Shown here piece by piece: positions 1 to 60,697 of a stretch of 60,697 bases of DNA. This DNA comes from Alistipes sp. (lineage in GTDB: Bacteria > Bacteroidota > Bacteroidia > Bacteroidales > Rikenellaceae). The DNA lies in the NCBI GenBank assembly GCA_017517705.1, contig JAFWYM010000040.1, positions 1 through 60,697 of the forward strand. Direction: 5' to 3'. Within the stretch, counting starts at the first letter, position 1, and each line of letters begins with the position of its first letter. The translations under genes and the position numbers were made by a program. The notes below the pieces were generated by a model that saw nothing but the letters and a program-made list of their open reading frames with translations, did no database searches and was not told the origin of the DNA.

Positions 1-95
1 ATACCATAATTTTTAGAAATTGATTTGACCGAGTAACCGTCTTCGAGCATCCTCATATATTTGAGTAATGCTACATAATCGTGTTTTTTGCGCAT
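1..95 (-). CDS. Transposase OrfA N-terminus (partial at window edge)
   Basis: An ATG at 95 opens a frame of 31 complete codons that runs off the window. It begins MRKKHDYVALLKYM and continues LEDGYSVKSISKNYG. The pattern of a basic start followed by 'L.DGYSVKSISKNYG' is that of the helix-turn-helix at the start of IS3-type OrfA proteins, which bind the element ends. It is too short for reliable assignment and was called from direct translation, supported by the IS-like end 41 bases upstream. Confidence 0.55.
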   Translation of the reverse strand, partial: MRKKHDYVALLKYMRMLEDGYSVKSISKNYG

Positions 96-136
96 AATGA
101 AACCCCAAAAGTTTTTTGTCCAAACTTTCGGGGTCA
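1..136 (-). mobile_element. Edge of an IS3-like insertion sequence (partial)
   Basis: The minus strand from 136 begins TGACCCCGAAAGTTTGGAC, which resembles the terminal inverted repeats of IS3-family elements (TGACCCC...AAGT.GGAC). A second imperfect copy of the same words (AACTTTTGGGG) follows about 15 bases further in. A helix-turn-helix ORF starts 41 bases inside this end, as expected for orfA. The element continues beyond the left edge, so the other end, the target duplication and orfB cannot be seen. The family assignment is inference from the end sequence and the ORF. Confidence 0.6.
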
Positions 137-146
137 CTTCAAAAAC

Positions 147-178
147 GGGGATGACAAATTTACTTTTTAGTCATCCCC
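147..178 (-). terminator. infC terminator with conserved loop
   Basis: GGGGATGAC at 147-155 pairs perfectly with GTCATCCCC at 170-178. On the minus strand the hairpin is followed by CGTTTTTG, a short T tract, which fits an intrinsic terminator for infC. The loop reads TAAAAAGTAAATTT on the minus strand and recurs almost unchanged in the hairpins at 42296 and 55280. The IS end at 136 lies only 10 bases beyond the stem. Confidence 0.75.
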
Positions 179-233
179 ATCTCTTTTTAGTCAGTCCTTG
201 TGTGAGTATACGTCTATACGCTTTCGTGGACGT

Positions 234-848
234 CTACTTCTTTGACTTCGGGGCAAGAATCATATTCATCTTCTTGCCGTCGAGCTTAGGCATAAGCTCC
301 ACGCGGGCGAACTCCTCAAGGTCGTTGGCGAAGCGCAAGAGTAGAATCTCGCCCTGCTCCTTGAAGACGATAGAGCGACCGCGGAAGAATACGTAAGCCT
401 TAACCTTGGCACCCTCCTTCAGGAAGTTCTCGGCGTGCTTGAGCTTGAAGTTGTAGTCGTGGTCGTCGGTCTGTGGGCCGAAGCGTATCTCCTTGATCAC
501 GACCTTAACCTGCTTTGCCTTAATCTCCTTAGCCTTCTTCTTCTGCTGGTAGAGGAACTTCTGGTAGTCGGCGATGCGACATACCGGAGGATCGGCCTTG
601 GGTGAGATCTCGATGAGGTCGAGCTCCATCTCGTCGGCCAAGCGTATGGCCTCCTTGATGGGCAACACGAGGTTGGGCTCGACGTTCTCGCCTACGACAC
701 GCACCGTGGGTGCCGTTATCTCGTCGTTGATACGGTTAGGGTTCTCCTGCTGCGGGCGACGACCACGCTGGTCGCGCTGCTGCGGGTTCTGCTGCTGGTT
801 ATTCCCCGGCGCCTGTGGGCGCGGGCGGAATGGAAATTGTCCTGCCAA
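234..848 (-). CDS. infC: Translation initiation factor IF-3
   Basis: IF-3 binds the 30S subunit, blocks premature 50S joining and checks start-codon pairing. The 204-residue protein has the N-domain signature [19 protein letters not shown] at about residues 39-57, the linker helix with [20 protein letters not shown], and the C-domain ending KMNMILAPK. About 38 extra residues rich in Q, N, P and R precede the usual start. The predicted first codon is TTG (848-846); an in-frame stop lies 15 bases upstream and no ATG is available there. Rare starts are typical of infC, where they allow self-regulation. It lies 22 bases after thrS and is probably cotranscribed with it. The usual followers rpmI and rplT are not seen before the IS. 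Confidence 0.95.
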
Positions 849-870
849 ATTAGTAAGGTATTAATATGTA

Positions 871-2811
<1,941 letters not shown>

Positions 2812-2955
2812 AGTGAATTAAGTTTTTAAATGTTTATGTTTCGAGTGCCTTCATAGCTCCACAATAACGAGACGGATTACTACTCAGCTGCACTCCTTCT
2901 TTACTCTTTATCCTTATCGTTGTTACACATTGCCAATTAACACATTGGTGTTTGT

Positions 2956-4047
2956 TTAGTCGTTGTGCTCCGTTTCGGGCAAATCCTTGACCGACACATC
3001 GCGACCCTTGTCGCGCTCAAAGTGCTGGAGCGGATTTTTGTTCCACTCGCTCCACTCTCTACGGCGGCGCACGATGTCGATAGCCTCATATAGGGCGTTA
3101 CGCATCGACTGCTCGTCGGCGATACCCTTGCCGGCAATGTCGTAGGCCACGCCATGGTCGGGCGATGTGCGCACCTTGCTTAGCGATGCGGTGAAGTTTA
3201 CACCATTGGGTGTCAGCGTCTTGAAGGGGGCTAACCCCTGATCGTGATACATCGCAAGTATAGCGTCGTAGTTCTTAAACTGCCCCGAGGCAAAGAAGCC
3301 GTCGGCAGCAAAGGGGCCAAATGCCAATATCTCGTTCTCGAAGGCCTCGGTGATGGCCGGCTTAATAATCTCATTCTCCTCGGCACCCAAGAGTCCGCCA
3401 TCTCCGGCATGCGGGTTGAGGGCAAGCACGGCAATACGCGGGCGTACAATGCCGAAGTCCTCGCGCATCGAGGTGTTTATCTGTGCTATGCGCTCTACGA
3501 TCAGCTCCTTCGATAGTGCCTCGGCAACATTCGCCACGGGCACGTGTATCGTCACCAGACCTACGCGCATAAGCTCCGACGTCATAATCATCAGAGGCTC
3601 GCCATCGAGCTCCTTTGCCAGGAACTCCGTGTGCCCCGTGTAGTTGAAGTCGTCGCTCTGTATCATCTCCTTGTCGATGGGGGCTGTTACGAGCGCCGCG
3701 ATACTTCCCGCCTTGAGGTCCTCTATCGCTTTGCGTAGTGCTGCAGCTGCTGCCTCGCCTCCCACCTTTGAGGGCTTACCGGGGGTTATGGCGAGCTCCT
3801 TGGCGCCACACTCCACGAGGTTCATGCGCCCCTCCGTAGCGTAGTCAGCGCTCGCTACGATGTTGAACTTCACGGGCTCTACATCCGTAAGACCCTTGGC
3901 ATAGTATGCCGCAGCATTTGCCGAGCCATATACTACGGGTGTACACAACTCCGCGATGCGGCTGTCGGATAATATTTTGAGTATGATCTCCCAGCCGACG
4001 CCATTGGTGTCGCCCTGAGTGATGCCTATTCTAAGTCTGTTGCTCAT
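2956..4047 (-). CDS. pdxA: 4-hydroxythreonine-4-phosphate dehydrogenase
   Basis: Oxidises 4-phosphohydroxy-L-threonine in the DXP-dependent route to pyridoxal phosphate (vitamin B6). Sequence signs are IGITQGDTNGVGWE at the start, GHTEFLAKEL, LNPHAGDGG and MYHDQGLAPFK; the histidines in these motifs bind the catalytic metal in characterised PdxA. Length 363 residues. The ATG at 4047 is preferred over the GTG at 4056 because it matches the family start (MSNRLRIGITQGD). A strong promoter lies just upstream. The gene ends 144 bases before thrS and appears to be its own transcription unit. Confidence 0.95.
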   Translation of the reverse strand: MSNRLRIGITQGDTNGVGWEIILKILSDSRIAELCTPVVYGSANAAAYYAKGLTDVEPVKFNIVASADYATEGRMNLVECGAKELAITPGKPSKVGGEAAAAALRKAIEDLKAGSIAALVTAPIDKEMIQSDDFNYTGHTEFLAKELDGEPLMIMTSELMRVGLVTIHVPVANVAEALSKELIVERIAQINTSMREDFGIVRPRIAVLALNPHAGDGGLLGAEENEIIKPAITEAFENEILAFGPFAADGFFASGQFKNYDAILAMYHDQGLAPFKTLTPNGVNFTASLSKVRTSPDHGVAYDIAGKGIADEQSMRNALYEAIDIVRRRREWSEWNKNPLQHFERDKGRDVSVKDLPETEHND

Positions 4048-4068
4048 AAATAACACTGTTTCAATCTA

Positions 4069-4099
4069 CAAAAATAATAAAAGTTACGTACAATGCAAA
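4069..4099 (-). promoter_or_regulatory. pdxA promoter (Bacteroidetes type)
   Basis: On the minus strand TTTG (4099-4096), 19 bases, then TATTTTTG (4076-4069), an exact match to the Bacteroidetes sigma-ABfr pattern. The expected start site near 4062 leaves a leader of about 15 bases before the ATG at 4047. Confidence 0.7.
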
Positions 4100-4276
4100 A
4101 TTTGAGCAAAGAAATATTACCTTCGTGTGATATTATGCTAATGTAGTAGTGAGGTTAGGGAATTTAAGGAATTTAGGGAATTTAGGGATGGCACAATAAA
4201 AGCACCAATCTCTCTAAACCCTCAATGTTCGTTACTAAGGTTTTTAATTACAAGCCCTTATCTTTGATTAATCCCG
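4100..4276. other. Intergenic spacer with a short 9-mer array
   Basis: This stretch between the upstream end of pdxA and the 213-residue membrane protein contains GTAGTGAGG followed by four imperfect 9-base units of the form TTTAGGGAA at about 4155-4188. The same unit makes up the larger islands at 41.4, 47.9 and 54.4 kb. No gene is seen. Confidence 0.5.
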
Positions 4277-4918
4277 CTACTCCTCAATGGCCGTATCTCC
4301 ATTGCGACGGAATCGGCGGGTACCACCAACCTCCTTGAGGCGATTGTTTCTGGTCCCCAGAAAAGTATTTATTATATCCTCCTCTTCCTCGACCTCTGTA
4401 CCATCCTCTAACGTATACTTTCGTGTAGAGTTGGTCGCAAAGCCTCCACTTTGTATTGCAACGACCACCAATAGTATAACCAATATCACGCTAAATATCG
4501 CCCCTGCAATTAAACCGATAAGCGTGTAATAGATGCCCAAAAAAGCTTTTGTCAGCGTGCCGCGTGTAGTATCGCACGCAAGGACTGCTTGCACCGTAGT
4601 ATAGAGCAGTAGGGCGATAAATATCATGATAAAGAAGATGTTATACTCCTCTGTTTGTGACCATATGGCAGCGATACTTCCGTGACCAAAAATATTTATT
4701 AGATTGTAAATACCTACTATAACACCGAGTATGATGCTGAAGATAAACGCGTCGCGCCCAACGCTGACATAGTCCTCGTCGGTGAAGGCTCCCATATAAC
4801 ACTTATCTTCCAAATCGAACTCCGACAATAGATTATAAATGTATTTCAAAAACATTACAACAGCGACAATAGCCGCAATAACACCGACAACGATGCCGGC
4901 AATCAACCACCAATTCAT
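4277..4918 (-). CDS. Small integral membrane protein of unknown function
   Basis: 213 residues with about four hydrophobic segments: residues 3-27 (LIAGIVVGVIAAIVAVVMFL), about 54-74, about 92-112 and about 125-155 (IGLIAGAIFSVILVILLVVV). The C-terminal 60 residues are hydrophilic, with an acidic patch VEEEED and a basic region ending RRFRRNGDTAIEE, presumably cytoplasmic. I do not recognise the family. Its start follows the stop of the 290-residue membrane gene by one base, so the two are translated from one message. Base composition is more AT-rich than in most neighbours. Confidence 0.6.
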   Translation of the reverse strand: MNWWLIAGIVVGVIAAIVAVVMFLKYIYNLLSEFDLEDKCYMGAFTDEDYVSVGRDAFIFSIILGVIVGIYNLINIFGHGSIAAIWSQTEEYNIFFIMIFIALLLYTTVQAVLACDTTRGTLTKAFLGIYYTLIGLIAGAIFSVILVILLVVVAIQSGGFATNSTRKYTLEDGTEVEEEEDIINTFLGTRNNRLKEVGGTRRFRRNGDTAIEE

Positions 4919-4919
4919 A

Positions 4920-5792
4920 TTATTTAATCATTAACATTAACGCTGAAGATGATGCAAAAAATATCAATGCCGACGATACCACTACGAGGCATACGGCTGT
5001 GGTCTTAGAATTTAGGACCTCCCTCATGCGCATTGCCGGCACTTGAATCTCAGACACGTCGCCCCAAAACCAATTCAGAAAGCATTTGCTCGTATTATAC
5101 GCTAAGTAGATGTATATTACGATTATCAGAACGTGCGTAAACTTGCTGATAATATATAGCTGAGGGAGCAGCTCGCAGCAATATACTATTCCCAAAGAGT
5201 AGAAAAATGGGGCAAATAGCGAATACGACTCTACGCTATTGGCAGCATATATCAGCGCTAAGAACATCGGCAACGACATGATGATAACAAAGGCCAAGCG
5301 TTGTATATGGATGCCGAGGTCATAGTGGTAGTGCATGCCAATAAATATTGGCGAGAAGCTCTTAAGCACTGCATACATGGCAAGCCATAGAATCACACCC
5401 CAGTATAGTATCTTAAACGGCTTGTTCATCTTGAAGTACGTAGGCAGACTCAACACCAAAATGGCTATAAACGTATAACCATACACCAGATGACTGCTAT
5501 TCTCTATGAAGTCAAATATTGCGGCCTCATTATACGAGAGACTCGTTTGTAGGAAAAATAGTAGCAAGAGAAACGCTGCTATCCAGAATTTCCTGAACAA
5601 TAGGGCTAATACCACCCATAACAGATATAGCAGAGATACAAATACTCCGATGGTGGGGTAGTCTGTCCAAATGTTAAATACTAACGACGGAAACAGATTC
5701 AATGCTGGCTGCCATACGAAGAAAAGGATAAAAACCGGAAGAAGGAGTTTCTCGGCAAGCCATTCGAAAATATCATAAATATAGCTCAACAT
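4920..5792 (-). CDS. Polytopic membrane protein of unknown function
   Basis: 290 residues with about eight hydrophobic helices spread over the whole length, for example LLLPVFILFFVWQPAL near the start and LVVVSSALIFFASSSALMLM at the end. A histidine-rich spot HYHYDLGIHIQRL lies near residue 155. No family recognised. It starts 49 bases after the LicD-glycosyltransferase gene and is tightly coupled to the next membrane gene, so a role in export or modification of the same surface glycan is possible, but that is inference from position only. It is notably AT-rich, with many ATA and TTA codons, unlike the GC-rich genes around it. Confidence 0.6.
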   Translation of the reverse strand: MLSYIYDIFEWLAEKLLLPVFILFFVWQPALNLFPSLVFNIWTDYPTIGVFVSLLYLLWVVLALLFRKFWIAAFLLLLFFLQTSLSYNEAAIFDFIENSSHLVYGYTFIAILVLSLPTYFKMNKPFKILYWGVILWLAMYAVLKSFSPIFIGMHYHYDLGIHIQRLAFVIIMSLPMFLALIYAANSVESYSLFAPFFYSLGIVYCCELLPQLYIISKFTHVLIIVIYIYLAYNTSKCFLNWFWGDVSEIQVPAMRMREVLNSKTTAVCLVVVSSALIFFASSSALMLMIK

Positions 5793-5841
5793 TTTATTGG
5801 GTTTTATTTTTTGTTATGTATACTTGTGTTTTGTAAGAGGA

Positions 5842-7629
5842 TTACAGCCCTTTACGCTTTATTGCCCATGCCATTGCTCGGTAGATTCCATCGGCCATGG
5901 GGCGTAGCGCTACGGGTAAGGCGTTGAGGGTCTTGAGTCGGCGCAGCTGGCGTCGTGAGCAGCGCGTGAAGGCGAATACCTCGGCCGTATGGCGGGCATC
6001 GTCGGTACCTCCGCGCACCGACTGCGTTATAGCCTTGCCTATGGCTATGCGGGCGATATATTCGTTTGTCGTGGCATCGCCCGTGGGGTCGTAGAGCTCC
6101 TCGAGGGAGTGTGCGCTACGCTCGCTGCGGTATATCGTGGCGGAGCGGTTGGATGCTGTGCGCCAGTAGCGTACAAGCGACATCGGCGAGAAGCAGAACT
6201 TCGCACCGCGCTTAAGCATTGCCACCCACAGCCACTGATCCTCGCCTATCTGCATACCCTCGGGAAAGCCACCGATGCCTTCGAGGGTGCTCTTACGCAG
6301 TGTTGCCGTTGAGGGTATTATGGGGTAGCGCCCGCGCAAAGCCTCCTCTGCGGGGTTTACATATCCCTCGTTTGTTGGCACGGGGGCAGCCACGCGCCTG
6401 TCGTTATTTACTATGTCGAATGCCGTGGCGTAGGCGTCGGCATCGGGGTAGTACTCCATAAGTCGGCACACCTCGGCGATATATCCCGAGAGCCACATAT
6501 CGTCGGCATCGAGTAGGGCTATGTAGTCGCCCGTAGCCTCTTGTATGCCGCGGTTGCGTGCCGCGCTGACGCCGCCATTTTGCTGCGTGATAAGCCTTAT
6601 GCCCGCCTCGGGGTGTTCTTCTGTGATGCGCTCCACGATAGCGCGCGAGCTATCTGTCGAGCCGTCGTCCACGACGATAATCTCGCGGGGCGCGAGACTC
6701 TGGCAGATGACCGAGTGTAGAGCTCGTGCCACCTCTAACTCCTTGTTATATAGTGGTATTACCACAGATATGCGTTTCGACTCGTCGGTGGTAAGGCGCG
6801 TGCCGAGGTGTAGCTCCTCGGGTGCGTGATTCAGGCGTTTATCCTCGGGCAGCCACTTCTGTATGTCGCCATAGTGGTTACGTAGGTAGGCCTCGATGTT
6901 CGATGGTGCCCACACCTCGATGTCGCCGAAGCGTCGCCGCTCGGGGTTCTCGATGGCCGTGACCGCAATCATATCCTTGGGCATACGTACGATGTTGTAG
7001 CGCGAGGCATTTGTGCCATTGAAGCGCGTAAGTTCGCGGTGCAAACGGTTGTATATCTGCTCCTTGCTCATAAGGAGTGTGGTGATACGTATCGCAGCGC
7101 ACGATATGAAGCTCTTGGGCATGACAACCCCATTATTGGCCGTGCCGAGCCAGCGCCACAGCCACACGCTCTTGGCCGTGAAGCAGTTTATCCAGAAGCG
7201 CACACGTGAGCGTTGCTGGCGCTCCTTGTGGCGATTGTCGGGTATGCGGTCGTAGGGGAAGATGTCTATATATATACCTCCCTCGATGGGTAGCCCCACC
7301 CACTCGCTCTCGACAAAGCGTGTTCCCTTTTTACGCACCTTAGCGAAATAGAAGGGGGTGTCGGGCTCGGTCGTAAACTCTTGGAGGTGGTAGCCCTCGC
7401 CGAGGAGTGCCGGGGCCTCGCTGAGGAAACGCTCGTAGTTCTCGCGCGTCATGCCGAGGTCTATGTCGTCGTCCCACGGGACGATGTCGTCGAAGAAGTG
7501 GGCACCGATGGCTGTGCCACCCTGTATGAAGTAGGGTATGTGTGCTGCGTCGCACACGCGGATGACCTCGCGGAGCACATCCTTAAGCTCCGTGTGCAGG
7601 TGGCGTAGTATGTCGCTGTTGTACTTCAT
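5842..7629 (-). CDS. LicD-family phosphotransferase fused to a GT2 glycosyltransferase
   Basis: A two-domain protein of 595 residues. Residues about 1-280 are LicD-like, with FIQGGTAIGAHFFDDIVPW running into DDDIDLGM (about 34-60); LicD proteins transfer phosphocholine or similar groups to surface glycans. Residues about 287-500 are a family 2 glycosyltransferase: SVVIPLYNKE, VVDDGSTDSS, the QQNGGVSAARN loop and the metal-binding DADDMW. Start chosen at the ATG at 7629, which overlaps the upstream stop as ATGA; the longer frame to 7656 would reach 30 bases into the previous gene. The overlap implies coupled translation with the LuxE-like gene. Probably adds a decorated sugar to a surface polysaccharide; the donor and acceptor are unknown. 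Confidence 0.85.
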   Translation of the reverse strand: MKYNSDILRHLHTELKDVLREVIRVCDAAHIPYFIQGGTAIGAHFFDDIVPWDDDIDLGMTRENYERFLSEAPALLGEGYHLQEFTTEPDTPFYFAKVRKKGTRFVESEWVGLPIEGGIYIDIFPYDRIPDNRHKERQQRSRVRFWINCFTAKSVWLWRWLGTANNGVVMPKSFISCAAIRITTLLMSKEQIYNRLHRELTRFNGTNASRYNIVRMPKDMIAVTAIENPERRRFGDIEVWAPSNIEAYLRNHYGDIQKWLPEDKRLNHAPEELHLGTRLTTDESKRISVVIPLYNKELEVARALHSVICQSLAPREIIVVDDGSTDSSRAIVERITEEHPEAGIRLITQQNGGVSAARNRGIQEATGDYIALLDADDMWLSGYIAEVCRLMEYYPDADAYATAFDIVNNDRRVAAPVPTNEGYVNPAEEALRGRYPIIPSTATLRKSTLEGIGGFPEGMQIGEDQWLWVAMLKRGAKFCFSPMSLVRYWRTASNRSATIYRSERSAHSLEELYDPTGDATTNEYIARIAIGKAITQSVRGGTDDARHTAEVFAFTRCSRRQLRRLKTLNALPVALRPMADGIYRAMAWAIKRKGL

Positions 7630-8600
7630 AGCAGGTCGTGTACTAAGAGGTTGCAACCACGTATGTCGCTACCGGCGATGCGTCCCTCGATCTTGAAGCT
7701 ACCGTCGGGGTATAGCTGTCCCATATCCTGTGTCTGGATGAAGGCGCACGACGATATGTTGGCGAGATCGATGATGTCGATGCCTCCGCGCATGCCCTGC
7801 GGTGTGTGGTCGAAGGGGTCGTTTATGTCGCGCACGAGTACCCTCATCCATGCTGGGGTGCGAAAGATGCCCTCGCCCGTGGAGTATGCCTGCGACGATA
7901 GCTCCGCCATGCCGTATTCTGAGTGTATGGCCTCGACACCAAAGCCTCGGCACAGTATGTCGTGAAGCTCGCGCTTCGATATCTCCTTGCGTCGCCCCTT
8001 CATGCCGCCCGTCTCCATAATTATGGTATCGCTGAGCTTCGGCGCATACCTCTCGGCTAAGTCCCAGAGTGCATAGCTCACGCCGAGCAGAATCTTAGGC
8101 TTGTCGTCTGCCTCCATGTCGGCAATAAGACGCTCGTAATCATTGAGATAAAACCCTCCGCGGCCGGCTCTGCGGATGAGTTCGTCGACCATAAATACCA
8201 GCGACGAGCCCTCCCTCTCCAAGTAGTTGGGTAGGAGTCCGTATATACTCCACTTCGAGGGGTCGTCATAGAATTGTGTGAAGGCCGTGAGGAATGTCTT
8301 GCGGTAGTCTTCCGCGCTGGCCATAAGGTGTCGCGAGGCGACGGTAGACCCCGTGTTGCTCGACGTGAAGATAATCTCCGGGGTGCCCTCGCCCGAGTAT
8401 ACATCCTCGCTCTTGAAGAGTTCGATGGGTAGCATCGGTATATCCTCCACTCGGGTGATGGTTGTGGGTGCAATCTTTAGCAACTCGATATAGCGACGAT
8501 AGGGTGCGCAGTGCTCCGCCTGGAAGCGAAAGAGATTCAGAGCGCACGCGGAAAACTTCTCGGGTGTGTCTATGTGTAGTATGTCGTTGATGTTAATCAT
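7626..8600 (-). CDS. LuxE/PaaK-like acyl-activating protein (acyl-protein synthetase family)
   Basis: 324 residues resembling the LuxE and phenylacetate-CoA ligase superfamily, which adenylate a carboxylic acid. Visible motifs are FTSSNTGSTVASRH near residue 80 (the serine/threonine-rich nucleotide loop), ILLGVSYALWDLAERY, and EYGMAELSSQAYS near residue 220, the equivalent of the YG.xE motif. It is in the lower size range for the superfamily. It leads a cluster with the LicD-GT2 fusion and two membrane proteins, so it may activate an acyl or amino acid group that ends up on a surface glycan; that link is inferred. It has its own divergent promoter. Confidence 0.75.
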   Translation of the reverse strand: MININDILHIDTPEKFSACALNLFRFQAEHCAPYRRYIELLKIAPTTITRVEDIPMLPIELFKSEDVYSGEGTPEIIFTSSNTGSTVASRHLMASAEDYRKTFLTAFTQFYDDPSKWSIYGLLPNYLEREGSSLVFMVDELIRRAGRGGFYLNDYERLIADMEADDKPKILLGVSYALWDLAERYAPKLSDTIIMETGGMKGRRKEISKRELHDILCRGFGVEAIHSEYGMAELSSQAYSTGEGIFRTPAWMRVLVRDINDPFDHTPQGMRGGIDIIDLANISSCAFIQTQDMGQLYPDGSFKIEGRIAGSDIRGCNLLVHDLL

Positions 8601-8626
8601 TCTATGGTCAACGTGCTAAGTTTGGA

Positions 8627-8659
8627 CAAAGTTACGAAAATTATTCCGTCGTAACGAAA
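8627..8659 (-). promoter_or_regulatory. Promoter of the LuxE-like gene
   Basis: Minus strand TTTCG (8659-8655), 20 bases, TAACTTTG (8634-8627). The -33 element is one base off TTTG. The start codon is at 8600. Confidence 0.55.
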
Positions 8660-8674
8660 AATATGATTTAATTC

Positions 8675-8706
8675 TTTTCGCCATAGCACAAAAATAACTA
8701 CCTTTG
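8675..8706 (+). promoter_or_regulatory. Promoter of the BACON lipoprotein gene
   Basis: TTTTCG at 8675-8680, 18 bases, TACCTTTG at 8699-8706. It diverges from the LuxE-like promoter 20 bases away, so the two regions could share control. The ATG is at 8735. Confidence 0.55.
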
Positions 8707-8734
8707 CGTTAGGAAACTTATTATACGGATATAT

Positions 8735-9880
8735 ATGTTGAGAATTAAGACTCTTTTATGTGCTGCGCTTGTCGCTATGACCGCAGTAATGGTTGGTTGT
8801 GAGAGTGAGGGTGCGTCATCGAATGGAGGTACTCCTGTTGTCAAGCTCGAGCGTACGACGTTGAATGTTGATGGTAATGGTGGAGATATGTTCATCTACT
8901 ACGAAGTGGAGAATGCCGTGAAGGGCGTATCTCTTGAGGTGTCGTCGCGTGTCGATTGGGTTGAGGCTAAGAGCGTGAAAGGCTCGCACATAACACTCGC
9001 AATCTCGAAAAATATGACGGCAATGCCCCGCGAGACACTTGTAGAGGTGGACTACGAGGGTATAGAGCGCACGTTGTTCATAATCATCAAACAGGATCCG
9101 GCCATCCTCGATATGTTTAGCTTCGAGGTCACGGATGTCACCTACAATAGCTGCAAGGTGCGATATATCCCTTTGGATGAGAACATGGTCTATATGGCCA
9201 ATATCATTGACAAGGCGTTCTTCACATACTCGGGCATAACTACTGAGGAGGCATTCATCGAGACCGAGATGAAGAACTATCTACGTATTGCTGCGGAGTA
9301 TGGCATGACCCTTACGGAGCTTATGAGTAATGTGAACCCTCAGTTGGTATATCGTGGCGAGGCTCTACGCAGCTTCTCGGGTATGCAGCATAGTGGTGAG
9401 TATGTAGTCTACAGCTACGGTGTTAACTTCGATGATAACAACTACGAGATTACCACCCCCGTACACTACACGCTCGTTGAGCTCCCCATGCCCTCGATGT
9501 ACGATGTGACATTCAGCCTTCAGGCTGCGTGGAATGCTGCGGGTAATGCTACGCTAAGCGTCGACCCGGGAGATTGGGATGGCTACTACAGCATTCAGAT
9601 CGCCCCTGACGATTCGTTGTACTATGTCCCACAGGGCGATCCTCTCTCGGCATTGACCATTCGATCGCTGGCAAACGCCTTCTTTACCAATGCACGCTCG
9701 GCTGTATCGCAGGGTGCTACTCCAGAAGCATTTCTTGCCACGACCTGCTATAGGGGGTTCGGTCAGTACCCTCTGGCTCTCGACAGGAACAAGAGGTATA
9801 TGCTTATCGTCTTTGCCGTGGAGTCCGAGGATGGTGCTATACCCGTTATGCGTTCGATACCTTCGGTAATATACATTTAG
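8735..9880 (+). CDS. BACON-like surface lipoprotein (paralogue 1)
   Basis: 381 residues. A lipoprotein signal MLRIKTLLCAALVAMTAVM ends at the lipobox VGC, giving a lipid-anchored Cys at residue 22. Residues about 35-125 look like a BACON domain: an opening strand pair, SSRVDWVEA with the typical tryptophan, then ISKN...PRETLVEVDYEG and a closing IIKQDPA. The rest is a domain shared with the next gene (FEVTDVTYNSCKVRYIP, YVVYSYGVNFDD, WDGYYSIQ). BACON lipoproteins of Bacteroidetes are usually exposed on the cell surface and often bind glycans or mucin, but no ligand can be named. It is followed 46 bases later by its longer paralogue. Confidence 0.75.
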   Translation: MLRIKTLLCAALVAMTAVMVGCESEGASSNGGTPVVKLERTTLNVDGNGGDMFIYYEVENAVKGVSLEVSSRVDWVEAKSVKGSHITLAISKNMTAMPRETLVEVDYEGIERTLFIIIKQDPAILDMFSFEVTDVTYNSCKVRYIPLDENMVYMANIIDKAFFTYSGITTEEAFIETEMKNYLRIAAEYGMTLTELMSNVNPQLVYRGEALRSFSGMQHSGEYVVYSYGVNFDDNNYEITTPVHYTLVELPMPSMYDVTFSLQAAWNAAGNATLSVDPGDWDGYYSIQIAPDDSLYYVPQGDPLSALTIRSLANAFFTNARSAVSQGATPEAFLATTCYRGFGQYPLALDRNKRYMLIVFAVESEDGAIPVMRSIPSVIYI

Positions 9881-9926
9881 TATAGCGGCATTTAACATAT
9901 TTAGTCATCCAAAAAAAGATACTATA

Positions 9927-11792
9927 TTGAGACGTTTGCTTATACTGATGTGCGCACTGCTGTGTGTCGTGGCCTGCACGGACGATGCGCCCACAGCCGA
10001 TGGAGTAGTGGTTGTCACCCCCGATAGAGATACTATAGATGTAGACCCCGAGGGTGGGCGTTGTACGCTCTCATATACTATCGCCAACTCTATCCCCGGC
10101 GCCCCTCTTGTTGCGGTGAGCGAGGCAGAGTGGATCTACGATATCGAGACTACGGAGGAGGGTACGGTAAGCTTCGTTGTTGCCTGTAACGATGCGCCTG
10201 AGGAGCGTGAGGCTATCATCTCGCTACGCTATCCTTCGGCTACGGAGTTCCCCGAGGTTGTCGTGCGCCAGATGGCGCTCGCGTCTGAGGCTATATCTAT
10301 TTCGATTACCGATGTAGACTACTCCTCATGTGCTGCGGAGTTTATGCCCGCCAAGAGCGATATGCCATATATCGTCATGATGGCCGAGAAGAGCTATTTT
10401 GCCGGTGCTAATATCGCGAATGTCGACGACCTTGTTGCTGCCGATGAGATACATTTCCGCACGCTCATGCACGAAGGCGTCACTCTCGAGACATTCCTCG
10501 TTGAGAGCAATATACAGCGCCTTGGCCATGCTACGCAGCGTTGGGAGGATCTCTCGCCTGCGAAGGAGTATGTCATCTATAGCTATGGTATTGACGTTGT
10601 GGACGATAGCTATCGTCGTGCTACGCCCGTATACCACACTATCATACCCTCACGCCTCCCCGAGCGTAGCGATGTAGGGTTCGATGTGGCGGTAGATGCC
10701 ACCAAGCCCGATGTGGTCGTTACGGTAGCTCCCGAGACGTGGGATGGTTACTATATGGTGCAGTTTGTTCAGGACACGGAGGATGGCTTTGTGCCCGAGG
10801 GTGAGGCGTTTGGGCCCGATATGGAGGTAGCCCTTGCCGAGTCGTTCTTCTATGTCGCCGACCACCTCTACTACTACGAGGGGCTCTCGGCCGAGGAGGT
10901 TATGCAGAGGCTTGGATATCGCGGCGCGGCGACGATAGAGGATACGCTCAACGCCAACCATAAGTATATGGTCATGGTATATGCCATAGCCTCTATGGAT
11001 GGTAATGTGCCCATGGTTGTGTCGCACCCCACGGTCGAGTACTTCACCACGGGCGATGTCTCATTGTCGTCGATGACCTTCGATGTGAATATCTACAACA
11101 TACGTCCCCGCTCGGTGGATATAGCCATCACGCCATCTACCGACGAGCAGTATAATGCCGTTGTTATGTATGCCTCGAATCTTCCTGAGGGTAGCGCCCA
11201 GGAGCAGCTCGACTATATATGTGGCAAGTACCCACCCCTGGAGCTCACGGGATATTACGAGGAGCATATCGACCAGCTACCTCCCGACACGGAGTTTGTC
11301 CTTGCCGTCTATGGTTACTATGCGGGTGCGCCCACTACGGAGCTCTTCCTCTACCGCTTTGCTACGGCTAAGGATGGAGTCGGAGGTAACGCCATCACGG
11401 GGGTTAAGTGTACGGCCTACGATCTTAAGGAGGTTGTGGCCTTGGAGCCCTACTACTCGAGTTATGTGAGTTATGCTGACTATTTCCTCTCGGTTGAGGT
11501 TTTGACAGCGGCGGCATCGCCTACGCTTCACTTCGACATCTTCCCCAAGAGCGTGTACGAGGAGTATGGCGATGAGGTTATACGCGAGAGCCTCCTGGAG
11601 TACTCCTACACCTCATCACCCGACTGGGCGCTGTGTACCTACGGCAACGAATATGTTGTCTGCGGCTTGGCCGAGGATGAGAGTGGCTTTATTGGCGAGA
11701 TGTTCGTCTCCGAGCCTATAGTCTTCAGCTATGAGGATAGGAGCGCCGCTGAAGAGTTTGTGGAGTTATATGAAGATTATACCAAACTATAA
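9927..11792 (+). CDS. BACON-like surface lipoprotein (paralogue 2, longer)
   Basis: 621 residues. A TTG start at 9927 gives the signal MRRLLILMCALLCVVAC with the lipidated Cys at 17; the next ATG (9948) would remove the arginine pair, so TTG is preferred. Residues about 30-120 are BACON-like (EAEWIYDIETTEEG, APEEREAIISLRYP). Residues about 120-375 parallel the first protein (ITDVDYSSCAAEFMPA, YVIYSYGIDVVDDSYRRATP, APETWDGYYMVQF). About 245 extra C-terminal residues start with another Ig-like strand set (FDVNIYNIRPRSVDIAITPS) and have no match in the first paralogue. Tandem duplication followed by extension is inferred. The stop codon is inside a 21-base-pair terminator stem. Confidence 0.75.
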   Translation: MRRLLILMCALLCVVACTDDAPTADGVVVVTPDRDTIDVDPEGGRCTLSYTIANSIPGAPLVAVSEAEWIYDIETTEEGTVSFVVACNDAPEEREAIISLRYPSATEFPEVVVRQMALASEAISISITDVDYSSCAAEFMPAKSDMPYIVMMAEKSYFAGANIANVDDLVAADEIHFRTLMHEGVTLETFLVESNIQRLGHATQRWEDLSPAKEYVIYSYGIDVVDDSYRRATPVYHTIIPSRLPERSDVGFDVAVDATKPDVVVTVAPETWDGYYMVQFVQDTEDGFVPEGEAFGPDMEVALAESFFYVADHLYYYEGLSAEEVMQRLGYRGAATIEDTLNANHKYMVMVYAIASMDGNVPMVVSHPTVEYFTTGDVSLSSMTFDVNIYNIRPRSVDIAITPSTDEQYNAVVMYASNLPEGSAQEQLDYICGKYPPLELTGYYEEHIDQLPPDTEFVLAVYGYYAGAPTTELFLYRFATAKDGVGGNAITGVKCTAYDLKEVVALEPYYSSYVSYADYFLSVEVLTAAASPTLHFDIFPKSVYEEYGDEVIRESLLEYSYTSSPDWALCTYGNEYVVCGLAEDESGFIGEMFVSEPIVFSYEDRSAAEEFVELYEDYTKL

Positions 11793-11832
11793 ACAATATA
11801 CCACGTCTAATGACGTGGTATATTGTTTATAG
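11787..11832. terminator. Bidirectional terminator, 21 bp perfect stem
   Basis: The 21 bases at 11787-11807 are the exact reverse complement of 11812-11832, with a TAAT loop. It sits between two convergent genes, and the left arm includes the lipoprotein stop codon. A and T runs flank both arms. Confidence 0.85.
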
Positions 11833-11863
11833 CCATACAACTCTCTACAGCTTCAATAACTCT

Positions 11864-12517
11864 CTACAGCTTCACGCCGTATGCAAGGTCGCCGGCATCG
11901 CCTATGCCTGGGACGATATACGACTTCGACGTGAGCTCTGCGTCTACGGCGGCACACCATAACGTACACCTCTTCGGGTCGGTATGCTTCAGCACATAGT
12001 CGACACCCTGCTCCGAGGCGAAGGCTGCGGCAAAGTGTGTATGCTCGGGCTCGCCGGCACGACGTATGAGGGCGTCGTAGACGAGCATCAGCGAGGTGCC
12101 CGTGGCAAGCATGGGGTCAACAAGGATGAGCGTCTTGCCCGCGAGCGACGATGTCGACACATACTCCACGTCGACGATAAACGAGCCATCGGGTCGGCTC
12201 TTGCGGTAGGCCGACACAAAGCCATTGTCGGCATCGTCGAAGTAGTTGAGGAAGCCCTGATGGAACGGAAGGCCGGCACGTAGTATTGTGGCGATGACCA
12301 CCTTGTCCGAAATCTCCTCCACGGCAGCGATGCCTAACGGGGTCTCTACCATGCGGGTTGTGTAGTTTAGTCTCTTAGATATCTCGTAAGCCATAATCTC
12401 GGCTACGCGCTCCATATTGCGACGAAAGCGCATAGAGTCGCGCTGAATGTTCTTGTCGCGCATCTGCGCGAGGAACTTGTTGAGAATAGTATTCTCCTTG
12501 TTGAGTATCTTTACCAT
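11864..12517 (-). CDS. upp: Uracil phosphoribosyltransferase
   Basis: Salvages uracil with PRPP to form UMP. 217 residues with the type I phosphoribosyltransferase motif LILVDPMLATGTSLMLVYDAL at about residue 130, ATILRAGLPFHQGF upstream of it, and the uracil-binding end YIVPGIGDAGDLAYG. ATG at 12517. It follows hflX by 24 bases and is probably cotranscribed with it. Confidence 0.96.
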   Translation of the reverse strand: MVKILNKENTILNKFLAQMRDKNIQRDSMRFRRNMERVAEIMAYEISKRLNYTTRMVETPLGIAAVEEISDKVVIATILRAGLPFHQGFLNYFDDADNGFVSAYRKSRPDGSFIVDVEYVSTSSLAGKTLILVDPMLATGTSLMLVYDALIRRAGEPEHTHFAAAFASEQGVDYVLKHTDPKRCTLWCAAVDAELTSKSYIVPGIGDAGDLAYGVKL

Positions 12518-12541
12518 AGCGTTAAGGTTTTATCTTTCGGG

Positions 12542-13771
12542 TTAGTACAAGAAGTTATTGAAGGGGTATCTGCCCGCGTGTATCTCGCGCACCATGCCGT
12601 AGAGGTCGCTACGCAGCTTGTCGATACCGGTCTTGTCGCGTGCCGAGATGAATATCGAGGGTGTGTTAGCCTTGGCTATCCAGCTCTTCTTCAGGTCGTC
12701 GAGCGAGAGGTTCTCCTTGGTCACGGGCGTAAGGTCATCCTCCTCCTTCGGGGTATAGGTGTAGGCGTCAATCTTATTGAATACAAGGAACGTAGGCTTG
12801 TCTCCCGCGCCAATGTCGGCAAGCGTCTGCTTAACCACGGCAATCTGATCCTCGAAGCCCGGATGCGATATGTCTACGACGTGCAACAGAAGGTCGGCCT
12901 CGCGCACCTCGTCGAGCGTGGACTTGAACGACTCGATAAGCTCCGTCGGGAGCTTGCGTATGAATCCTACGGTGTCGGACATAAGGAAGGGTAGGTTGTC
13001 GAATACCACCTTGCGCACCGTGGTGTCGAGCGTGGCAAAGAGCTTATTCTCGGCAAACACCTCACTCTTGGAGAGGAGGTTCATCAGCGTCGACTTACCC
13101 ACGTTGGTATAACCCACGAGCGCTACGCGCACCATCTGTCCGCGATTGGAGCGCTGTACGGCCATCTGGCGGTCTATCTTCTTAAGATCCTCCTTGAGCT
13201 TCGATATGCGGTTGCGCACGATACGACGGTCGGTCTCAATCTCGCGCTCACCGGCACCGCCACGTGTTCCTGTGCCACCACGCTGGCGCTCGAGGTGTGT
13301 CCAGAGACCTGCCAGGCGCGGGAGCATATACTCGTTCTGCGCCAGCTCCACCTGTGTCTTGGCATAGGCCGTCTGTGCGCGTGACATAAATATGTCGAGA
13401 ATAAGGCGCGTGCGATCCATTATGCGGCAGGGCATCGCCTGCTCGATGTTGCGCGTTTGTGCGGGCGAGAGCTCGTCGTCGAAGATGGCAACATCGATCT
13501 CGTTCTCCTTACACCAGAGGGCTATCTCCTCGAGCTTGCCCGGGCCCACGTATATCTTCGATAGAGGTTGTGGCAGGCGCTGTGTGAAGCGACGCACGCT
13601 CTCAATATTGGCGGTCTCGGCGAGGAACTCAAGCTCATCGAGGTACTCCACGGCCGTATCGGGGTTTTGGCTATCGCGTATTACGGCAACGAGCACGGCG
13701 CGTGTTCTACGCTCCTCGACCGTAGGTATGGGCTCCTTGCTCTTGCCTCTCTTTTGTATCTCCTCTTTCAT
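12542..13771 (-). CDS. hflX: GTPase HflX, ribosome-associated
   Basis: HflX splits stalled or stressed 70S ribosomes in a GTP-dependent way. The 409-residue protein has the N-terminal HflX domain (IYVGPGKLEEIALWCKEN, FDDELSPAQTRNIE), the glycine-rich linker RQRGGTGTRGGAGEREIE, then a GTPase with G1 VGYTNVGKST, G3 DTVGFIRKLP and G4 FNKID. Start chosen at the ATG at 13771. The frame is open to 13834, but that upstream part overlaps the terminator hairpin of the tonB gene and encodes residues unlike the family, so the longer start is unlikely. Confidence 0.94.
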   Translation of the reverse strand: MKEEIQKRGKSKEPIPTVEERRTRAVLVAVIRDSQNPDTAVEYLDELEFLAETANIESVRRFTQRLPQPLSKIYVGPGKLEEIALWCKENEIDVAIFDDELSPAQTRNIEQAMPCRIMDRTRLILDIFMSRAQTAYAKTQVELAQNEYMLPRLAGLWTHLERQRGGTGTRGGAGEREIETDRRIVRNRISKLKEDLKKIDRQMAVQRSNRGQMVRVALVGYTNVGKSTLMNLLSKSEVFAENKLFATLDTTVRKVVFDNLPFLMSDTVGFIRKLPTELIESFKSTLDEVREADLLLHVVDISHPGFEDQIAVVKQTLADIGAGDKPTFLVFNKIDAYTYTPKEEDDLTPVTKENLSLDDLKKSWIAKANTPSIFISARDKTGIDKLRSDLYGMVREIHAGRYPFNNFLY

Positions 13772-13822
13772 CCTTGTATATAAATAGGTGTACTCATTAA
13801 CGGGTGACTCCGACCATTCAAA

Positions 13823-13853
13823 AAAGGGGTACACCGAGAAAGTGAACCCCTTT
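13823..13853 (-). terminator. Terminator of the tonB gene
   Basis: On the minus strand AAAGGGGTTCAC (13853-13842) pairs with GTGTACCCCTTT (13834-13823) with one mismatch, followed by more T residues. It lies 20 bases beyond the TonB stop codon. Confidence 0.75.
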
Positions 13854-13872
13854 AGAATTGTGCCGTGATCTC

Positions 13873-14574
13873 TTAGTTCTGAATCTTGAAAGCTACGGGC
13901 AGTGTGAACGATACCTTTACGGGCTTGCCACGCTGCTTACCGGGCTTCCAACCATTCTTCATCTCGTTAGCCTTCTTCAATACCTCGATGGTAGCATCAG
14001 AGAGGGTCTTATCGGGCGACTGGAGCACCTTGAAGTTGGTCATCTTACCATCCGCGCCTACGACAAACTGGATAACCACGTTACCCTGGATGCCGTTCTC
14101 GAGAGCGATCTGGGGGTACTTAACGTTCTGCTGCACCCACGTACGGAACTCGGGGAGACCGCCGCCACGGAACTTGGGCATCTCCTCTACGGTGATGAAG
14201 ATCTCCTCCTCGACGATCTCCTCCTCCTTCTCCTCGATGATCATCTCGAAATCGTCGAACTCGTCGGCATCATCCGCAAAGACGATGTTTGTCTCGATCT
14301 TCTGGTCGTTAGAGACGATGTTAAGCACATCGGTTACAACCTGTGCCTGTGCCTTCTGCTGCTCGGGAGGTGTCTCGGGCTGATCCTGACGGGTGTTGTC
14401 GATCTGCTCCATCTCGGTAGTCTCACGCTTGGGTGGCTTGTACTCTCCAGCCTCGGGCTTAGAATTCATAGAAAATGCCAATCCCGTGATGCCAAGAGCA
14501 ACAACGAGACCAAACAGCAAGAAAAGCATCCTCTTATTCTGAAGATCTGCTTTCGGTGATTTCTTAATCTCCAT
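13873..14574 (-). CDS. tonB: TonB-family energy transducer
   Basis: Carries proton-motive energy from ExbB/ExbD to outer-membrane receptors. 233 residues: a short cytoplasmic start, one membrane helix at about 16-35 (RMLFLLFGLVVALGITGLAF), a periplasmic linker with PPKRE, EQQKAQAQ and a very acidic run (IIEEKEEEIVEEE), then a C-terminal TonB domain of about 90 residues (PEFRTWVQQNVKYPQIALEN, GNVVIQFVVGADGKMTNF). The acidic stretch is typical of Bacteroidetes TonB proteins. No exbB or exbD gene is nearby. Confidence 0.92.
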   Translation of the reverse strand: MEIKKSPKADLQNKRMLFLLFGLVVALGITGLAFSMNSKPEAGEYKPPKRETTEMEQIDNTRQDQPETPPEQQKAQAQVVTDVLNIVSNDQKIETNIVFADDADEFDDFEMIIEEKEEEIVEEEIFITVEEMPKFRGGGLPEFRTWVQQNVKYPQIALENGIQGNVVIQFVVGADGKMTNFKVLQSPDKTLSDATIEVLKKANEMKNGWKPGKQRGKPVKVSFTLPVAFKIQN

Positions 14575-14655
14575 TTATATCTAATTTTTTAGTTTTTAAT
14601 ATCTTATACCCAAAAAATCCCTCCTGCGACTCGTACACGCATACGGTACACTATG

Positions 14656-14663
14656 CAAAGGTA
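14656..14663 (-). promoter_or_regulatory. -7 element upstream of the tonB gene
   Basis: TACCTTTG on the minus strand, 82 bases before the tonB ATG. No good -33 element is visible at the expected distance, so only the -7 box is called. Confidence 0.4.
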
Positions 14664-14749
14664 TATATAAAATTTCAAAAAAAGTAACTTTAGACCGAAA
14701 AATATTTAATTTTTACTAATTTTGTGGTCGAGAATAGAGATCAATTTGT

Positions 14750-15778
14750 ATGGATAATTGTATAAAGACCACACTTTATGGTGCTTCGCTTGCCGAATTG
14801 AAGGCTCTCTGCGAGCGTCTGGAGTTGCCGCGCTTTGCCTCGAAGCAGATTGCGCGATGGCTCTACACGCGCTTCATCACCGACATTGATGCGATGACCG
14901 ACCTGTCGAAGCTCTCGCGCGAGAAGCTCAAGCAGGCGTGTGTTGTAGGTCTCACCTCGCCCCTTAAGGTCTCTACCTCGACCGATGGCACGAAGAAGTA
15001 TCTCTTCCGCACGTCGGAGGGCGAGTATATCGAGTCGGCGCTTATACCCGATGGTGAGCGTATGACGCTCTGTGTGTCGTCGCAGGCGGGATGCCGTATG
15101 GGGTGTAAATTCTGCGCCACGGGGCGTATGGGTTTCCGCCATCAGCTTACGGCAACGGAGATCATCAATCAGGTTATATCCATCCCCGAGCGCGACAGGT
15201 TGACCAACATCGTCTTTATGGGTATGGGTGAGCCGTTGGACAATATCGACGAGCTGATGCGTGCCCTCGACATCCTCACTGCGGAGTGGGGTATGGCGTG
15301 GTCGCCAACGCGCATCACGGTGTCTACGGCGGGCTTCGCCAAGAACCTCGTGCGACTGCTTGAGGAGTCGAAGGTGCATGTTGCTGTCTCGCTGCACAAC
15401 CCCTTTCCAGAGGAGCGCAAGGAGATTATGCCCATCGAGAATGCCTACTCCATACGCGAGGTGTGCGACATATTGCGTCGCTACGACTTCACGCACCAGC
15501 GTCGCGTATCGTTCGAGTATATCGTTCTGGAGGATATGAACTGCTCGCAGCGTCATGTCAAGGAGCTCTCGCGCCTGCTTGACGGCATAAAGTGTCGCAT
15601 CAACCTTATACGCTTCCATAAGATTCCCGACTCGCCCTTCTTCTCGCCTCCGCTCGATAGAATTATCGAGCTTAGGGATACGCTCACGAAGCGAGGAATA
15701 CAGACAACGCTGCGTGCATCGCGTGGCGAGGATATCGAGGCGGCGTGCGGACTGCTCTCGACGGCCGAAAAAAAGTGA
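14750..15778 (+). CDS. rlmN: Dual-specificity 23S rRNA/tRNA (adenine-C2) methyltransferase
   Basis: Radical SAM enzyme that methylates C2 of A2503 in 23S rRNA and A37 of some tRNAs. 342 residues. The cluster motif CRMGCKFC places the 4Fe-4S ligands at C115, C119 and C122; C333 near the end (EAACGLL) corresponds to the methylated cysteine of the family. GMGEPLDN, a SAM-binding motif, is present. A TAATTTTG -7 box lies at 14717-14724. The GH97 gene starts 3 bases after the stop codon, so rlmN heads the glycosidase operon, an unexpected partnership. Confidence 0.96.
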   Translation: MDNCIKTTLYGASLAELKALCERLELPRFASKQIARWLYTRFITDIDAMTDLSKLSREKLKQACVVGLTSPLKVSTSTDGTKKYLFRTSEGEYIESALIPDGERMTLCVSSQAGCRMGCKFCATGRMGFRHQLTATEIINQVISIPERDRLTNIVFMGMGEPLDNIDELMRALDILTAEWGMAWSPTRITVSTAGFAKNLVRLLEESKVHVAVSLHNPFPEERKEIMPIENAYSIREVCDILRRYDFTHQRRVSFEYIVLEDMNCSQRHVKELSRLLDGIKCRINLIRFHKIPDSPFFSPPLDRIIELRDTLTKRGIQTTLRASRGEDIEAACGLLSTAEKK

Positions 15779-15781
15779 AAG

Positions 15782-17734
15782 ATGAGTATGAGACGAGGAT
15801 TCCTTATATTAGTGGCTATGTTGCTGTGCTTCAGTGCCGAGGCGCGACGCATGAGGGATGTCGTCGAGGTCGTGTCGCCATCCGATAGATGCCTTATTGT
15901 GCTCGATTGGAGCGATGGCTCACTTCGATGGTCGGCATATAGCGATGGCTGTGAGGTTGTTAAGCCTTCGCGGTTGAGCATGACAACGACCGTGGGCGCA
16001 TGGGGCGAGGATGTAGGCCGTGGGCGTGTGAAGCGTGTTGCGGGCGATGAGTATAACGCTGCCGTTGTGACGTTTGATGATTACGCCATCGAGCTGCGTG
16101 CCTACGACGAGGGTGTTGCCTATCGCTTTATCTCCATGGTGGCGGGGCGCTATGATGTTGTTGACGAGCTTGCGGAGTTTACATTCGATGTGGAGGATAA
16201 GGGGTGGATTCCCTATGTTAACTATAAGCCGGATGCTACGTCGGATTATGCCACGCAGTATTACACGTCGTTCGAGAATGTGTATGAGCATGTGGCTCTT
16301 GGCGATATAGATTGGCGTAGGCTGATATTTACGCCCGTCGTTGTTGAGCGTGGTGATCGCAGGGTAGCTATCGTCGAATCGAACCTCGAGGAGTACCCGG
16401 GAATGTTCCTCTCCAACCGCGATGGTGATGGCGTCCTCGATACGGAGTTTGCCCCCGTGCCCGATGTTGTCGAGCAGGGCGACTACAATATGTTGCAGGG
16501 CGTTGTCAAGAGTCGCAAGGAGCATATCGCCGAGTGTTACGGCGAGCGCACCTTCCCATGGCGCGGTGTCGTTATCGCGGAGGATGACAAGGCGCTGGTC
16601 GATAGCCGCTTGGTGTGGCTCTTGGCGGATGAGTGTCGCCTGGAGGATACGTCGTGGATTAAGCCCGGCAAGGTGGCATGGGAGTGGTGGAACGACTGGG
16701 GTTTGGAGGGTGTCGACTTTGAGGTTGGCATCAACAACCAAACGTATAAATACTATATCGACTTTGCCTCGCGCTACGGCATCGAGTATGTCATCTTGGA
16801 TGAGGGGTGGTGCGTTAGGGGCACTGCCGACCTTATGCAGGTTGTCCCCGAGATAGATATTCGTGAGTTGGCGACCTATGCCGAGGAGCGCGGTGTGGGT
16901 CTTATCCTCTGGGCGGGATATTGGGCTATGCAGCGCGACATTGAGGGGTTGTGCAAGCACTACTCGGAGATGGGCATCAAGGGCTTCAAGGTCGACTTCC
17001 TCGATCGTGATGACCAGGCGATGGTGAGGTTTGTATACGACCTCGCAGAGATTGCGGCACGCTATGAGTTACTTGTTGACTATCACGGTGTTTATAAGCC
17101 TACGGGCTTGCAGCGCACCTACCCAAATGCTATTAACTTTGAGGGTGTGCATGGCCTGGAGACGATGAAGTGGCTCGGTGCGGAGCACGACCAGCTTAAG
17201 TACGATGTCACGATACCCTTTGTGCGTGCCTTGGCGGGGCCTATGGACTATACCCCGGGGGCTATGCGTAATGCCGATAGGGGTGAATATCGTCCTGACT
17301 ACTCGCGCCCGATGAGTCAGGGTACGCGCTGTCACCAGCTGGCGATGTATGTTGTCTACGAGCAGCCGTTGGCTATGCTCTGCGACTCGCCCACGGCGTA
17401 TGAGCGTGAGGTGGAATATACGCGCTTCCTTGCCGAGATACCGACGACGTGGGCCTCGCGCCGATGTCTGAGCGGAGAGATAGGCGAATATGTCGTTGTG
17501 GAGTGTGTTGCTGATGATGGCACGGTCTACATTGCGGGCCTTGCAGGAGGTGAGGGCCACAATGTGACGCTATCTCTCGACTTTATCCCCACGGAGGGTA
17601 CGATCTATCGTGATAACCCTGCCGGTGGGTATATATGTGAGAGCTACACCTTCGAGGATGGTGGTGTGAATGTCGCCATGGCCCCCGGAGGAGGTTTTGT
17701 TTTGAAGTGTAAAAGAGCTAATATAGAGGATTGA
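15782..17734 (+). CDS. Glycoside hydrolase family 97 (alpha-glucosidase/alpha-galactosidase type)
   Basis: 650 residues with a signal peptide (MRRGFLILVAMLLCFSAEA). GH97 enzymes remove alpha-linked glucose or galactose in the periplasm. The N-terminal beta-sandwich (to about 290) is followed by the barrel: GKVAWEWWNDWG, YVILDEGWC, ILWAGYWAM and GFKVDFLDRDDQ, then GVHGLETMKW and a C-terminal beta domain ending MAPGGGFVLKCK. D405 in KVDFLD lies where the retaining, galactosidase-type members have their nucleophile, which suggests retaining chemistry; this is inferred from memory of the family. It overlaps the next gene's upstream TTG and is followed closely by two GH92 genes. Confidence 0.88.
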   Translation: MSMRRGFLILVAMLLCFSAEARRMRDVVEVVSPSDRCLIVLDWSDGSLRWSAYSDGCEVVKPSRLSMTTTVGAWGEDVGRGRVKRVAGDEYNAAVVTFDDYAIELRAYDEGVAYRFISMVAGRYDVVDELAEFTFDVEDKGWIPYVNYKPDATSDYATQYYTSFENVYEHVALGDIDWRRLIFTPVVVERGDRRVAIVESNLEEYPGMFLSNRDGDGVLDTEFAPVPDVVEQGDYNMLQGVVKSRKEHIAECYGERTFPWRGVVIAEDDKALVDSRLVWLLADECRLEDTSWIKPGKVAWEWWNDWGLEGVDFEVGINNQTYKYYIDFASRYGIEYVILDEGWCVRGTADLMQVVPEIDIRELATYAEERGVGLILWAGYWAMQRDIEGLCKHYSEMGIKGFKVDFLDRDDQAMVRFVYDLAEIAARYELLVDYHGVYKPTGLQRTYPNAINFEGVHGLETMKWLGAEHDQLKYDVTIPFVRALAGPMDYTPGAMRNADRGEYRPDYSRPMSQGTRCHQLAMYVVYEQPLAMLCDSPTAYEREVEYTRFLAEIPTTWASRRCLSGEIGEYVVVECVADDGTVYIAGLAGGEGHNVTLSLDFIPTEGTIYRDNPAGGYICESYTFEDGGVNVAMAPGGGFVLKCKRANIED

Positions 17735-17736
17735 TT

Positions 17737-19986
17737 ATGAAGCGACTCGTGTTAACAGTGTTGGCTGCAGCGCTGAGCCTGTGCGCTATGGCTACGGAGC
17801 CAACGAATTATACTAAATATGTCGACCCGTTTATCGGTACGGCCGACTACTCGGCCACGCACCCGGGGGCTGTCGTGCCACACGGTATGATGGCTGCCGT
17901 GCCCTTCAATGTTACGGGCTCGGAGCTCAACCGCTTCGATAAGGATAGCCGCTGGTGGAGTACACCCTACGATGTACGCAATGGATATAGTGTGGGCTTT
18001 GCACATGGTGCTCTGAGTGGTGTCGGCTGTCCGGAGCTGGGTGCAGTCATCACCATGGCAACCACGGGCGATGTCGAGGCGTGCCGCACGAAGCGTGGCT
18101 CGACGTATGTAGATGAGGTGGCGGAGCCGGGCTACTACGCTACGACATACACGCAGTTTGGTGTTCGTGCCGAGGCTACAGCCACGGAGCGTGCCTCGGT
18201 GGAGCGTTATACCTTTGCGGAGGGTGGCCAGGCTAACATCATCGTCGACCTCGGCACGGCACTCTCCAACGAGTCGGGAGCTATGCTTCGCCGTGTGAGC
18301 GACACGGAGATTGAGGGTATGCGCCTCTTGGGTACGTTCTGCTATACGAATCAGGCCGTCTTTCCCATATATTTTGTCGTGCGCCTCTCGCAGCCTGCCG
18401 AGCGCATACGCTACTGGAAGCTGCAACCCGAGATGACGGGTATCGAGGCGGCATGGTCGGGCGATAGTGGAGAGTATAAGGTGTACGAGCGCTACGGTCG
18501 CGAGATTATGGGTGACGATATTGGTGCCATCTTCTCGCTCGGCAACGTGGCTGCAGGTACGGAGGTAGAGGTTAAGGTCGGCATATCGTACACCTCTATC
18601 GAAAATGCGCGTAAGAACCTCGATGCGGAGGTTGGTGCCAAGAGTTTCGATAAGGTGCGTAGCGAGGCGCAGGCGCGATGGAACGAGATGCTCGGCCGCA
18701 TACGTGTAGAAGGTGGCACGGAGGCAGATAAGACAATCTTCTATACGGCGCTATACCATGCACTGCTGCACCCGAATGTTGTGAGTGATGTCAATGGCGA
18801 ATATCCTACCATGGAGTCGTCGGCAACGGGTGTTGCCACGGGTTATGAGCGCTATACGGTATTCTCGTTGTGGGACACCTACCGCAATGTACACCAGCTG
18901 CTTACGCTTGTATATCCCGAGGTGCAGAGCGATATGCTTAACTCCATGGTCGAGATGTCGAAGGAGTGGGGCTGGCTGCCACGCTGGGAGCTCTACGGTC
19001 GCGAGACCTTCACCATGGAGGGCGACCCCGCCATCCCTGTTATTGTCGACAGCTACCTCAAGGGTATTCGTGACTTCGACGTTGAGGCTGCCTATGCTGC
19101 GATGAAACGCTCAGCCACGACCGAGGGAAAGCATAATGTCATACGCCCCGATATAGACCCATACGTCGAGCGTGGATATATCCCCGTGGGACTCTTCGCA
19201 CAGGATATGTCGGGCGACAACTCTGTCTCGCACGCCTTGGAGTACTACGTTGCGGATAATGCTCTTCAGACCTTCGCCCGCGAGATGGGCGACGAGGCTC
19301 TGGCCTGCGAGATGGAGCGTCGTGCCGGTGGCTGGCGTAACTACTACTCGAAGGCCGATGGTGCCATGCGACCCATAGGTGATGATGGCAACTATGTCGG
19401 AGAGTTTGACCCTACGGCGGGTGCTAACTTCTCCAATACCATAGGCTTCCATGAGGGCAGCTCGTGGAATTATACCTTCTTCGTGCCCCACGACATCGAG
19501 GGGTTGATAAAGGCTATGGGTGGCGCAAAGCGCTTCGTGGATAAGCTGCGTATGGTCTTTGATGAGGGCCATTACGACCCCACGAACGAGCCCGATATTG
19601 CCTACCCCTACCTCTTCAGCCGCGTGAAGGGTAGCGAGCACCTCACACAGAGGTATGTCAAGCAGCTTCTTGACGAGAACTACACCACCGCGCCCGACGG
19701 TTTGCCCGGTAACGACGACACGGGCACGATGTCTACGTGGGCTATATTCTCGATGATGGGCTTCTATCCCGACTGCCCGGGCGAGCCATACTATACGATA
19801 ACCACGCCACGCTTCGAGCGTGTGGAGATAGATACCCGTGAGGGTGTGCTCACGATAGTGAAGCAGGGCGAGGGCGACTACATTGAGCCCAATGGCATAA
19901 TGCTCGGCGACAAGCGCATCAAGCGCTATCGCATATCGCACGACGAACTGATGAAAGCAAAGGAACTAAAATTTAAAACATACTAA
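17737..19986 (+). CDS. Glycoside hydrolase family 92 alpha-mannosidase (first copy)
   Basis: 749 residues. Signal peptide MKRLVLTVLAAALSLCAMA, probably cleaved after AMA, placing the enzyme in the periplasm or at the surface. GH92 enzymes are calcium-dependent inverting alpha-mannosidases acting on N-glycans and yeast mannans. Seen are YVDPFIGTADYSATHPGA, the acid-bearing HEGSSWNYT (E573) and GNDDTGTMSTW (D660, D661), the usual site of the base. The loop that is GNEPSHH in the second copy reads TNEPDIAYPY here, so linkage preference may differ. ATG at 17737 is preferred over TTG at 17731. It begins 2 bases after the GH97 stop. Confidence 0.93.
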   Translation: MKRLVLTVLAAALSLCAMATEPTNYTKYVDPFIGTADYSATHPGAVVPHGMMAAVPFNVTGSELNRFDKDSRWWSTPYDVRNGYSVGFAHGALSGVGCPELGAVITMATTGDVEACRTKRGSTYVDEVAEPGYYATTYTQFGVRAEATATERASVERYTFAEGGQANIIVDLGTALSNESGAMLRRVSDTEIEGMRLLGTFCYTNQAVFPIYFVVRLSQPAERIRYWKLQPEMTGIEAAWSGDSGEYKVYERYGREIMGDDIGAIFSLGNVAAGTEVEVKVGISYTSIENARKNLDAEVGAKSFDKVRSEAQARWNEMLGRIRVEGGTEADKTIFYTALYHALLHPNVVSDVNGEYPTMESSATGVATGYERYTVFSLWDTYRNVHQLLTLVYPEVQSDMLNSMVEMSKEWGWLPRWELYGRETFTMEGDPAIPVIVDSYLKGIRDFDVEAAYAAMKRSATTEGKHNVIRPDIDPYVERGYIPVGLFAQDMSGDNSVSHALEYYVADNALQTFAREMGDEALACEMERRAGGWRNYYSKADGAMRPIGDDGNYVGEFDPTAGANFSNTIGFHEGSSWNYTFFVPHDIEGLIKAMGGAKRFVDKLRMVFDEGHYDPTNEPDIAYPYLFSRVKGSEHLTQRYVKQLLDENYTTAPDGLPGNDDTGTMSTWAIFSMMGFYPDCPGEPYYTITTPRFERVEIDTREGVLTIVKQGEGDYIEPNGIMLGDKRIKRYRISHDELMKAKELKFKTY

Positions 19987-19989
19987 TCT

Positions 19990-22176
19990 ATGAGAACAAC
20001 AAAACTACTACTACTTATGGTTGTCGCGGCCCTTGTTGCAGGCTGTTCGGAGACAACCCCCGAGCGCGACTATGCTGCTCTGGTAAATCCTAAGATTGGC
20101 TCTGGTGGTCACGGCCACGTATTCGTAGGTGCCAACGTCCCCTTTGGTATGACACAGGTGGGCCCCACAAGCATCTCACAGGAGTGGGACTGGTGCTCGG
20201 GCTACCACGACTCGGAGAATAGCGTCATAGGCTTCTCGCATACCCACCTCTCGGGTACGGGTTGTGGCGACCTCTTCGACATCACGCTCATGCCCGTCAC
20301 GGGCGAGGTGACCTATGGTCGCGGACGTCTTGGCGACTACTCTACGGGCTTCTGGTCGGAGGCTGACCGCACGAGGGAGGTTGTCGAGCCGGGTTACTAC
20401 GCTGTGCCCCTTACGCGCTACAATATCGTTGCCGAGATGACGGCTACGGAGCGTGGCGGTCTGCACCGCTACACCTTCCCTGCAAGTGAAGAGGCGGCTA
20501 TCATCCTCGACCTCGTGCATGGTGGCTGCTGGGATCGCCCCGAGGATCTCTACGCTGAGGCTGTAGGCAATAACCGCGTGGAGGGTCACCGCCACAGCTA
20601 TGGCTGGGCTAACTTCCAGAAGGTATACTTCGTTGCGGAGTTCTCTAAGCCCTTCGACTCTTTCGAGCCTATCGGCGAGGATAACTTCTACTATCGCCTG
20701 AACTTCAAGACCACCGAGGGTGAGCAGATAGGCGTTAAGGTGGCGCTCTCGTCGACAAGCATCGAGGGCGCACGAAAGAACTTCGATGCCGAGGTTAAGG
20801 ATGCAGAGTTTGATGCTGTGTGCAAGGAGGCGTATAAGAAGTGGAACGACGAGATACGAAAGATACGCATCGAGGGTGCCACACCCGAGCAGGAGGAGAT
20901 ATTCTATACCGCGATGTACCACATGTACATTGCTCCGTCGCTCTTCTCGGATGTCGACGGCACATACCGTGGTGCCGACCAGGAGATTCATCAGAATCCC
21001 GGTCACGACACCTACACAACCTTCTCGTTGTGGGATACCTACCGCGCGAAGCTCCCGCTGATGACCATCACACACCCCGAGCGTATGGACGATGTCATCA
21101 ATACGATGATTAATCTGTGCGACGAGCAGGGCTTCCTACCGATTTGGCACCTTTGGGGCTGGGATAATGGTTGTATGGTAGGCTCTCCGGGTATCATCGC
21201 TGTGTCGGATGCCGTAGCCAAGGGCATTGAGGGTGTCGATGCAGAGCGTGCATGGAAGGCTATACATAAGTCATATATGCACGACATGCGCGGTGGCAAG
21301 TATCGTAAGGAGTATGGCTATATGCCTAACGACCTTCAGGCCGAGTCTATAGCCCACGATATGGAGTTTGCCATAGCCGATGCTGCGGCTTTGGAGGTGG
21401 CTAATATGCTTGGCAAGAGCGAGGATGCCGCCTACCTCGAGAAGCGTAGCCACTCGTGGCTCAACTACTTCGACCACACTACGGGCTTTGTGCGCGGTAA
21501 GTCGTCTACGGGCCAGTGGCGCGAGGATTTTAATCCATTCAATGCTTCGCGTATAGCCAACGAGTACTGCGAGGGTAACGCTTGGCAGTATACATGGTTG
21601 GTGCCCCACGACCTCGACTTGTTGGTTGAGTGCTTCGGTAGCGTGGAGGCAACCATCGAGCGCCTCGACGGCCTCTTCACGGCAGACACGAAGATGGAGG
21701 GCGAGGATGTTACACCCGACATCTCGGGACTCATCGGACAATATGTCCACGGCAACGAGCCGAGCCACCATATCATATACTTCTACACGATGCTTGGCGA
21801 GCCCTGGAAGGGTGCCGACCGCCTCTACGAGGTTATGGATACTATGTACTCGACCGCTGTCGATGGTCTCTCGGGTAATGAGGATGTAGGCCAGATGTCG
21901 GCGTGGTACGTGATGTCGACACTCGGCTTCTACCCCGTGGAGCCCGCCTCGGGTAAGTATGTCCTTGGCGTGCCTATGGTCGCCCGCGCTGAGGTCGATG
22001 TCGAGGGTGGCATCTTTACCGTTGTGCGCGAGGGTTACACCGAGGAGGCTCGCTATGTGCAGAGCGTAGAGCTCAACGGCAAGCCCCTGGAGCGTAACTA
22101 CATCACCCACGACGAGATTATCGCGGGTGGTGAGCTGAAGTTTGTGATGGGTACGGATAAGGTAAAGTGGTATTAA
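19990..22176 (+). CDS. Glycoside hydrolase family 92 alpha-1,2-mannosidase, lipoprotein (second copy)
   Basis: 728 residues with a lipoprotein signal (MRTTKLLLLMVVAALVAGC; anchored Cys19), so membrane-attached, unlike the preceding copy. Family motifs: VNPKIGSGGHGHVFVGANVP, EGNAWQYTWLVPHD (E528), GNEPSHH at 588-594 and GNEDVGQMSAWYV (629 onward). GNEPSHH matches the loop found in alpha-1,2-specific members, so this specificity is suggested. It starts 3 bases after the previous stop. With GH97 and the other GH92 it forms a glycan-trimming set, but no SusC/SusD pair or regulator accompanies them. Confidence 0.94.
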   Translation: MRTTKLLLLMVVAALVAGCSETTPERDYAALVNPKIGSGGHGHVFVGANVPFGMTQVGPTSISQEWDWCSGYHDSENSVIGFSHTHLSGTGCGDLFDITLMPVTGEVTYGRGRLGDYSTGFWSEADRTREVVEPGYYAVPLTRYNIVAEMTATERGGLHRYTFPASEEAAIILDLVHGGCWDRPEDLYAEAVGNNRVEGHRHSYGWANFQKVYFVAEFSKPFDSFEPIGEDNFYYRLNFKTTEGEQIGVKVALSSTSIEGARKNFDAEVKDAEFDAVCKEAYKKWNDEIRKIRIEGATPEQEEIFYTAMYHMYIAPSLFSDVDGTYRGADQEIHQNPGHDTYTTFSLWDTYRAKLPLMTITHPERMDDVINTMINLCDEQGFLPIWHLWGWDNGCMVGSPGIIAVSDAVAKGIEGVDAERAWKAIHKSYMHDMRGGKYRKEYGYMPNDLQAESIAHDMEFAIADAAALEVANMLGKSEDAAYLEKRSHSWLNYFDHTTGFVRGKSSTGQWREDFNPFNASRIANEYCEGNAWQYTWLVPHDLDLLVECFGSVEATIERLDGLFTADTKMEGEDVTPDISGLIGQYVHGNEPSHHIIYFYTMLGEPWKGADRLYEVMDTMYSTAVDGLSGNEDVGQMSAWYVMSTLGFYPVEPASGKYVLGVPMVARAEVDVEGGIFTVVREGYTEEARYVQSVELNGKPLERNYITHDEIIAGGELKFVMGTDKVKWY

Positions 22177-22185
22177 AGTGGCTGT

Positions 22186-22220
22186 GCGTGCAAGTACTTA
22201 ATTTATAAGCGCTTGCACGC
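22186..22220 (+). terminator. Hairpin after the GH92 operon
   Basis: GCGTGCAAG (22186-22194) pairs with CTTGCACGC (22212-22220) around a 17-base AT-rich loop. It starts 10 bases past the stop codon. There is no clear T run, so termination strength is uncertain. Confidence 0.5.
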
Positions 22221-22245
22221 TGATGCTTAAATTAGTTGGTAAAAG

Positions 22246-22277
22246 TTGTACGATTTGAGCGAAAGTTTGTACATTTG
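22246..22277 (+). promoter_or_regulatory. Promoter of the yitT-type gene
   Basis: TTG at 22246-22248, 21 bases, TACATTTG at 22270-22277. The start codon is at 22342, leaving a leader of about 58 bases. Confidence 0.5.
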
Positions 22278-22341
22278 CGCCGCAAAATTGGATTATTATA
22301 TAGTGACGCTAACTGCTAAACTTATTTAACATTGTTTGGAT

Positions 22342-23310
22342 ATGGGTATTAAGATCTCATCTCGTGACATTCTTATCGGCATCAAGGAGTATTTCTTGAT
22401 GACCTTCGGTATGTTCTGCTACGCCTTCGGCTGGCTTATCTGCGTTCTCCCCGCAGGTGGTATGGGTGGTGGTGCTGCAGGTTTGGCAACAATCATCAAC
22501 GCCATCCTCCCTGCAAACATCGCATCGTTCTTTACCATCGGTACGCTGGTATTCATCATCAACGTCATACTCCTTGTCTTGGGTGTTATGATTGTTGGTT
22601 GGAAGTTCGGTATAAAGACCCTCTACTGTATCTTTACGATGTCTATCATGTTCAACATCGTTGAAGCCTCTGTTCCTCAGGACTTGATGGTTAAGATGAT
22701 GGCAGAGGTTGATGCCAACAACTTGTTACTCGTTGTTGCGGGTGCTGCATCGTGCGGTCTGGGTATCGCCGTGGCATTTATGCAGGGAGGCTCGACAGGA
22801 GGTACCGACATTGTGGCGATGATCATCAATAAGTACCGCACCGTAAGCTACGGCCGCGTATTGCTTATGACCGACTGCGGTATCCTTATCTCGTCGCTCT
22901 TCTTAACTACGACAATCACCGTGTTGGGTAACGACATCGTCATCGAGCCCTTTTCGTCGTTGGCGTATGCCCGTGTGATCTACGGATTCATCATGATTGC
23001 CGTCATCGGCTACACCGTGGACTTCGTGCAGTCGGGCAACCAGCAATCTAACCAGATTCTTATCTTCAGCAAGGACTTTGAGCAGGTGGCCGAGGCTATC
23101 AACACCAAGGCTCACCGCGGTGCTACGCTTATCGACACTATGGGTTGGTACACAAAGACCCCCTCGAAGGCCGTTATGGTTGTATGCCGTAAGCGCGACA
23201 CCTCGTCTATCCTGAAGCTCGTAAAGGAGGTAGACCCCAACGCCTTCCTCACGGTAGGCTCTGTTATGGGTGTCTATGGTCAGGGCTTCGATGCCCTCAA
23301 TAAGGCGTAG
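22342..23310 (+). CDS. YitT-family membrane protein (DUF2179 C-terminus)
   Basis: 322 residues. Five or six hydrophobic helices fill the first two thirds (for example FGMFCYAFGWLICVLPAGGMGGGA and LLVVAGAASCGLGIAVAFMQGGSTGG), with the repeated G-rich loops of the YitT family. The final 85 residues are a soluble DUF2179-like domain (QILIFSKDFEQVAEAINTKAHRGATLID, VCRKRDTSSILKLVKEVDPNAF). The transported substrate is not known for the family. ATG at 22342 is preferred over the TTG at 22336. priA follows 34 bases later. Confidence 0.9.
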   Translation: MGIKISSRDILIGIKEYFLMTFGMFCYAFGWLICVLPAGGMGGGAAGLATIINAILPANIASFFTIGTLVFIINVILLVLGVMIVGWKFGIKTLYCIFTMSIMFNIVEASVPQDLMVKMMAEVDANNLLLVVAGAASCGLGIAVAFMQGGSTGGTDIVAMIINKYRTVSYGRVLLMTDCGILISSLFLTTTITVLGNDIVIEPFSSLAYARVIYGFIMIAVIGYTVDFVQSGNQQSNQILIFSKDFEQVAEAINTKAHRGATLIDTMGWYTKTPSKAVMVVCRKRDTSSILKLVKEVDPNAFLTVGSVMGVYGQGFDALNKA

Positions 23311-23344
23311 ACCCTGGGTCTAAGCCCTAAATAAGACTGCTGCG

Positions 23345-25597
23345 ATGTTGTACGCACAGGTAGTTCTGCCCTTGGCGCAGCCTATGTATACCTTCTCGTT
23401 CGACGAGGGGCTGGCTGTGGGGGTGGGCGATGCTGTGGTTGTGCAATTTGGCAGCAGTCGTTTTTATACGGGCATAGTGTGGAGCATAAGCCCCACCAAG
23501 CCCGACTATCCGCGCATCAAACCTATACTGCGAAAGCTATACTCAGCGCCACTTCTAAGTACCGAGGCGCAGCGTCTGTGGGAGTGGATGGCGGAGTATT
23601 ATATGTGTACCATAGGCGAGGTTATGCGTATGGCGCTACCCTCGTTGGCTAAGCCCTCGGCATCCTCCCTCGCGGAGCTCGATGAGCGTAGCATAGAGCC
23701 TCCCATGGAGAGCTTTGTGGCTCTTGGCGAGGCGCTGCGCACGGAGGAGGCCCTTGCCGAGTATGTAGCGTCACATGAGCGCCGTGCGCCACGCCGCACC
23801 CGACTCCTGGATAGCATCGCTCTTCTTGCTCTTGAATGTCGTAGCGAGGATGGCTTCGTGCCGCGCCGTCTGGTGGATGCCACGGCGGAGCAACTTGCCG
23901 ACCTTCGGAGGCGCGGATTGATAGTCGCGGAGCAACGTGTGGTGACGCGCGACGGTGGTGGCGATAAGTTTCTGTTGCCCGTGCTGTCGGATGCTCAGCA
24001 CCGAGCCCTGCAATCTATTCGTGCGGCTCATGACGAGGGTAGGGTGGCACTCCTGCATGGTGTCACGGGCTCGGGTAAGACGGAGATATATATCCACCTT
24101 ATCGCCGAGCAGTTAGCCCGTGGTGGCGATGTGCTGGTGCTTGTCCCCGAGATAGTCATCACCTCGCAGCTCATTGAGCGCCTCGAGCGTATCTTCGAGG
24201 GTCGCACGACGACATACCATTCGCGTCTCACGCCCTTGCGTCGCGGGCAGACATTCCTGCGCCTGGCGTTGTCGTGTGGTGGCGAGCTTGTTGTAGGTGT
24301 CCGCTCGTCGCTATTTTTGCCACTGCATCGCGGGGCTCTTGTCATCGTCGACGAGGAGCACGATCCGAGCTATAAGCAGAGCGACATGCAGCCACGCTAT
24401 AATGCCCGCGATGTGGCCGTAGTGATGGGTAAGATGCTTGGTGCGCGCGTATTGCTCGGTAGCGCCACACCTGCCCTCGAGAGCTATGTAAATGCTCTGA
24501 AGGGTAAGTATGCCTACGTGGAACTCACGGAGCGCTGGGGCCCAAGCATCCTCCCGGAGGTTGTCGTCTCGGACACGATACGTGCTGTTAAGCGTGGCGA
24601 GCGTAAGACTCACTTCAATTTCGATCTTTTGCGCCTTGTGCGTAGCTCGCTCGAGGCTGGCCAGCAGGCTATACTCTTCCAAAACCGACGTGGCTATGCC
24701 CCCTATATACAGTGTCGTACGTGTGGCTACTCGCCACGCTGCCCGCACTGCAACGTGACACTCACCGAGCACCGCACAACGCGACGTATGGAGTGCCACT
24801 ATTGTGGCTATACGATGGAGCGCCCCACGGTATGTCCCAACTGCGAGACACAGGATATTACGACGATGGGCTTCGGCACGGAGAAGGTCGAGGAGGAGAT
24901 TACGCGCCTCTTTCCCGAGGCACGTGTCGAGCGTCTCGATGGCGACACATCGACATCGGAGCGCGCCTTTAAGCGTATCGTCACGCGCTTCGAGCGTGGC
25001 GAGGCCGACATCCTCGTAGGCACGCAGATACTAACCAAGGGCTTCGACTTTGGCGGTGTTACGACCGTGGGCATCCTAAATGCCGACAATCTGCTCTCGA
25101 CGCCCGATTTTCGCGCCTCGGAGCGTGCCTTCCAACTTATGATGCAGGTGGCGGGACGTGCCGGCAGGCGCAACGACCGTGGGCGCGTGGTAATACAGAC
25201 GTCGCAGCCCAAACATCCTGTGATTCGATATGTCGCCTCGGGCGACTACCACGCCATGGCACGTGCCGAGCTCCACGAACGTGAGACCTTCTGTTACCCT
25301 CCCTATGCCCACCTTATACGACTACTCCTCAGCCATGAGGATTATGCCCTGTTGCGCTATGCCTCACATGCCCTTGCTGAGGCGCTGCGCAAGAGATTCG
25401 GTGCAAGGGTTATGGGGCCCGTGTCGGCGACTGTGGAGATGCTTCGCGGTGAGCATCGCAGCGAGATAATGCTTAAGATTGAGTCGGGAGCATCGCTGGC
25501 AAAGGCGCGACGACTGCTAAGGGAGGCGATGACGGTACTCGAGGATGATGCTAAGTATAAGAGTGTCAAGTTAAAGGTAGATGTCGATGCTTCGTAG
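23345..25597 (+). CDS. priA: Primosomal protein N' (replication restart helicase)
   Basis: PriA reloads the replicative helicase at collapsed forks. 750 residues: N-terminal 3'-DNA-binding region (YAQVVLPLAQPMYTFSF), Walker A GVTGSGKT at 239-246, DEEHD at 336-340, and eight cysteines from C457 to C500 (CRTCGYSPRCPHC, CHYCGY, CPNC) that bind two zinc ions. Helicase motifs GFGTEKVEEE and QVAGRAGRRN follow. All family landmarks are intact. The last 17 bases overlap the comF gene. Confidence 0.97.
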   Translation: MLYAQVVLPLAQPMYTFSFDEGLAVGVGDAVVVQFGSSRFYTGIVWSISPTKPDYPRIKPILRKLYSAPLLSTEAQRLWEWMAEYYMCTIGEVMRMALPSLAKPSASSLAELDERSIEPPMESFVALGEALRTEEALAEYVASHERRAPRRTRLLDSIALLALECRSEDGFVPRRLVDATAEQLADLRRRGLIVAEQRVVTRDGGGDKFLLPVLSDAQHRALQSIRAAHDEGRVALLHGVTGSGKTEIYIHLIAEQLARGGDVLVLVPEIVITSQLIERLERIFEGRTTTYHSRLTPLRRGQTFLRLALSCGGELVVGVRSSLFLPLHRGALVIVDEEHDPSYKQSDMQPRYNARDVAVVMGKMLGARVLLGSATPALESYVNALKGKYAYVELTERWGPSILPEVVVSDTIRAVKRGERKTHFNFDLLRLVRSSLEAGQQAILFQNRRGYAPYIQCRTCGYSPRCPHCNVTLTEHRTTRRMECHYCGYTMERPTVCPNCETQDITTMGFGTEKVEEEITRLFPEARVERLDGDTSTSERAFKRIVTRFERGEADILVGTQILTKGFDFGGVTTVGILNADNLLSTPDFRASERAFQLMMQVAGRAGRRNDRGRVVIQTSQPKHPVIRYVASGDYHAMARAELHERETFCYPPYAHLIRLLLSHEDYALLRYASHALAEALRKRFGARVMGPVSATVEMLRGEHRSEIMLKIESGASLAKARRLLREAMTVLEDDAKYKSVKLKVDVDAS

Positions 25598-26300
25598 GTT
25601 GTCTGCCGCTATAGGCTCACTCCTCTTTCCGCGGCGCTGTGTCGCGTGTGGTGAGTATCTGACGAAGGATATGCACGGTATATGTGTGCGTTGTCGCTAC
25701 GAGATACCGCTCACGAACTACTGGAAGATGGCGGATAATCCCGTGAAGGAGCGCTTTGCGGGCATTGTACCTATTGCCGAGGGTTCGGCCCTCTTCTTCT
25801 ACGCGGGGCATAGCCTCTGGCGCACCCTCGTCCACAAATTTAAGTATGGAGGTCACTGGCATATAGCACGCACCATGGGTCGCTGGTATGGCTCGGAGCT
25901 TCGTAGCTCGGGACGCTATGACGATGTGGATATTGTCGTGCCCATACCCCTGCACCCTGTGAAGATGCTTAGGCGCGGTTATAACCAGTCGGCATACGTC
26001 GCCGAGGGTATAGCCGAGGCTATGGGCCTGAGTGTTGTGCGCGGTGTCGTCTATCGTCGTAGGAATAACCCCTCGCAGGCGCGACGACATACAGCCGAGC
26101 GCTGGCAGAATATCGAGGGTCTCTTTGGCGTGCGCCACCCTGAGCGCCTGAGAGACAAACATATACTCTTGGTCGATGATGTGCTCACGACGGGCGCTAC
26201 GATGACCGAGGCGATACGTTCCATCCTCGAGGCGGCGCCTGAGTGTCGTATTTCGGTGGCTACGCTGGCCGTCACGCGCCATATCACGCCGATACGTTAG
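25581..26300 (+). CDS. comF: ComF-family phosphoribosyltransferase-like protein
   Basis: 239 residues. A zinc-finger-like start (CVACGEYLTKDMHGICVRC) is followed by a phosphoribosyltransferase fold with VPIPLHPVKMLRRGYNQS and the PRPP motif ILLVDDVLTTGATMTE. ComF/ComFC relatives take part in DNA uptake in competent bacteria; in Bacteroidales the role is not established. Possible starts are 25581 and 25587, both inside the end of priA, so translation is likely coupled. Its stop codon overlaps that of the convergent phosphoesterase gene. Confidence 0.9.
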   Translation: MSMLRRLSAAIGSLLFPRRCVACGEYLTKDMHGICVRCRYEIPLTNYWKMADNPVKERFAGIVPIAEGSALFFYAGHSLWRTLVHKFKYGGHWHIARTMGRWYGSELRSSGRYDDVDIVVPIPLHPVKMLRRGYNQSAYVAEGIAEAMGLSVVRGVVYRRRNNPSQARRHTAERWQNIEGLFGVRHPERLRDKHILLVDDVLTTGATMTEAIRSILEAAPECRISVATLAVTRHITPIR

Positions 26301-27463
26301 CTCCCCACAATGTGTCTAAATACTCGGCCGAAGCGGTCGGTGGCAATAATAGTAATTTCGCTATTTTGCGTTGTGCGACGACAGCGGAAATAGTGCTTGT
26401 GCGGGTAGGCTGAGCGACGTAGACGTGCCATGATAATCTCGCTATAGTCGGCCTCCGTCTCGACGTAGTGCATATAGTCGGGATCGACAATTTCGATCTG
26501 CTCCATCTGTCCCATCATCACACCATCCTCAAGCCACTCCACGCGCCACATGCTGTCCCAGCCGATAATCTTGGCTACGACCCACTCCTCGTGCTCCGCA
26601 ACAAGACCTTCATTCCACGCAACAATCTGATAATCTTTCTCTTCTCGTAAGATGCGGTGCTGCCACGACCATGCCCCGTTGCGCTCCTCGATGCAAAAGA
26701 CGCCACGTGGCGTGCCATCGGAGCATAGTGGTGCAAACCATAGGTTGCCATTGACCTGAGCTACGCTATGTTCGATGATGCGTGGTGAGATGTCTGCCGT
26801 GGCATGACGGTGACGATGGCCGGTGATGAAGTGTAACTCTCTATCTCCTACAATATCAACTATTTCGTTGGCGTAGTCGAGCATTTCGCCCTTGCGGAAG
26901 TTCATCGCGGGGGCGTGCATTGCTATTGCTATGCGCTGCTCGGGGTCGACCCTGCGTATATCGCGACGCAGCCAGCGTAGCTGCTTGCGGTCGATGTCGA
27001 TGGTGTAGTTGTCGTGGTCGCTGTAGCAGATGTTGTCGAGTGCCACAAAGTGGGTGTCGCCAAGCGTGAACGAGTAGTATCTGCGACCAAACACAGCCTC
27101 GTAATACCGCTCGGCAACGCGCTCATTGTTAGATATATCGGCAGGGTGGTCGTGGTTGCCAACAACGGCATAGAGGGGTACGCCGAGGCTCTCGAACATA
27201 CGCTTTACGCGGGGCAAAAACTCCATGGTGTCCCATACGATGTCGCCCGTAAGGAGTATGGCTGTGGGGTAGCCCGTGGCGATGTACTCCTCGACGATGG
27301 TGCCGATGTGTGGGATTATATCCCTCTCGAGGCGCGTGATTTGCTCCTCGGTTTGGGGCTGAGGGTCGCCCACGACAATGAGGTTGAAGCCACGACCCTC
27401 GGCACGACAATCGATACACGGAAGGGTGGCGACGAGGAGTATGATGAGGAGTATTCGTCTCAT
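26297..27463 (-). CDS. Secreted calcineurin-like metallophosphoesterase
   Basis: 388 residues with a signal peptide (MRRILLIILLVATLPCIDCRA). The two-metal phosphoesterase motifs are all present: VVGDPQP, LTGDIVWD, VVGNHDHP, MHAPAMNF and TGHRHRH. A C-terminal beta domain of about 150 residues (from VNGNLWFAPLCSDG) resembles the extra domain of periplasmic Bacteroidetes phosphoesterases. The substrate is unknown. It converges on comF; the TAA and TAG stop codons share two bases, leaving no room for a separate terminator. Confidence 0.9.
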   Translation of the reverse strand: MRRILLIILLVATLPCIDCRAEGRGFNLIVVGDPQPQTEEQITRLERDIIPHIGTIVEEYIATGYPTAILLTGDIVWDTMEFLPRVKRMFESLGVPLYAVVGNHDHPADISNNERVAERYYEAVFGRRYYSFTLGDTHFVALDNICYSDHDNYTIDIDRKQLRWLRRDIRRVDPEQRIAIAMHAPAMNFRKGEMLDYANEIVDIVGDRELHFITGHRHRHATADISPRIIEHSVAQVNGNLWFAPLCSDGTPRGVFCIEERNGAWSWQHRILREEKDYQIVAWNEGLVAEHEEWVVAKIIGWDSMWRVEWLEDGVMMGQMEQIEIVDPDYMHYVETEADYSEIIMARLRRSAYPHKHYFRCRRTTQNSEITIIATDRFGRVFRHIVGS

Positions 27464-27532
27464 AGGAATATGGTCTTTTTATCTTTTCTTAGCGTTCTCT
27501 TTAGCACCGTCGTTGGTGCTCAATATCGCTCG

Positions 27533-27562
27533 CAAAGATAGTGCATAGCAGAGAATTTGCAA
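27533..27562 (-). promoter_or_regulatory. Promoter of the phosphoesterase gene
   Basis: Minus strand TTG (27562-27560), 19 bases, TATCTTTG (27540-27533), about 70 bases before the ATG. Confidence 0.55.
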
Positions 27563-27615
27563 GATGAGGACGATAAAAAGTTCGCGCACGTATACGCGAG
27601 GAACAAAAATTTTGC

Positions 27616-27623
27616 TATCTTTG
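27616..27623 (+). promoter_or_regulatory. -7 element of the dnaX gene
   Basis: TATCTTTG 22 bases before the dnaX ATG. No convincing -33 element is seen at the standard spacing. Confidence 0.45.
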
Positions 27624-27645
27624 CCGTCGTTACAGTAATTGAACT

Positions 27646-29466
27646 ATGGAGAATTTTATTGTTTCAGCACGTAAGTACCGCCCCGCAACATTCGCTTCGG
27701 TTGTGGGACAGCGTCATATAACCTCGACACTGAAGAATGCCATTGAGCGCGGACAGCTTGCTCACGCCTACCTCTTCTGTGGGCCTCGAGGTGTCGGCAA
27801 GACCACCTGTGCGCGTATCTTCGCCAAGGCGATAAACTGTCTCAACCCGCAGGGTGGCGAGGCGTGCAACGAGTGCGAGTCGTGTCGCTCGTTCAACGAG
27901 GGACGCTCGTTGAATGTCCACGAGCTTGATGCTGCCTCGAACAACTCGGTCGACGATATTCGCAACCTTATCGAGCAGGTGCGCATCATCCCGCAGCAGG
28001 GTAGCTACTCGGTATTCGTTATCGACGAGGTACACATGCTCTCGGCGGCGGCGTTCAATGCCTTCCTCAAGACCCTTGAGGAGCCACCGCATCATGCTAT
28101 ATTTATCCTTGCGACAACCGAGAAGCACAAGATCATCCCCACGATACTCTCGCGATGTCAGATATACGACTTCAACCGCATAAAGGTCGAGGATGGCGTG
28201 GAGTATCTGCGCTATATCGCCCAGAAGGAGGGTGTTGAGGCTGATGACGAGGCGCTAAACCTGATAGCCCACAAGGCCGATGGAGGTATGCGCGATGCTC
28301 TGTCGATGTTCGACAAGGCGGTGTCGTTTTGTGGTGCTAAGCTCAACTATAAGGATGTGGCCACCACGCTCAATGTCCTCGACTACGACACCTACTTCAA
28401 GGCTACGGAGTTGCTCCTTGCGGGTAACTACATTGAGGCGCTCATGCTCTTCGACGATGTGCTTGCCCGTGGTTTCTCGCCACAGGTCTTCCTCGCAGGA
28501 CTCAATGCCCACATGCGCGACCTGTTGATGGCTAAGGGGCCGGCAATATCGCTCGTGGAGTTTACGGGCACGCTGGTTGAGAGGTACAAGGCGCAGGCGG
28601 CGAAGTGCCACGAGGCCTTCCTCTTCGGGGCGATATCGCTCCTCACGGAGGCTGATGGTAAGATACGACAGTCGTCGAACCAACGATTGCTTGTTGAGCT
28701 GGGACTTATGAAGATTGCGGGTCTCGGCCAAAAAAAAAATGGTGAGGTAACATTCGACACCCTCGACATAGTCGTCGACCTCCCCGAGCTTGTGGCGCCG
28801 GTGCAAAATGCAGCGCCCACGCCCACGCCCCAGCCCGCAAGGGTTGAAATGGAGCCAAGAGTGGAACCTCAGCCGGTAAGGGTGGAACCGAGGATGGAGC
28901 CTCAGTCGGTAATGGTGGAACCAAGGGTGGAGCCTCAGCCTGCAAGGGTGGAGCCTCAGCCTGCAGCTAAGGCAGGGGTTGCATCGCAGAGTCGAGCTCC
29001 ACGCCCCTCGAAGGCGACAATATCGCTCAGCGGTCTGTTAGGTGGCGAGGCAAAGACGGCCACGGAGCTTGCGGCAGAGGAGGTGGCTAAGAAGGCGGTG
29101 GTTGTGATAGACCCGCGTGCCGAGGAGAAGATAGCCTTGGCGAAGGAGAGGATGGTTGAGGTGCTTATGCACGACCGTCGTCGCTTTGTTGAGGCCTTCC
29201 AGGCGATGACCGTGGCGGGTAATGTGGTGACGCTGACGGTGCCCTCGGGCGAGCTCTACACCGAGATTATGCGCGACAAGAGCGAGTGGCAGCGATTCAT
29301 CGCCAAGCATAGCGGCGCGGAGGGTCTCATCGAGCTAAACATCATCGTTAACGAGCAGATACGTGTGGCGCGCCCCATAACCCTCGAGGATAGGATGCGA
29401 CACATGATAAAAAAGAATGAGCGTATTACGGAGATGATAGAGCGTTTGTCGCTTGACGTGGAGTAG
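27646..29466 (+). CDS. dnaX: DNA polymerase III tau subunit (gamma by slippage likely)
   Basis: Clamp-loader ATPase. 606 residues: Walker A GPRGVGKT at 46-53, zinc cysteines C65, C74, C77 and C80, VIDEVHML, the SRC sensor (LSRCQIYDF), and a collar domain to about 360. A proline/glutamate linker with repeated VEPQP-type units (about 395-445) leads to the tau C-terminus that contacts DnaB and alpha in other bacteria. At 28730-28739 lies a run of ten A residues over codons 362-365. Gain of one base in that run gives a stop after 366 residues (KKKW stop); loss of one gives a stop after 367 (KKMVR stop). Both would yield a gamma-like protein ending just after the collar. Confidence 0.95.
   Translation: MENFIVSARKYRPATFASVVGQRHITSTLKNAIERGQLAHAYLFCGPRGVGKTTCARIFAKAINCLNPQGGEACNECESCRSFNEGRSLNVHELDAASNNSVDDIRNLIEQVRIIPQQGSYSVFVIDEVHMLSAAAFNAFLKTLEEPPHHAIFILATTEKHKIIPTILSRCQIYDFNRIKVEDGVEYLRYIAQKEGVEADDEALNLIAHKADGGMRDALSMFDKAVSFCGAKLNYKDVATTLNVLDYDTYFKATELLLAGNYIEALMLFDDVLARGFSPQVFLAGLNAHMRDLLMAKGPAISLVEFTGTLVERYKAQAAKCHEAFLFGAISLLTEADGKIRQSSNQRLLVELGLMKIAGLGQKKNGEVTFDTLDIVVDLPELVAPVQNAAPTPTPQPARVEMEPRVEPQPVRVEPRMEPQSVMVEPRVEPQPARVEPQPAAKAGVASQSRAPRPSKATISLSGLLGGEAKTATELAAEEVAKKAVVVIDPRAEEKIALAKERMVEVLMHDRRRFVEAFQAMTVAGNVVTLTVPSGELYTEIMRDKSEWQRFIAKHSGAEGLIELNIIVNEQIRVARPITLEDRMRHMIKKNERITEMIERLSLDVE
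28730..28739 (+). promoter_or_regulatory. A10 slippery tract in dnaX
   Basis: Ten consecutive A residues spanning CAA AAA AAA AAT. The -1 frame meets TGA at 28743-28745 and the +1 frame meets TAA at 28748-28750. Homopolymer A tracts of this kind drive ribosomal frameshifting in E. coli dnaX and transcriptional slippage in Thermus dnaX. Function here is inferred. Confidence 0.6.
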
Positions 29467-29532
29467 GATTAAGGTGTTGATACTTTAACAGGTAAGGAGT
29501 AATTAATAGTAAATCAAAAATATAAAACACAG

Positions 29533-30828
29533 ATGATTAAGGATTTTGTTCAGGAGCTCGAGTGGCGCGGCATGATTCACACTATTATGCCGGGAGCCAA
29601 GGAGCAGTTGCAGAAGGAGATGACTACGGCATATTTGGGCATCGACCCCACAGCCGACTCGCTACATATAGGTCACCTCGTGGGTGTGATGATTTTGAAG
29701 CACTTCCAGATGTGCGGACACCGCCCCATAGCCCTCATAGGTGGTGCTACGGGTATGATTGGCGACCCCTCGGGTAAGTCGCAGGAGCGTAACCTCCTCG
29801 ACGAGGCTACGTTGCGCCACAATCAGGAGGCCATAAAGAATCAGCTGGCGAAGCTCATCGACTTCGACTCTACGGCCGAGAACCACGCCTTGTTGGTCAA
29901 CAACTACGACTGGATGAAGGAGTTCTCGTTCCTCGACTTTGCGCGCGACATCGGCAAGTGCATCACGGTGAACTACATGATGGCCAAGGATTCGGTGAAG
30001 AAGCGCTTCAATGGCGAGGGTGACGGTATGTCGTTCACGGAGTTTACCTATCAGCTACTCCAGGGCTACGACTTCCTGCACCTCTACAACGAGTACAACT
30101 GCAAGGTGCAGCTCGGTGGCGCTGACCAGTGGGGTAACATAACGACAGGCACGGAGCTTATACGTCGTAAGCTGGGCAGCGAGGCTGAGGCCTTTGCCAT
30201 CACCTGTCCGCTTATCACCAAGGCCGATGGTACGAAGTTTGGCAAGACCGAGAGCGGCAACGTATGGCTCGATGCGCGATATACATCGCCCTATAAGTTC
30301 TACCAGTTCTGGCTGAACGTGAGCGATGACGATGCTAAGCGCTACATCAAGATATTCACGCTTCTGGATCGCCAGACCATCGAGGCACTCATTGCCGAGC
30401 ACGACGAGGCGCCCCACATGCGTGTGTTGCAGAAGCGCCTGGCCGAAGAGATAACGACGATGATACACTCGAAGGAGGAGCTGGAGAAGGCACAGGCGGC
30501 ATCGAACATACTCTTTGGCAATGCCACATCCGAGGCTTTGCGCTCGTTGGACGAGGCGACACTGCTGCAGGTATTCGATGGTGTCCCGCAGTTTACCATA
30601 GCGCGCGACAACTTAGGAAAGCCCTTCATCGACATCGTTGCCGAGATATGCAAGGTGTTCCCCTCGAAGGGTGAGTGCCGCAAGATGGTGCAGGGTGGCG
30701 GTGTGCAGCTCAACAAGGAGAAGATCGTTGACGCCATGCGTCCCGTGATGGAGGGTGACCTCATCGCAGGCAAGTACCTGCTTGCGCAGCGTGGCAAGAA
30801 GAACTACTATCTCATCACCGTAGAGTAG
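29533..30828 (+). CDS. tyrS: Tyrosyl-tRNA synthetase
   Basis: Charges tRNA-Tyr. 431 residues. Class I landmarks are [11 protein letters not shown] (HIGH motif, about residue 43), [12 protein letters not shown] (tyrosine pocket) and KFGKT at 235-239, the KMSKS equivalent. The C-terminal S4-like RNA-binding domain is visible from [22 protein letters not shown] at 29533. folB starts 3 bases after the stop. Confidence 0.97.
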
Positions 30829-30831
30829 GCC

Positions 30832-31191
30832 GTGGAGAAGATCTATACCATACGTCTTGAGGGCATCTATCTGCGTGCTTATCATGGTTGCTACGACCTT
30901 GAGCAGCAGGTGGGCAACCGCTTTCGCGTGGATATGGCCATACGCACGCCCCTGGGCGACCTCCCGACAACGGATGATGTCACCAGGGCGGTAAACTACC
31001 TCACCGTGTACGAGATTGTCGAGCGCACGATGCAACGCACGCAGCGTACCATCGAGGCGGCGGCATCGAACATCATCGCGGCGGTGAAGGAGGCCTTCCC
31101 CCAGATTGTGGAGGTGGAGTGTACGGTGGCAAAGATAGCCCCACCGCTGGGAGGTAAGATTGACAGCGTGAGTGTAACATTAATTGGTTGA
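30832..31191 (+). CDS. folB: Dihydroneopterin aldolase
   Basis: Converts 7,8-dihydroneopterin to 6-hydroxymethyl-dihydropterin in folate synthesis. 119 residues, the normal length, with LEGIYLRAYHGCYDLEQQVG (the conserved YHG region with the catalytic tyrosine and neighbouring histidine), VNYLTVYEIVE and TVAKIAPPLGG. It uses a GTG start 4 bases after tyrS. The next gene starts 8 bases after its stop, so the genes are read as one operon. Confidence 0.93.
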   Translation: MEKIYTIRLEGIYLRAYHGCYDLEQQVGNRFRVDMAIRTPLGDLPTTDDVTRAVNYLTVYEIVERTMQRTQRTIEAAASNIIAAVKEAFPQIVEVECTVAKIAPPLGGKIDSVSVTLIG

Positions 31192-31199
31192 TAGCAGTT

Positions 31200-32681
31200 A
31201 TGGCTAAAGATGCAACAAAACGTGGAGGCTTCGGTGGTAAGATTGCTGCCATCCTCGCAGCCGCAGGCTCGGCAATAGGCCTCGGCAACATCTGGCGTTT
31301 CCCATACATCACATCCGAGAATGGTGGTGGCGCCTTTATCCTCATATACCTCGGATGTATCCTCTTGTTGGGACTCCCGCTCCTTATCGCGGAGTTCTCG
31401 GTGGGTCACAACTCGAAGAGCAACCCCATAGATGCCTTCTCGAAGATACGTAGAGGCTGGGGGTGGCTGGGTGCTGCGGGGCTTGTCTCGGTATTCCTCA
31501 TCATGGGCTACTACTTTGTAATATCGGGATGGACGCTGAACTACGCCATAGCCTCGGCTACGGATAGCATCGGTGGCAACTATGGCGCCTTCTTTGTCGA
31601 GTTTACCACGGCAACGTGGATGCCTCTATTGTTCACCTACATCTTCATCCTCGCCACCCACTTCATCATCATCGGTGGCGTGCAGGGAGGTATCGAGAAG
31701 GCATCAAAGATAATGATGCCACTATTGTTTGGCATCCTCATCGTCTTGGCGGTATACTCGTTGTGGTTGCCCGAGGGTCGCGAGGCGTTGGGTAACGTCT
31801 TCACGCCCGACTTCTCGAAGGTGTCGGGTAAGACCTTCCTCGACGCCATGGGTCAGGCATTCTTCACCCTATCGATAGGCATGGGTGCGATGCTCATCTA
31901 TGGCTCCTACTTCAAGGAGGGCACGAAGCTCGCAGGCACGGCCATAAGTGTGGTGTCGCTCGATACGCTTGTGGCACTCACCGCGGCAGTCATCATCTTC
32001 TCGGCAGGCGTGGAGAACGAGAGTGGCATGCAGCTGGCCTTTGTGGCTATGCCTAAGGTCTTTGCGGCTATGCCCGCGGGAAACTTGTGGGCTACGCTCT
32101 TCTTCCTGCTCTTAGGCCTTGCGGCGCTATCCTCGACAATATCTATGCACGAGGCTGTGACGTCGTACTTCGTCGAGAAGCGCGGCATGTCGCGCACTAA
32201 GGGCGCGTGGATTGTCACCATCGGTGCCATGCTCTTGGCTACGGTAGCATCGCTGTCGTTGGGCGACTGGAGTGGCTTCACGGTGCTCGGCATGAATATA
32301 TTTTCTCTCCTGGATACCTTCACAGCCATCGTCATGCTGCCACTCTTGGGCATCATGACCTCCATCTTTGTCGGCTGGGTGTGGAAGAAGGAGGATATGA
32401 AGGCGGAGCTCACGGCCGAGGGTGGTGTGGACAAGGCCACATACCCCGTTGTGCGCTTCCTGCTGAAGTGGGTATGCCCCGTGTTGGTGTCGGTGGTCTT
32501 TGTCTTCGGCATCATCGACTTTGTTAAGGGCTACACACACTCGGCCGAGGCTGAGGCTGAGGCTGTGGAGGTTGAGACGTTCGAGCTAAGCGTTGAGGGC
32601 ATCGATGAGGATGTCACTCTCGCTGTCGACCACGAGAGCGTTATGCTCACCCCGGTAACAGAAAATTCTGATAACAACTAA
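31200..32681 (+). CDS. Sodium-dependent symporter, SNF (LeuT-like) family
   Basis: 493 residues with about eleven or twelve membrane helices. The first helix has the sodium-site motif [15 protein letters not shown] and the sixth region [18 protein letters not shown]. Relatives import amino acids with sodium. The ATG at 31200 ([13 protein letters not shown]) is preferred over the TTG at 31188, which overlaps folB. The C-terminal tail is acidic ([15 protein letters not shown]). Fumarase follows after 17 bases. Confidence 0.93.
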
Positions 32682-32698
32682 TAAACATTCAAACAATT

Positions 32699-34312
32699 AT
32701 GGCTGATTTCATCTATCAGGAGCCGTTCCCCATTGAGGCGGATAAGACGGAGTATCGCCTTCTCACGAAGGATTATGTTAAGGTCGTAGAGTGCGACGGA
32801 CGCAAAATATTGAAGGTAGACCCCAAGGGCTTGGAGTTGCTTGCTAAGGAGGCATACGGCGATGTGTCGTTCTACCTCCGTGCTTCGCACCTCCAGAAGC
32901 TCGCCAACATCCTCAAGGATCCCGAGGCTACGGATAACGATAAGTTCGTTGCCTACACCATGCTTATGAACCAGTGTGTCGCTGCCGAGGGCGAGCTGCC
33001 CACGTGCCAGGATACGGGTACGGCCATCTGTATAGGCCACAAGGGCGAGGATGTATACACGGGCGTAAACGATGCCGAGTGCATCTCGCGTGGTGTATAC
33101 GAGACATACAAGGAGCGTAACCTCCGCTACTCGCAGGTTGTGCCCTTCACTATGACCGAGGAGAAGAACTCGGCAACAAACCTCCCTGCACAGATCGACA
33201 TCTACGGTGGTCACCCGGGCATGGAGTACGAGTTCTTGTTCATCACCAAGGGTGGTGGCTCGGCAAATAAGACCTTCCTCTACCAGCAGACCAAGGCCCT
33301 CCTCAACGAGGAGTCGTTGACGAAGTTTATCAAGGAGCATATCCTCGATCTCGGCACGTCGGCATGTCCTCCCTACCACCTCGCAATATGTATCGGTGGC
33401 ACCTCTGCCGAGATGTGTCTCTCGACCGTGAAGAAGGCCTCGGCGGGTTATCTCGACGAGCTCCCCACATCGGGCAATGAGGGTGGCCGTTGCTTCCGCG
33501 ACCTCGAGTGGGAGGCTAAGGTCGAGAAGATATGCCAGGAGATAGGCCTCGGTGCTCAGTTTGGTGGTAAGTATTACGTTCACGATGTGCGTGTCATCCG
33601 CGCACCGCGCCATGCGGCATCATGCCCCGTGGCTATCGGTGTTAGCTGCTCGGCAGACCGTAACATTAAGGCTAAGATTACGCCCGAGGGTATCTTCCTC
33701 GAGAAGCTGGAGAAGAACCCTGCACGCTTCCTCCCCACTGAGGCTCCTGCGATGTCTCCCGCCGTGGATATAGACCTTGACGAGGGTATGGATAAGGTGC
33801 GCGAGATACTCTCGAAGTATCCCATCAAGACACGCCTTAACCTCAAGGGTACGCTCGTTGTTGCTCGCGACATCGCGCATGCACGCATCAAGCAGATGCT
33901 CGACGAGGGTAAGCCCATGCCCGACTACTTCAAGAACCACCCCGTATACTATGCCGGCCCCGCCAAGACACCCGCAGGCATGGCCTCAGGCTCATTTGGC
34001 CCGACAACGGCAGGACGTATGGACTCATACGTAGACCTCTTCCAGAAGGCTGGTGGCTCAATGGTTATGGTGGCTAAGGGCAACCGCTCGCAGCAGGTTA
34101 CCGACGCCTGCAAGAACAACGGTGGCTTCTACCTCGGCTCTATAGGTGGCCCTGCAGCCATCCTCGCGAAGAACTCAATCAAGAAGGTTGAGGTTGTAGA
34201 CTTCGAGGAGCTCGGCATGGAGGCTGTACGCAAGATCTACGTGGAGAACTTCCCGGCCTTCATCATTGTGGATGATAAGGGGAATGATTTTTTTGCTGAC
34301 TTCGCCCATTAA
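32699..34312 (+). CDS. Fumarate hydratase, class I (iron-sulfur)
   Basis: Interconverts fumarate and malate; in Bacteroidales it serves the reductive branch to succinate. 537 residues, the length of fused single-chain class I enzymes. Cluster ligand regions include [19 protein letters not shown] and the [13 protein letters not shown] stretch; the C-terminal beta domain has [10 protein letters not shown] and [11 protein letters not shown]. Oxygen-sensitive 4Fe-4S catalysis is known of the family. The stop codon is the start of a nested palindrome. Confidence 0.95.
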
Positions 34313-34434
34313 AAGCGTATAGCAGGGCTATTTCGACCTCTTGCTTGCTGGTGAAATCCTCACATACGTTCGGTATGCTGCGGTTTCACCAGCGGCGACA
34401 AGAGGCCAAACTACCCCAACTCTCCGCTTTTAAT
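34308..34434. repeat. Nested palindrome after fumarase (125-base family, copy A)
   Basis: Outer arms ATTAAAAGCG and CGCTTTTAAT (34308-34317, 34425-34434), then CCTCTTG/CAAGAGG (34337-34343, 34399-34405), GCTGGTGAAA/TTTCACCAGC (34347-34356, 34384-34393) and a centre ATACGTTCGGTATG. It shares flank words and the centre with the element at 40958-41085. It could act as a terminator, with the stop codon of fumarase in its arm. Confidence 0.7.
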
Positions 34435-34590
34435 CCCACTGCGGTAGCCCTATAGGAACTCATCGAGACTAATCGACCCCCATAGGAACGAGAACATATA
34501 GGAGTCCATAAGCGATGCTTACGCACGCTACAATAAAACGCCTGCCGAGGCGTTAAACAAGTATCGGAAAGGTATTAGACAGTTTTTGAA
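34435..34590. other. Leader region before batD
   Basis: Contains a hairpin AACGCCT-GCCG-AGGCGTT at about 34538-34555, some 35 bases before the batD ATG, and no recognisable promoter box. No gene is seen. The hairpin could be an attenuator or a leftover terminator. Confidence 0.35.
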
Positions 34591-36402
34591 ATGAAGGTAT
34601 TATTCAGATTTATACTTGTTCTTGTGGCGCTCATATCATCTTCGGTGGCATGGGGACAGGTATCATTTACGGTGGATGCCCCGGCGCTCACGGCCTTAGG
34701 ACAGCCCTTTCGTGTGGAGTTTTCGGTAGATGCCGAGCCCGAGCGTGACAGCTTCAAGGCCCCCTCGTTCGAGGGCTTCGAGGTGCTTGCGGGCCCCTCG
34801 GTATCTACGGGACACTCGATACAATTTGTAAACGGCAAGCAGTCGTCGAGCTACAACTGCTCCTATACATTCGTGCTACTGCCCTCAGAGAGTGGTACAT
34901 ACACCATAGGCAGCGCATCGATAAAGGTCGACGGCAAGAGCTACACAACAAAGCCCCTGCCCATAGAGGTCATCGCCGAGAAGGGTGGTGCGGGGAGCAC
35001 TGAGCGTACCACGGAGCAGAGGCCTGAGAGTCGCATAGCCAAGGACGACATATTGCTCAAGCTCTTAGTCTCGGAGACGGAGGTGTACAAGGGCGAGTCG
35101 ATACGTGCATGGCTGGTGCTCTACACGCGCGTGAACATCGACAGCATCGAGAGCCTCGACATGCCCTCGTTCGACGGCTTCTGGTCGCAGGAACTGACAT
35201 TTGACAATACGCCCTCGCGCGAGCAGGTAAATGGCCGCGTATACGAGGCATACAAGATAAAGGAGTTGCTGCTATCGCCACAGCAGAGTGGTAAGATAGT
35301 GATTCCTGCCACGACGATGAGCCTCCTGGCGCAGGTCGTGGTGGAGGATAAGCGTCACTTCGACCCCATATTTGGTGGACGACAGATATACCACGTGCAG
35401 CGCGAGCTCAAGACGCAGCCCATAACCATCAACGTCAAGGAGTTTCCCGCGGGGGCACCCGCATCGTTCAATGGTGCCGTGGGTAGCTTCCGTCTCACGA
35501 GCCGTATGCCGCAGAGCGAGATTGAGAGTAACACCGCCGACCAGATGGAGATAACCATCACCGGAAGTGGCAACCTCAAGTTCATAGCGCCTCCCACACT
35601 CTCCCTCCCCGAGTCGTTCGAGAAGTACGACACGAAGGTTGTGGACAATGTCAAGCTCGCAGCCTCGGGAGCCTCGGGAAGCATAACATATACATACCCC
35701 TTTGTGGCACGCTCGGCGGGTGAGTTTCACATCGACCCGGTGCTCTTTAGCTACTTCGACCCTGCAACGGGGCAGTATCACACCCTCGCAACCGAGGCCG
35801 CGACGATAACCGTCACGGACGATGGCACCTCCGTAGCGGCACCCGTAGTTGGGGGCTATGCGGGCTTTGGGGGCACGATGCGACAGCTCGACCGCGACAT
35901 ACGATACATCCATACCGACAAGCTCCCGCGACGTGCTGCGGAGATGATGGTGCTCACGCCCCTATATTGGCTCGTGGTGGTGGCTATCGTGGCGTCGTTT
36001 GTCGTAGCCTACGTACTCCTTAGAAAGCGCATACGCGATAACCGCAATGTCGTGGCACGACGTATGAAGCGTGCCGATAAGGTTGCGGTGCAGCGCCTGC
36101 GTATGGCACAGCGCTCGATGGAGGGTGGCAACCGCCACGCCTTCTACGAGGAGATGCTGCGTGCGATGTGGGGGTATATAAGCGATAAGTTTAACATCCC
36201 TGTCTCGAACCTCACGAAGGAGACAATACGCGAGGTGTTGTATCGCCGAGGTGTTGCCGCCGATGTCGCCGAGCAGTTCTGCGAGATAATATCGCGCTCG
36301 GAGGAGGCGCAGTATGCACCCTCGACGGAGGGCGACATGGGCGAGGTATACGCCTTTGCTGCGGAGGTGATATCGAAGATTGAGGATGTAGTAAAGCGTT
36401 AG
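34591..36402 (+). CDS. batD: BatD-like membrane-anchored protein
   Basis: 603 residues. A signal peptide (MKVLFRFILVLVALISSSVAWG) is followed by periplasmic beta domains typical of BatD: VSFTVDAPALTALGQPFRVEFSV, the GTYTIGSASIKVDGK repeat and NLKFIAPPTLSLPESFEKYDTKV. One membrane helix (about 455-475, YWLVVVAIVASFVVAYVLL) leads to a basic cytoplasmic tail of about 120 residues. Bat proteins are linked to aerotolerance or envelope stress in Bacteroides, with biochemical role unproven. batE follows after 4 bases; batA, batB and batC, the usual upstream partners, are absent here. Confidence 0.9.
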   Translation: MKVLFRFILVLVALISSSVAWGQVSFTVDAPALTALGQPFRVEFSVDAEPERDSFKAPSFEGFEVLAGPSVSTGHSIQFVNGKQSSSYNCSYTFVLLPSESGTYTIGSASIKVDGKSYTTKPLPIEVIAEKGGAGSTERTTEQRPESRIAKDDILLKLLVSETEVYKGESIRAWLVLYTRVNIDSIESLDMPSFDGFWSQELTFDNTPSREQVNGRVYEAYKIKELLLSPQQSGKIVIPATTMSLLAQVVVEDKRHFDPIFGGRQIYHVQRELKTQPITINVKEFPAGAPASFNGAVGSFRLTSRMPQSEIESNTADQMEITITGSGNLKFIAPPTLSLPESFEKYDTKVVDNVKLAASGASGSITYTYPFVARSAGEFHIDPVLFSYFDPATGQYHTLATEAATITVTDDGTSVAAPVVGGYAGFGGTMRQLDRDIRYIHTDKLPRRAAEMMVLTPLYWLVVVAIVASFVVAYVLLRKRIRDNRNVVARRMKRADKVAVQRLRMAQRSMEGGNRHAFYEEMLRAMWGYISDKFNIPVSNLTKETIREVLYRRGVAADVAEQFCEIISRSEEAQYAPSTEGDMGEVYAFAAEVISKIEDVVKR

Positions 36403-36406
36403 TAAT

Positions 36407-37225
36407 ATGAGATATATAGTAAAGATATTGACCCTTGTGGTGGTTGCGATGCTACCTGTGGTGGGTAGTGCTGCCGATGGTCGCACCACAGCAGAGGCGT
36501 GCTGGAAGGAGGGCATTGCCGCATACGAGGCGGGAGAGTATGGCCGCGCTGTGGAGAGCTTTGAGCGCATAGCGGAGCTCGGTGAGGTGTCGGCAGACCT
36601 CTACTACAACTTGGCGAATGCCTACTTCAAGCTCGGACAGCAGCATACGCCCGGCGAGTCGCGCCCCTTTGCCGATGGCGAGCTGGGGCGTGCTGTGCTT
36701 AACTACCATCGTGCGCTGAGGCTCAACCCTGCGATGGAGGATGCGCGCTACAACCTCGACATTGCCGTGGACTACACCAATGATACGGAGGCGGTGCCCG
36801 AGAACTTCGTCGTGACGCTATGGCGCTCGCTGCGCGATATGACCACGTCGAATGGCTGGGTGGTGGTGTCGCTCGTGGCGCTGGCGTTGACGCTGGCACT
36901 TGTGATGCTCTACCTCCTGGCGGAGCGTAGCGTGCTGCGCAAGGTGGGATTCTTCGCTGCCATACTCCTGGTTGTGGTCGTGGTGATGTCGGTGGCACTG
37001 GCCATCTCGAGTCGCACGGCTGTGGAGGGGGATGATCGCGGCGTGGTTGTCTACAACGCTACGACGACGGTACACGCCTCGCCCAATAGTGCCTCGAAGC
37101 GTATACGCGAGCCTATGCAGGGTGTTACGGTGAGGTTGCTACGCGAGCGTGGTGACTGGACAGAGATAGTGTTCAAGGATGGCGAGAAGGGGTGGATACG
37201 CACCTCGCATGTGGAGAAGATATAA
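36407..37225 (+). CDS. batE: BatE-like TPR and SH3 domain protein
   Basis: 272 residues. Signal peptide to about residue 23 (VVGSAADG), tetratricopeptide repeats at about 30-125 (YEAGEYGRAVESFERIAELG, ADLYYNLANAYFKLGQ, AVLNYHRALRLNPAMEDARYN), two membrane helices at about 147-168 and 175-200, and a C-terminal bacterial SH3 domain (VVYNATTTVHASPNSASKRI, GDWTEIVFKDGEKGWI). This order matches BatE of Bacteroidetes. It is 11 bases from recR. Confidence 0.9.
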   Translation: MRYIVKILTLVVVAMLPVVGSAADGRTTAEACWKEGIAAYEAGEYGRAVESFERIAELGEVSADLYYNLANAYFKLGQQHTPGESRPFADGELGRAVLNYHRALRLNPAMEDARYNLDIAVDYTNDTEAVPENFVVTLWRSLRDMTTSNGWVVVSLVALALTLALVMLYLLAERSVLRKVGFFAAILLVVVVVMSVALAISSRTAVEGDDRGVVVYNATTTVHASPNSASKRIREPMQGVTVRLLRERGDWTEIVFKDGEKGWIRTSHVEKI

Positions 37226-37235
37226 GGCGTAGGCT

Positions 37236-37838
37236 ATGTCGAGACTCTTGGATAATCTATGTAGCGAGCTGCAGCGCCTCCCGGGTGTGGGACGACGTAC
37301 GGCGATGCGTCTGGCGATGCACATCCTCAAGATGGAGCCGGAGGTTGTCGATGGCCTCGCGCAGTCGATAGCGAGCTTTCGGCACGACATTCGCTACTGT
37401 CGTAGCTGTAACAACCTCTCGGATGGCGACCTATGTCCTATATGCAGCGATACGCGCCGCGATGCCTCGGTGGTGTGTGTCGTGGAGCAGGTGCAGGATC
37501 TGATGTCGATAGAGAATACGGGTCAGTACCGCGGTATGTACCACGTGCTTGGGGGTGTTATATCGCCAATGCAGGGCATAGGGCCCTCGGACTTGAAGAT
37601 AGACCTGCTGTGCGACAAGCTGCTGGCGGGAGGCATCAAGGAGGTGATAATCGCAATATCGACATCGGTAGAGGGCGAGACGACACTCTTCTACATCCTC
37701 AGTCGCCTGCGTGCCTTCCCCGAGGTGAAGGTTACGACCATAGCCCGCGGCATAGGCTTCGGCGACGAGCTTGAGTATGTCGACGAGCTGACCATAACCC
37801 ACGCCTTGGCCAACCGTCGCGAGGTGGCGAGGGAGTAG
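37236..37838 (+). CDS. recR: Recombination protein RecR
   Basis: Loads RecA at gaps with RecF and RecO. 200 residues, full length: helix-hairpin-helix RLPGVGRRTAMRLA, zinc finger CRSCNNLSDGDLCPIC, and a Toprim domain (VCVVEQVQDLMSIENTGQYRGMYHVLGG with IIAISTSVEGETT). It follows batE by 10 bases. Confidence 0.97.
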   Translation: MSRLLDNLCSELQRLPGVGRRTAMRLAMHILKMEPEVVDGLAQSIASFRHDIRYCRSCNNLSDGDLCPICSDTRRDASVVCVVEQVQDLMSIENTGQYRGMYHVLGGVISPMQGIGPSDLKIDLLCDKLLAGGIKEVIIAISTSVEGETTLFYILSRLRAFPEVKVTTIARGIGFGDELEYVDELTITHALANRREVARE

Positions 37839-38005
37839 CTGCGGCCGGGTGGGTGTCGTTGGAGGCCACATCCCGTCGCTCCGTGGCTCGGGATGCTCAT
37901 GGCGACCCCAAGACCCTCGGTGTGACATTTCGCCCCGCGGTTTAGGCGTTTCACCCTACAAAAGGGGGTATTCGTCGGTGGTGTGGCTCGGAAAATAAAT
38001 TTTGG

Positions 38006-38013
38006 ATTATCTT
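38006..38013 (+). promoter_or_regulatory. -7 element of the low-complexity lipoprotein gene
   Basis: TATCTTTG 25 bases before the ATG at 38038. The -33 region is GC-rich with no clear match. Confidence 0.45.
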
Positions 38014-38037
38014 TGTGTTAGGAGATATTCACTTTAA

Positions 38038-39195
38038 ATGTTTAAAGGTATGAAAAGATCACTTCGTATAATGGTATTGGCCCTCGCTGCTGTGGTGATG
38101 GGTGGCTGTACGGCAATGATGAATACGTCGTATGGATCGAGCGATCTCTATCGAACGAATAACCGTGTGGCTGTGGCCAATGAGCTCACGGCCAAGGCTG
38201 AGGCCGACAAGGCACGTGCCGAGGCACGCAGGGCCGAGTATGAGGCTCTCATCGCGCAGGCCGAGTATGAGGCTATGATGGAGGGTGACACCTTCTCGTC
38301 GGTGCTCGCCGACACCTATGAGAGTGCATACGCGCGACGTCTCTATGGCTTCACGTCGCCAACATACCGTATGCCCACGACATATTACGACCTGGCGATG
38401 AACGATGCCGTATTCTATGCCACGGCCTATGACCCTGCATTCTACAATGTGATGATCTCGGGCGACCAGGTATGGGTTGAGCCCAAGTATATCACCTCGA
38501 TGTTCGGCTCGTGGGGTGCTACGAATCTATCCTTTGGACTCTACACCTCGCCATGGACTTATGGCTGGGTACACTACGCCAACCCCTTCTACTACTCGTG
38601 GTGGGGATATCCGCACTACTCGTGGTACGACTGGAATTGGACGATATGCTACAACCCCTACTATGGAGTCCACTGGCCCGGCTACTACCCCGGTTATTGG
38701 CCCGGCTACCCCGGATACTACCCCGGCTACCCCGGCTACTATCCGCCACGTCCGCCACACCATCGTCCCGATTACGTGCCACAGCGCCCCTCGAGGCCAC
38801 ACCACAACTACAACGGTAATGGTCATAGCCCCAGCTCGCGCTACACCTCGCCAACGTCGAACCGCAACTATGGCGGTGGCGACAGCCGTGGCAACAGCCG
38901 CTATCAGGGTGCCGTGAGTACGGGCATCAACGACCGCAGAACGGGAACGTCGACAGGTGTGAATGGCTCACGCGGCAATACGCGCAATAACAACACCTCA
39001 AACTATAGACCCGCGACTAACACGGGACGTAGCGATAACTTCCGCCCGACGACATACGACAATCGCAACAACACGTCGCGAGGTACGGTAAGCAATGGCG
39101 GCAGCTCGACAAACCGCGGAGGCTTCTCGGGCAGTGCCGGCTCGCGCTCGGGTGGTGGCGCCCGCACGGGAGGAAGCACCTCATCACGCAGATAA
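38038..39195 (+). CDS. Lipoprotein with aromatic-rich repeat and disordered tail
   Basis: 385 residues. Signal KRSLRIMVLALAAVVMGGC (anchored Cys near 24 from the first ATG; the second ATG, codon 5, is also possible). A charged Ala/Glu helix (LTAKAEADKARAEARRAEYE) follows, then a Trp/Tyr-dense middle (YSWWGYPHYSWYDWNW) and a tandem PGYYPGYWPGYP run at about residues 214-240. The last 140 residues are a Ser/Asn/Gly/Arg-rich, probably disordered tail. Possibly a surface or periplasmic structural protein; the family is not identified. The repeat is likely to vary in copy number. Confidence 0.7.
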   Translation: MFKGMKRSLRIMVLALAAVVMGGCTAMMNTSYGSSDLYRTNNRVAVANELTAKAEADKARAEARRAEYEALIAQAEYEAMMEGDTFSSVLADTYESAYARRLYGFTSPTYRMPTTYYDLAMNDAVFYATAYDPAFYNVMISGDQVWVEPKYITSMFGSWGATNLSFGLYTSPWTYGWVHYANPFYYSWWGYPHYSWYDWNWTICYNPYYGVHWPGYYPGYWPGYPGYYPGYPGYYPPRPPHHRPDYVPQRPSRPHHNYNGNGHSPSSRYTSPTSNRNYGGGDSRGNSRYQGAVSTGINDRRTGTSTGVNGSRGNTRNNNTSNYRPATNTGRSDNFRPTTYDNRNNTSRGTVSNGGSSTNRGGFSGSAGSRSGGGARTGGSTSSRR

Positions 39196-39262
39196 CGATT
39201 GAACAGGGGGTATGGCGTAGTTGCGGCATACTCCTTGTTATGATAATAACGGTATAAAATAT

Positions 39263-40960
39263 ATGGCTATGAGAAAGATATATACGACGATTGTTGCCCT
39301 CGGTCTCGCCCTCGGCACACTCTCGGCACAGGGTGTGAACTTCGGAGGCACGACGCTCGACAACGACATCATACACTGGGGCGACCTCTACAACCTCAGC
39401 TTCACGACACGCAGCTATGGCACGGCACGATCTATGGCTATGGGCAATGCCTTTACGGCCTTGGGTGCCGATATGGTCTCGGCATCGATGAATCCCGCGG
39501 GCATAGGTATGTACCTCGAGAGCGATGTGAGCTTTACGCCTATGATGCAGTTCACCAAGAGCCCCACGGAGGGTGGCATGCCCTACTACAAGGAGGGCAC
39601 GCCCAAGCACGCCCGCGAGTTCAACGACCACACCGAGCGCTTCGGCTTAGCCAGCGCAGGTGGCATCTTTAGCGTCTATCGCAGCACGCGGGCGCTCACC
39701 AACCTAAACATAGGCTTTGTGTACAACCGCATCGCCGACTTCAACCAGAATACGCTGAATGCCTCGTTTGGCAATGCTGCGACGAACTCTATGGCCAACG
39801 TCTACTGCACGCTGGCCGATGTCGACGGCCTGAAACCCAACAGTGAGGGACGCCTGCCCTTCGGCAACGACCCCTACCTTTGGGGTGCCACGGCAGCATA
39901 TAAGAATGGCCTTATAAACTACAGCCAGGAGGATAAAGATTGGTATATCGACCGCATAGCAGGAAATGCTCTTATCGACCACTACTCGTCGGTGGAGACA
40001 CGTGGCTCGATAGGGGAGTATGCCTTCACTGCGGGCTTCAACTTCATCGACCGCGTATATCTCGGTGTCTCGCTCGGACTTCAGGATGTGCGCTATCGTC
40101 GCAACGTATTCTATGGCGAGGGTTACAACTACCCCGACAACAACTACCCCTCGGCAACGGTATATCCCTACCAGCTCGAGTATATGAACTCGATGCAGCG
40201 CACCAGCATCTCGGGCTCGGGCTTCAACTTTAAGGTGGGCATCACGGCACGCCCTGTAGACTGGTTGCGCATAGGCGTGGCATACCATACGCCAACGTAC
40301 TATACCCTCAATATGCGCTACGACATAGATATGTGGTCGGCGACATATAGCGCGGGCGACACCCCCGAGGACTACGACATAGGCAGCGATGGGTATATTT
40401 ACGACGAGGCATACTCGGGCATCTGGGAGGACTCGGGAGGCTATGCGTGGCGCTTCCGCTCACCCTCACGCCTCCTTGCGGGCGTGGCCTTCACCCTCGC
40501 ACAGCGCGTAATCCTCTCTGCCGACTACGAGCGTAGCTGGTACCAGACGACACATCTGCAATATGCACCCATCGACGTGGCGCACAACGAGTGGTTAGAT
40601 GAATGTTTCCAGGGTAGTAATACTCTACGTGTAGGTGCCGAGGCCTATATTCTCCCCTTCCTGCCTGTGCGTGTGGGTTATATATGGAGTGGCTCAGCCC
40701 TACGTAAGGGCTACGAGGATGTGGTATTCACCCATCCCCTGCCTACCCGCGAGAGCATCATCACCGCAGGCTTCGGCCTTAAGTTCAACAATAACATATA
40801 CCTCGACTTCGCATACCAGTATAGCAACACCCACTATACCCCCTTCCAGACCTTCTACGCTATCGACTCCTATGACCCCGAGCTCGATATCGAGAGCGAT
40901 ATCTTCTCGTTCCACACGATGCGACATAAGGCTGTTCTAACTCTCGGCTTCCGCTTTTAA
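39263..40960 (+). CDS. Outer-membrane beta-barrel protein, FadL/OmpP1-like
   Basis: 565 residues. Start chosen at ATG 39263 because MAMRKIYTTIVALGLALGTLSAQG is a good signal peptide; the frame is open to 39221 with no signal character. Alternating strands with aromatic girdles run to the C-terminus, which ends HKAVLTLGFRF, with the terminal phenylalanine of barrel proteins. The hatch-like start GTARSMAMGNAFTALGADMVSASMNPAGIGMY matches the FadL/OmpP1 group, which passes hydrophobic molecules. The substrate is unknown. Confidence 0.85.
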   Translation: MAMRKIYTTIVALGLALGTLSAQGVNFGGTTLDNDIIHWGDLYNLSFTTRSYGTARSMAMGNAFTALGADMVSASMNPAGIGMYLESDVSFTPMMQFTKSPTEGGMPYYKEGTPKHAREFNDHTERFGLASAGGIFSVYRSTRALTNLNIGFVYNRIADFNQNTLNASFGNAATNSMANVYCTLADVDGLKPNSEGRLPFGNDPYLWGATAAYKNGLINYSQEDKDWYIDRIAGNALIDHYSSVETRGSIGEYAFTAGFNFIDRVYLGVSLGLQDVRYRRNVFYGEGYNYPDNNYPSATVYPYQLEYMNSMQRTSISGSGFNFKVGITARPVDWLRIGVAYHTPTYYTLNMRYDIDMWSATYSAGDTPEDYDIGSDGYIYDEAYSGIWEDSGGYAWRFRSPSRLLAGVAFTLAQRVILSADYERSWYQTTHLQYAPIDVAHNEWLDECFQGSNTLRVGAEAYILPFLPVRVGYIWSGSALRKGYEDVVFTHPLPTRESIITAGFGLKFNNNIYLDFAYQYSNTHYTPFQTFYAIDSYDPELDIESDIFSFHTMRHKAVLTLGFRF

Positions 40961-41085
40961 TTTGTTGTGATAAGGGGTCATTCTCGGCCTCTCAATCATC
41001 AGCCCGAATGGGAAATACGCTTAGTATGTCCCATCCGGGCTGATTTCATGTCGAGACCAAGCCTAACCCCTTCTGACAACAAATT
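40958..41085. repeat. Nested palindrome after the barrel gene (125-base family, copy B)
   Basis: Outer arms AATTTGTTGT/ACAACAAATT, then AAGGGGT (40972-40978) with ACCCCTT (41066-41072), TCAGCCCGAATGGGA (40999-41013) with TCCCATCCGGGCTGA (41029-41043, one mismatch) and a centre ATACGCTTAGTATG. It begins at the barrel gene stop codon. It resembles the element at 34308 in architecture and flank words but has different, self-complementary inner arms. Confidence 0.75.
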
Positions 41086-41529
41086 GCGGGCTACCATGAC
41101 GGCTGTTGTTGTGTGGGGAGTATAGGGAGTATAGGGAGTTTAGGGAGTTTAGGGAGTATAGGGAGTATAGGGAGTATGGGTAATATGGGTAGTATGGGTA
41201 GTTATCTGATAGCGCTTTACCCACTCTCCCCATTCTACCCACTCTACCCAGGCTCCCCATGACTGCGCTATTAGTTATAGGGAGTTTAGGGAGTTTAGGG
41301 AGTATAGGGAGTTATCTGTTAGCGCTTTACCCAATCTCCCCATTCTACCCACTCTACCCAGGCTCCCCATAACTGCGCTATTAGTTATAGGGAGTTTAGG
41401 GAGTTTAGGGAGTTTAGGGAATATAAGGAAAACGATAATTCACTAATTTCCCTAAATTCCTTAATCTCCCTAATTTCCCTACTCACTGCTCACTGCTCAC
41501 TCCTCACTCCTCACTACTCATTGTTTTAA
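41086..41529. repeat. Repeat island 1 (9-mer arrays, two 78-base units, 7-mer array)
   Basis: No gene. In order: (GGGAGTATA/GGGAGTTTA)n from 41118; GGGTAGTAT units; 78-base unit at 41201-41278; GGGAGTTTA units; 78-base unit at 41311-41388; GGGAGTTTA units; the core GGAAAACGATAATTCACTAA at 41428-41447; inverted TTCCCTAAA units; and a 7-mer array (CACTGCT/CACTCCT) at about 41480-41520. It lies between convergent genes. Short frames here (peptides rich in LYS or GSM) only translate the repeats. Confidence 0.85.
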
Positions 41530-41570
41530 AACAAAGAGAGCACCCAAAATTGGATGCTCTCTGCTTTGTT
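41530..41570 (-). terminator. rplS terminator
   Basis: On the minus strand AACAAAG.AGAGAGCA pairs with TGCTCTCTTTGTT, followed by TTAAAAC, 15 bases after the rplS stop. Stem of about 15 pairs with one bulge. Confidence 0.8.
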
Positions 41571-41584
41571 GCGCCTGCCAAGGA

Positions 41585-41962
41585 CTACTCCTCGGTTCTC
41601 TTCATGCGGCGCTCCTTGATGCGTGCCTTCTTACCTGTAAGGTCACGGAGGTAGTAGATACGTGCGCGACGTACTACACCGTACTTGTTCACCTCGATCT
41701 TGTCGATGTGGGGTGAGTAAAGAGGGAAGATACGCTCTACACCAACACCGTTAGATACCTTACGGATGGTGAACATCTTTGTGCGGCCGGTACCCTTAAT
41801 CTGGATAACTACACCACGGAAGCTCTGCAAGCGCTCCTTGTTACCCTCGATGATACGGTACGTTACGGTGATAGTATCACCAGCACCAAACTTGGGCACA
41901 TCCTGCTCGCCCTTCTCCCACATCTGCTCGTTCACGAGTCTGATCAATGCATCTTTGTTCAT
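41585..41962 (-). CDS. rplS: 50S ribosomal protein L19
   Basis: Ribosomal protein at the 30S-50S interface. 125 residues from ATG at 41962: [44 protein letters not shown], then [20 protein letters not shown] and [18 protein letters not shown], all diagnostic of L19. The frame is open to 41998 but the extra 12 residues are not part of the family. A strong promoter 156 bases upstream leaves an unusually long leader. Confidence 0.97.
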
Positions 41963-42111
41963 TGTTGCAACAAAATTTAAATGTTTATCGCTCAACATTA
42001 TCGCTGCCTAAGCAGTACCATAACGGCTCCTCCGCCGATAATCCACATCCCGAGTTAGGCTTACGCCCCCTTGGTTGCACCCTGCTTATGCCCTATATAA
42101 GAGGTTGATAC
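41963..42111 (-). promoter_or_regulatory. Long structured leader of rplS (candidate L19 autoregulatory leader)
   Basis: The expected start site near 42111 gives a leader of about 150 bases. It contains GCCTAA and TTAGGC arms about 50 bases apart enclosing a CGGC-GGAGGA-GCCG hairpin. L19 leaders are known in Firmicutes and Flavobacteria; whether this one belongs to that class is inference. Confidence 0.45.
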
Positions 42112-42117
42112 GGGGTG

Positions 42118-42149
42118 CAAAGATAGGTAAATAATTTTTCTAACACAAA
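42118..42149 (-). promoter_or_regulatory. rplS promoter
   Basis: Minus strand TTTG (42149-42146), 20 bases, TATCTTTG (42125-42118), an exact Bacteroidetes-type match. Confidence 0.7.
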
Positions 42150-42164
42150 TATTTTGTAAAAAAA

Positions 42165-42284
42165 GAGGCTGAATAAAAAGTGTATTTTGTCGTTATGCTC
42201 GCCCTCAAAATGCTCATTTACGCCAAGTAAACTCCGCTTTTTCGGGCTTCGCAAGCCTAAAACTACATCTTTTTATTCAACCTC
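42165..42284 (-). repeat. 120-base structured element, copy 1
   Basis: Ends GAGGCTGAATAAAAAG (42165-42180) and CTTTTTATTCAACCTC (42269-42284) pair with one mismatch. Inside are the hairpins TTTAC-GCCAA-GTAAA and GGGCTT-CGC-AAGCC. It follows the acyl-CoA dehydrogenase terminator by 11 bases. The copy at 55149-55270 has nearly the same interior but compensated arm changes. The strand given is that of the upstream genes. Confidence 0.75.
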
Positions 42285-42295
42285 CTAACAAAAAT

Positions 42296-42327
42296 GGGGA
42301 TGACAAATTTACTTTTTAGTCATCCCC
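42296..42327 (-). terminator. Acyl-CoA dehydrogenase terminator with conserved loop
   Basis: GGGGATGAC (42296-42304) with GTCATCCCC (42319-42327); minus-strand loop TAAAAAGTAAATTT, identical to the one after infC, followed by ATTTTTG. Confidence 0.8.
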
Positions 42328-42348
42328 TCTTTACTAACTATATAGTCT

Positions 42349-44058
42349 CTATCCGAAGAGTTCTACATCGCTCTTCTCCGACGTGTTGATATAGTAAGCG
42401 GCCTCGGTAATCTTCTTCGCGGCATACTTGACATATATCTTCGCGGCGTTGAGGTAGTCGGTCTCGACCTCCGTAGCCTGGCGCAGCATGAGGTGCGAGA
42501 TGAGGATGTAGCCCGCAATCTCTACCAGACGGCGCGAGTGAAGCTCCTTATAGCCGTTAGCCTCCTTGTCTATGCTCTCCACGCGCTCGACAACCTGCTC
42601 GTAGACCTTGCGTAGCTCCTCGAGCTGTGCTGCCATGGCTGCCGTAGCCTCTGAGCGGGGCTCCGCCTCGTAGCGAAGCATCTGCTCGAGGTATGTGCCC
42701 TTGGTCACGTGGTTGATGGCGGCAACCACCTGCAGCTGTGTCGTACCCTCGTAGATGTTCATGATGCGTGCATCGCGGTAGAGGCGCTCGCAGGCGTAGT
42801 CCTTCATATATCCCGAGCCACCATGTATCTGTATCGAGTCGTAGGCCACCTCGTTGGCATACTCCGAGGCAAACATCTTGGCCAAAGGTGTGAAGCCGTC
42901 GGCAAGGCGGTTGTAGAACTTCATCTCCTGGCGCTCCTCGGCCTCGAGTGAGCGGTCGTGAGAGATATGGGCAAGCTGCTTGTATATATCCACAAAGCGG
43001 GCAGTCTCGTAGAGCATGGCACGCGAGGCGAGGGTCTTAGCCTCCATGTTCTTGAGCATCTCGCGCACGGCAGCGAACTCGTTGATGGCCTTGCCAAACT
43101 GCTCACGCTCGGCGGCATACTTCAATGCCTCGCGGTAGGCAGCCTCGCAGAGACCCGTAGACTGTGCTGCGATACCCAGGCGTGCAGCGTTCATGAGGCT
43201 CATGACGTACTTTATGAGTCCCATCTTACGGTCGCCAACAAGCACCGCAGGGGCATTGTTGAACACCAGCTCGCATGTGGGTGAGCCCTTGATACCCAAT
43301 TTGTTCTCTATGCGGCGCACCTTGACGCCACCATCGCGCTTGTCGTAGATGAGCATCGACAGACCGCGGGCATCCTTCGTGCCCTCCTCGGTACGTGCCA
43401 ACACCAGCGATATGTCGCCGTCGCCATTTGTGATGAAGCGCTTGCAGCCGTTCAGGCGCCATACGCCGGCAGCCTCATCCCACGTGGCCTTGAGCATCAC
43501 AGCGCCAAGGTCGGAGCCCGCATCGGGCTCGGTGAGGTCCATGGCGCAGGTCTCGCCTGCCGACACGCGGGGCAGGAACTTAGCCTTGATATCCTCCGTG
43601 GCGAACTCGTTGATGGTCTCGGCGCAGTCCTGCAAGCCCCAGATGTTCTCGAAGCCGGCATCGGCACGTGCCACCATCTCGTTAGCCATGGCGAAGCACG
43701 TAACGGGCATATTGAGACCTCCGAAGCGGCGGGGGAGGGTCATGCCTCCAAGGCCGGCAGCATTGAGAGCCTCGAGGTTGCGCACCGTGCCCGAGGCGTA
43801 CTCCACATGGTCGTTAACGACACGTGGGCCCTCATGGTCGACACTCTCGGCATTTGCGGCGATAACCTCGCCACATACATCACCCACGATATCCAACACG
43901 CGGCGGTACGAGTCCAGAGCATCCTCCGCATCCTGGGGTGCATAGTCGTACTCCGCAGCATCGGCAAAGTTACGCTCCTTGAGCTCGATAATCCTCTTCA
44001 TCAACGGATGTGAGAGGTGGTATTGTAGGTCTTTATTATCTGAAAAAAAGTTTGCCAT
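42349..44058 (-). CDS. Acyl-CoA dehydrogenase
   Basis: 569 residues, longer than short-chain enzymes (about 380). The core shows GEVIAANAESVDHEG, CAMDLTEPDAGSDLGAV (flavin and substrate loop), CKRFITNGDGDISLVLARTEEG, and the C-terminal helices with QIHGGSGYMKDYACERLYRDARIMNIYEGTTQLQ; the acidic residue in YEGT is the expected catalytic base. About 130 further residues form a helical extension as in very-long-chain-type members. etfA ends 7 bases upstream and etfB precedes it, so electrons pass to the encoded flavoprotein. Chain-length preference is not determinable. Confidence 0.92.
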   Translation of the reverse strand: MANFFSDNKDLQYHLSHPLMKRIIELKERNFADAAEYDYAPQDAEDALDSYRRVLDIVGDVCGEVIAANAESVDHEGPRVVNDHVEYASGTVRNLEALNAAGLGGMTLPRRFGGLNMPVTCFAMANEMVARADAGFENIWGLQDCAETINEFATEDIKAKFLPRVSAGETCAMDLTEPDAGSDLGAVMLKATWDEAAGVWRLNGCKRFITNGDGDISLVLARTEEGTKDARGLSMLIYDKRDGGVKVRRIENKLGIKGSPTCELVFNNAPAVLVGDRKMGLIKYVMSLMNAARLGIAAQSTGLCEAAYREALKYAAEREQFGKAINEFAAVREMLKNMEAKTLASRAMLYETARFVDIYKQLAHISHDRSLEAEERQEMKFYNRLADGFTPLAKMFASEYANEVAYDSIQIHGGSGYMKDYACERLYRDARIMNIYEGTTQLQVVAAINHVTKGTYLEQMLRYEAEPRSEATAAMAAQLEELRKVYEQVVERVESIDKEANGYKELHSRRLVEIAGYILISHLMLRQATEVETDYLNAAKIYVKYAAKKITEAAYYINTSEKSDVELFG

Positions 44059-44065
44059 AGCTTCG

Positions 44066-45085
44066 TTACTTTGAGTTCTGTTTGTAATACTTTATCATCT
44101 TGGGGATGACCTCCTCGACGCTACCCGTGATGGCGTAGTCGGCAATCTTCGTTATGGGCGCTGCGGGGTCGGTGTTGATAGATACGATCATCGCCGAGCC
44201 ATCCATACCTGCCGTATGCTGTATCTGTCCCGAGATACCGCAGGCGATATATAGCTTGGGGCGCACCGTGACACCCGTCTGACCTATCTGACGCTCATGC
44301 TCCGTGAAGCCTGCATCGACAGCCGCACGTGAGGCTCCCACCTCGCCGCCGAGGACGTCGGCCAACTCGTGCACGAGCTTGAAGCCCTCCTTCGAGCCTA
44401 CGCCGTAGCCTCCGGCCACGATGATAGAGGCACCCTTGATGTTTATCTTGCGCTCCTCGATGTGGCGCTCGACGATGCGCACAGCCAGATCCGTATCCTT
44501 AACCATAGGCTTCCAGTCGATGACCCTCACCTCGCCTTTGGCGGGTGTGGCGAGAGCCTCCTTGCGCATCACACCCTCGCGTACTGTTGCCATCTGCGGG
44601 CGGCACTCGGGGTTGACGATGGTGGCGATGATGTTACCTCCGAAGGCGGGGCGTATCTGGTAGAGCAACGAGTCGTACTCCTTGCCCGTCTTGGCATCCT
44701 TATGCTCGCCGATGACAAGCTCCGTGCAGTCGGCCGTAAGACCGCTGTGCAGTGCTGACGATACGCGCGGTGCAAAGTCGCGACCCACGGGCGTAGCGCC
44801 AAAGAGCGCAATCTGGGGCTTCTCCTTCTCGATAAGTCCCACCATTACGGCGGTGTGTGGCAGGGTGCGGAAGGGGGCAAAAATAGCGTCGTCGGCAACC
44901 CATACCGTGTCGGCGCCATACTTGGCCAACTCGGGAGCAAGAGCCTCGACATCCTTGCCTATAACCACCGCTTCGAGCTTCACGCCAAGCGTGTTGGCCA
45001 GCTCGCGGCCCTTAGTGAGGAGCTCCAACGACACGTCGGCAATCTCCCTATCCTCAATCTCGATATATACAAATACGTTATTCAT
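44066..45085 (-). CDS. etfA: Electron transfer flavoprotein, alpha subunit
   Basis: 339 residues. N-terminal domain (VFVYIEIEDREIADVSLELL), then the FAD domain with GVGSKEGFKLVHELADVLGGEVGASRAAVD, QIGQTGVTVRPKLYIACGISG and the closing GSVEEVIPKMIKYY. Accepts electrons from the acyl-CoA dehydrogenase. It lies 21 bases after etfB and 7 before the dehydrogenase gene. Confidence 0.95.
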   Translation of the reverse strand: MNNVFVYIEIEDREIADVSLELLTKGRELANTLGVKLEAVVIGKDVEALAPELAKYGADTVWVADDAIFAPFRTLPHTAVMVGLIEKEKPQIALFGATPVGRDFAPRVSSALHSGLTADCTELVIGEHKDAKTGKEYDSLLYQIRPAFGGNIIATIVNPECRPQMATVREGVMRKEALATPAKGEVRVIDWKPMVKDTDLAVRIVERHIEERKINIKGASIIVAGGYGVGSKEGFKLVHELADVLGGEVGASRAAVDAGFTEHERQIGQTGVTVRPKLYIACGISGQIQHTAGMDGSAMIVSINTDPAAPITKIADYAITGSVEEVIPKMIKYYKQNSK

Positions 45086-45106
45086 AGTTCACATGTTTTT
45101 GAGGGG

Positions 45107-45982
45107 TTAACCGAGCGTGTGGCTCGCAATAAGCTCCTGCATGAGAGCCTCGATATCCTTGTCGTCGGCAGTGAGGCTCTTGGCCTCCTTGGCCTGGAAT
45201 ACGACATTCTCAATCTTCTTAACCTTCGTGGGCGAGCCGCTGAGACCGAGCTGTGCGGGGTCGGGGTCTACATCTGCTGCCGCGAACTCCACGATGTGGA
45301 GGTACGAGCGCTCGTCGATAAAGCTCTTACGCTTGTCGTCGGCTGTGGCGAGCTCCGATGTGGCAAGGGCATACTTATATTTCATCACGCGCTTGGCGTT
45401 GCGGGGGCGGCACTCCTTGGCCGAGGCGTTGACCGTGATTACGGCAGGAAGGGGCGATACTACAACCTCCGAGCCACGCTCCAAGCGGCGCTTTATGGTT
45501 ATCTCCGTGTCGTTGATGGCGATGAGCTCCTCGGCGTATGTCACCTGCGGGAGGCCGAGCTTCTCGGCAACCTGGGGACCCACCTGCGCCGTGTCGCCAT
45601 CGATAGCCTGACGGCCTGCAACGACAATGTCGGGGTTTATCTTGCGTAGTGCGCATGCCAAGGCGTATGACGTAGCCAAGGTATCCGAGCCTGCGAACTC
45701 CTTGCCTGAGAGGAGGTAGCCACCATCCGCACCACGGAACATAGCCTCGCGGATGACATCAGCAGCACGCTGGGGGCCCATGGTGAGCACGTGTACCGTG
45801 GCATTGCCTATCGTGTCCTTCATCTGTAGGGCCATCTCCAAGGCGTTCAAATCTTCGGGGTTGAAGATTGCAGCGAGGGCAGCGCGGTTGACCGTACCCT
45901 CGGCAGTCATAGCATCCTTGCCCACATTACGTGTGTCGGGCACCTGCTTTGCCATAACTACAATTTTTGTAACTCTTTCCAT
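45107..45982 (-). CDS. etfB: Electron transfer flavoprotein, beta subunit
   Basis: 291 residues. Family motifs are VVMAKQVPDTRNVGKDAM, AIFNPEDLNALEMALQMKD, VHVLTMGP, DIVVAGRQAIDGDTAQVGPQVAEKLGLPQVTYAEEL and SPLPAVITV. It is first in the etfB-etfA-dehydrogenase unit. ATG at 45982. The length is close to that of EtfB proteins from anaerobes, some of which work in electron bifurcation; that cannot be judged here. Confidence 0.95.
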   Translation of the reverse strand: MERVTKIVVMAKQVPDTRNVGKDAMTAEGTVNRAALAAIFNPEDLNALEMALQMKDTIGNATVHVLTMGPQRAADVIREAMFRGADGGYLLSGKEFAGSDTLATSYALACALRKINPDIVVAGRQAIDGDTAQVGPQVAEKLGLPQVTYAEELIAINDTEITIKRRLERGSEVVVSPLPAVITVNASAKECRPRNAKRVMKYKYALATSELATADDKRKSFIDERSYLHIVEFAAADVDPDPAQLGLSGSPTKVKKIENVVFQAKEAKSLTADDKDIEALMQELIASHTLG

Positions 45983-46034
45983 AATTGTTATTATTATGTT
46001 GTCAATCTCTTCTGTTTTGTGCGGTTAGGCGCGT

Positions 46035-46042
46035 CAAAGATA
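46035..46042 (-). promoter_or_regulatory. -7 element of the etfB operon
   Basis: TATCTTTG on the minus strand, about 53 bases before the ATG. A TTTAGG word upstream is at a non-standard distance. Confidence 0.4.
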
Positions 46043-46150
46043 CTCACTTTTGCCTAAATCGCCATAAGTTTTAATGCTTATTTTCTATGTTTTATCTTCA
46101 ATGTGCAGAGCCTCAGGGCATTGCACTTTTTCTTTATTAGACTCTTTTGC

Positions 46151-47308
46151 CTATTCGTTGATGTCTACATTTATACGTCGGTAGCAGTTGAGTATGTTGT
46201 ATGCTGCCACCTCGGGGCGAAAGCGTGTCACGTAGCTCTTGCCGCGCTGCTTCATCCTCTGGCGCAGGTCGTCGTCCGAGGCTACGAGCTCTATGGCCTC
46301 GGCGAGGCCTTTGGCGTCGTTGCTCTCGACATATATCGAGTTGGAGCCTCCCGCCTCCTCGTGCGATGTGCCACGCGAGGCGATGACGGGTGTTTGGGTT
46401 GTGAGTGCCTCGACGATGGATGTGGCGAAGCCCTCGTATAGCGACATCTGTACGTATGCCTCGGCGAGCGTGTATAGTGCCACGCGGTGGGGTGTTGTCG
46501 CGGGCTCGACGATATGCAGGCGGTGGGCTATGCCGAGCTCCTCGGCGTGTGCTTGGAGCACGGCGGTATAGGCTGTTGTGCGCGATGCCACCACCAGGTG
46601 TATGTCGTCGGCCGCCATCGTGAGGGCGTCGAGGATGATGGCTGTATTCTTGCGCTGATGCTGCGTGCCAGCGGTGAGGATGAAGCGCTCGGGGAGGGAG
46701 TAGCGCTCTCTCACGGCCGCGAGCTCCTCGGCATTGGGTGTTATGCTGTAGGCGCGGTCGCAGCCACGGTAGATGACGTCTATCCTGTCGCTGTCGATGC
46801 CGAAGGCCTCGATAATCTCCCTCTTGAGGCTCTCGCTGAGGGCTATGATGCGGTCGGCGCGTTTCAGCGACGAGAGGGTCATCAGGCGTCGCGTGGCGCT
46901 CTCCACGGGATTCTGAAATACCTTGGTGCTGAGGTAGTCGAGCGAGTGTACTGTGACCACGGAGCGTATGTTGCGGCGTCCGAGGCCGTAGGGTAGGTGT
47001 TCGTCGAGGCTGTGGTATAGCTCCACGTCGCCACGCTCGAGGTCGCGCCCTATGGCATAGAGCCTCCATAGCCACGCCATCTTGCGCCATAGACGCCCAT
47101 CGGGGAGCATCGCCTCCACATTGTGGCGCAGGGCGAGGGCCTGGTAGTCGGCATTCGACGATAGGCTCTCGGCATAGAGACGGAAGTAACCGTGGCGCGG
47201 GCATGTCGCAGCCATCGCCTCGATGACATATCGCGAGTACGACGATAGCGCCGTATCGCCCTCGATGGCATGTCGGGCATCGAATCCTATGGTCACTGTT
47301 CGCTTCAT
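46151..47308 (-). CDS. Glycosyltransferase, GT4-like (group 1)
   Basis: 385 residues with a GT-B layout. N-terminal: TIGFDARHAIEGDTALSSYSRYV and SVVTVHSLDYLSTKVF; C-terminal: ILTAGTQHQRKNTAIILDAL and the nucleotide-sugar motif SLYEGFATSIVEALTTQTPVIAS with E-x7-E geometry. It probably adds a sugar to a surface polysaccharide or lipid. ATG at 47308 (MKRTVTIGFDARHA) is preferred over the GTG at 47329. A TACCTTTG -7 box is at 47349-47356. It is not linked to other glycan genes here. Confidence 0.88.
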   Translation of the reverse strand: MKRTVTIGFDARHAIEGDTALSSYSRYVIEAMAATCPRHGYFRLYAESLSSNADYQALALRHNVEAMLPDGRLWRKMAWLWRLYAIGRDLERGDVELYHSLDEHLPYGLGRRNIRSVVTVHSLDYLSTKVFQNPVESATRRLMTLSSLKRADRIIALSESLKREIIEAFGIDSDRIDVIYRGCDRAYSITPNAEELAAVRERYSLPERFILTAGTQHQRKNTAIILDALTMAADDIHLVVASRTTAYTAVLQAHAEELGIAHRLHIVEPATTPHRVALYTLAEAYVQMSLYEGFATSIVEALTTQTPVIASRGTSHEEAGGSNSIYVESNDAKGLAEAIELVASDDDLRQRMKQRGKSYVTRFRPEVAAYNILNCYRRINVDINE

Positions 47309-47348
47309 AATATACGTATGTACGCGCACACGTATGCGCGCATTGCCA

Positions 47349-47356
47349 CAAAGGTA
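47349..47356 (-). promoter_or_regulatory. -7 element of the GT4 gene
   Basis: TACCTTTG on the minus strand, 41 bases before the ATG. No -33 element at standard spacing. Confidence 0.4.
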
Positions 47357-47460
47357 ATACTTTTTTCCGAAAATACGATATGTAATGGGGATTTAGTGCC
47401 GAAAGTGGCCCTTGCTTTTTTTAGAATGACGTGAGCGGTTATCCTGTACGCCAGAATAAA

Positions 47461-47492
47461 ATTACTCACTCCTCACTCCTCACTCCTCATTG
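47461..47492. repeat. 7-mer array (CTCACTC)
   Basis: About four CACTCCT units, immediately beyond the 3' end of the ncRNA candidate. The same 7-mer borders other repeat islands. Confidence 0.7.
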
Positions 47493-47493
47493 A

Positions 47494-47651
47494 CAAAAAG
47501 TGGGCCTACCGAAAGATGTTCGACAGGTGACGAGTACCGCCGCCTCTCTTAGCAACAATACCCGCCACTCCGTGGAGCTGACGCCTATTGCCGCAATCCT
47601 TCGATAGGCCCTTCCAACCTAAAACTACTAACCTAATTGAACCTTAAAACT
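47494..47651 (-). ncRNA. Structured non-coding RNA candidate
   Basis: A non-coding interval with a perfect promoter and strong folding. On the minus strand, P1 GGGCCTATCGAAGGAT (47611-47596) pairs with ATCTTTCGGTAGGCCC (47517-47502) with two non-Watson-Crick positions. P2 GCGGCAATA (47594-47586) pairs fully with TATTGTTGC (47560-47552) using two G-U pairs. A CTCCACGGAG hairpin caps P2 (47577-47568). P1 is followed by ACTTTTTG, a terminator-like end. A 40-base AU-rich 5' tail precedes P1. Length is about 158. There is no long reading frame. It lacks the SRP, RNase P and tmRNA signature sequences; a Bacteroidales 6S-like RNA is one possibility but not shown. Confidence 0.65.
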
Positions 47652-47657
47652 TCGCTG

Positions 47658-47689
47658 CAAAGGTAAGGGGTATTTTTTAAATAAACAAA
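47658..47689 (-). promoter_or_regulatory. Promoter of the ncRNA candidate
   Basis: Minus strand TTTG (47689-47686), 20 bases, TACCTTTG (47665-47658), an ideal match; predicted start near 47651. Confidence 0.7.
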
Positions 47690-47744
47690 TAATTTACTAA
47701 AAAGTTTTAATAATTTTCTTAAGAATTTTAGATTGGGAGCTATG

Positions 47745-48041
47745 AACAATGAGTAGTGAGGAGTGAGCAGTGAGTAGTGAGTAGTGAGTAGTGGTTCTGG
47801 GTAGTATGGGTAGTATGGGTAGTTATGGGTAGTTATCTGTTAGCGCTCTACCCAATCTCCCCAGACTACCCACTCTACCCTGGCTCCACATAACTGCGCT
47901 ATTAGTCATAGGGAATATAGGGAATTTAAGGAATTTAGGGAAATTAGTGAATTATCGTTTTCCCTAAACTCCCTAAACTCCCTAAACTCCCTAAACTCCC
48001 TATTAATTACTCACTACTCACTCCTCACTACTCACTACTCA
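47745..48041. repeat. Repeat island 2
   Basis: No gene. In order: 7-mer array (GAGTAGT) at 47750-47793; GGGTAGTAT units; one 78-base unit at 47832-47909; TTTAGGGAA units; core TTAGTGAATTATCGTTTTCC at 47944-47963; inverted CCCTAAACT units to about 48000; 7-mer array (ACTCACT) to 48041, ending at the ATPase stop codon. Same order of parts as island 1. Confidence 0.85.
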
Positions 48042-49283
48042 CTAAAATGGTGCATCATCGTCGTCCCAGGCTGCCATGCTCTGCTTGCAGCTCGGCTCTA
48101 CGGGTATCTCGCTCTGCTGTGGCGGTGGAGTAACAGGAGTAACAGGAGTAACAGGTACCCCCACCCCTGTTACTCTGTTACTCTTGTTACTCTTGTTACT
48201 AAGGGAGTCAAAAGTCGCCACTAGGTTTCCCTTTTGGCATATAAAGCCGCGGTCGAGGTCGCGCTTAATCTTCATCTGCGCAGCCCTGTTGCTCACGCCT
48301 TGAAGCTCCATAATCTTCTTGACCAGCGTACTACGCTCGATAGTGCCACCGTACATATCCTCGAGTATGGCCACAACCTCGGGACGCCTATCCTCCTCTA
48401 TGGAGGTTGGTATGTCGCATAGCTCGGGGATGCCCTCGTCGTTGATGGTGAAGGCGAAGCGCTCGAAGGGCTCATTACGGCAGTACTGAGGCTCGACAAT
48501 CGAGGTGTCGCCGGCGCGGTGTACGAAGATTACCGTCTCGGCCTTGCGCAGCAGCGACGAGCCGAGGTGGCCACGTGCCTTGTCGCTACCAGGATTGGTG
48601 TGTAGTACACATATTATATGTGTCTGGGCCATCGTCGAGAGCGCCATGAGTTCCATGACCAGGGCATCGCTCTCCTCAAGGTCGTTGGTATTGCGCTGCA
48701 GGTCGGCAATGCCGTCGATGACGACGATGTCGTAGGGCATAAGGCTCATGGCATCGAGCATCCTCGCCTTACGCTCCGCGGGTGAGAGCTCACGTAGCGC
48801 CAATGTCGTAAGGCGTGGCTCGAAGCTGGAGCCTCCGAGCTTAGCGCCCGTCATCCTGCTTATGCGATCCACAACCTTGCGCACATGACGCTCACCCTGC
48901 TCGGTATCTACCCATAACACGTTAATGTTGTCACACTTATCAACATTAGCGAAGTTATTTATGCCCTTAAAGGGCATGGCCATGGCGGAGGCTACAAGAG
49001 CAGAGGCGAGAAATGTCTTTTTACTCTTCGCCTCGCCACAGATAGCCGATATGTTGCCTACGCTACATACGCAGCTATCATTAATGCTAATTAGTGGCTT
49101 TAGCTCTGGTAGCTGCTTCGTCATGTCGACGACGTAGGGGTGTATGCGCTCCTCGGCCATCTCTTGCTCCCACTTCTTTATGGCCTTCTCGAGCGATATG
49201 CCTGTTAAGGAGTTGAACTCCTCGGGCATGGGCTTGTGCTGCTTGGCAATCCTTATGCGACTGCTCAATGATTCATTTAGCAT
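48042..49283 (-). CDS. AAA-type (RepA/RecA-fold) ATPase with a repeat-derived tail
   Basis: 413 residues. Walker A GEAKSKKT at 83-90 and Walker B YDIVVID at 184-190, with DTEQGERHV and HTNPGSDKARGHLGSS between and after, match the AAA_25/RepA-like ATPases common on Bacteroidetes mobile elements. A winged-helix-like segment (about 300-350, TLVKKIMELQGVSNRAAQMKI) follows. From residue 360 the tail reads SLSNKSNKSNRV then VTPVTPVTPP and is encoded by the GTAAC 9-mer array at 48129-48200; the same array occurs in non-coding DNA at 49835-50018. The last residues are acidic (WDDDDAPF). It stands alone, so a remnant of a mobile element is possible. Confidence 0.8.
   Translation of the reverse strand: MLNESLSSRIRIAKQHKPMPEEFNSLTGISLEKAIKKWEQEMAEERIHPYVVDMTKQLPELKPLISINDSCVCSVGNISAICGEAKSKKTFLASALVASAMAMPFKGINNFANVDKCDNINVLWVDTEQGERHVRKVVDRISRMTGAKLGGSSFEPRLTTLALRELSPAERKARMLDAMSLMPYDIVVIDGIADLQRNTNDLEESDALVMELMALSTMAQTHIICVLHTNPGSDKARGHLGSSLLRKAETVIFVHRAGDTSIVEPQYCRNEPFERFAFTINDEGIPELCDIPTSIEEDRRPEVVAILEDMYGGTIERSTLVKKIMELQGVSNRAAQMKIKRDLDRGFICQKGNLVATFDSLSNKSNKSNRVTGVGVPVTPVTPVTPPPQQSEIPVEPSCKQSMAAWDDDDAPF
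48129..48200. repeat. GTAAC-family inverted 9-mer array inside the ATPase gene
   Basis: Left units GAGTAACAG (48129-48153), core GGTACCCCCACCCC (48154-48167), right units TGTTACTCT (48168-48200). It is the inverted counterpart of the array at 49835. Nine-base units keep the reading frame. Confidence 0.85.
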
Positions 49284-49320
49284 AATGATTAATATTTAAG
49301 ATGTTATATATGTATGATTG

Positions 49321-49349
49321 ACCGTGATGGCAGATGTGCCAGCCACGGT
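49321..49349 (-). promoter_or_regulatory. Imperfect palindrome at the ATPase transcription start
   Basis: ACCGTG and TGGC (49321-49326, 49328-49331) pair with GCCA and CACGGT (49338-49341, 49344-49349). It begins one base downstream of the -7 box, so it would cover the start site as an operator, or form a 5' hairpin in the message. Confidence 0.5.
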
Positions 49350-49350
49350 G

Positions 49351-49381
49351 CAAATATACATCATCAGAAGGCCGTTGTCAA
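49351..49381 (-). promoter_or_regulatory. Promoter of the ATPase gene
   Basis: Minus strand TTG (49381-49379), 20 bases, TATATTTG (49358-49351). Confidence 0.55.
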
Positions 49382-49429
49382 GTATTTTAACTATAAATTT
49401 TTTCTATATTTTTTAGAAAGCGTGTAGGG

Positions 49430-49834
49430 CGGTAAGAGAGGCATAACGTAGAGCGCAGTTATGGGGAGCCTGGGTAGAGTGGGTAGAGTGGGTAGAATGG
49501 GTAAAGCGCTAACAGATAACTACCCATATTCCCCATACTACCCATACTCCCCATACTCCCCATATTCCCCATACTACCCATAACTAATAGCGCAATTATG
49601 GGGAGCCTGGGTAGAATGGGTAGAGTGGGTAGACTGGGTAAAGCGCTAACAGGTACTACCCATACTACCCATATTACCCACACTCCCCATACTACCCATA
49701 ACTAAAAGCGCAGTTATGGGGAGCCTGGGTAGAGTGGGTAGACTGGGTAGAGCGCTAACAGATAACTACCCATATTCCCCACACTACCCATACTACCCAT
49801 TAATTACTCACTACTCACTACTCACTACTCACTT
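49430..49834. repeat. Repeat island 3, G-rich part
   Basis: No gene. Three 78-base-type units in the opposite orientation to islands 1 and 2: 49443-49520, 49580-49656 (one base shorter in an arm) and 49698-49766 (69 bases, one 9-mer fewer). They are separated by TACCCATAC and CCCCATACT units. A 7-mer array (ACTCACT) fills 49806-49834. The island lies between divergent genes, upstream of both. Confidence 0.85.
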
Positions 49835-50018
49835 AGTAACAGGAGTAACAAGAGTAACAGAGTAACAGGGGTGGGGGTACCTGTTACTCCTGTTACTCTT
49901 GTTACTCTTGTTACTCCTGTTACTCTTGTTACTCTTGTTACTCTTGTTACTCTTGTTACTCTTGTTACTCTTGTTACTCCTGTTACTCCTGTTACTCCTG
50001 TTACTCTTGTTACTCCTT
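49835..50018. repeat. GTAAC-family inverted 9-mer array, longest copy
   Basis: Left units AGTAACAGG (49835-49867), core GGGTGGGGGTACC (to 49881), then about fifteen TGTTACTCT/TGTTACTCC units to 50018. The core is the exact inverse of that inside the ATPase gene. Translated, it gives only NKSNRSN-type peptides. Confidence 0.9.
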
Positions 50019-50062
50019 ATCGATAATAGTGCTTTCGTGTAGCAATTATTAATTTTTTTTCG

Positions 50063-50070
50063 TATCTTTG
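50063..50070 (+). promoter_or_regulatory. -7 element of yebC
   Basis: TATCTTTG 62 bases before the ATG, preceded by a run of eight T residues. It starts 44 bases after the end of the GTAAC array. Confidence 0.5.
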
Positions 50071-50131
50071 CGCCATTATATATATACAAGAGGTATAGAT
50101 AGTTAAAAATCAAAATAAAAACACAACAATT

Positions 50132-50869
50132 ATGGGAAGAGCATTTGAGTATCGCAAGGCGAGAAAGATGAAGCGCTGGGGACACATGGCGCGCGTATTT
50201 ACGAAGATTGGCAAGGAGATAGAGATGGCAGTGAAGGCCTCGGGTCCCGACCCCGCATCGAACCTGCGCCTCCGTCTACTCATGCAGAACGCCAAGGCCG
50301 AGAATATGCCCAAGGAGAATGTCGAGCGTGCCATAAAGCGCGCTACGGACAAGGACTCGGCAGACTACAAGGAGATGATATACGAGGGTTATGGCCCTCA
50401 CGGCATCGCCGTATTGGTGGAGACAGCCACGGACAACACCAACCGCACGGTGGCATCGGTGCGCATGTACTTCAACAAGTATGGCGGCACGCTCGGAACA
50501 TCGGGCTCGGTAGGCTTCATGTTCGAGCATAAGTGCGTATTCAAGTTCAAGCCCACGGCGGGTGCCGACCTCGAGGAGATGGAGCTCGAGATGATTGACT
50601 TCGGTGTCGACGAGTTCTACGCCGAGGAGGGCGAGGTGACGGTATATGCCGCATACGAGTCTTTCGGCCAGATACAGACATGGATTGAGGCTAAGGGCTA
50701 CGAGCTCGTCTCGGGTGAGGCCGTGCGCATACCCACAGACACCAAGGAGCTGAGCCCCGAGGAGCGCGAGGCGGTGAACAAGCTCATCGAGCACCTCGAG
50801 GAGGATGACGACGTGACAAACGTATACACCACAATGGCCGAGTCGGAGGATGACGACGCGGAGGAGTAG
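50132..50869 (+). CDS. yebC: YebC/PmpR-family protein
   Basis: 245 residues, full length. Starts MGRAFEYRKARKMKRWGHMARVFTKIGKEI, followed by NMPKENVERAIKRATD, YEGYGPHGIAVLVETATDN, NKYGGTLGTSGSVGFMFEHK and an acidic C-terminus. YebC proteins have been reported as transcription regulators and, more recently, as factors aiding translation of proline-rich stretches. It is followed by ileS after 29 bases, probably in one transcript. Confidence 0.94.
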   Translation: MGRAFEYRKARKMKRWGHMARVFTKIGKEIEMAVKASGPDPASNLRLRLLMQNAKAENMPKENVERAIKRATDKDSADYKEMIYEGYGPHGIAVLVETATDNTNRTVASVRMYFNKYGGTLGTSGSVGFMFEHKCVFKFKPTAGADLEEMELEMIDFGVDEFYAEEGEVTVYAAYESFGQIQTWIEAKGYELVSGEAVRIPTDTKELSPEEREAVNKLIEHLEEDDDVTNVYTTMAESEDDDAEE

Positions 50870-50898
50870 TAACAAACATTAATCACACGATAAAGGTA

Positions 50899-53800
50899 AT
50901 GAGTAAGTTTCAAGAGTATAAGGGTTTAGACCTCGCAGGCGTGGCCGACGACGTGCTCAAGCGCTGGACCGAGGATGACACCTTCCACAAGAGCATAACG
51001 ACACGCGAGGGTCACCCCACATTCGTATTCTACGAGGGTCCCCCCTCGGCAAACGGCACCCCGGGCATCCACCACGTGATGGCGCGTACCATCAAGGATG
51101 TATTCTGCCGCTTCAAGACACAGCAGGGCTACCTCGTACACCGCAAGGCGGGATGGGACACACACGGACTCCCCGTGGAGCTCGGCGTGGAGAAGAAGCT
51201 CGGCATAACAAAGGAGGATATAGGCAAGAAGATAACCATCGAGGAGTACAACCGCCAGTGCCGCGAGGCCGTGATGGAGTTCACCGACATCTGGGAGGAC
51301 CTCACACGCAAGATGGGCTACTGGGTGAACATGGACGACCCCTATATCACCTACGACAACAAGTTTATCGAGACGCTATGGTGGCTCCTCAAGCAGCTCT
51401 ACGACAAGAACCTCCTCTACAAGGGCTACACCATACAGCCCTACTCGCCCGCAGCGGGCACGGGACTCTCGACACACGAGCTCAACCAGCCGGGCTGCTA
51501 CCGCGATGTTAAGGATACCACCTGCACGGCGCAGTTCCGCATCCTCGACCCCAAGGCCGAGATGGAGGGCTGGGGCACGCCCGTATTCCTTGCGTGGACG
51601 ACAACACCGTGGACGCTACCCTCGAATACGGCACTCTGCGTAGGCCCCAAGATTGACTACGTGGCGGTGCGCACCTTCAACCCCTACACTGCAGAGAAGA
51701 TTACGGCTGTCGTTGCTGAGCCTCTGTTGTACTCACTCTTCAACAAGAAGGCCGAGGGCATAGCCCTTAGCGAGTATAAGGCGGGCGATAAGCTCATACC
51801 CTTCGAGGTTGTGGGTAAGTGGCGTGGCACGGAGCTCGAGGGCATGCACTACGAGCAGCTCTTGCCGTGGGTTAAGCCCGTGGAGGCTGACGAGAAGGGC
51901 AACTGGAAGGAGGCCTCGGCCAAGGCCTTCCGCGTAATCCTCGGCGACTATGTGACGACGGAGGATGGTACGGGTATAGTACACATCGCGCCCACGTTTG
52001 GTGCCGACGATGCCTTCGTGGCACGTCAGGCAGGCATACCGTCGCTCTTCATGATAAACAAGCGCGGTGAGACACGCCCCATGGTCGACTTTGCGGGTAA
52101 GTTCTACCTCAAGGCCGAGCTCGACGATGCGTTTGTTAAGGAGTGCGTAGATGGCGCCTATGACGAGTATGAGGGACGCTTCGTGAAGAACGCCTACGAC
52201 CCGCAGTTCACCGTCGATGGTCGCTACGACGAGAAGGCTGCGCAGGCTGCCGAGAACCTCGACATATACATCTCGCTCAAGCTCAAGGAGGCAAACAAGG
52301 CGTTCAAGATTGAGAAGCACACGCACAACTATCCCCACTGCTGGAGAACGGATAAGCCCGTGTTGTACTACCCCTTGGATTCGTGGTTCATACGTACCAC
52401 GGCGCTCCGCGAGCGTATGATGGAGCTCAACAAGACCATCTACTGGAAGCCCGAGTCTACGGGCACGGGACGCTTCGGCAAGTGGCTCGAGAATATCAAC
52501 GACTGGAACCTCTCGCGCTCGCGCTTCTGGGGCACGCCGCTACCCATCTGGGCTACGGAGGATAGAACGGAGCTTAAGTGTATAGGCTCTGTCGAGGAGC
52601 TCATCGCTGAGATTGAGAAGGCTGTTGCTGCCGGCGTTATGGCCGAGAACCCATATAAGAACTTCAAGGTGGGCGATATGTCTAAGGAGAACTACTCGAC
52701 CGAGAACATCGACCTCCACCGCCCCTATGTCGACAGCATCGTCTTGGTGTCGTCGAAGGGTGAGCCTATGCGTCGTGAGCCCGACCTCATCGACGTATGG
52801 TTCGACTCGGGAGCCATGCCCTACGCTCAGGTACACTACCCCTTCGAGAATAAGGAGGGCTTCGACCAGATATACCCCGCGGACTTCATCGCCGAGGGTG
52901 TCGACCAGACACGCGGATGGTTCTACACGTTGCACGCCATCGCCACGATGTTGTTCGACTCTGTGGCGTTCAAGAACATCATCTCTAACGGCCTCGTGTT
53001 GGACAAGAACGGCAATAAGATGTCTAAGCGTCTGGGTAATGCCGTAGACCCCTTCGAGGTGCTTAAGAAGTATGGTGCCGATGCTACGCGCTGGTATATG
53101 ATATCTAACTCGCAGCCGTGGGACAACCTCAAGTTCGATGTCGACGGTGTCGACGAGTGCCGCCGTAAGTTCTTCGGCACGCTCTACAACACCTACTCGT
53201 TCTTCGCCCTCTATGCCAACATCGACGGCTTCACGGGCAAGGAGCAGGAGATTCCCGTTGCTTCGCGCCCCGAGATTGACCGCTGGATACTCTCGGAGCT
53301 CAACTCTATGGTTCGCGATGTCACCGCCTACCTCGAGGACTACGACCCCACACCTGCGGCACGCCGCATCGATGGCTTCGTGGGCGAGCTGCTCTCGAAC
53401 TGGTATGTGCGCCTCAACCGTAAGCGCTTCTGGGGTGGCACGATGACCGAGGATAAGCTCGCAGCATATCAGACGCTCTACACATGTCTGGAGACCGTGG
53501 CTATGGCCGCTGCGCCCATCGCTCCGTTCCTCACCGACCGCATATTCACGGATCTCAATGCCGTGAGTGGCCGCCATACGGAGTCGAGCGTACACCTCGC
53601 GGAGTACCCCACATGCAACGAGGCACTCATCGACGCGGAGCTCGAGGCTATGATGTCGTTGGCACAGCGCACATCATCGATGGTCTTGGCACTACGTCGT
53701 AAGGTCAACATCAAGGTGCGCCAGCCGTTGCAGAAGATTATCATCCCCGTCTTGGATAAGACCATGGCTAAGCATATCGAGGCGGTGCGCCCGCTCATCA

Positions 53801-54384
53801 TGAACGAGGTGAATGTTAAGGACATAGAGCTTATCTCGGATACCACGGGCATCATCACCAAGCGCATAAAGCTCAACTTCAAGACCTTCTGCCAGCGCTA
53901 TGCACAGCTTGCGAAGGCCATGTCGGCACTTGTCGCCACGTTTACGCAGGAGCAGATTGCCGCTATCGAGGCAAATGCCGAGACCGTTCTCGAGGTTGCG
54001 GGCCAGCAGGTCACCGTCACGGCTGCCGACTTCGACATCACGAGCGAGGATATGCCCGGATGGTTGGTGTCATCGGAGGGTAAGCTCACCGTGGCCTTGG
54101 ATATAACCATCAGCGAGGAGCTTCGCCGTGAGGGTGTCGCCCGCGAGCTTGTCAACCGCATACAGAACATACGTAAGGATTCGGGCTTCGAGGTTACGGA
54201 TAAGATACGTGTGGAGATTGAGGCCACCGCAGCTACGACTACGGCAGTTGAGAGCTTCGCCGAGTATATCGCACAGCAGACGTTAGCATTGGATGTCAAG
54301 GCTGTTGCCGCACCCCAGGGCGCGTTTGTTGTCGACAGCGACCTCGACGACGAGCCTCTGAAGATTGCCGTCACCAAGGCGTAA
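50899..54384 (+). CDS. ileS: Isoleucyl-tRNA synthetase
   Basis: Charges tRNA-Ile and edits valine. 1161 residues, the long form found in Bacteroidetes. Seen: PPSANGTPGIHHV (HIGH-type motif), the editing-domain region WTTTPWTLPSNTALCVG, DVWFDSGAMPYAQ, KMSKR at 707-711 and the anticodon-binding domain; a C-terminal domain reaches DLDDEPLKIAVTKA. The final zinc-binding cysteines of the E. coli type are absent, as expected for the long form. A partial 78-base repeat begins directly at the stop codon. Confidence 0.97.
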   Translation: MSKFQEYKGLDLAGVADDVLKRWTEDDTFHKSITTREGHPTFVFYEGPPSANGTPGIHHVMARTIKDVFCRFKTQQGYLVHRKAGWDTHGLPVELGVEKKLGITKEDIGKKITIEEYNRQCREAVMEFTDIWEDLTRKMGYWVNMDDPYITYDNKFIETLWWLLKQLYDKNLLYKGYTIQPYSPAAGTGLSTHELNQPGCYRDVKDTTCTAQFRILDPKAEMEGWGTPVFLAWTTTPWTLPSNTALCVGPKIDYVAVRTFNPYTAEKITAVVAEPLLYSLFNKKAEGIALSEYKAGDKLIPFEVVGKWRGTELEGMHYEQLLPWVKPVEADEKGNWKEASAKAFRVILGDYVTTEDGTGIVHIAPTFGADDAFVARQAGIPSLFMINKRGETRPMVDFAGKFYLKAELDDAFVKECVDGAYDEYEGRFVKNAYDPQFTVDGRYDEKAAQAAENLDIYISLKLKEANKAFKIEKHTHNYPHCWRTDKPVLYYPLDSWFIRTTALRERMMELNKTIYWKPESTGTGRFGKWLENINDWNLSRSRFWGTPLPIWATEDRTELKCIGSVEELIAEIEKAVAAGVMAENPYKNFKVGDMSKENYSTENIDLHRPYVDSIVLVSSKGEPMRREPDLIDVWFDSGAMPYAQVHYPFENKEGFDQIYPADFIAEGVDQTRGWFYTLHAIATMLFDSVAFKNIISNGLVLDKNGNKMSKRLGNAVDPFEVLKKYGADATRWYMISNSQPWDNLKFDVDGVDECRRKFFGTLYNTYSFFALYANIDGFTGKEQEIPVASRPEIDRWILSELNSMVRDVTAYLEDYDPTPAARRIDGFVGELLSNWYVRLNRKRFWGGTMTEDKLAAYQTLYTCLETVAMAAAPIAPFLTDRIFTDLNAVSGRHTESSVHLAEYPTCNEALIDAELEAMMSLAQRTSSMVLALRRKVNIKVRQPLQKIIIPVLDKTMAKHIEAVRPLIMNEVNVKDIELISDTTGIITKRIKLNFKTFCQRYAQLAKAMSALVATFTQEQIAAIEANAETVLEVAGQQVTVTAADFDITSEDMPGWLVSSEGKLTVALDITISEELRREGVARELVNRIQNIRKDSGFEVTDKIRVEIEATAATTTAVESFAEYIAQQTLALDVKAVAAPQGAFVVDSDLDDEPLKIAVTKA

Positions 54385-54612
54385 GGCGCAATTATAAGGA
54401 GCCTGGGTAGAGTAGGGAATTTAGGGAATTTAGGGAAATTAGGGAGATTAGTGAATTATCGTTTTCCTTATATTCCCTAAACTCTCTAAACTCCCTAAAC
54501 TCCCTATTCCCCCGAGTAACGCGAGTAACGGCAGTAACGGATACACCACCCCGTTACTGCCGTTACTCCGTTACTATTACCCATACTCCCCATATTCCCC
54601 ACTCTCCCCACA
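54385..54612. repeat. Repeat island 4
   Basis: No gene. In order: partial 78-base unit (54385-54414, GGCGCAATTAT...GCCTGGGTAGAGT); TTTAGGGAA units; core TTAGTGAATTATCGTTTTCC at 54448-54467; CCCTAAACT units; GTAAC-type array 54514-54576 with units AGTAACGGC, core ATACACCACCCC and GTTACTGCC units; then CCCATACTC units. Confidence 0.85.
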
Positions 54613-54617
54613 CCACA

Positions 54618-54659
54618 AAAGCAAAGGGATGACTAACAAATTAGCCATCCCTTTGCTTT
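54618..54659. terminator. Bidirectional terminator between ileS and the DksA-like gene
   Basis: AAAGCAAAGGGATGACTAA pairs with TTAGCCATCCCTTTGCTTT around a CAAA loop with one mismatch. A and T runs on both sides suit both convergent genes. Confidence 0.85.
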
Positions 54660-54678
54660 TATCACACTCCTCACCCAA

Positions 54679-55053
54679 TTACCTGCGGGCGTTCTTTGCC
54701 TCGATGCACTCTGTGGCGTGGGGCACACGCAGGAGACGCTCACGCGGGATTAGCTTTCCTGTGGTCTTACAGATGCCGTAGGTCTTATTCTTGATGCGCA
54801 CAAGTGCCATCTCGAGGTTACGGATAAACTTAGCCTGACGCTGTGCGAGCGAGCCATACTCCTCGCGTGAGAGTGTCGTGGCGCCCTCCTCCATAACCTT
54901 GAATGTGGGCGACGAATCCTCAGTGTCGTTCTCGTTGCTCGTAGCCGTGCGCAACATATCGTAGTCGGCACGCGCCGATGCCAATTTCTGCTCTATCAAC
55001 ACGCGGAACTCTTCGAGCTCAGCATCGTTGTAACGGGTCTTCTCCTCTGCCAT
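54679..55053 (-). CDS. DksA/TraR-family protein with a degenerate zinc finger
   Basis: 124 residues. A coiled-coil N-terminal part (DAELEEFRVLIEQKLASARADYDML, then SLAQRQAKFIRNLEMALVRI) precedes the finger region YGICKTTGKLIPRERLLRVPH. DksA proteins enter the RNA polymerase secondary channel and act with ppGpp. Of the four zinc cysteines only C95 and C116 remain; T98 and A119 stand at the other two positions. Such loss is known in some DksA relatives, but metal binding here is doubtful. It has its own promoter at 55093-55124. Confidence 0.88.
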   Translation of the reverse strand: MAEEKTRYNDAELEEFRVLIEQKLASARADYDMLRTATSNENDTEDSSPTFKVMEEGATTLSREEYGSLAQRQAKFIRNLEMALVRIKNKTYGICKTTGKLIPRERLLRVPHATECIEAKNARR

Positions 55054-55092
55054 AATCGTAGCGTTTTAGTACGGTTATACACTTATATTAAG

Positions 55093-55124
55093 CGAAGATA
55101 CGCAAAAATAATGACACATGCAAA
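55093..55124 (-). promoter_or_regulatory. Promoter of the DksA-like gene
   Basis: Minus strand TTTG (55124-55121), 20 bases, TATCTTCG (55100-55093), one base from consensus. The ATG is at 55053. Confidence 0.6.
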
Positions 55125-55148
55125 TATTCTTATAAAAAAAGCATAAAA

Positions 55149-55270
55149 AGAGAGTGAATAAAAAGTGTATTTTGTCGTTACGCTTGCCCTCAAAATGCTC
55201 ATTTACGCCAAGTAAACTCCGCTTTTTCGGGCTTCGCAAGCCTAAAACTACATCTTTTTATTCACTCTCT
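55149..55270 (-). repeat. 120-base structured element, copy 2
   Basis: Perfect 17-base arms (55149-55165 and 55254-55270; AGAGAGTGAATAAAAAG and its complement). The 88-base interior differs from the copy at 42165 at only two positions, while arm bases differ with matching changes on both sides. It lies between the CoA-transferase terminator and the DksA-like promoter. Confidence 0.8.
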
Positions 55271-55279
55271 TGAGTATCA

Positions 55280-55311
55280 GGGGCTGACCAAGTTACTTTT
55301 TAGTCAGCCCC
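55280..55311 (-). terminator. CoA-transferase terminator with conserved loop
   Basis: GGGGCTGAC (55280-55288) with GTCAGCCCC (55303-55311). The minus-strand loop TAAAAAGTAACTTG matches the loops at 147 and 42296, while the A-T pair of the stem has become C-G. There is no strong T tract. Confidence 0.7.
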
Positions 55312-55345
55312 TTATCCTATCTAGCAACAGTGGCTGTTGACAAGA

Positions 55346-56641
55346 TTACACCCTTGCGCGCAGGAAGCCTATGCCGAAGCGCTCAACGGCAGCACGCTCC
55401 AAATCCTCGCGGACACTCGGGTCGGCGATAGATATGAGCAGCTTGGCACGCTCCGCAAGTGACTTGTTACGCAGGTAGACGATGCCGTGCTCCGTAGCGA
55501 TATACTGCGCCTGGAAGCGTGTAGTAACGACACCCGCGCCCTTTGTCAGCGTGGGCACAATCTTCGATATGCCCTTGTTTGTTATCGAGGGTAGCGCTAT
55601 GAAGCACTTGCCACCCTCGGAGAGAGCACCGCCATACATAAAGTCGTGCTGGCCACCCACGCCCGAGAAGATACGCTCGCCGATACTATCGGCGCATATC
55701 TGGCCCGTGAGGTCTATCTCTATTGCCGAGTTCACGGCCATGACGCGGGGGTTCTGACGTATGTTCTGCGGGTCGTTCGTCCACGCCACATCGCGGATGA
55801 CAACATCGCGGTTGCCGTCGAGGTAGTCGTAGAGGCGCTGGCTACCGAGGCAGAGGCATGCTACCGACTGTCCGGGGTATATCTTCTTCAACGAGTTGTC
55901 GATGATGCCCTTCTGGATGAGGGGCACGACACCATCGGTCATCGCCTCGGTATGTAGGCCGAGGTGCTTGTGGTTGTGCAACGCATCGAGCACAGCATTG
56001 GGTATGCCACCCACGCCTATCTGCAATGTAGCGCCATCGGGAATCTCCGAGGCTATATAGTTACCTATGGCACGCTCCACCTCGTTGGGTATCACCGTGG
56101 GCACCTCGACAAGAGGCTCATCGCCACGTACCATGGCATCAATCTTCGAGACATGGATTACGGGGTCACCGAAGGTGCGAGGCATATACTTGTTCACCTG
56201 CGCGATGATTGTCTTTGAGCACTCCACAGCCGAGAATGCGAGGTCGGCAGATACGCCATACGAGCAGTAGCCCTCCTCGTCGGGCTCCGACACGTTGAGC
56301 AGCGTGACATCGAGGGGCACCTGTCCCGAGCGGAAGAGGAAGGGTATCTCGCCCAGGAAGGCGGGTATTGTCTGCGCCACACCCTCCTTTATGGCGTTAC
56401 GCAGGTTGTTGGCGACGAAGAAGCTCAGGGGCTCAAACGAGTCGCGCAACTCGGCCTTGGCATAGGGGGCATCGAAGCGACCGATGGCAAATGCCGTGTA
56501 TACCTTCACGTCGCGAAGCTCCGCAGCGCGGTCGGTCATCGCCTGCACCAGCACTTCGGGTATAGATGTCGAGCCTTGGATATATACCGCATCGCCCGAT
56601 TTGATAAGTTTCACGGCCTCAGCCGCACTTACTAACTTCAT
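55346..56641 (-). CDS. Acetyl-CoA hydrolase/transferase-family CoA-transferase
   Basis: 431 residues from the ATG at 56641; the frame is open to 56695 but that part overlaps a hairpin and lacks family character. Motifs: DAVYIQGSTSIPEVLV, GIPNAVLDALHNH, NSAIEIDLTGQ (the glutamate is the likely CoA-ester nucleophile), IFSGVGGQHDFMYGGALSEGG and ATEHGIVYLRNKSLAERA. Relatives include 4-hydroxybutyrate and butyryl-CoA:acetate CoA-transferases. It ends the iorA-iorB-aminotransferase unit, so its natural substrate may be an arylacetyl-CoA, giving the free acid and a new CoA thioester; that is inferred from context. Confidence 0.88.
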   Translation of the reverse strand: MKLVSAAEAVKLIKSGDAVYIQGSTSIPEVLVQAMTDRAAELRDVKVYTAFAIGRFDAPYAKAELRDSFEPLSFFVANNLRNAIKEGVAQTIPAFLGEIPFLFRSGQVPLDVTLLNVSEPDEEGYCSYGVSADLAFSAVECSKTIIAQVNKYMPRTFGDPVIHVSKIDAMVRGDEPLVEVPTVIPNEVERAIGNYIASEIPDGATLQIGVGGIPNAVLDALHNHKHLGLHTEAMTDGVVPLIQKGIIDNSLKKIYPGQSVACLCLGSQRLYDYLDGNRDVVIRDVAWTNDPQNIRQNPRVMAVNSAIEIDLTGQICADSIGERIFSGVGGQHDFMYGGALSEGGKCFIALPSITNKGISKIVPTLTKGAGVVTTRFQAQYIATEHGIVYLRNKSLAERAKLLISIADPSVREDLERAAVERFGIGFLRARV

Positions 56642-56667
56642 AAGCAGTTGTATTGTTTTAAATAGGG

Positions 56668-56695
56668 CTGTCCAAGTTATTGTCGGGCAGCCCAA
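56668..56695 (-). terminator. Hairpin between the aminotransferase and CoA-transferase genes
   Basis: GGGCTG and CAGCCC pair around a loop of about 16 bases. It might reduce expression of the last gene rather than end the transcript; no T tract is obvious. Confidence 0.4.
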
Positions 56696-56706
56696 TATTT
56701 ACTCTA

Positions 56707-58023
56707 TTAATAGTCTTGACTAAACAGACGCAATCGCTTGTCGAGCTCGTCGTACTGATAGTCCGATATCATCGACACGCAGCCACGCAGACCCTCGCGC
56801 GTACTTCCCGTGGGTGCCAGCGTGATGGCCGAGATGCCGTAGTATATGAGCTTGTTGATAAGCTGCTCGCCCGTCATATCCTTATATCCGAAGGTGAAGA
56901 AGAAGCCATCCGACACATCCTTGTCGCAATCCTTGTCGTAGACGATATGGAAGCCGTTCTTTACCATTATCTCCTTCACGCGCTCGGCACGACGTGCATA
57001 TTCGCGTGTGTGCTCCACGTAGTTGAGCTTGCCGTCGCTTGCTGCGCGGAACATCGCCGCAAGAGCATACTGTGCCGAGTGTGGCACGCCCGACGAGAGG
57101 ACGTAGAGGATGTTGAAGATGAAGTTACGACGGAACTGTCCATCGTTGCCATACTTCTTCGCGAAGCCCTCGTAGCAACGCTCCGCAAGTGCGGGGTTGA
57201 ATGCCACCACGGCGATACGCTGACCGGCATACGAGAACATCTTTGAGCCCGACAAGAGGTGCAGGCAGTTGTTCGTATAGCGGGCAACAGAGGGCTGATA
57301 GGGAGGCTCGAAGGGCACAGACCTATCCTCGCGGAAGTCCATGTTGAGGTAGGCGAGGTCCTCGACGACGATGACGTCGTACTTCGTAGCAAGGCGGCCG
57401 ATGATCTCGAGCTCCTCCTCCGTGAGACACATCCACGTGGGGTTGTTGGGATTCGAGTATATCATACCGCTTATGCGACCCTCGGATAGTATCTCCTCGA
57501 GCTTAGCCTCGAGCGCCTTGCCGCGGTAGTCGATGACGTCGAACGACTCGTAGCGCACGCCCTGCACCTTGCACTGCGACTTCTGCACGGGGAAGCCGGG
57601 GTCGATGAAGAGTATGGTGTCGCGATCCTCACGCATCTGCGTGAGTGCCATAAATGTGGCAAACGCACCCTGCATGGAGCCCACCGTGGGCACGAAGCAC
57701 ATGGGCGGGATGTCGAGGTTGATGAAGGCCTTTACGAAGCGCGATGCCTCCTTCGTCAGCGGCTCGATACCCGTAATCAGGGGGTACTTCGAGCCTACGC
57801 CCGCAAGCAACGCCTCATGCTCCGCCTCGATGCCTATCTGCTCTGCGGGGAGGCCGGGCTCGCCAATCTCCATGCGTATATACTCCACGCCGGTCTTGGC
57901 CTCGATGTCCTTCACCACGCTCACAAACTGGCGTATAGATGCTGCACCGAGCTCCTTGGCATTGCGTAGGCCGTTGGCGATGCAGATGTTATCTACGGTC
58001 TGCTTATCTAATGGACGCTCCAT
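56707..58023 (-). CDS. Class I/II pyridoxal-phosphate aminotransferase
   Basis: 438 residues. Fold type I signs: YIRMEIGEPGLPAEQIG, SNPNNPTWMCLTEEELEIIGRLA, VVEDLAYLNMDFRED and SGSKMFSYAGQRIAVVAF, in which the lysine of SGSK binds PLP. Ends GSTREGLRGCVSMI with the carboxylate-binding arginine. It starts 3 bases after iorB, so its likely job is to convert aromatic (or other) amino acids to the 2-oxo acids used by IorAB. The amino-donor specificity cannot be read from sequence. Confidence 0.9.
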   Translation of the reverse strand: MERPLDKQTVDNICIANGLRNAKELGAASIRQFVSVVKDIEAKTGVEYIRMEIGEPGLPAEQIGIEAEHEALLAGVGSKYPLITGIEPLTKEASRFVKAFINLDIPPMCFVPTVGSMQGAFATFMALTQMREDRDTILFIDPGFPVQKSQCKVQGVRYESFDVIDYRGKALEAKLEEILSEGRISGMIYSNPNNPTWMCLTEEELEIIGRLATKYDVIVVEDLAYLNMDFREDRSVPFEPPYQPSVARYTNNCLHLLSGSKMFSYAGQRIAVVAFNPALAERCYEGFAKKYGNDGQFRRNFIFNILYVLSSGVPHSAQYALAAMFRAASDGKLNYVEHTREYARRAERVKEIMVKNGFHIVYDKDCDKDVSDGFFFTFGYKDMTGEQLINKLIYYGISAITLAPTGSTREGLRGCVSMISDYQYDELDKRLRLFSQDY

Positions 58024-58026
58024 AGC

Positions 58027-58608
58027 TTACTTCTTTATAGAGTTATCGTAACCGGCACGTACGGCTGCGAGGTTCTTCTCGATGACCTCCTCGCCCTTGC
58101 GTGCAAAGATGCGGCGTATGCCTGCCTCGATCTTCTCGAACTCGATGTCGAGCATAGGTATGGCGGCACCCAGGAGCACCATGTTTGCTGCCTGCAGCGG
58201 AGCACCGGCATCCTTGGCTAACTGCTCAACGTTGAGCGACACGCAGTTGGGCAATGCCGCGAGGTGCTTGTTGAGCTCCTCCATGTCGGGGTAGTTGGGG
58301 ATGTTCACAAAGGGGACGTTCGACGTCACCACCCAGCCATCCTTCTTCAGGTACTCTAAGTAGCGCAATGCCTCCATGGGCTCCAACGAGATGATGATGT
58401 CGGCACCACCCTTGGCGATGAGATCCGAGGCGATAGGCTCGGTAGAGAGACGGAGGTTACTCTGCACGTCGCCACCACGCTGGCTCATGCCGTGAACCTC
58501 GGCCTGCTTGATGTTCCAACCCTCGGCCATGGCAGCCTCGCCGATGACCGTGGCAATCGACAGAATACCCTGTCCGCCGACGCCAGCCAAAATGATATCT
58601 TTCTTCAT
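58027..58608 (-). CDS. iorB: Indolepyruvate ferredoxin oxidoreductase, beta subunit
   Basis: 193 residues. DIILAGVGGQGILSIATVIGEAAM, VHGMSQRGGDVQSNLRLS, and ADIIISLEPMEALRYLEYL are typical of the gamma-type domain of 2-oxoacid oxidoreductases. Works with IorA to turn arylpyruvates into arylacetyl-CoA plus reduced ferredoxin. ATG at 58608 is preferred over an earlier codon at 58635. It is 36 bases after iorA and 3 before the aminotransferase. Confidence 0.94.
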   Translation of the reverse strand: MKKDIILAGVGGQGILSIATVIGEAAMAEGWNIKQAEVHGMSQRGGDVQSNLRLSTEPIASDLIAKGGADIIISLEPMEALRYLEYLKKDGWVVTSNVPFVNIPNYPDMEELNKHLAALPNCVSLNVEQLAKDAGAPLQAANMVLLGAAIPMLDIEFEKIEAGIRRIFARKGEEVIEKNLAAVRAGYDNSIKK

Positions 58609-58644
58609 AGCTTTTTCCTGTTTATTTGTTAGCATTTGCGGACA

Positions 58645-60267
58645 TTACTCCTTCTTAGCGGCTGCTGCGCGTGCCTTGGCGTGGCGCTTAGCCGTCTGTA
58701 TACACTCGCGACGAGGTATTACCACCGATACACCCTTGTACTCGATCTCCTCGCGCAGGATGTTCTTTATCTCCTCCATATTCTTCGGCAGGGGCACAAC
58801 GACACGTACATGGTCGGGGTGAACACCCACGCCACGGCATATATCCTCTATCTTACCCGTACCTGCCGAGTTCTGACCTCCGGTCATACCCGTTGTGAGG
58901 TTGTCCGAGATGACAACTACGACGTTGGCGTTAGAGTTCACGCAGTCCAACAGACCGGTGATGCCCGAGTGCGTGAATGTAGAGTCGCCAATGACGGCAA
59001 ATGAGGGGAACTGACCGGCATCCGAGGCACCCTTGGCCATCGTTATCGAGGCACCCATCTCCACACATGCGTGTAGTGCCTGGAAGGGAGGCAACGCACC
59101 GAGCGTGTAGCAGCCGATGTCGCCAAAGATGCGGGGATTCTCATACTCGGCAGCCACCTCGTTCAGCGCCTTGTACATATCTCTGTGGCCGCAACCCTGA
59201 CACAAGGCGGGTGGACGTGCCACGACGATGTCGTCCGCAGCGAGGTTCTCGAGAGCCTCCATGCCGAGGGCCTTACGTACCGTGTCGGGCGTGAGCTCGC
59301 CTACGCGGTTGAGATCGCCCGTGAGACGACCCTTGACCTCCACGGTTGAGGGCACGATGGCACGCACCATCTCCTCCACTACGGGCTGACCCTCCTCCAT
59401 CACGAGAATCTCCTTAGCGCCATCCTCGACCATCTTCTCGATGAGCGCCACGGGCAGAGGATACTGCGACACCTTGAGCACGCTGCGCTCCTCGTGGTTA
59501 GCTACATTCTCCATATAGTAGTTGTACGCGATACCCGTGCAGATGACACCGCGCTCGGGCGTGGTACCCTTGCGGTAGAAGTTGAACTTAGACTCTACGG
59601 CAGCCTTCTGGAGGTCGTCCTGCTGAGCGAGGAGCTCGACATAACGCTTCTTGGCGAAGGCGGGCAACAGAATCCAGCGACGCACATCCTCCGGACGCTT
59701 GATGTCGTTCTGCTTGCGTGGCTCGTCGGTGAGTGTCACCACGGCACGCGAGTGCGCCATACGTGTTGTCACACGCATAAGTACGGGGAGCTTCACACTC
59801 TCCGAGAGCTCGAAGGCTGCACGTGTCATGTCGTAAGCCTCCTGCTGCGATGAGGGCTCGAAGATGGGCATCATGGCAAACTTACCATAGAAGCGCGAGT
59901 CCTGCTCGTTCTGCGACGAGTGCATCGAGGGGTCGTCGGCAGCAACAACCACAAGACCGCCGTTTACGCCCGTCATTGCCGAGTTAACAAAGGGGTCGGC
60001 AGCAACGTTCATGCCCACATGCTTCATACACACAAGCGCGCGCTTGCCCATGTACGACATACCGAGAGCACCCTCCATTGCGGTCTTCTCGTTTGTAGCC
60101 CAGCGGCAGAAGATCTTGTCAGCAGCCTCGCCGCGCTTCTCCTCGCGCAGCTGAATGAACTCCGTAATTTCGGTTGACGGCGTACCGGGATAAGCGTAAA
60201 CACCCGACAGACCAGCGTCGATGGCGGCCTGAGCAATAGCCTCGTCACCGAGAAGTAATCTTTTCAT
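58645..60267 (-). CDS. iorA: Indolepyruvate ferredoxin oxidoreductase, alpha subunit
   Basis: 540 residues. N-terminal pyrimidine domain: GDEAIAQAAIDAGLSGVYAYPGTPSTEI. C-terminal thiamine diphosphate domain: ALCQGCGHRDMY, GDIGCYTLGALPPFQALHACVEMGAS, and GDSTFTHSGITGLLDCVNSN with SDNLTTGMTGG. The archaeal enzyme carries a two-cluster ferredoxin domain after this; here the protein stops at IQTAKRHAKARAAAAKKE with no CxxCxxC motif, so an external electron carrier must be used. It is first in the unit and is served by the promoter at 60362-60393. Confidence 0.94.
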   Translation of the reverse strand: MKRLLLGDEAIAQAAIDAGLSGVYAYPGTPSTEITEFIQLREEKRGEAADKIFCRWATNEKTAMEGALGMSYMGKRALVCMKHVGMNVAADPFVNSAMTGVNGGLVVVAADDPSMHSSQNEQDSRFYGKFAMMPIFEPSSQQEAYDMTRAAFELSESVKLPVLMRVTTRMAHSRAVVTLTDEPRKQNDIKRPEDVRRWILLPAFAKKRYVELLAQQDDLQKAAVESKFNFYRKGTTPERGVICTGIAYNYYMENVANHEERSVLKVSQYPLPVALIEKMVEDGAKEILVMEEGQPVVEEMVRAIVPSTVEVKGRLTGDLNRVGELTPDTVRKALGMEALENLAADDIVVARPPALCQGCGHRDMYKALNEVAAEYENPRIFGDIGCYTLGALPPFQALHACVEMGASITMAKGASDAGQFPSFAVIGDSTFTHSGITGLLDCVNSNANVVVVISDNLTTGMTGGQNSAGTGKIEDICRGVGVHPDHVRVVVPLPKNMEEIKNILREEIEYKGVSVVIPRRECIQTAKRHAKARAAAAKKE

Positions 60268-60361
60268 ATCGTTTATTGTTTTAGGTTTGTATTGTTACTT
60301 TAAGTTTAAAATGTTGCACTTCGTATAACTACCTATATATATTTAGGCAGTTACGCATCTT

Positions 60362-60393
60362 CAAAGTTACGAACAATTTTCCATACCACGAAA
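60362..60393 (-). promoter_or_regulatory. Promoter of the iorA operon
   Basis: Minus strand TTTCG (60393-60389), 19 bases, TAACTTTG (60369-60362). About 88 bases of AT-rich leader precede the ATG at 60267. Confidence 0.6.
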
Positions 60394-60524
60394 TTTTTAG
60401 CCCGAAATTTTACGCTTTGCACCTCTTGATGTGTTGTTTCTTGCTCATTAGCATTTTGTTTTGCATCTTCCTTAGACAAAGAAATGTTGTTTAAGACGAA
60501 GAGACGAGGGGGCGAAGGGACAAA

Positions 60525-60697
60525 GGGGACTTAGGGGAGTATAGGTAGTATAGGTAGTATAGGTAGCGTGGGTAGCGTGGGTAGCGTGGGTAGTTATGGG
60601 TAGTTATGGGTAGTTATGGGTAGTGTGGGTAGGGTGGGAAGTGTGGGTAGTGTGGGGAGTGTGGTGAGCGTGGGTAGTATGGGTAGCGAGGGTAGAG
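60525..60697. repeat. Repeat island 5 (reaches window edge)
   Basis: No gene. About 18 imperfect 9- and 10-base units: GGTAGTATA, GGTAGCGTG, then three GGGTAGTTAT 10-mers and GGGTAGTGT variants. No core or inverted half is seen before the window ends. Positions 60394-60524 hold no recognised feature. Confidence 0.85.

Follow-up and report, generated by a model that had tools for sequence, protein, structure and literature searches.

At least one family of mirror-image 9-mer arrays in an Alistipes genome looks like the intact or leftover hairpin ends of a small candidate mobile element

Intergenic islands in this Alistipes genome contain repeat families that are unrelated in sequence and share one design: an array of 9-base units, a core, and the array inverted. 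Why should unrelated sequences have the same layout? The earlier note on this DNA suggested a common generating mechanism, perhaps a replication- or repair-driven process or a non-autonomous mobile element. Our answer is that at least one of these families looks like the hairpin ends, intact or leftover, of a small candidate mobile element that carries a single gene.

Recurrence, period and geometry of the arrays

Many period-9 units of array, core and inverted array, belonging to several unrelated families, occur in the window (the whole stretch of DNA analysed, 60,697 nucleotides) and in 326 kb more of the same genome. The earlier note allowed that the cores might not recur genome-wide; they do. 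The family 2 core TTAGTGAATTATCGTTTTCC has eight copies (seven exact, one with one mismatch; none for the reversed-pattern control), the family 1 core TTATCTGTTAGCGC occurs in 22 places at ≤1 mismatch (control 0), and the family 3 unit pair GTTACTCYTGTTACTC in 73 (control 1), a count of unit pairs rather than elements. In the window, the family 2 core lies where the note had placed it, at 41427-41446 (minus strand), 47944-47963 (plus) and 54448-54467 (plus), while the family 3 core has exact copies near 48153 and near 49868 (minus strand), and the one at 54541 is a variant, GGATACACCACCCC. Further repeat kinds are GGTTCTTATA units and 7-mers at island edges. Known RNA families have no match in the window.

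The unit length of nine is real: arrays in the same genome comprise 81 of period 9, 10 of period 7 and 0-1 each of periods 8, 10 and 11, in a sample of 387,348 bases made up of the window and 20 further stretches (L061-L080), 16 of which were picked for holding core matches. Two accounts of this number were considered. A 7+2 reading (seven fixed letters, two variable) rested on a first test that was circular; a symmetric test supports variable linker positions in family 3 and in family 1, where position 5 varies too, and does not clearly support them in family 2. The other account, nine as three codons, arises because the 3' end overlaps a reading frame in several elements, yet 8-bp steps also occur inside reading frames, so coding does not explain nine.

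The inverted geometry claimed for all families is strict in two and looser in a third. Among arrays of the same genome ≤60 bp apart, a count which one stretch on two contigs enters twice, all 12 TTAGGGA (family 2) pairs and all 14 GAGTAAC pairs are inverted and begin with the G-rich arm, and the 25 TGGGTAG pairs divide into 17 '+-', five '-+' via a second core, and three direct. The two arms of one hairpin often differ in unit number (e.g., 4 and 15), and single-strand folds of seven window elements give z-scores of -4.2 to -12.9 (Table 1).

An assembly artefact is unlikely because TTAGGGA arrays are present in 89 of 268 genomes of the family. Five of 23 contig ends examined lie ≤300 bp from an array, so assembly may miss copies. 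The pattern GGGTAGNNT was counted in 21/268 genomes with an unclean control, since some genomes use the reversed pattern as a 9-mer unit of their own. One genome that shares part of the family 2 core (G201) has no period-9 arrays in the five stretches examined.

Table 1. Repeat islands, hairpins and the ATPase gene in the window
Feature	Position	Strand	Basis or remark
Short TTAGGGAAT array, beyond the range of the earlier note	4155..4188	.	Sister species has array too
Island: two family 1 cassettes nested in left arm of family 2 hairpin, then 7-mer array	41116..41520	.	Sister-species counterpart lacks the two family 1 cassettes; it has family 2 hairpin and 7-mers
Island outside P0001 3' end	47750..48044	.	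7-mer array, family 1 hairpin (47798-47880), family 2 hairpin (47908-48002), 7-mer array
P0001, 413-aa AAA_25 ATPase gene	48042..49283	-	Translation, Pfam, arrays at relatives
Family 3 hairpin, P0001 3' end; core 48149-48172, plus orientation	48127..48200	.	Fold z -8.2; sits within coding C-terminus of P0001
P0001 upstream (promoter-side) segment	49292..49419	-	Related segments and first codons recur in gene-deleted copies
Island between P0001 and 5' family 3 hairpin	49441..49833	.	Three family 1 hairpins and 7-mer array
Family 3 hairpin, P0001 5' side; core 49863-49886, minus orientation	49835..50015	.	Fold z -12.9; arms of 4 and 15 units; inverted relative to 3' hairpin
Family 2 hairpin, intergenic after 1161-aa ORF	54413..54506	.	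Common to sister species; folded
Solo family 3 hairpin, variant core	54513..54577	.	Fold z -10.9; orthologous sister-species site without hairpin
Family 1 type array running into contig end	60538..60697	.	Flank next to array adjoins gene-order break vs sister species

A single recurrent gene between inverted ends

The sole gene between the inverted family 3 hairpin ends in the window is P0001. It matches Pfam PF13481 (AAA_25, RecA-fold) at E 5.8e-9 and 36.3 bits (curated cut-off 27), and its translation has the Walker A motif GEAKSKKT and ends in AWDDDDAPF; such an acidic, SSB-like ..PF tail is found in many P0001 copies. A PHROGs match (E 5.6e-5) suggests a weak likeness to DnaB-type helicases. 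Walker A is retained in 51 of 52 elements, and dN/dS against the sister species is 0.21 over 348 codons. Relatives occur at 106 places in 80 of the 268 family genomes, with one gene copy found in the present genome; none was found in IMG/VR.

Repeat arrays accompany this gene across species. At the 30 best P0001 loci, each from a different species and counting the own and sister species, arrays of period 7-10 lie within 1 kb in 28 and on both sides in 24, where random placement would give a rate of 0.16 (stretches from five other species) or 0.12 (sister and own stretches). We examined 70 of the 106 places for inverted ends, five of which were too short to test. Of the remaining 65, 52 clear the 95% level set by 400 mismatched pairs (median score 46, vs 10 in mismatched pairs and 14.5 in direct orientation), including 49 of the 52 loci at ≥44% identity. 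The other 13 comprise L248, L264, L269 (which alone of these three falls just below that level) and ten remote homolog loci (30-41% identity), which have no inverted array ends. At the window copy, the automatic test chose a pair of family 1 and 7-mer sequence (47762-47924 and 49683-49833, detected around P0001 as L239), and the family 3 pair was identified from its coordinates.

P0001 is the only gene that recurs broadly between such ends. Of 653 ORFs of at least 150 aa in large stretches, eight have arrays on both sides, and P0001, with two of the eight, is the sole recurrent family. No widely shared second gene lies inside: among 56 extra ORFs of at least 60 aa within elements, only four pairs are alike, each common to two copies.

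The layout of the ends is largely conserved while the repeat word differs between copies. Across 86 ends of 45 elements, the outer-arm step is 9 bp in 114/218 and the inner-arm step 8 bp in 151/246, with the first inner step 8 bp in 57/70; the rule is not universal. The loop fits C[CG]CC[CT]{0,2}G in 52 ends, 17 have no CCC or GGG, and 11 have G only. The words include GTAAC, GTCAC, GTTAC, CGAAC, ATTAC, CTCAC, TTTCAC and others, and two elements of one genome that are 79% identical (L252 and L270) use GTAAC and GTCAC. On a protein tree of 46 elements, word class (six classes set by hand, rare words pooled) changes 27 times against a shuffled mean of 30.1, with 14/200 shuffles as low; words thus cluster weakly, so some inheritance remains. 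Within hairpins, 45 of 53 facing family 3 units agree (16 elements; partner shuffle 0.53, P 0.001; within-arm shuffle 0.80, P 0.022). For at least family 3, the opening question has a likely answer: unrelated sequences share one design because the word of the ends differs by copy while the layout stays.

Several observations bear on mobility. Gene-deleted copies that keep the intact copy's order and orientation (family 3 hairpin plus, promoter fragment, family 3 hairpin minus) occur in the same genome, complete in L061 and L067, complete by eye in L062, and cut by a contig end in L064; another, in the sister species (L111), is likewise cut. The complete ones are non-autonomous copies that share both family 3 ends with the gene-bearing element, the relation by which MITEs are recognised. 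Within this genome, copies without the gene, together with solo hairpins, outnumber the single intact copy. Any neighbour gene is shared in just 33 of 1326 element pairs, and the intergenic site orthologous to that of L250 is cleanly element-free in L163. A second candidate site (L069 vs L274) is not clean, as another ORF lies between the neighbour genes. No movement was observed and no exact element end was found; nor was a target-site duplication found at these two sites, one clean and one unclean, where the flanks are too diverged to reveal one. The gene-deleted copies, the mostly different neighbours and the clean element-free site together point to mobility. Of the non-autonomous mobile element imagined earlier, the mobile part is supported, and most family 3 copies seen in this genome do come without P0001, but the window also contains a form that carries it.

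Competing explanations and a possible mechanism

We consider it probable that, as a whole, the family 3 units are best explained as terminal hairpins of a mobile element of ~1.6 kb with one gene, P0001. Each end would be a hairpin made of an outer arm in mostly 9-bp steps, a short and usually C-rich loop, and an inner arm that usually opens with an 8-bp step, with the two ends mutually inverted. The ATPase may recognise a hairpin by its shape and loop instead of by its word, and may recruit host replication or repair proteins so that the element is copied or moved. Word changes could reach all four arms in three ways: slippage within an arm, copying by fold-back from one side of a hairpin to the other, and conversion of one end by the other. 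We infer these routes because arms and ends match.

The strongest competitor, which we judge unlikely, involves no element at all: replication slippage makes the arrays, fold-back template switching turns them round, homologous recombination carries them from island to island, the ATPase is a trapped passenger, and a lack of SbcCD lets hairpins survive. Several observations are consistent with it. Family 3 arms match each other, islands at orthologous sites differ by gained and lost modules, breaks in gene order coincide with islands, and arrays occupy 14-33% of intergenic gaps in all orientations. SbcD is found in one of 180 genus genomes, while control genomes match in 12/14 (eight over the cut-off); for SbcC, long matches among 28 genomes of five genera occur only in the SbcD genome (G003), with short partial ones in six others. 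SbcCD loss was nevertheless rejected as the cause: SbcCD is also absent where relatives have no TTAGGGA arrays, which makes its loss permissive at most. Mismatch-repair loss was likewise rejected, as 26 of the 28 genomes tested have a MutS match over the cut-off; both exceptions bear arrays (G234, whose match is divided by contig ends, and G231, which is 77% complete and has only a weaker MutS-like match). What this explanation leaves out is the one gene family between inverted arrays, with no other recurrent among the 653 ORFs, and the 9/8 step layout shared by unrelated words. Nor would replication or repair by themselves account for the same gene lying between such hairpins across so many species. 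Overall, the interpretation in the earlier note is partly supported.

An integrated plasmid-like replicon is somewhat less likely again. P0001 would be a replication helicase and the arrays an iteron-like origin, with spread by excision and integration via host recombination. The DnaB-like PHROGs match and the repeats on both sides of a rep-like gene agree with this, as do remote P0001 homologs (33-41% identity) on Bacteroidales plasmids and in phage records among the matches listed. However, the ten remote homolog loci have no inverted array ends, the elements sit between other, apparently chromosomal genes with no widely shared second gene inside, and the word changes between close relatives. 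Iterons, by comparison, are normally direct repeats, bound by sequence. A viral origin was rejected: one array pattern reaches three IMG/VR contigs, as single direct arrays without an inverted partner, and the family 3 core has no IMG/VR match.

That the arrays are functional RNA or DNA hairpins under selection, e.g., bidirectional terminators, seems very improbable to us. They do fold stably, and TTAGGGA close pairs are '+-' in 36 of 37, with one direct and no '-+', but array content turns over at orthologous sites. A terminator role was rejected for want of a clear preference for convergent gaps: arrays occur in 33% of convergent, 23% of tandem and 15% of divergent gaps ≥120 bp in the same genome, in 14, 17 and 18% in the sister species, and in 24, 26 and 17% in five other species. 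Finally, REP/BIME-type elements moved by a Y1 HUH transposase (RAYT) can be dismissed almost entirely: the repeats are short, palindromic, intergenic and dispersed, and family 1 units contain GTAG, but RAYT/IS200 ends were rejected on a search of the same genome (G000) that did not find the Y1 family PF01797, which occurs in one of 180 genus genomes (G004), itself without a TTAGGGA or GGGTAG array match.

The reading of hairpins as ends of a P0001 element is well supported for family 3, while families 1 and 2 are placed by analogy. TTAGGGA arrays are abundant in genomes with no P0001 found (e.g., G057, 98% complete; G245; G236), and clear P0001 relatives occur in genomes with no TTAGGGA match (e.g., G044, G052, G071, G091, G103 and G105). 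Families 1, 2 and 4 probably derive from sister element lineages nested within these islands, as ends or as remnants.

A bolder reading, somewhat less likely than not, is a new class of transposase-free mobile DNA, in which a RecA-fold ATPase (often with an SSB-like ..PF tail) would act on shape-recognised hairpins, template switching in host replication would move or copy the element, and each round could rewrite all four arms while the layout is kept. RecA-fold ATPases by themselves are not known to move DNA. If the P0001 element model is right, it adds a kind of mobile element with ends set by layout rather than sequence and with no recognised transposase. It would account for much of the intergenic DNA that these repeats fill across a large group of Alistipes-related species, and perhaps for part of their gene-order change. 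Element searches keyed to end sequences would miss such elements, and with two end sequences and one gene in hand, the concerted change of inverted repeats would become open to direct test.

Comparison with known systems

Among the matches listed from open-licence papers, none describes such an element for Alistipes. REP/BIME sequences are dispersed intergenic palindromes associated with RAYT transposases; the present repeats are also dispersed intergenic palindromes, but they form tandem word arrays, and no Y1 family was found in their own genome. The AAA_25 or DnaB/RepA-like ATPases found on Bacteroidales plasmids and in phage records are remote P0001 homologs; the ten loci inspected for such homologs, all in whole genomes, carry no inverted-array ends.

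Short tandem words mostly outside genes are also described as GGGNATC heptamers, which are G-rich, in Xanthomonas and Nostoc, and as TAACTGA in Beggiatoaceae and some Bacteroidetes (PMC4692102, PMC4679880). Those arrays are direct, apart from one indirect TAACTGA repeat, and the abstracts describe no inverted arrays around a gene. The BrickBuilt MITE of Porphyromonas gingivalis is intergenic and multi-copy, with 23-bp tandem repeats between small inverted ends (PMC4596501), and so resembles the present arrays in position, copy number, tandem repeats with inverted ends and a Bacteroidales host. It differs in that its 23-bp repeats are direct and form one sequence family, and its abstract names no associated gene (PMC4596501).

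The likeness to foldback transposons lies in inverted terminal repeats that contain short tandem repeats, found here in 52 of 65 testable loci. FB is a foldback-type Drosophila DNA transposon with long inverted ends that can contain tandem repeats, and Tetris is reportedly another of this type. Galileo, placed in the P superfamily by its transposase, is described as having long inverted ends that can hold direct tandem repeats in variable number, and its copies caused chromosomal inversions in Drosophila by ectopic recombination (PMC4168063). Unlike Galileo with its P-type transposase, the present element has a RecA-fold ATPase as its only shared gene, and unlike foldback transposons, its ends are each a looped hairpin whose word changes between copies.

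The P0001 gene and its inverted ends

The best-supported claim, narrower than the whole finding of three unrelated repeat families sharing one layout (9-mer array, core, inverted 9-mer array), is that family 3 (unit type GAGTAAC) appears from its sequence to be the end of a one-gene, putatively mobile element. Two family 3 hairpins, inverted relative to each other, bracket the gene, P0001, and one of them lies in frame within its C-terminus. Its product has an AAA_25 domain (PF13481, E 5.8e-9) and weakly resembles DnaB-like helicases; a PDB sequence search with it gave no match. Purifying selection is evident against the sister species, Alistipes sp. RGIG5460 from sheep colon (dN/dS 0.21 over 348 codons), and Walker A is retained in 51/52 elements. 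Relatives at E 1e-20 or better occur in 80 of 268 genomes of the taxonomic family, at 106 places (counted from rows), and a sample of 393 genomes from the wider order gave only two other genomes with a match at 1e-40 (37–38% identity).

Coordinates of the features discussed
Feature	Sequence	Position	Strand
P0001 ORF, 413 aa	window	48042-49283	-
Family 3 hairpin within P0001	window	48127-48200	
Segment rearranged relative to L196	window	47366-60402	
Non-array insertion	window	55149-55346	
Counterpart of the insertion	L196	5446-5504	
Dispersed repeats beside island	L061	6500-6900	
Dispersed repeats beside island	L068	1430-1800	
Stretch with gene matching PF05635	L070	11863-12952	

Arrays lie within 1 kb of 28 of the 30 best P0001 loci (30 species) and on both sides of 24, with background rates of 0.16 and 0.12, the sister part of the latter being itself partly picked for hits. 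We examined 70 of the 106 places; five lacked enough sequence on one side, leaving 65 testable loci. At these, as much as 1 kb upstream was scored against the reverse-complemented downstream sequence (at most 0.8 kb). The median score was 46, versus 10 for mismatched loci (95% level 20) and 14.5 for the direct orientation. Scores exceeded the 95% level at 52 of the 65 loci, and at 49/52 of those sharing 44% identity or more. The 13 others were ten remote homologs (30–41%), L248, L264 and L269 (just below the level). The outer edges of the matched ends span a median of 1.58 kb.

In the window, a family 3 pair and a family 1 plus 7-mer pair are both inverted around P0001, and at another locus, L257, the paired ends are partly made of arms of TTAGGGA, the family 2 unit type; this is evidence that family 1 and family 2 arrays, too, can serve as ends. 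Family 2 arrays, however, are common in genomes without a P0001 match (such as G057, G245 and G236), and P0001 relatives are present in genomes without a TTAGGGA match (such as G044, G052, G071, G091, G103 and G105). Families 1, 2 and 4 yielded no gene of their own, and a scan of 653 ORFs revealed no other recurrent gene between arrays. It is because of this mismatch, the P0001 loci without paired ends and the lack of a gene for families 1, 2 and 4 that the best-supported claim narrows to family 3; families 1 and 2, which share its design and islands, are placed with it by analogy.

Possible mobility and word change

One copy of P0001 was found in its own genome. The promoter-side segment and first codons recur without the remainder of the gene: two gene-deleted loci (L061, L067) retain the family 3 hairpin at either end, ordered and oriented as in the intact element, a third (L062) has both as judged by eye, and L064 and the sister-species locus L111 are cut at one side. 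Neighbour genes are common to 33 of 1326 element pairs, with both sides shared in the same order in four pairs and in opposite order in three, as if inverted in place. The intergenic site of one element (L250) is without it in another species (L163), where 216 bp lie between matches to the two neighbour genes. Comparing L069 with L274, the gene is absent from the candidate site too, but another ORF lies between the neighbours.

Each paired end is a hairpin built from a repeated word (GTAAC, GTCAC, GTTAC, CGAAC, CTCAC, ATTAC, TTAAC, TTTCAC and others), and the word is identical at both ends in the 25 elements listed. Across 86 ends from 45 elements, a few of these ends being other nested families (the window's included), the layout is largely retained: the step is 9 in 114/218 cases in the outer arm of a hairpin and 8 in 151/246 in the inner arm, the first inner step being 8 in 57/70. 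Loops on the gene strand are mostly C-rich (C only in 42/86, both in 16, G only in 11, neither in 17).

GTAAC is common to L239 (the window's copy), L240 and L241. L252 (GTAAC) and L270 (GTCAC) come from one genome and are 79% identical over the domain, and the four copies in genome G025, of which one is a fragment, use three words between them. A protein tree of 46 elements required 27 word-class changes versus a shuffled-label mean of 30.1 (14/200 shuffles were as low), with six elements, L239 and L243 among them, classed by hand and rare words pooled as 'other'. Words thus turn over quickly, and the arms of one copy seem to change together.

Arrays and islands across genomes

The window is the entire contig C6 of a 1.99-Mb, 48-contig, 96% complete genome assigned to the sister's genus, and its intergenic islands hold tandem 9-mers paired inverted around short cores. 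When 387,348 bases were scanned by lag (the window and 326 kb from elsewhere in its genome, where 16 of the 20 stretches had been picked for holding core hits), period 9 accounted for 81 arrays and period 7 for 10, with other short periods almost absent. The family 2 core recurs at 8 places genome-wide, the family 1 core at 22 and the family 3 unit pair at 73, and reversed-pattern controls gave 0, 0 and 1, respectively. With a simple ORF caller, 73–79% of array bases were intergenic versus 12–14% of all bases. The inter-arm gap is often constant in this genome: 19 in 6/12 for family 2, 16 in 12/14 for family 3 and 15 in 13/17 for family 1. Two further kinds of array are GGTTCTTATA units flanking GGGGCTGACGATACCCGCGCCC and 7-mers that border the islands. 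In L061, L068, L063 and L076, islands are also abutted by dispersed repeats of another sort (GGATCCTTCGACTACGCTTGCGCTCCGCTCAGGATGACA and relatives). On contig C5 (L070), a gene matching 23S rRNA-intervening-sequence protein (31.2 bits, just under the cut-off of 33.8) sits between two direct copies of a family 1 hairpin segment; the sister species has one hairpin and no gene there.

Many islands are gaps between gene blocks aligned to the sister species. The window's genome has two additional family 1 cassettes at 41.1 kb, inside an arm of a family 2 hairpin common to both species, and an additional family 3 hairpin at 54.4 kb, adjoining another shared family 2 hairpin; elsewhere, the sister has the GGTTCTTATA family at places of families 1 and 3. 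For several islands the two flanks map to separate sister contigs or occur there in inverted order, which places some of the gene-order breaks within islands. One chromosomal segment has another order and orientation in the sister stretch L196, with breaks in or beside array islands. A non-array insertion ending TTTTTATTCACTCTCTT also differs between the two species, and L196 carries a similar segment at a different place.

Among the 268 family genomes, the exact family 2 core was found in one other genome, the sister, and the unit TTTAGGGAN in 89 (3/22 genera), with few control hits. In 32 loci of other species (the first 30 TTTAGGGAN matches, L136-L165, plus L088 and L098), there were 19 G-then-C pairs within 150 bp, their spacers mostly unlike, and two C-then-G pairs with arms >110 bp apart. 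When the limit was tightened to 60 bp and further stretches were added, TTAGGGA pairs were G-arm then C-arm in 36 cases (12 own, 6 sister, 18 others), direct in one and reversed in none; inter-arm gaps in other species range from 1 to 41. Given the wide distribution of TTTAGGGAN and the spacers and gaps that vary across species, units are common to more genomes than cores. Three IMG/VR viral contigs (L216, L217, L218) carry TTTAGGGAG units in short direct arrays, with inverted partners absent. In G245, a genome of a related genus with no P0001 match at 1e-20, similar islands (L223-L226) are built of other words: AAAATTG 7-mers, AAAGTCCTT and AAAGGGCC.

Comparison with known systems

An acidic ..PF C-terminal tail, which we take to resemble the SSB C-terminus, is present in 24/70 P0001 relatives (22/56 at ≥44% identity). 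In E. coli, SbcCD reportedly acts on palindromes. SbcD was not found in 179/180 genomes of the genus, and 12/14 control genomes gave a match; in 28 genomes from five genera, SbcC matches were long in G003, short and partial in six others and absent in 21, and only G003 had neighbouring sbcC and sbcD matches. Absence of SbcCD may let long hairpins persist; relatives without these arrays likewise lack it. In family 3 (own genome and sister), units that face each other across the two arms agree more often than expected by chance (45/53, from 16 non-independent elements), and this matching would fit fold-back copying, as PMC8794818 describes for hairpins.
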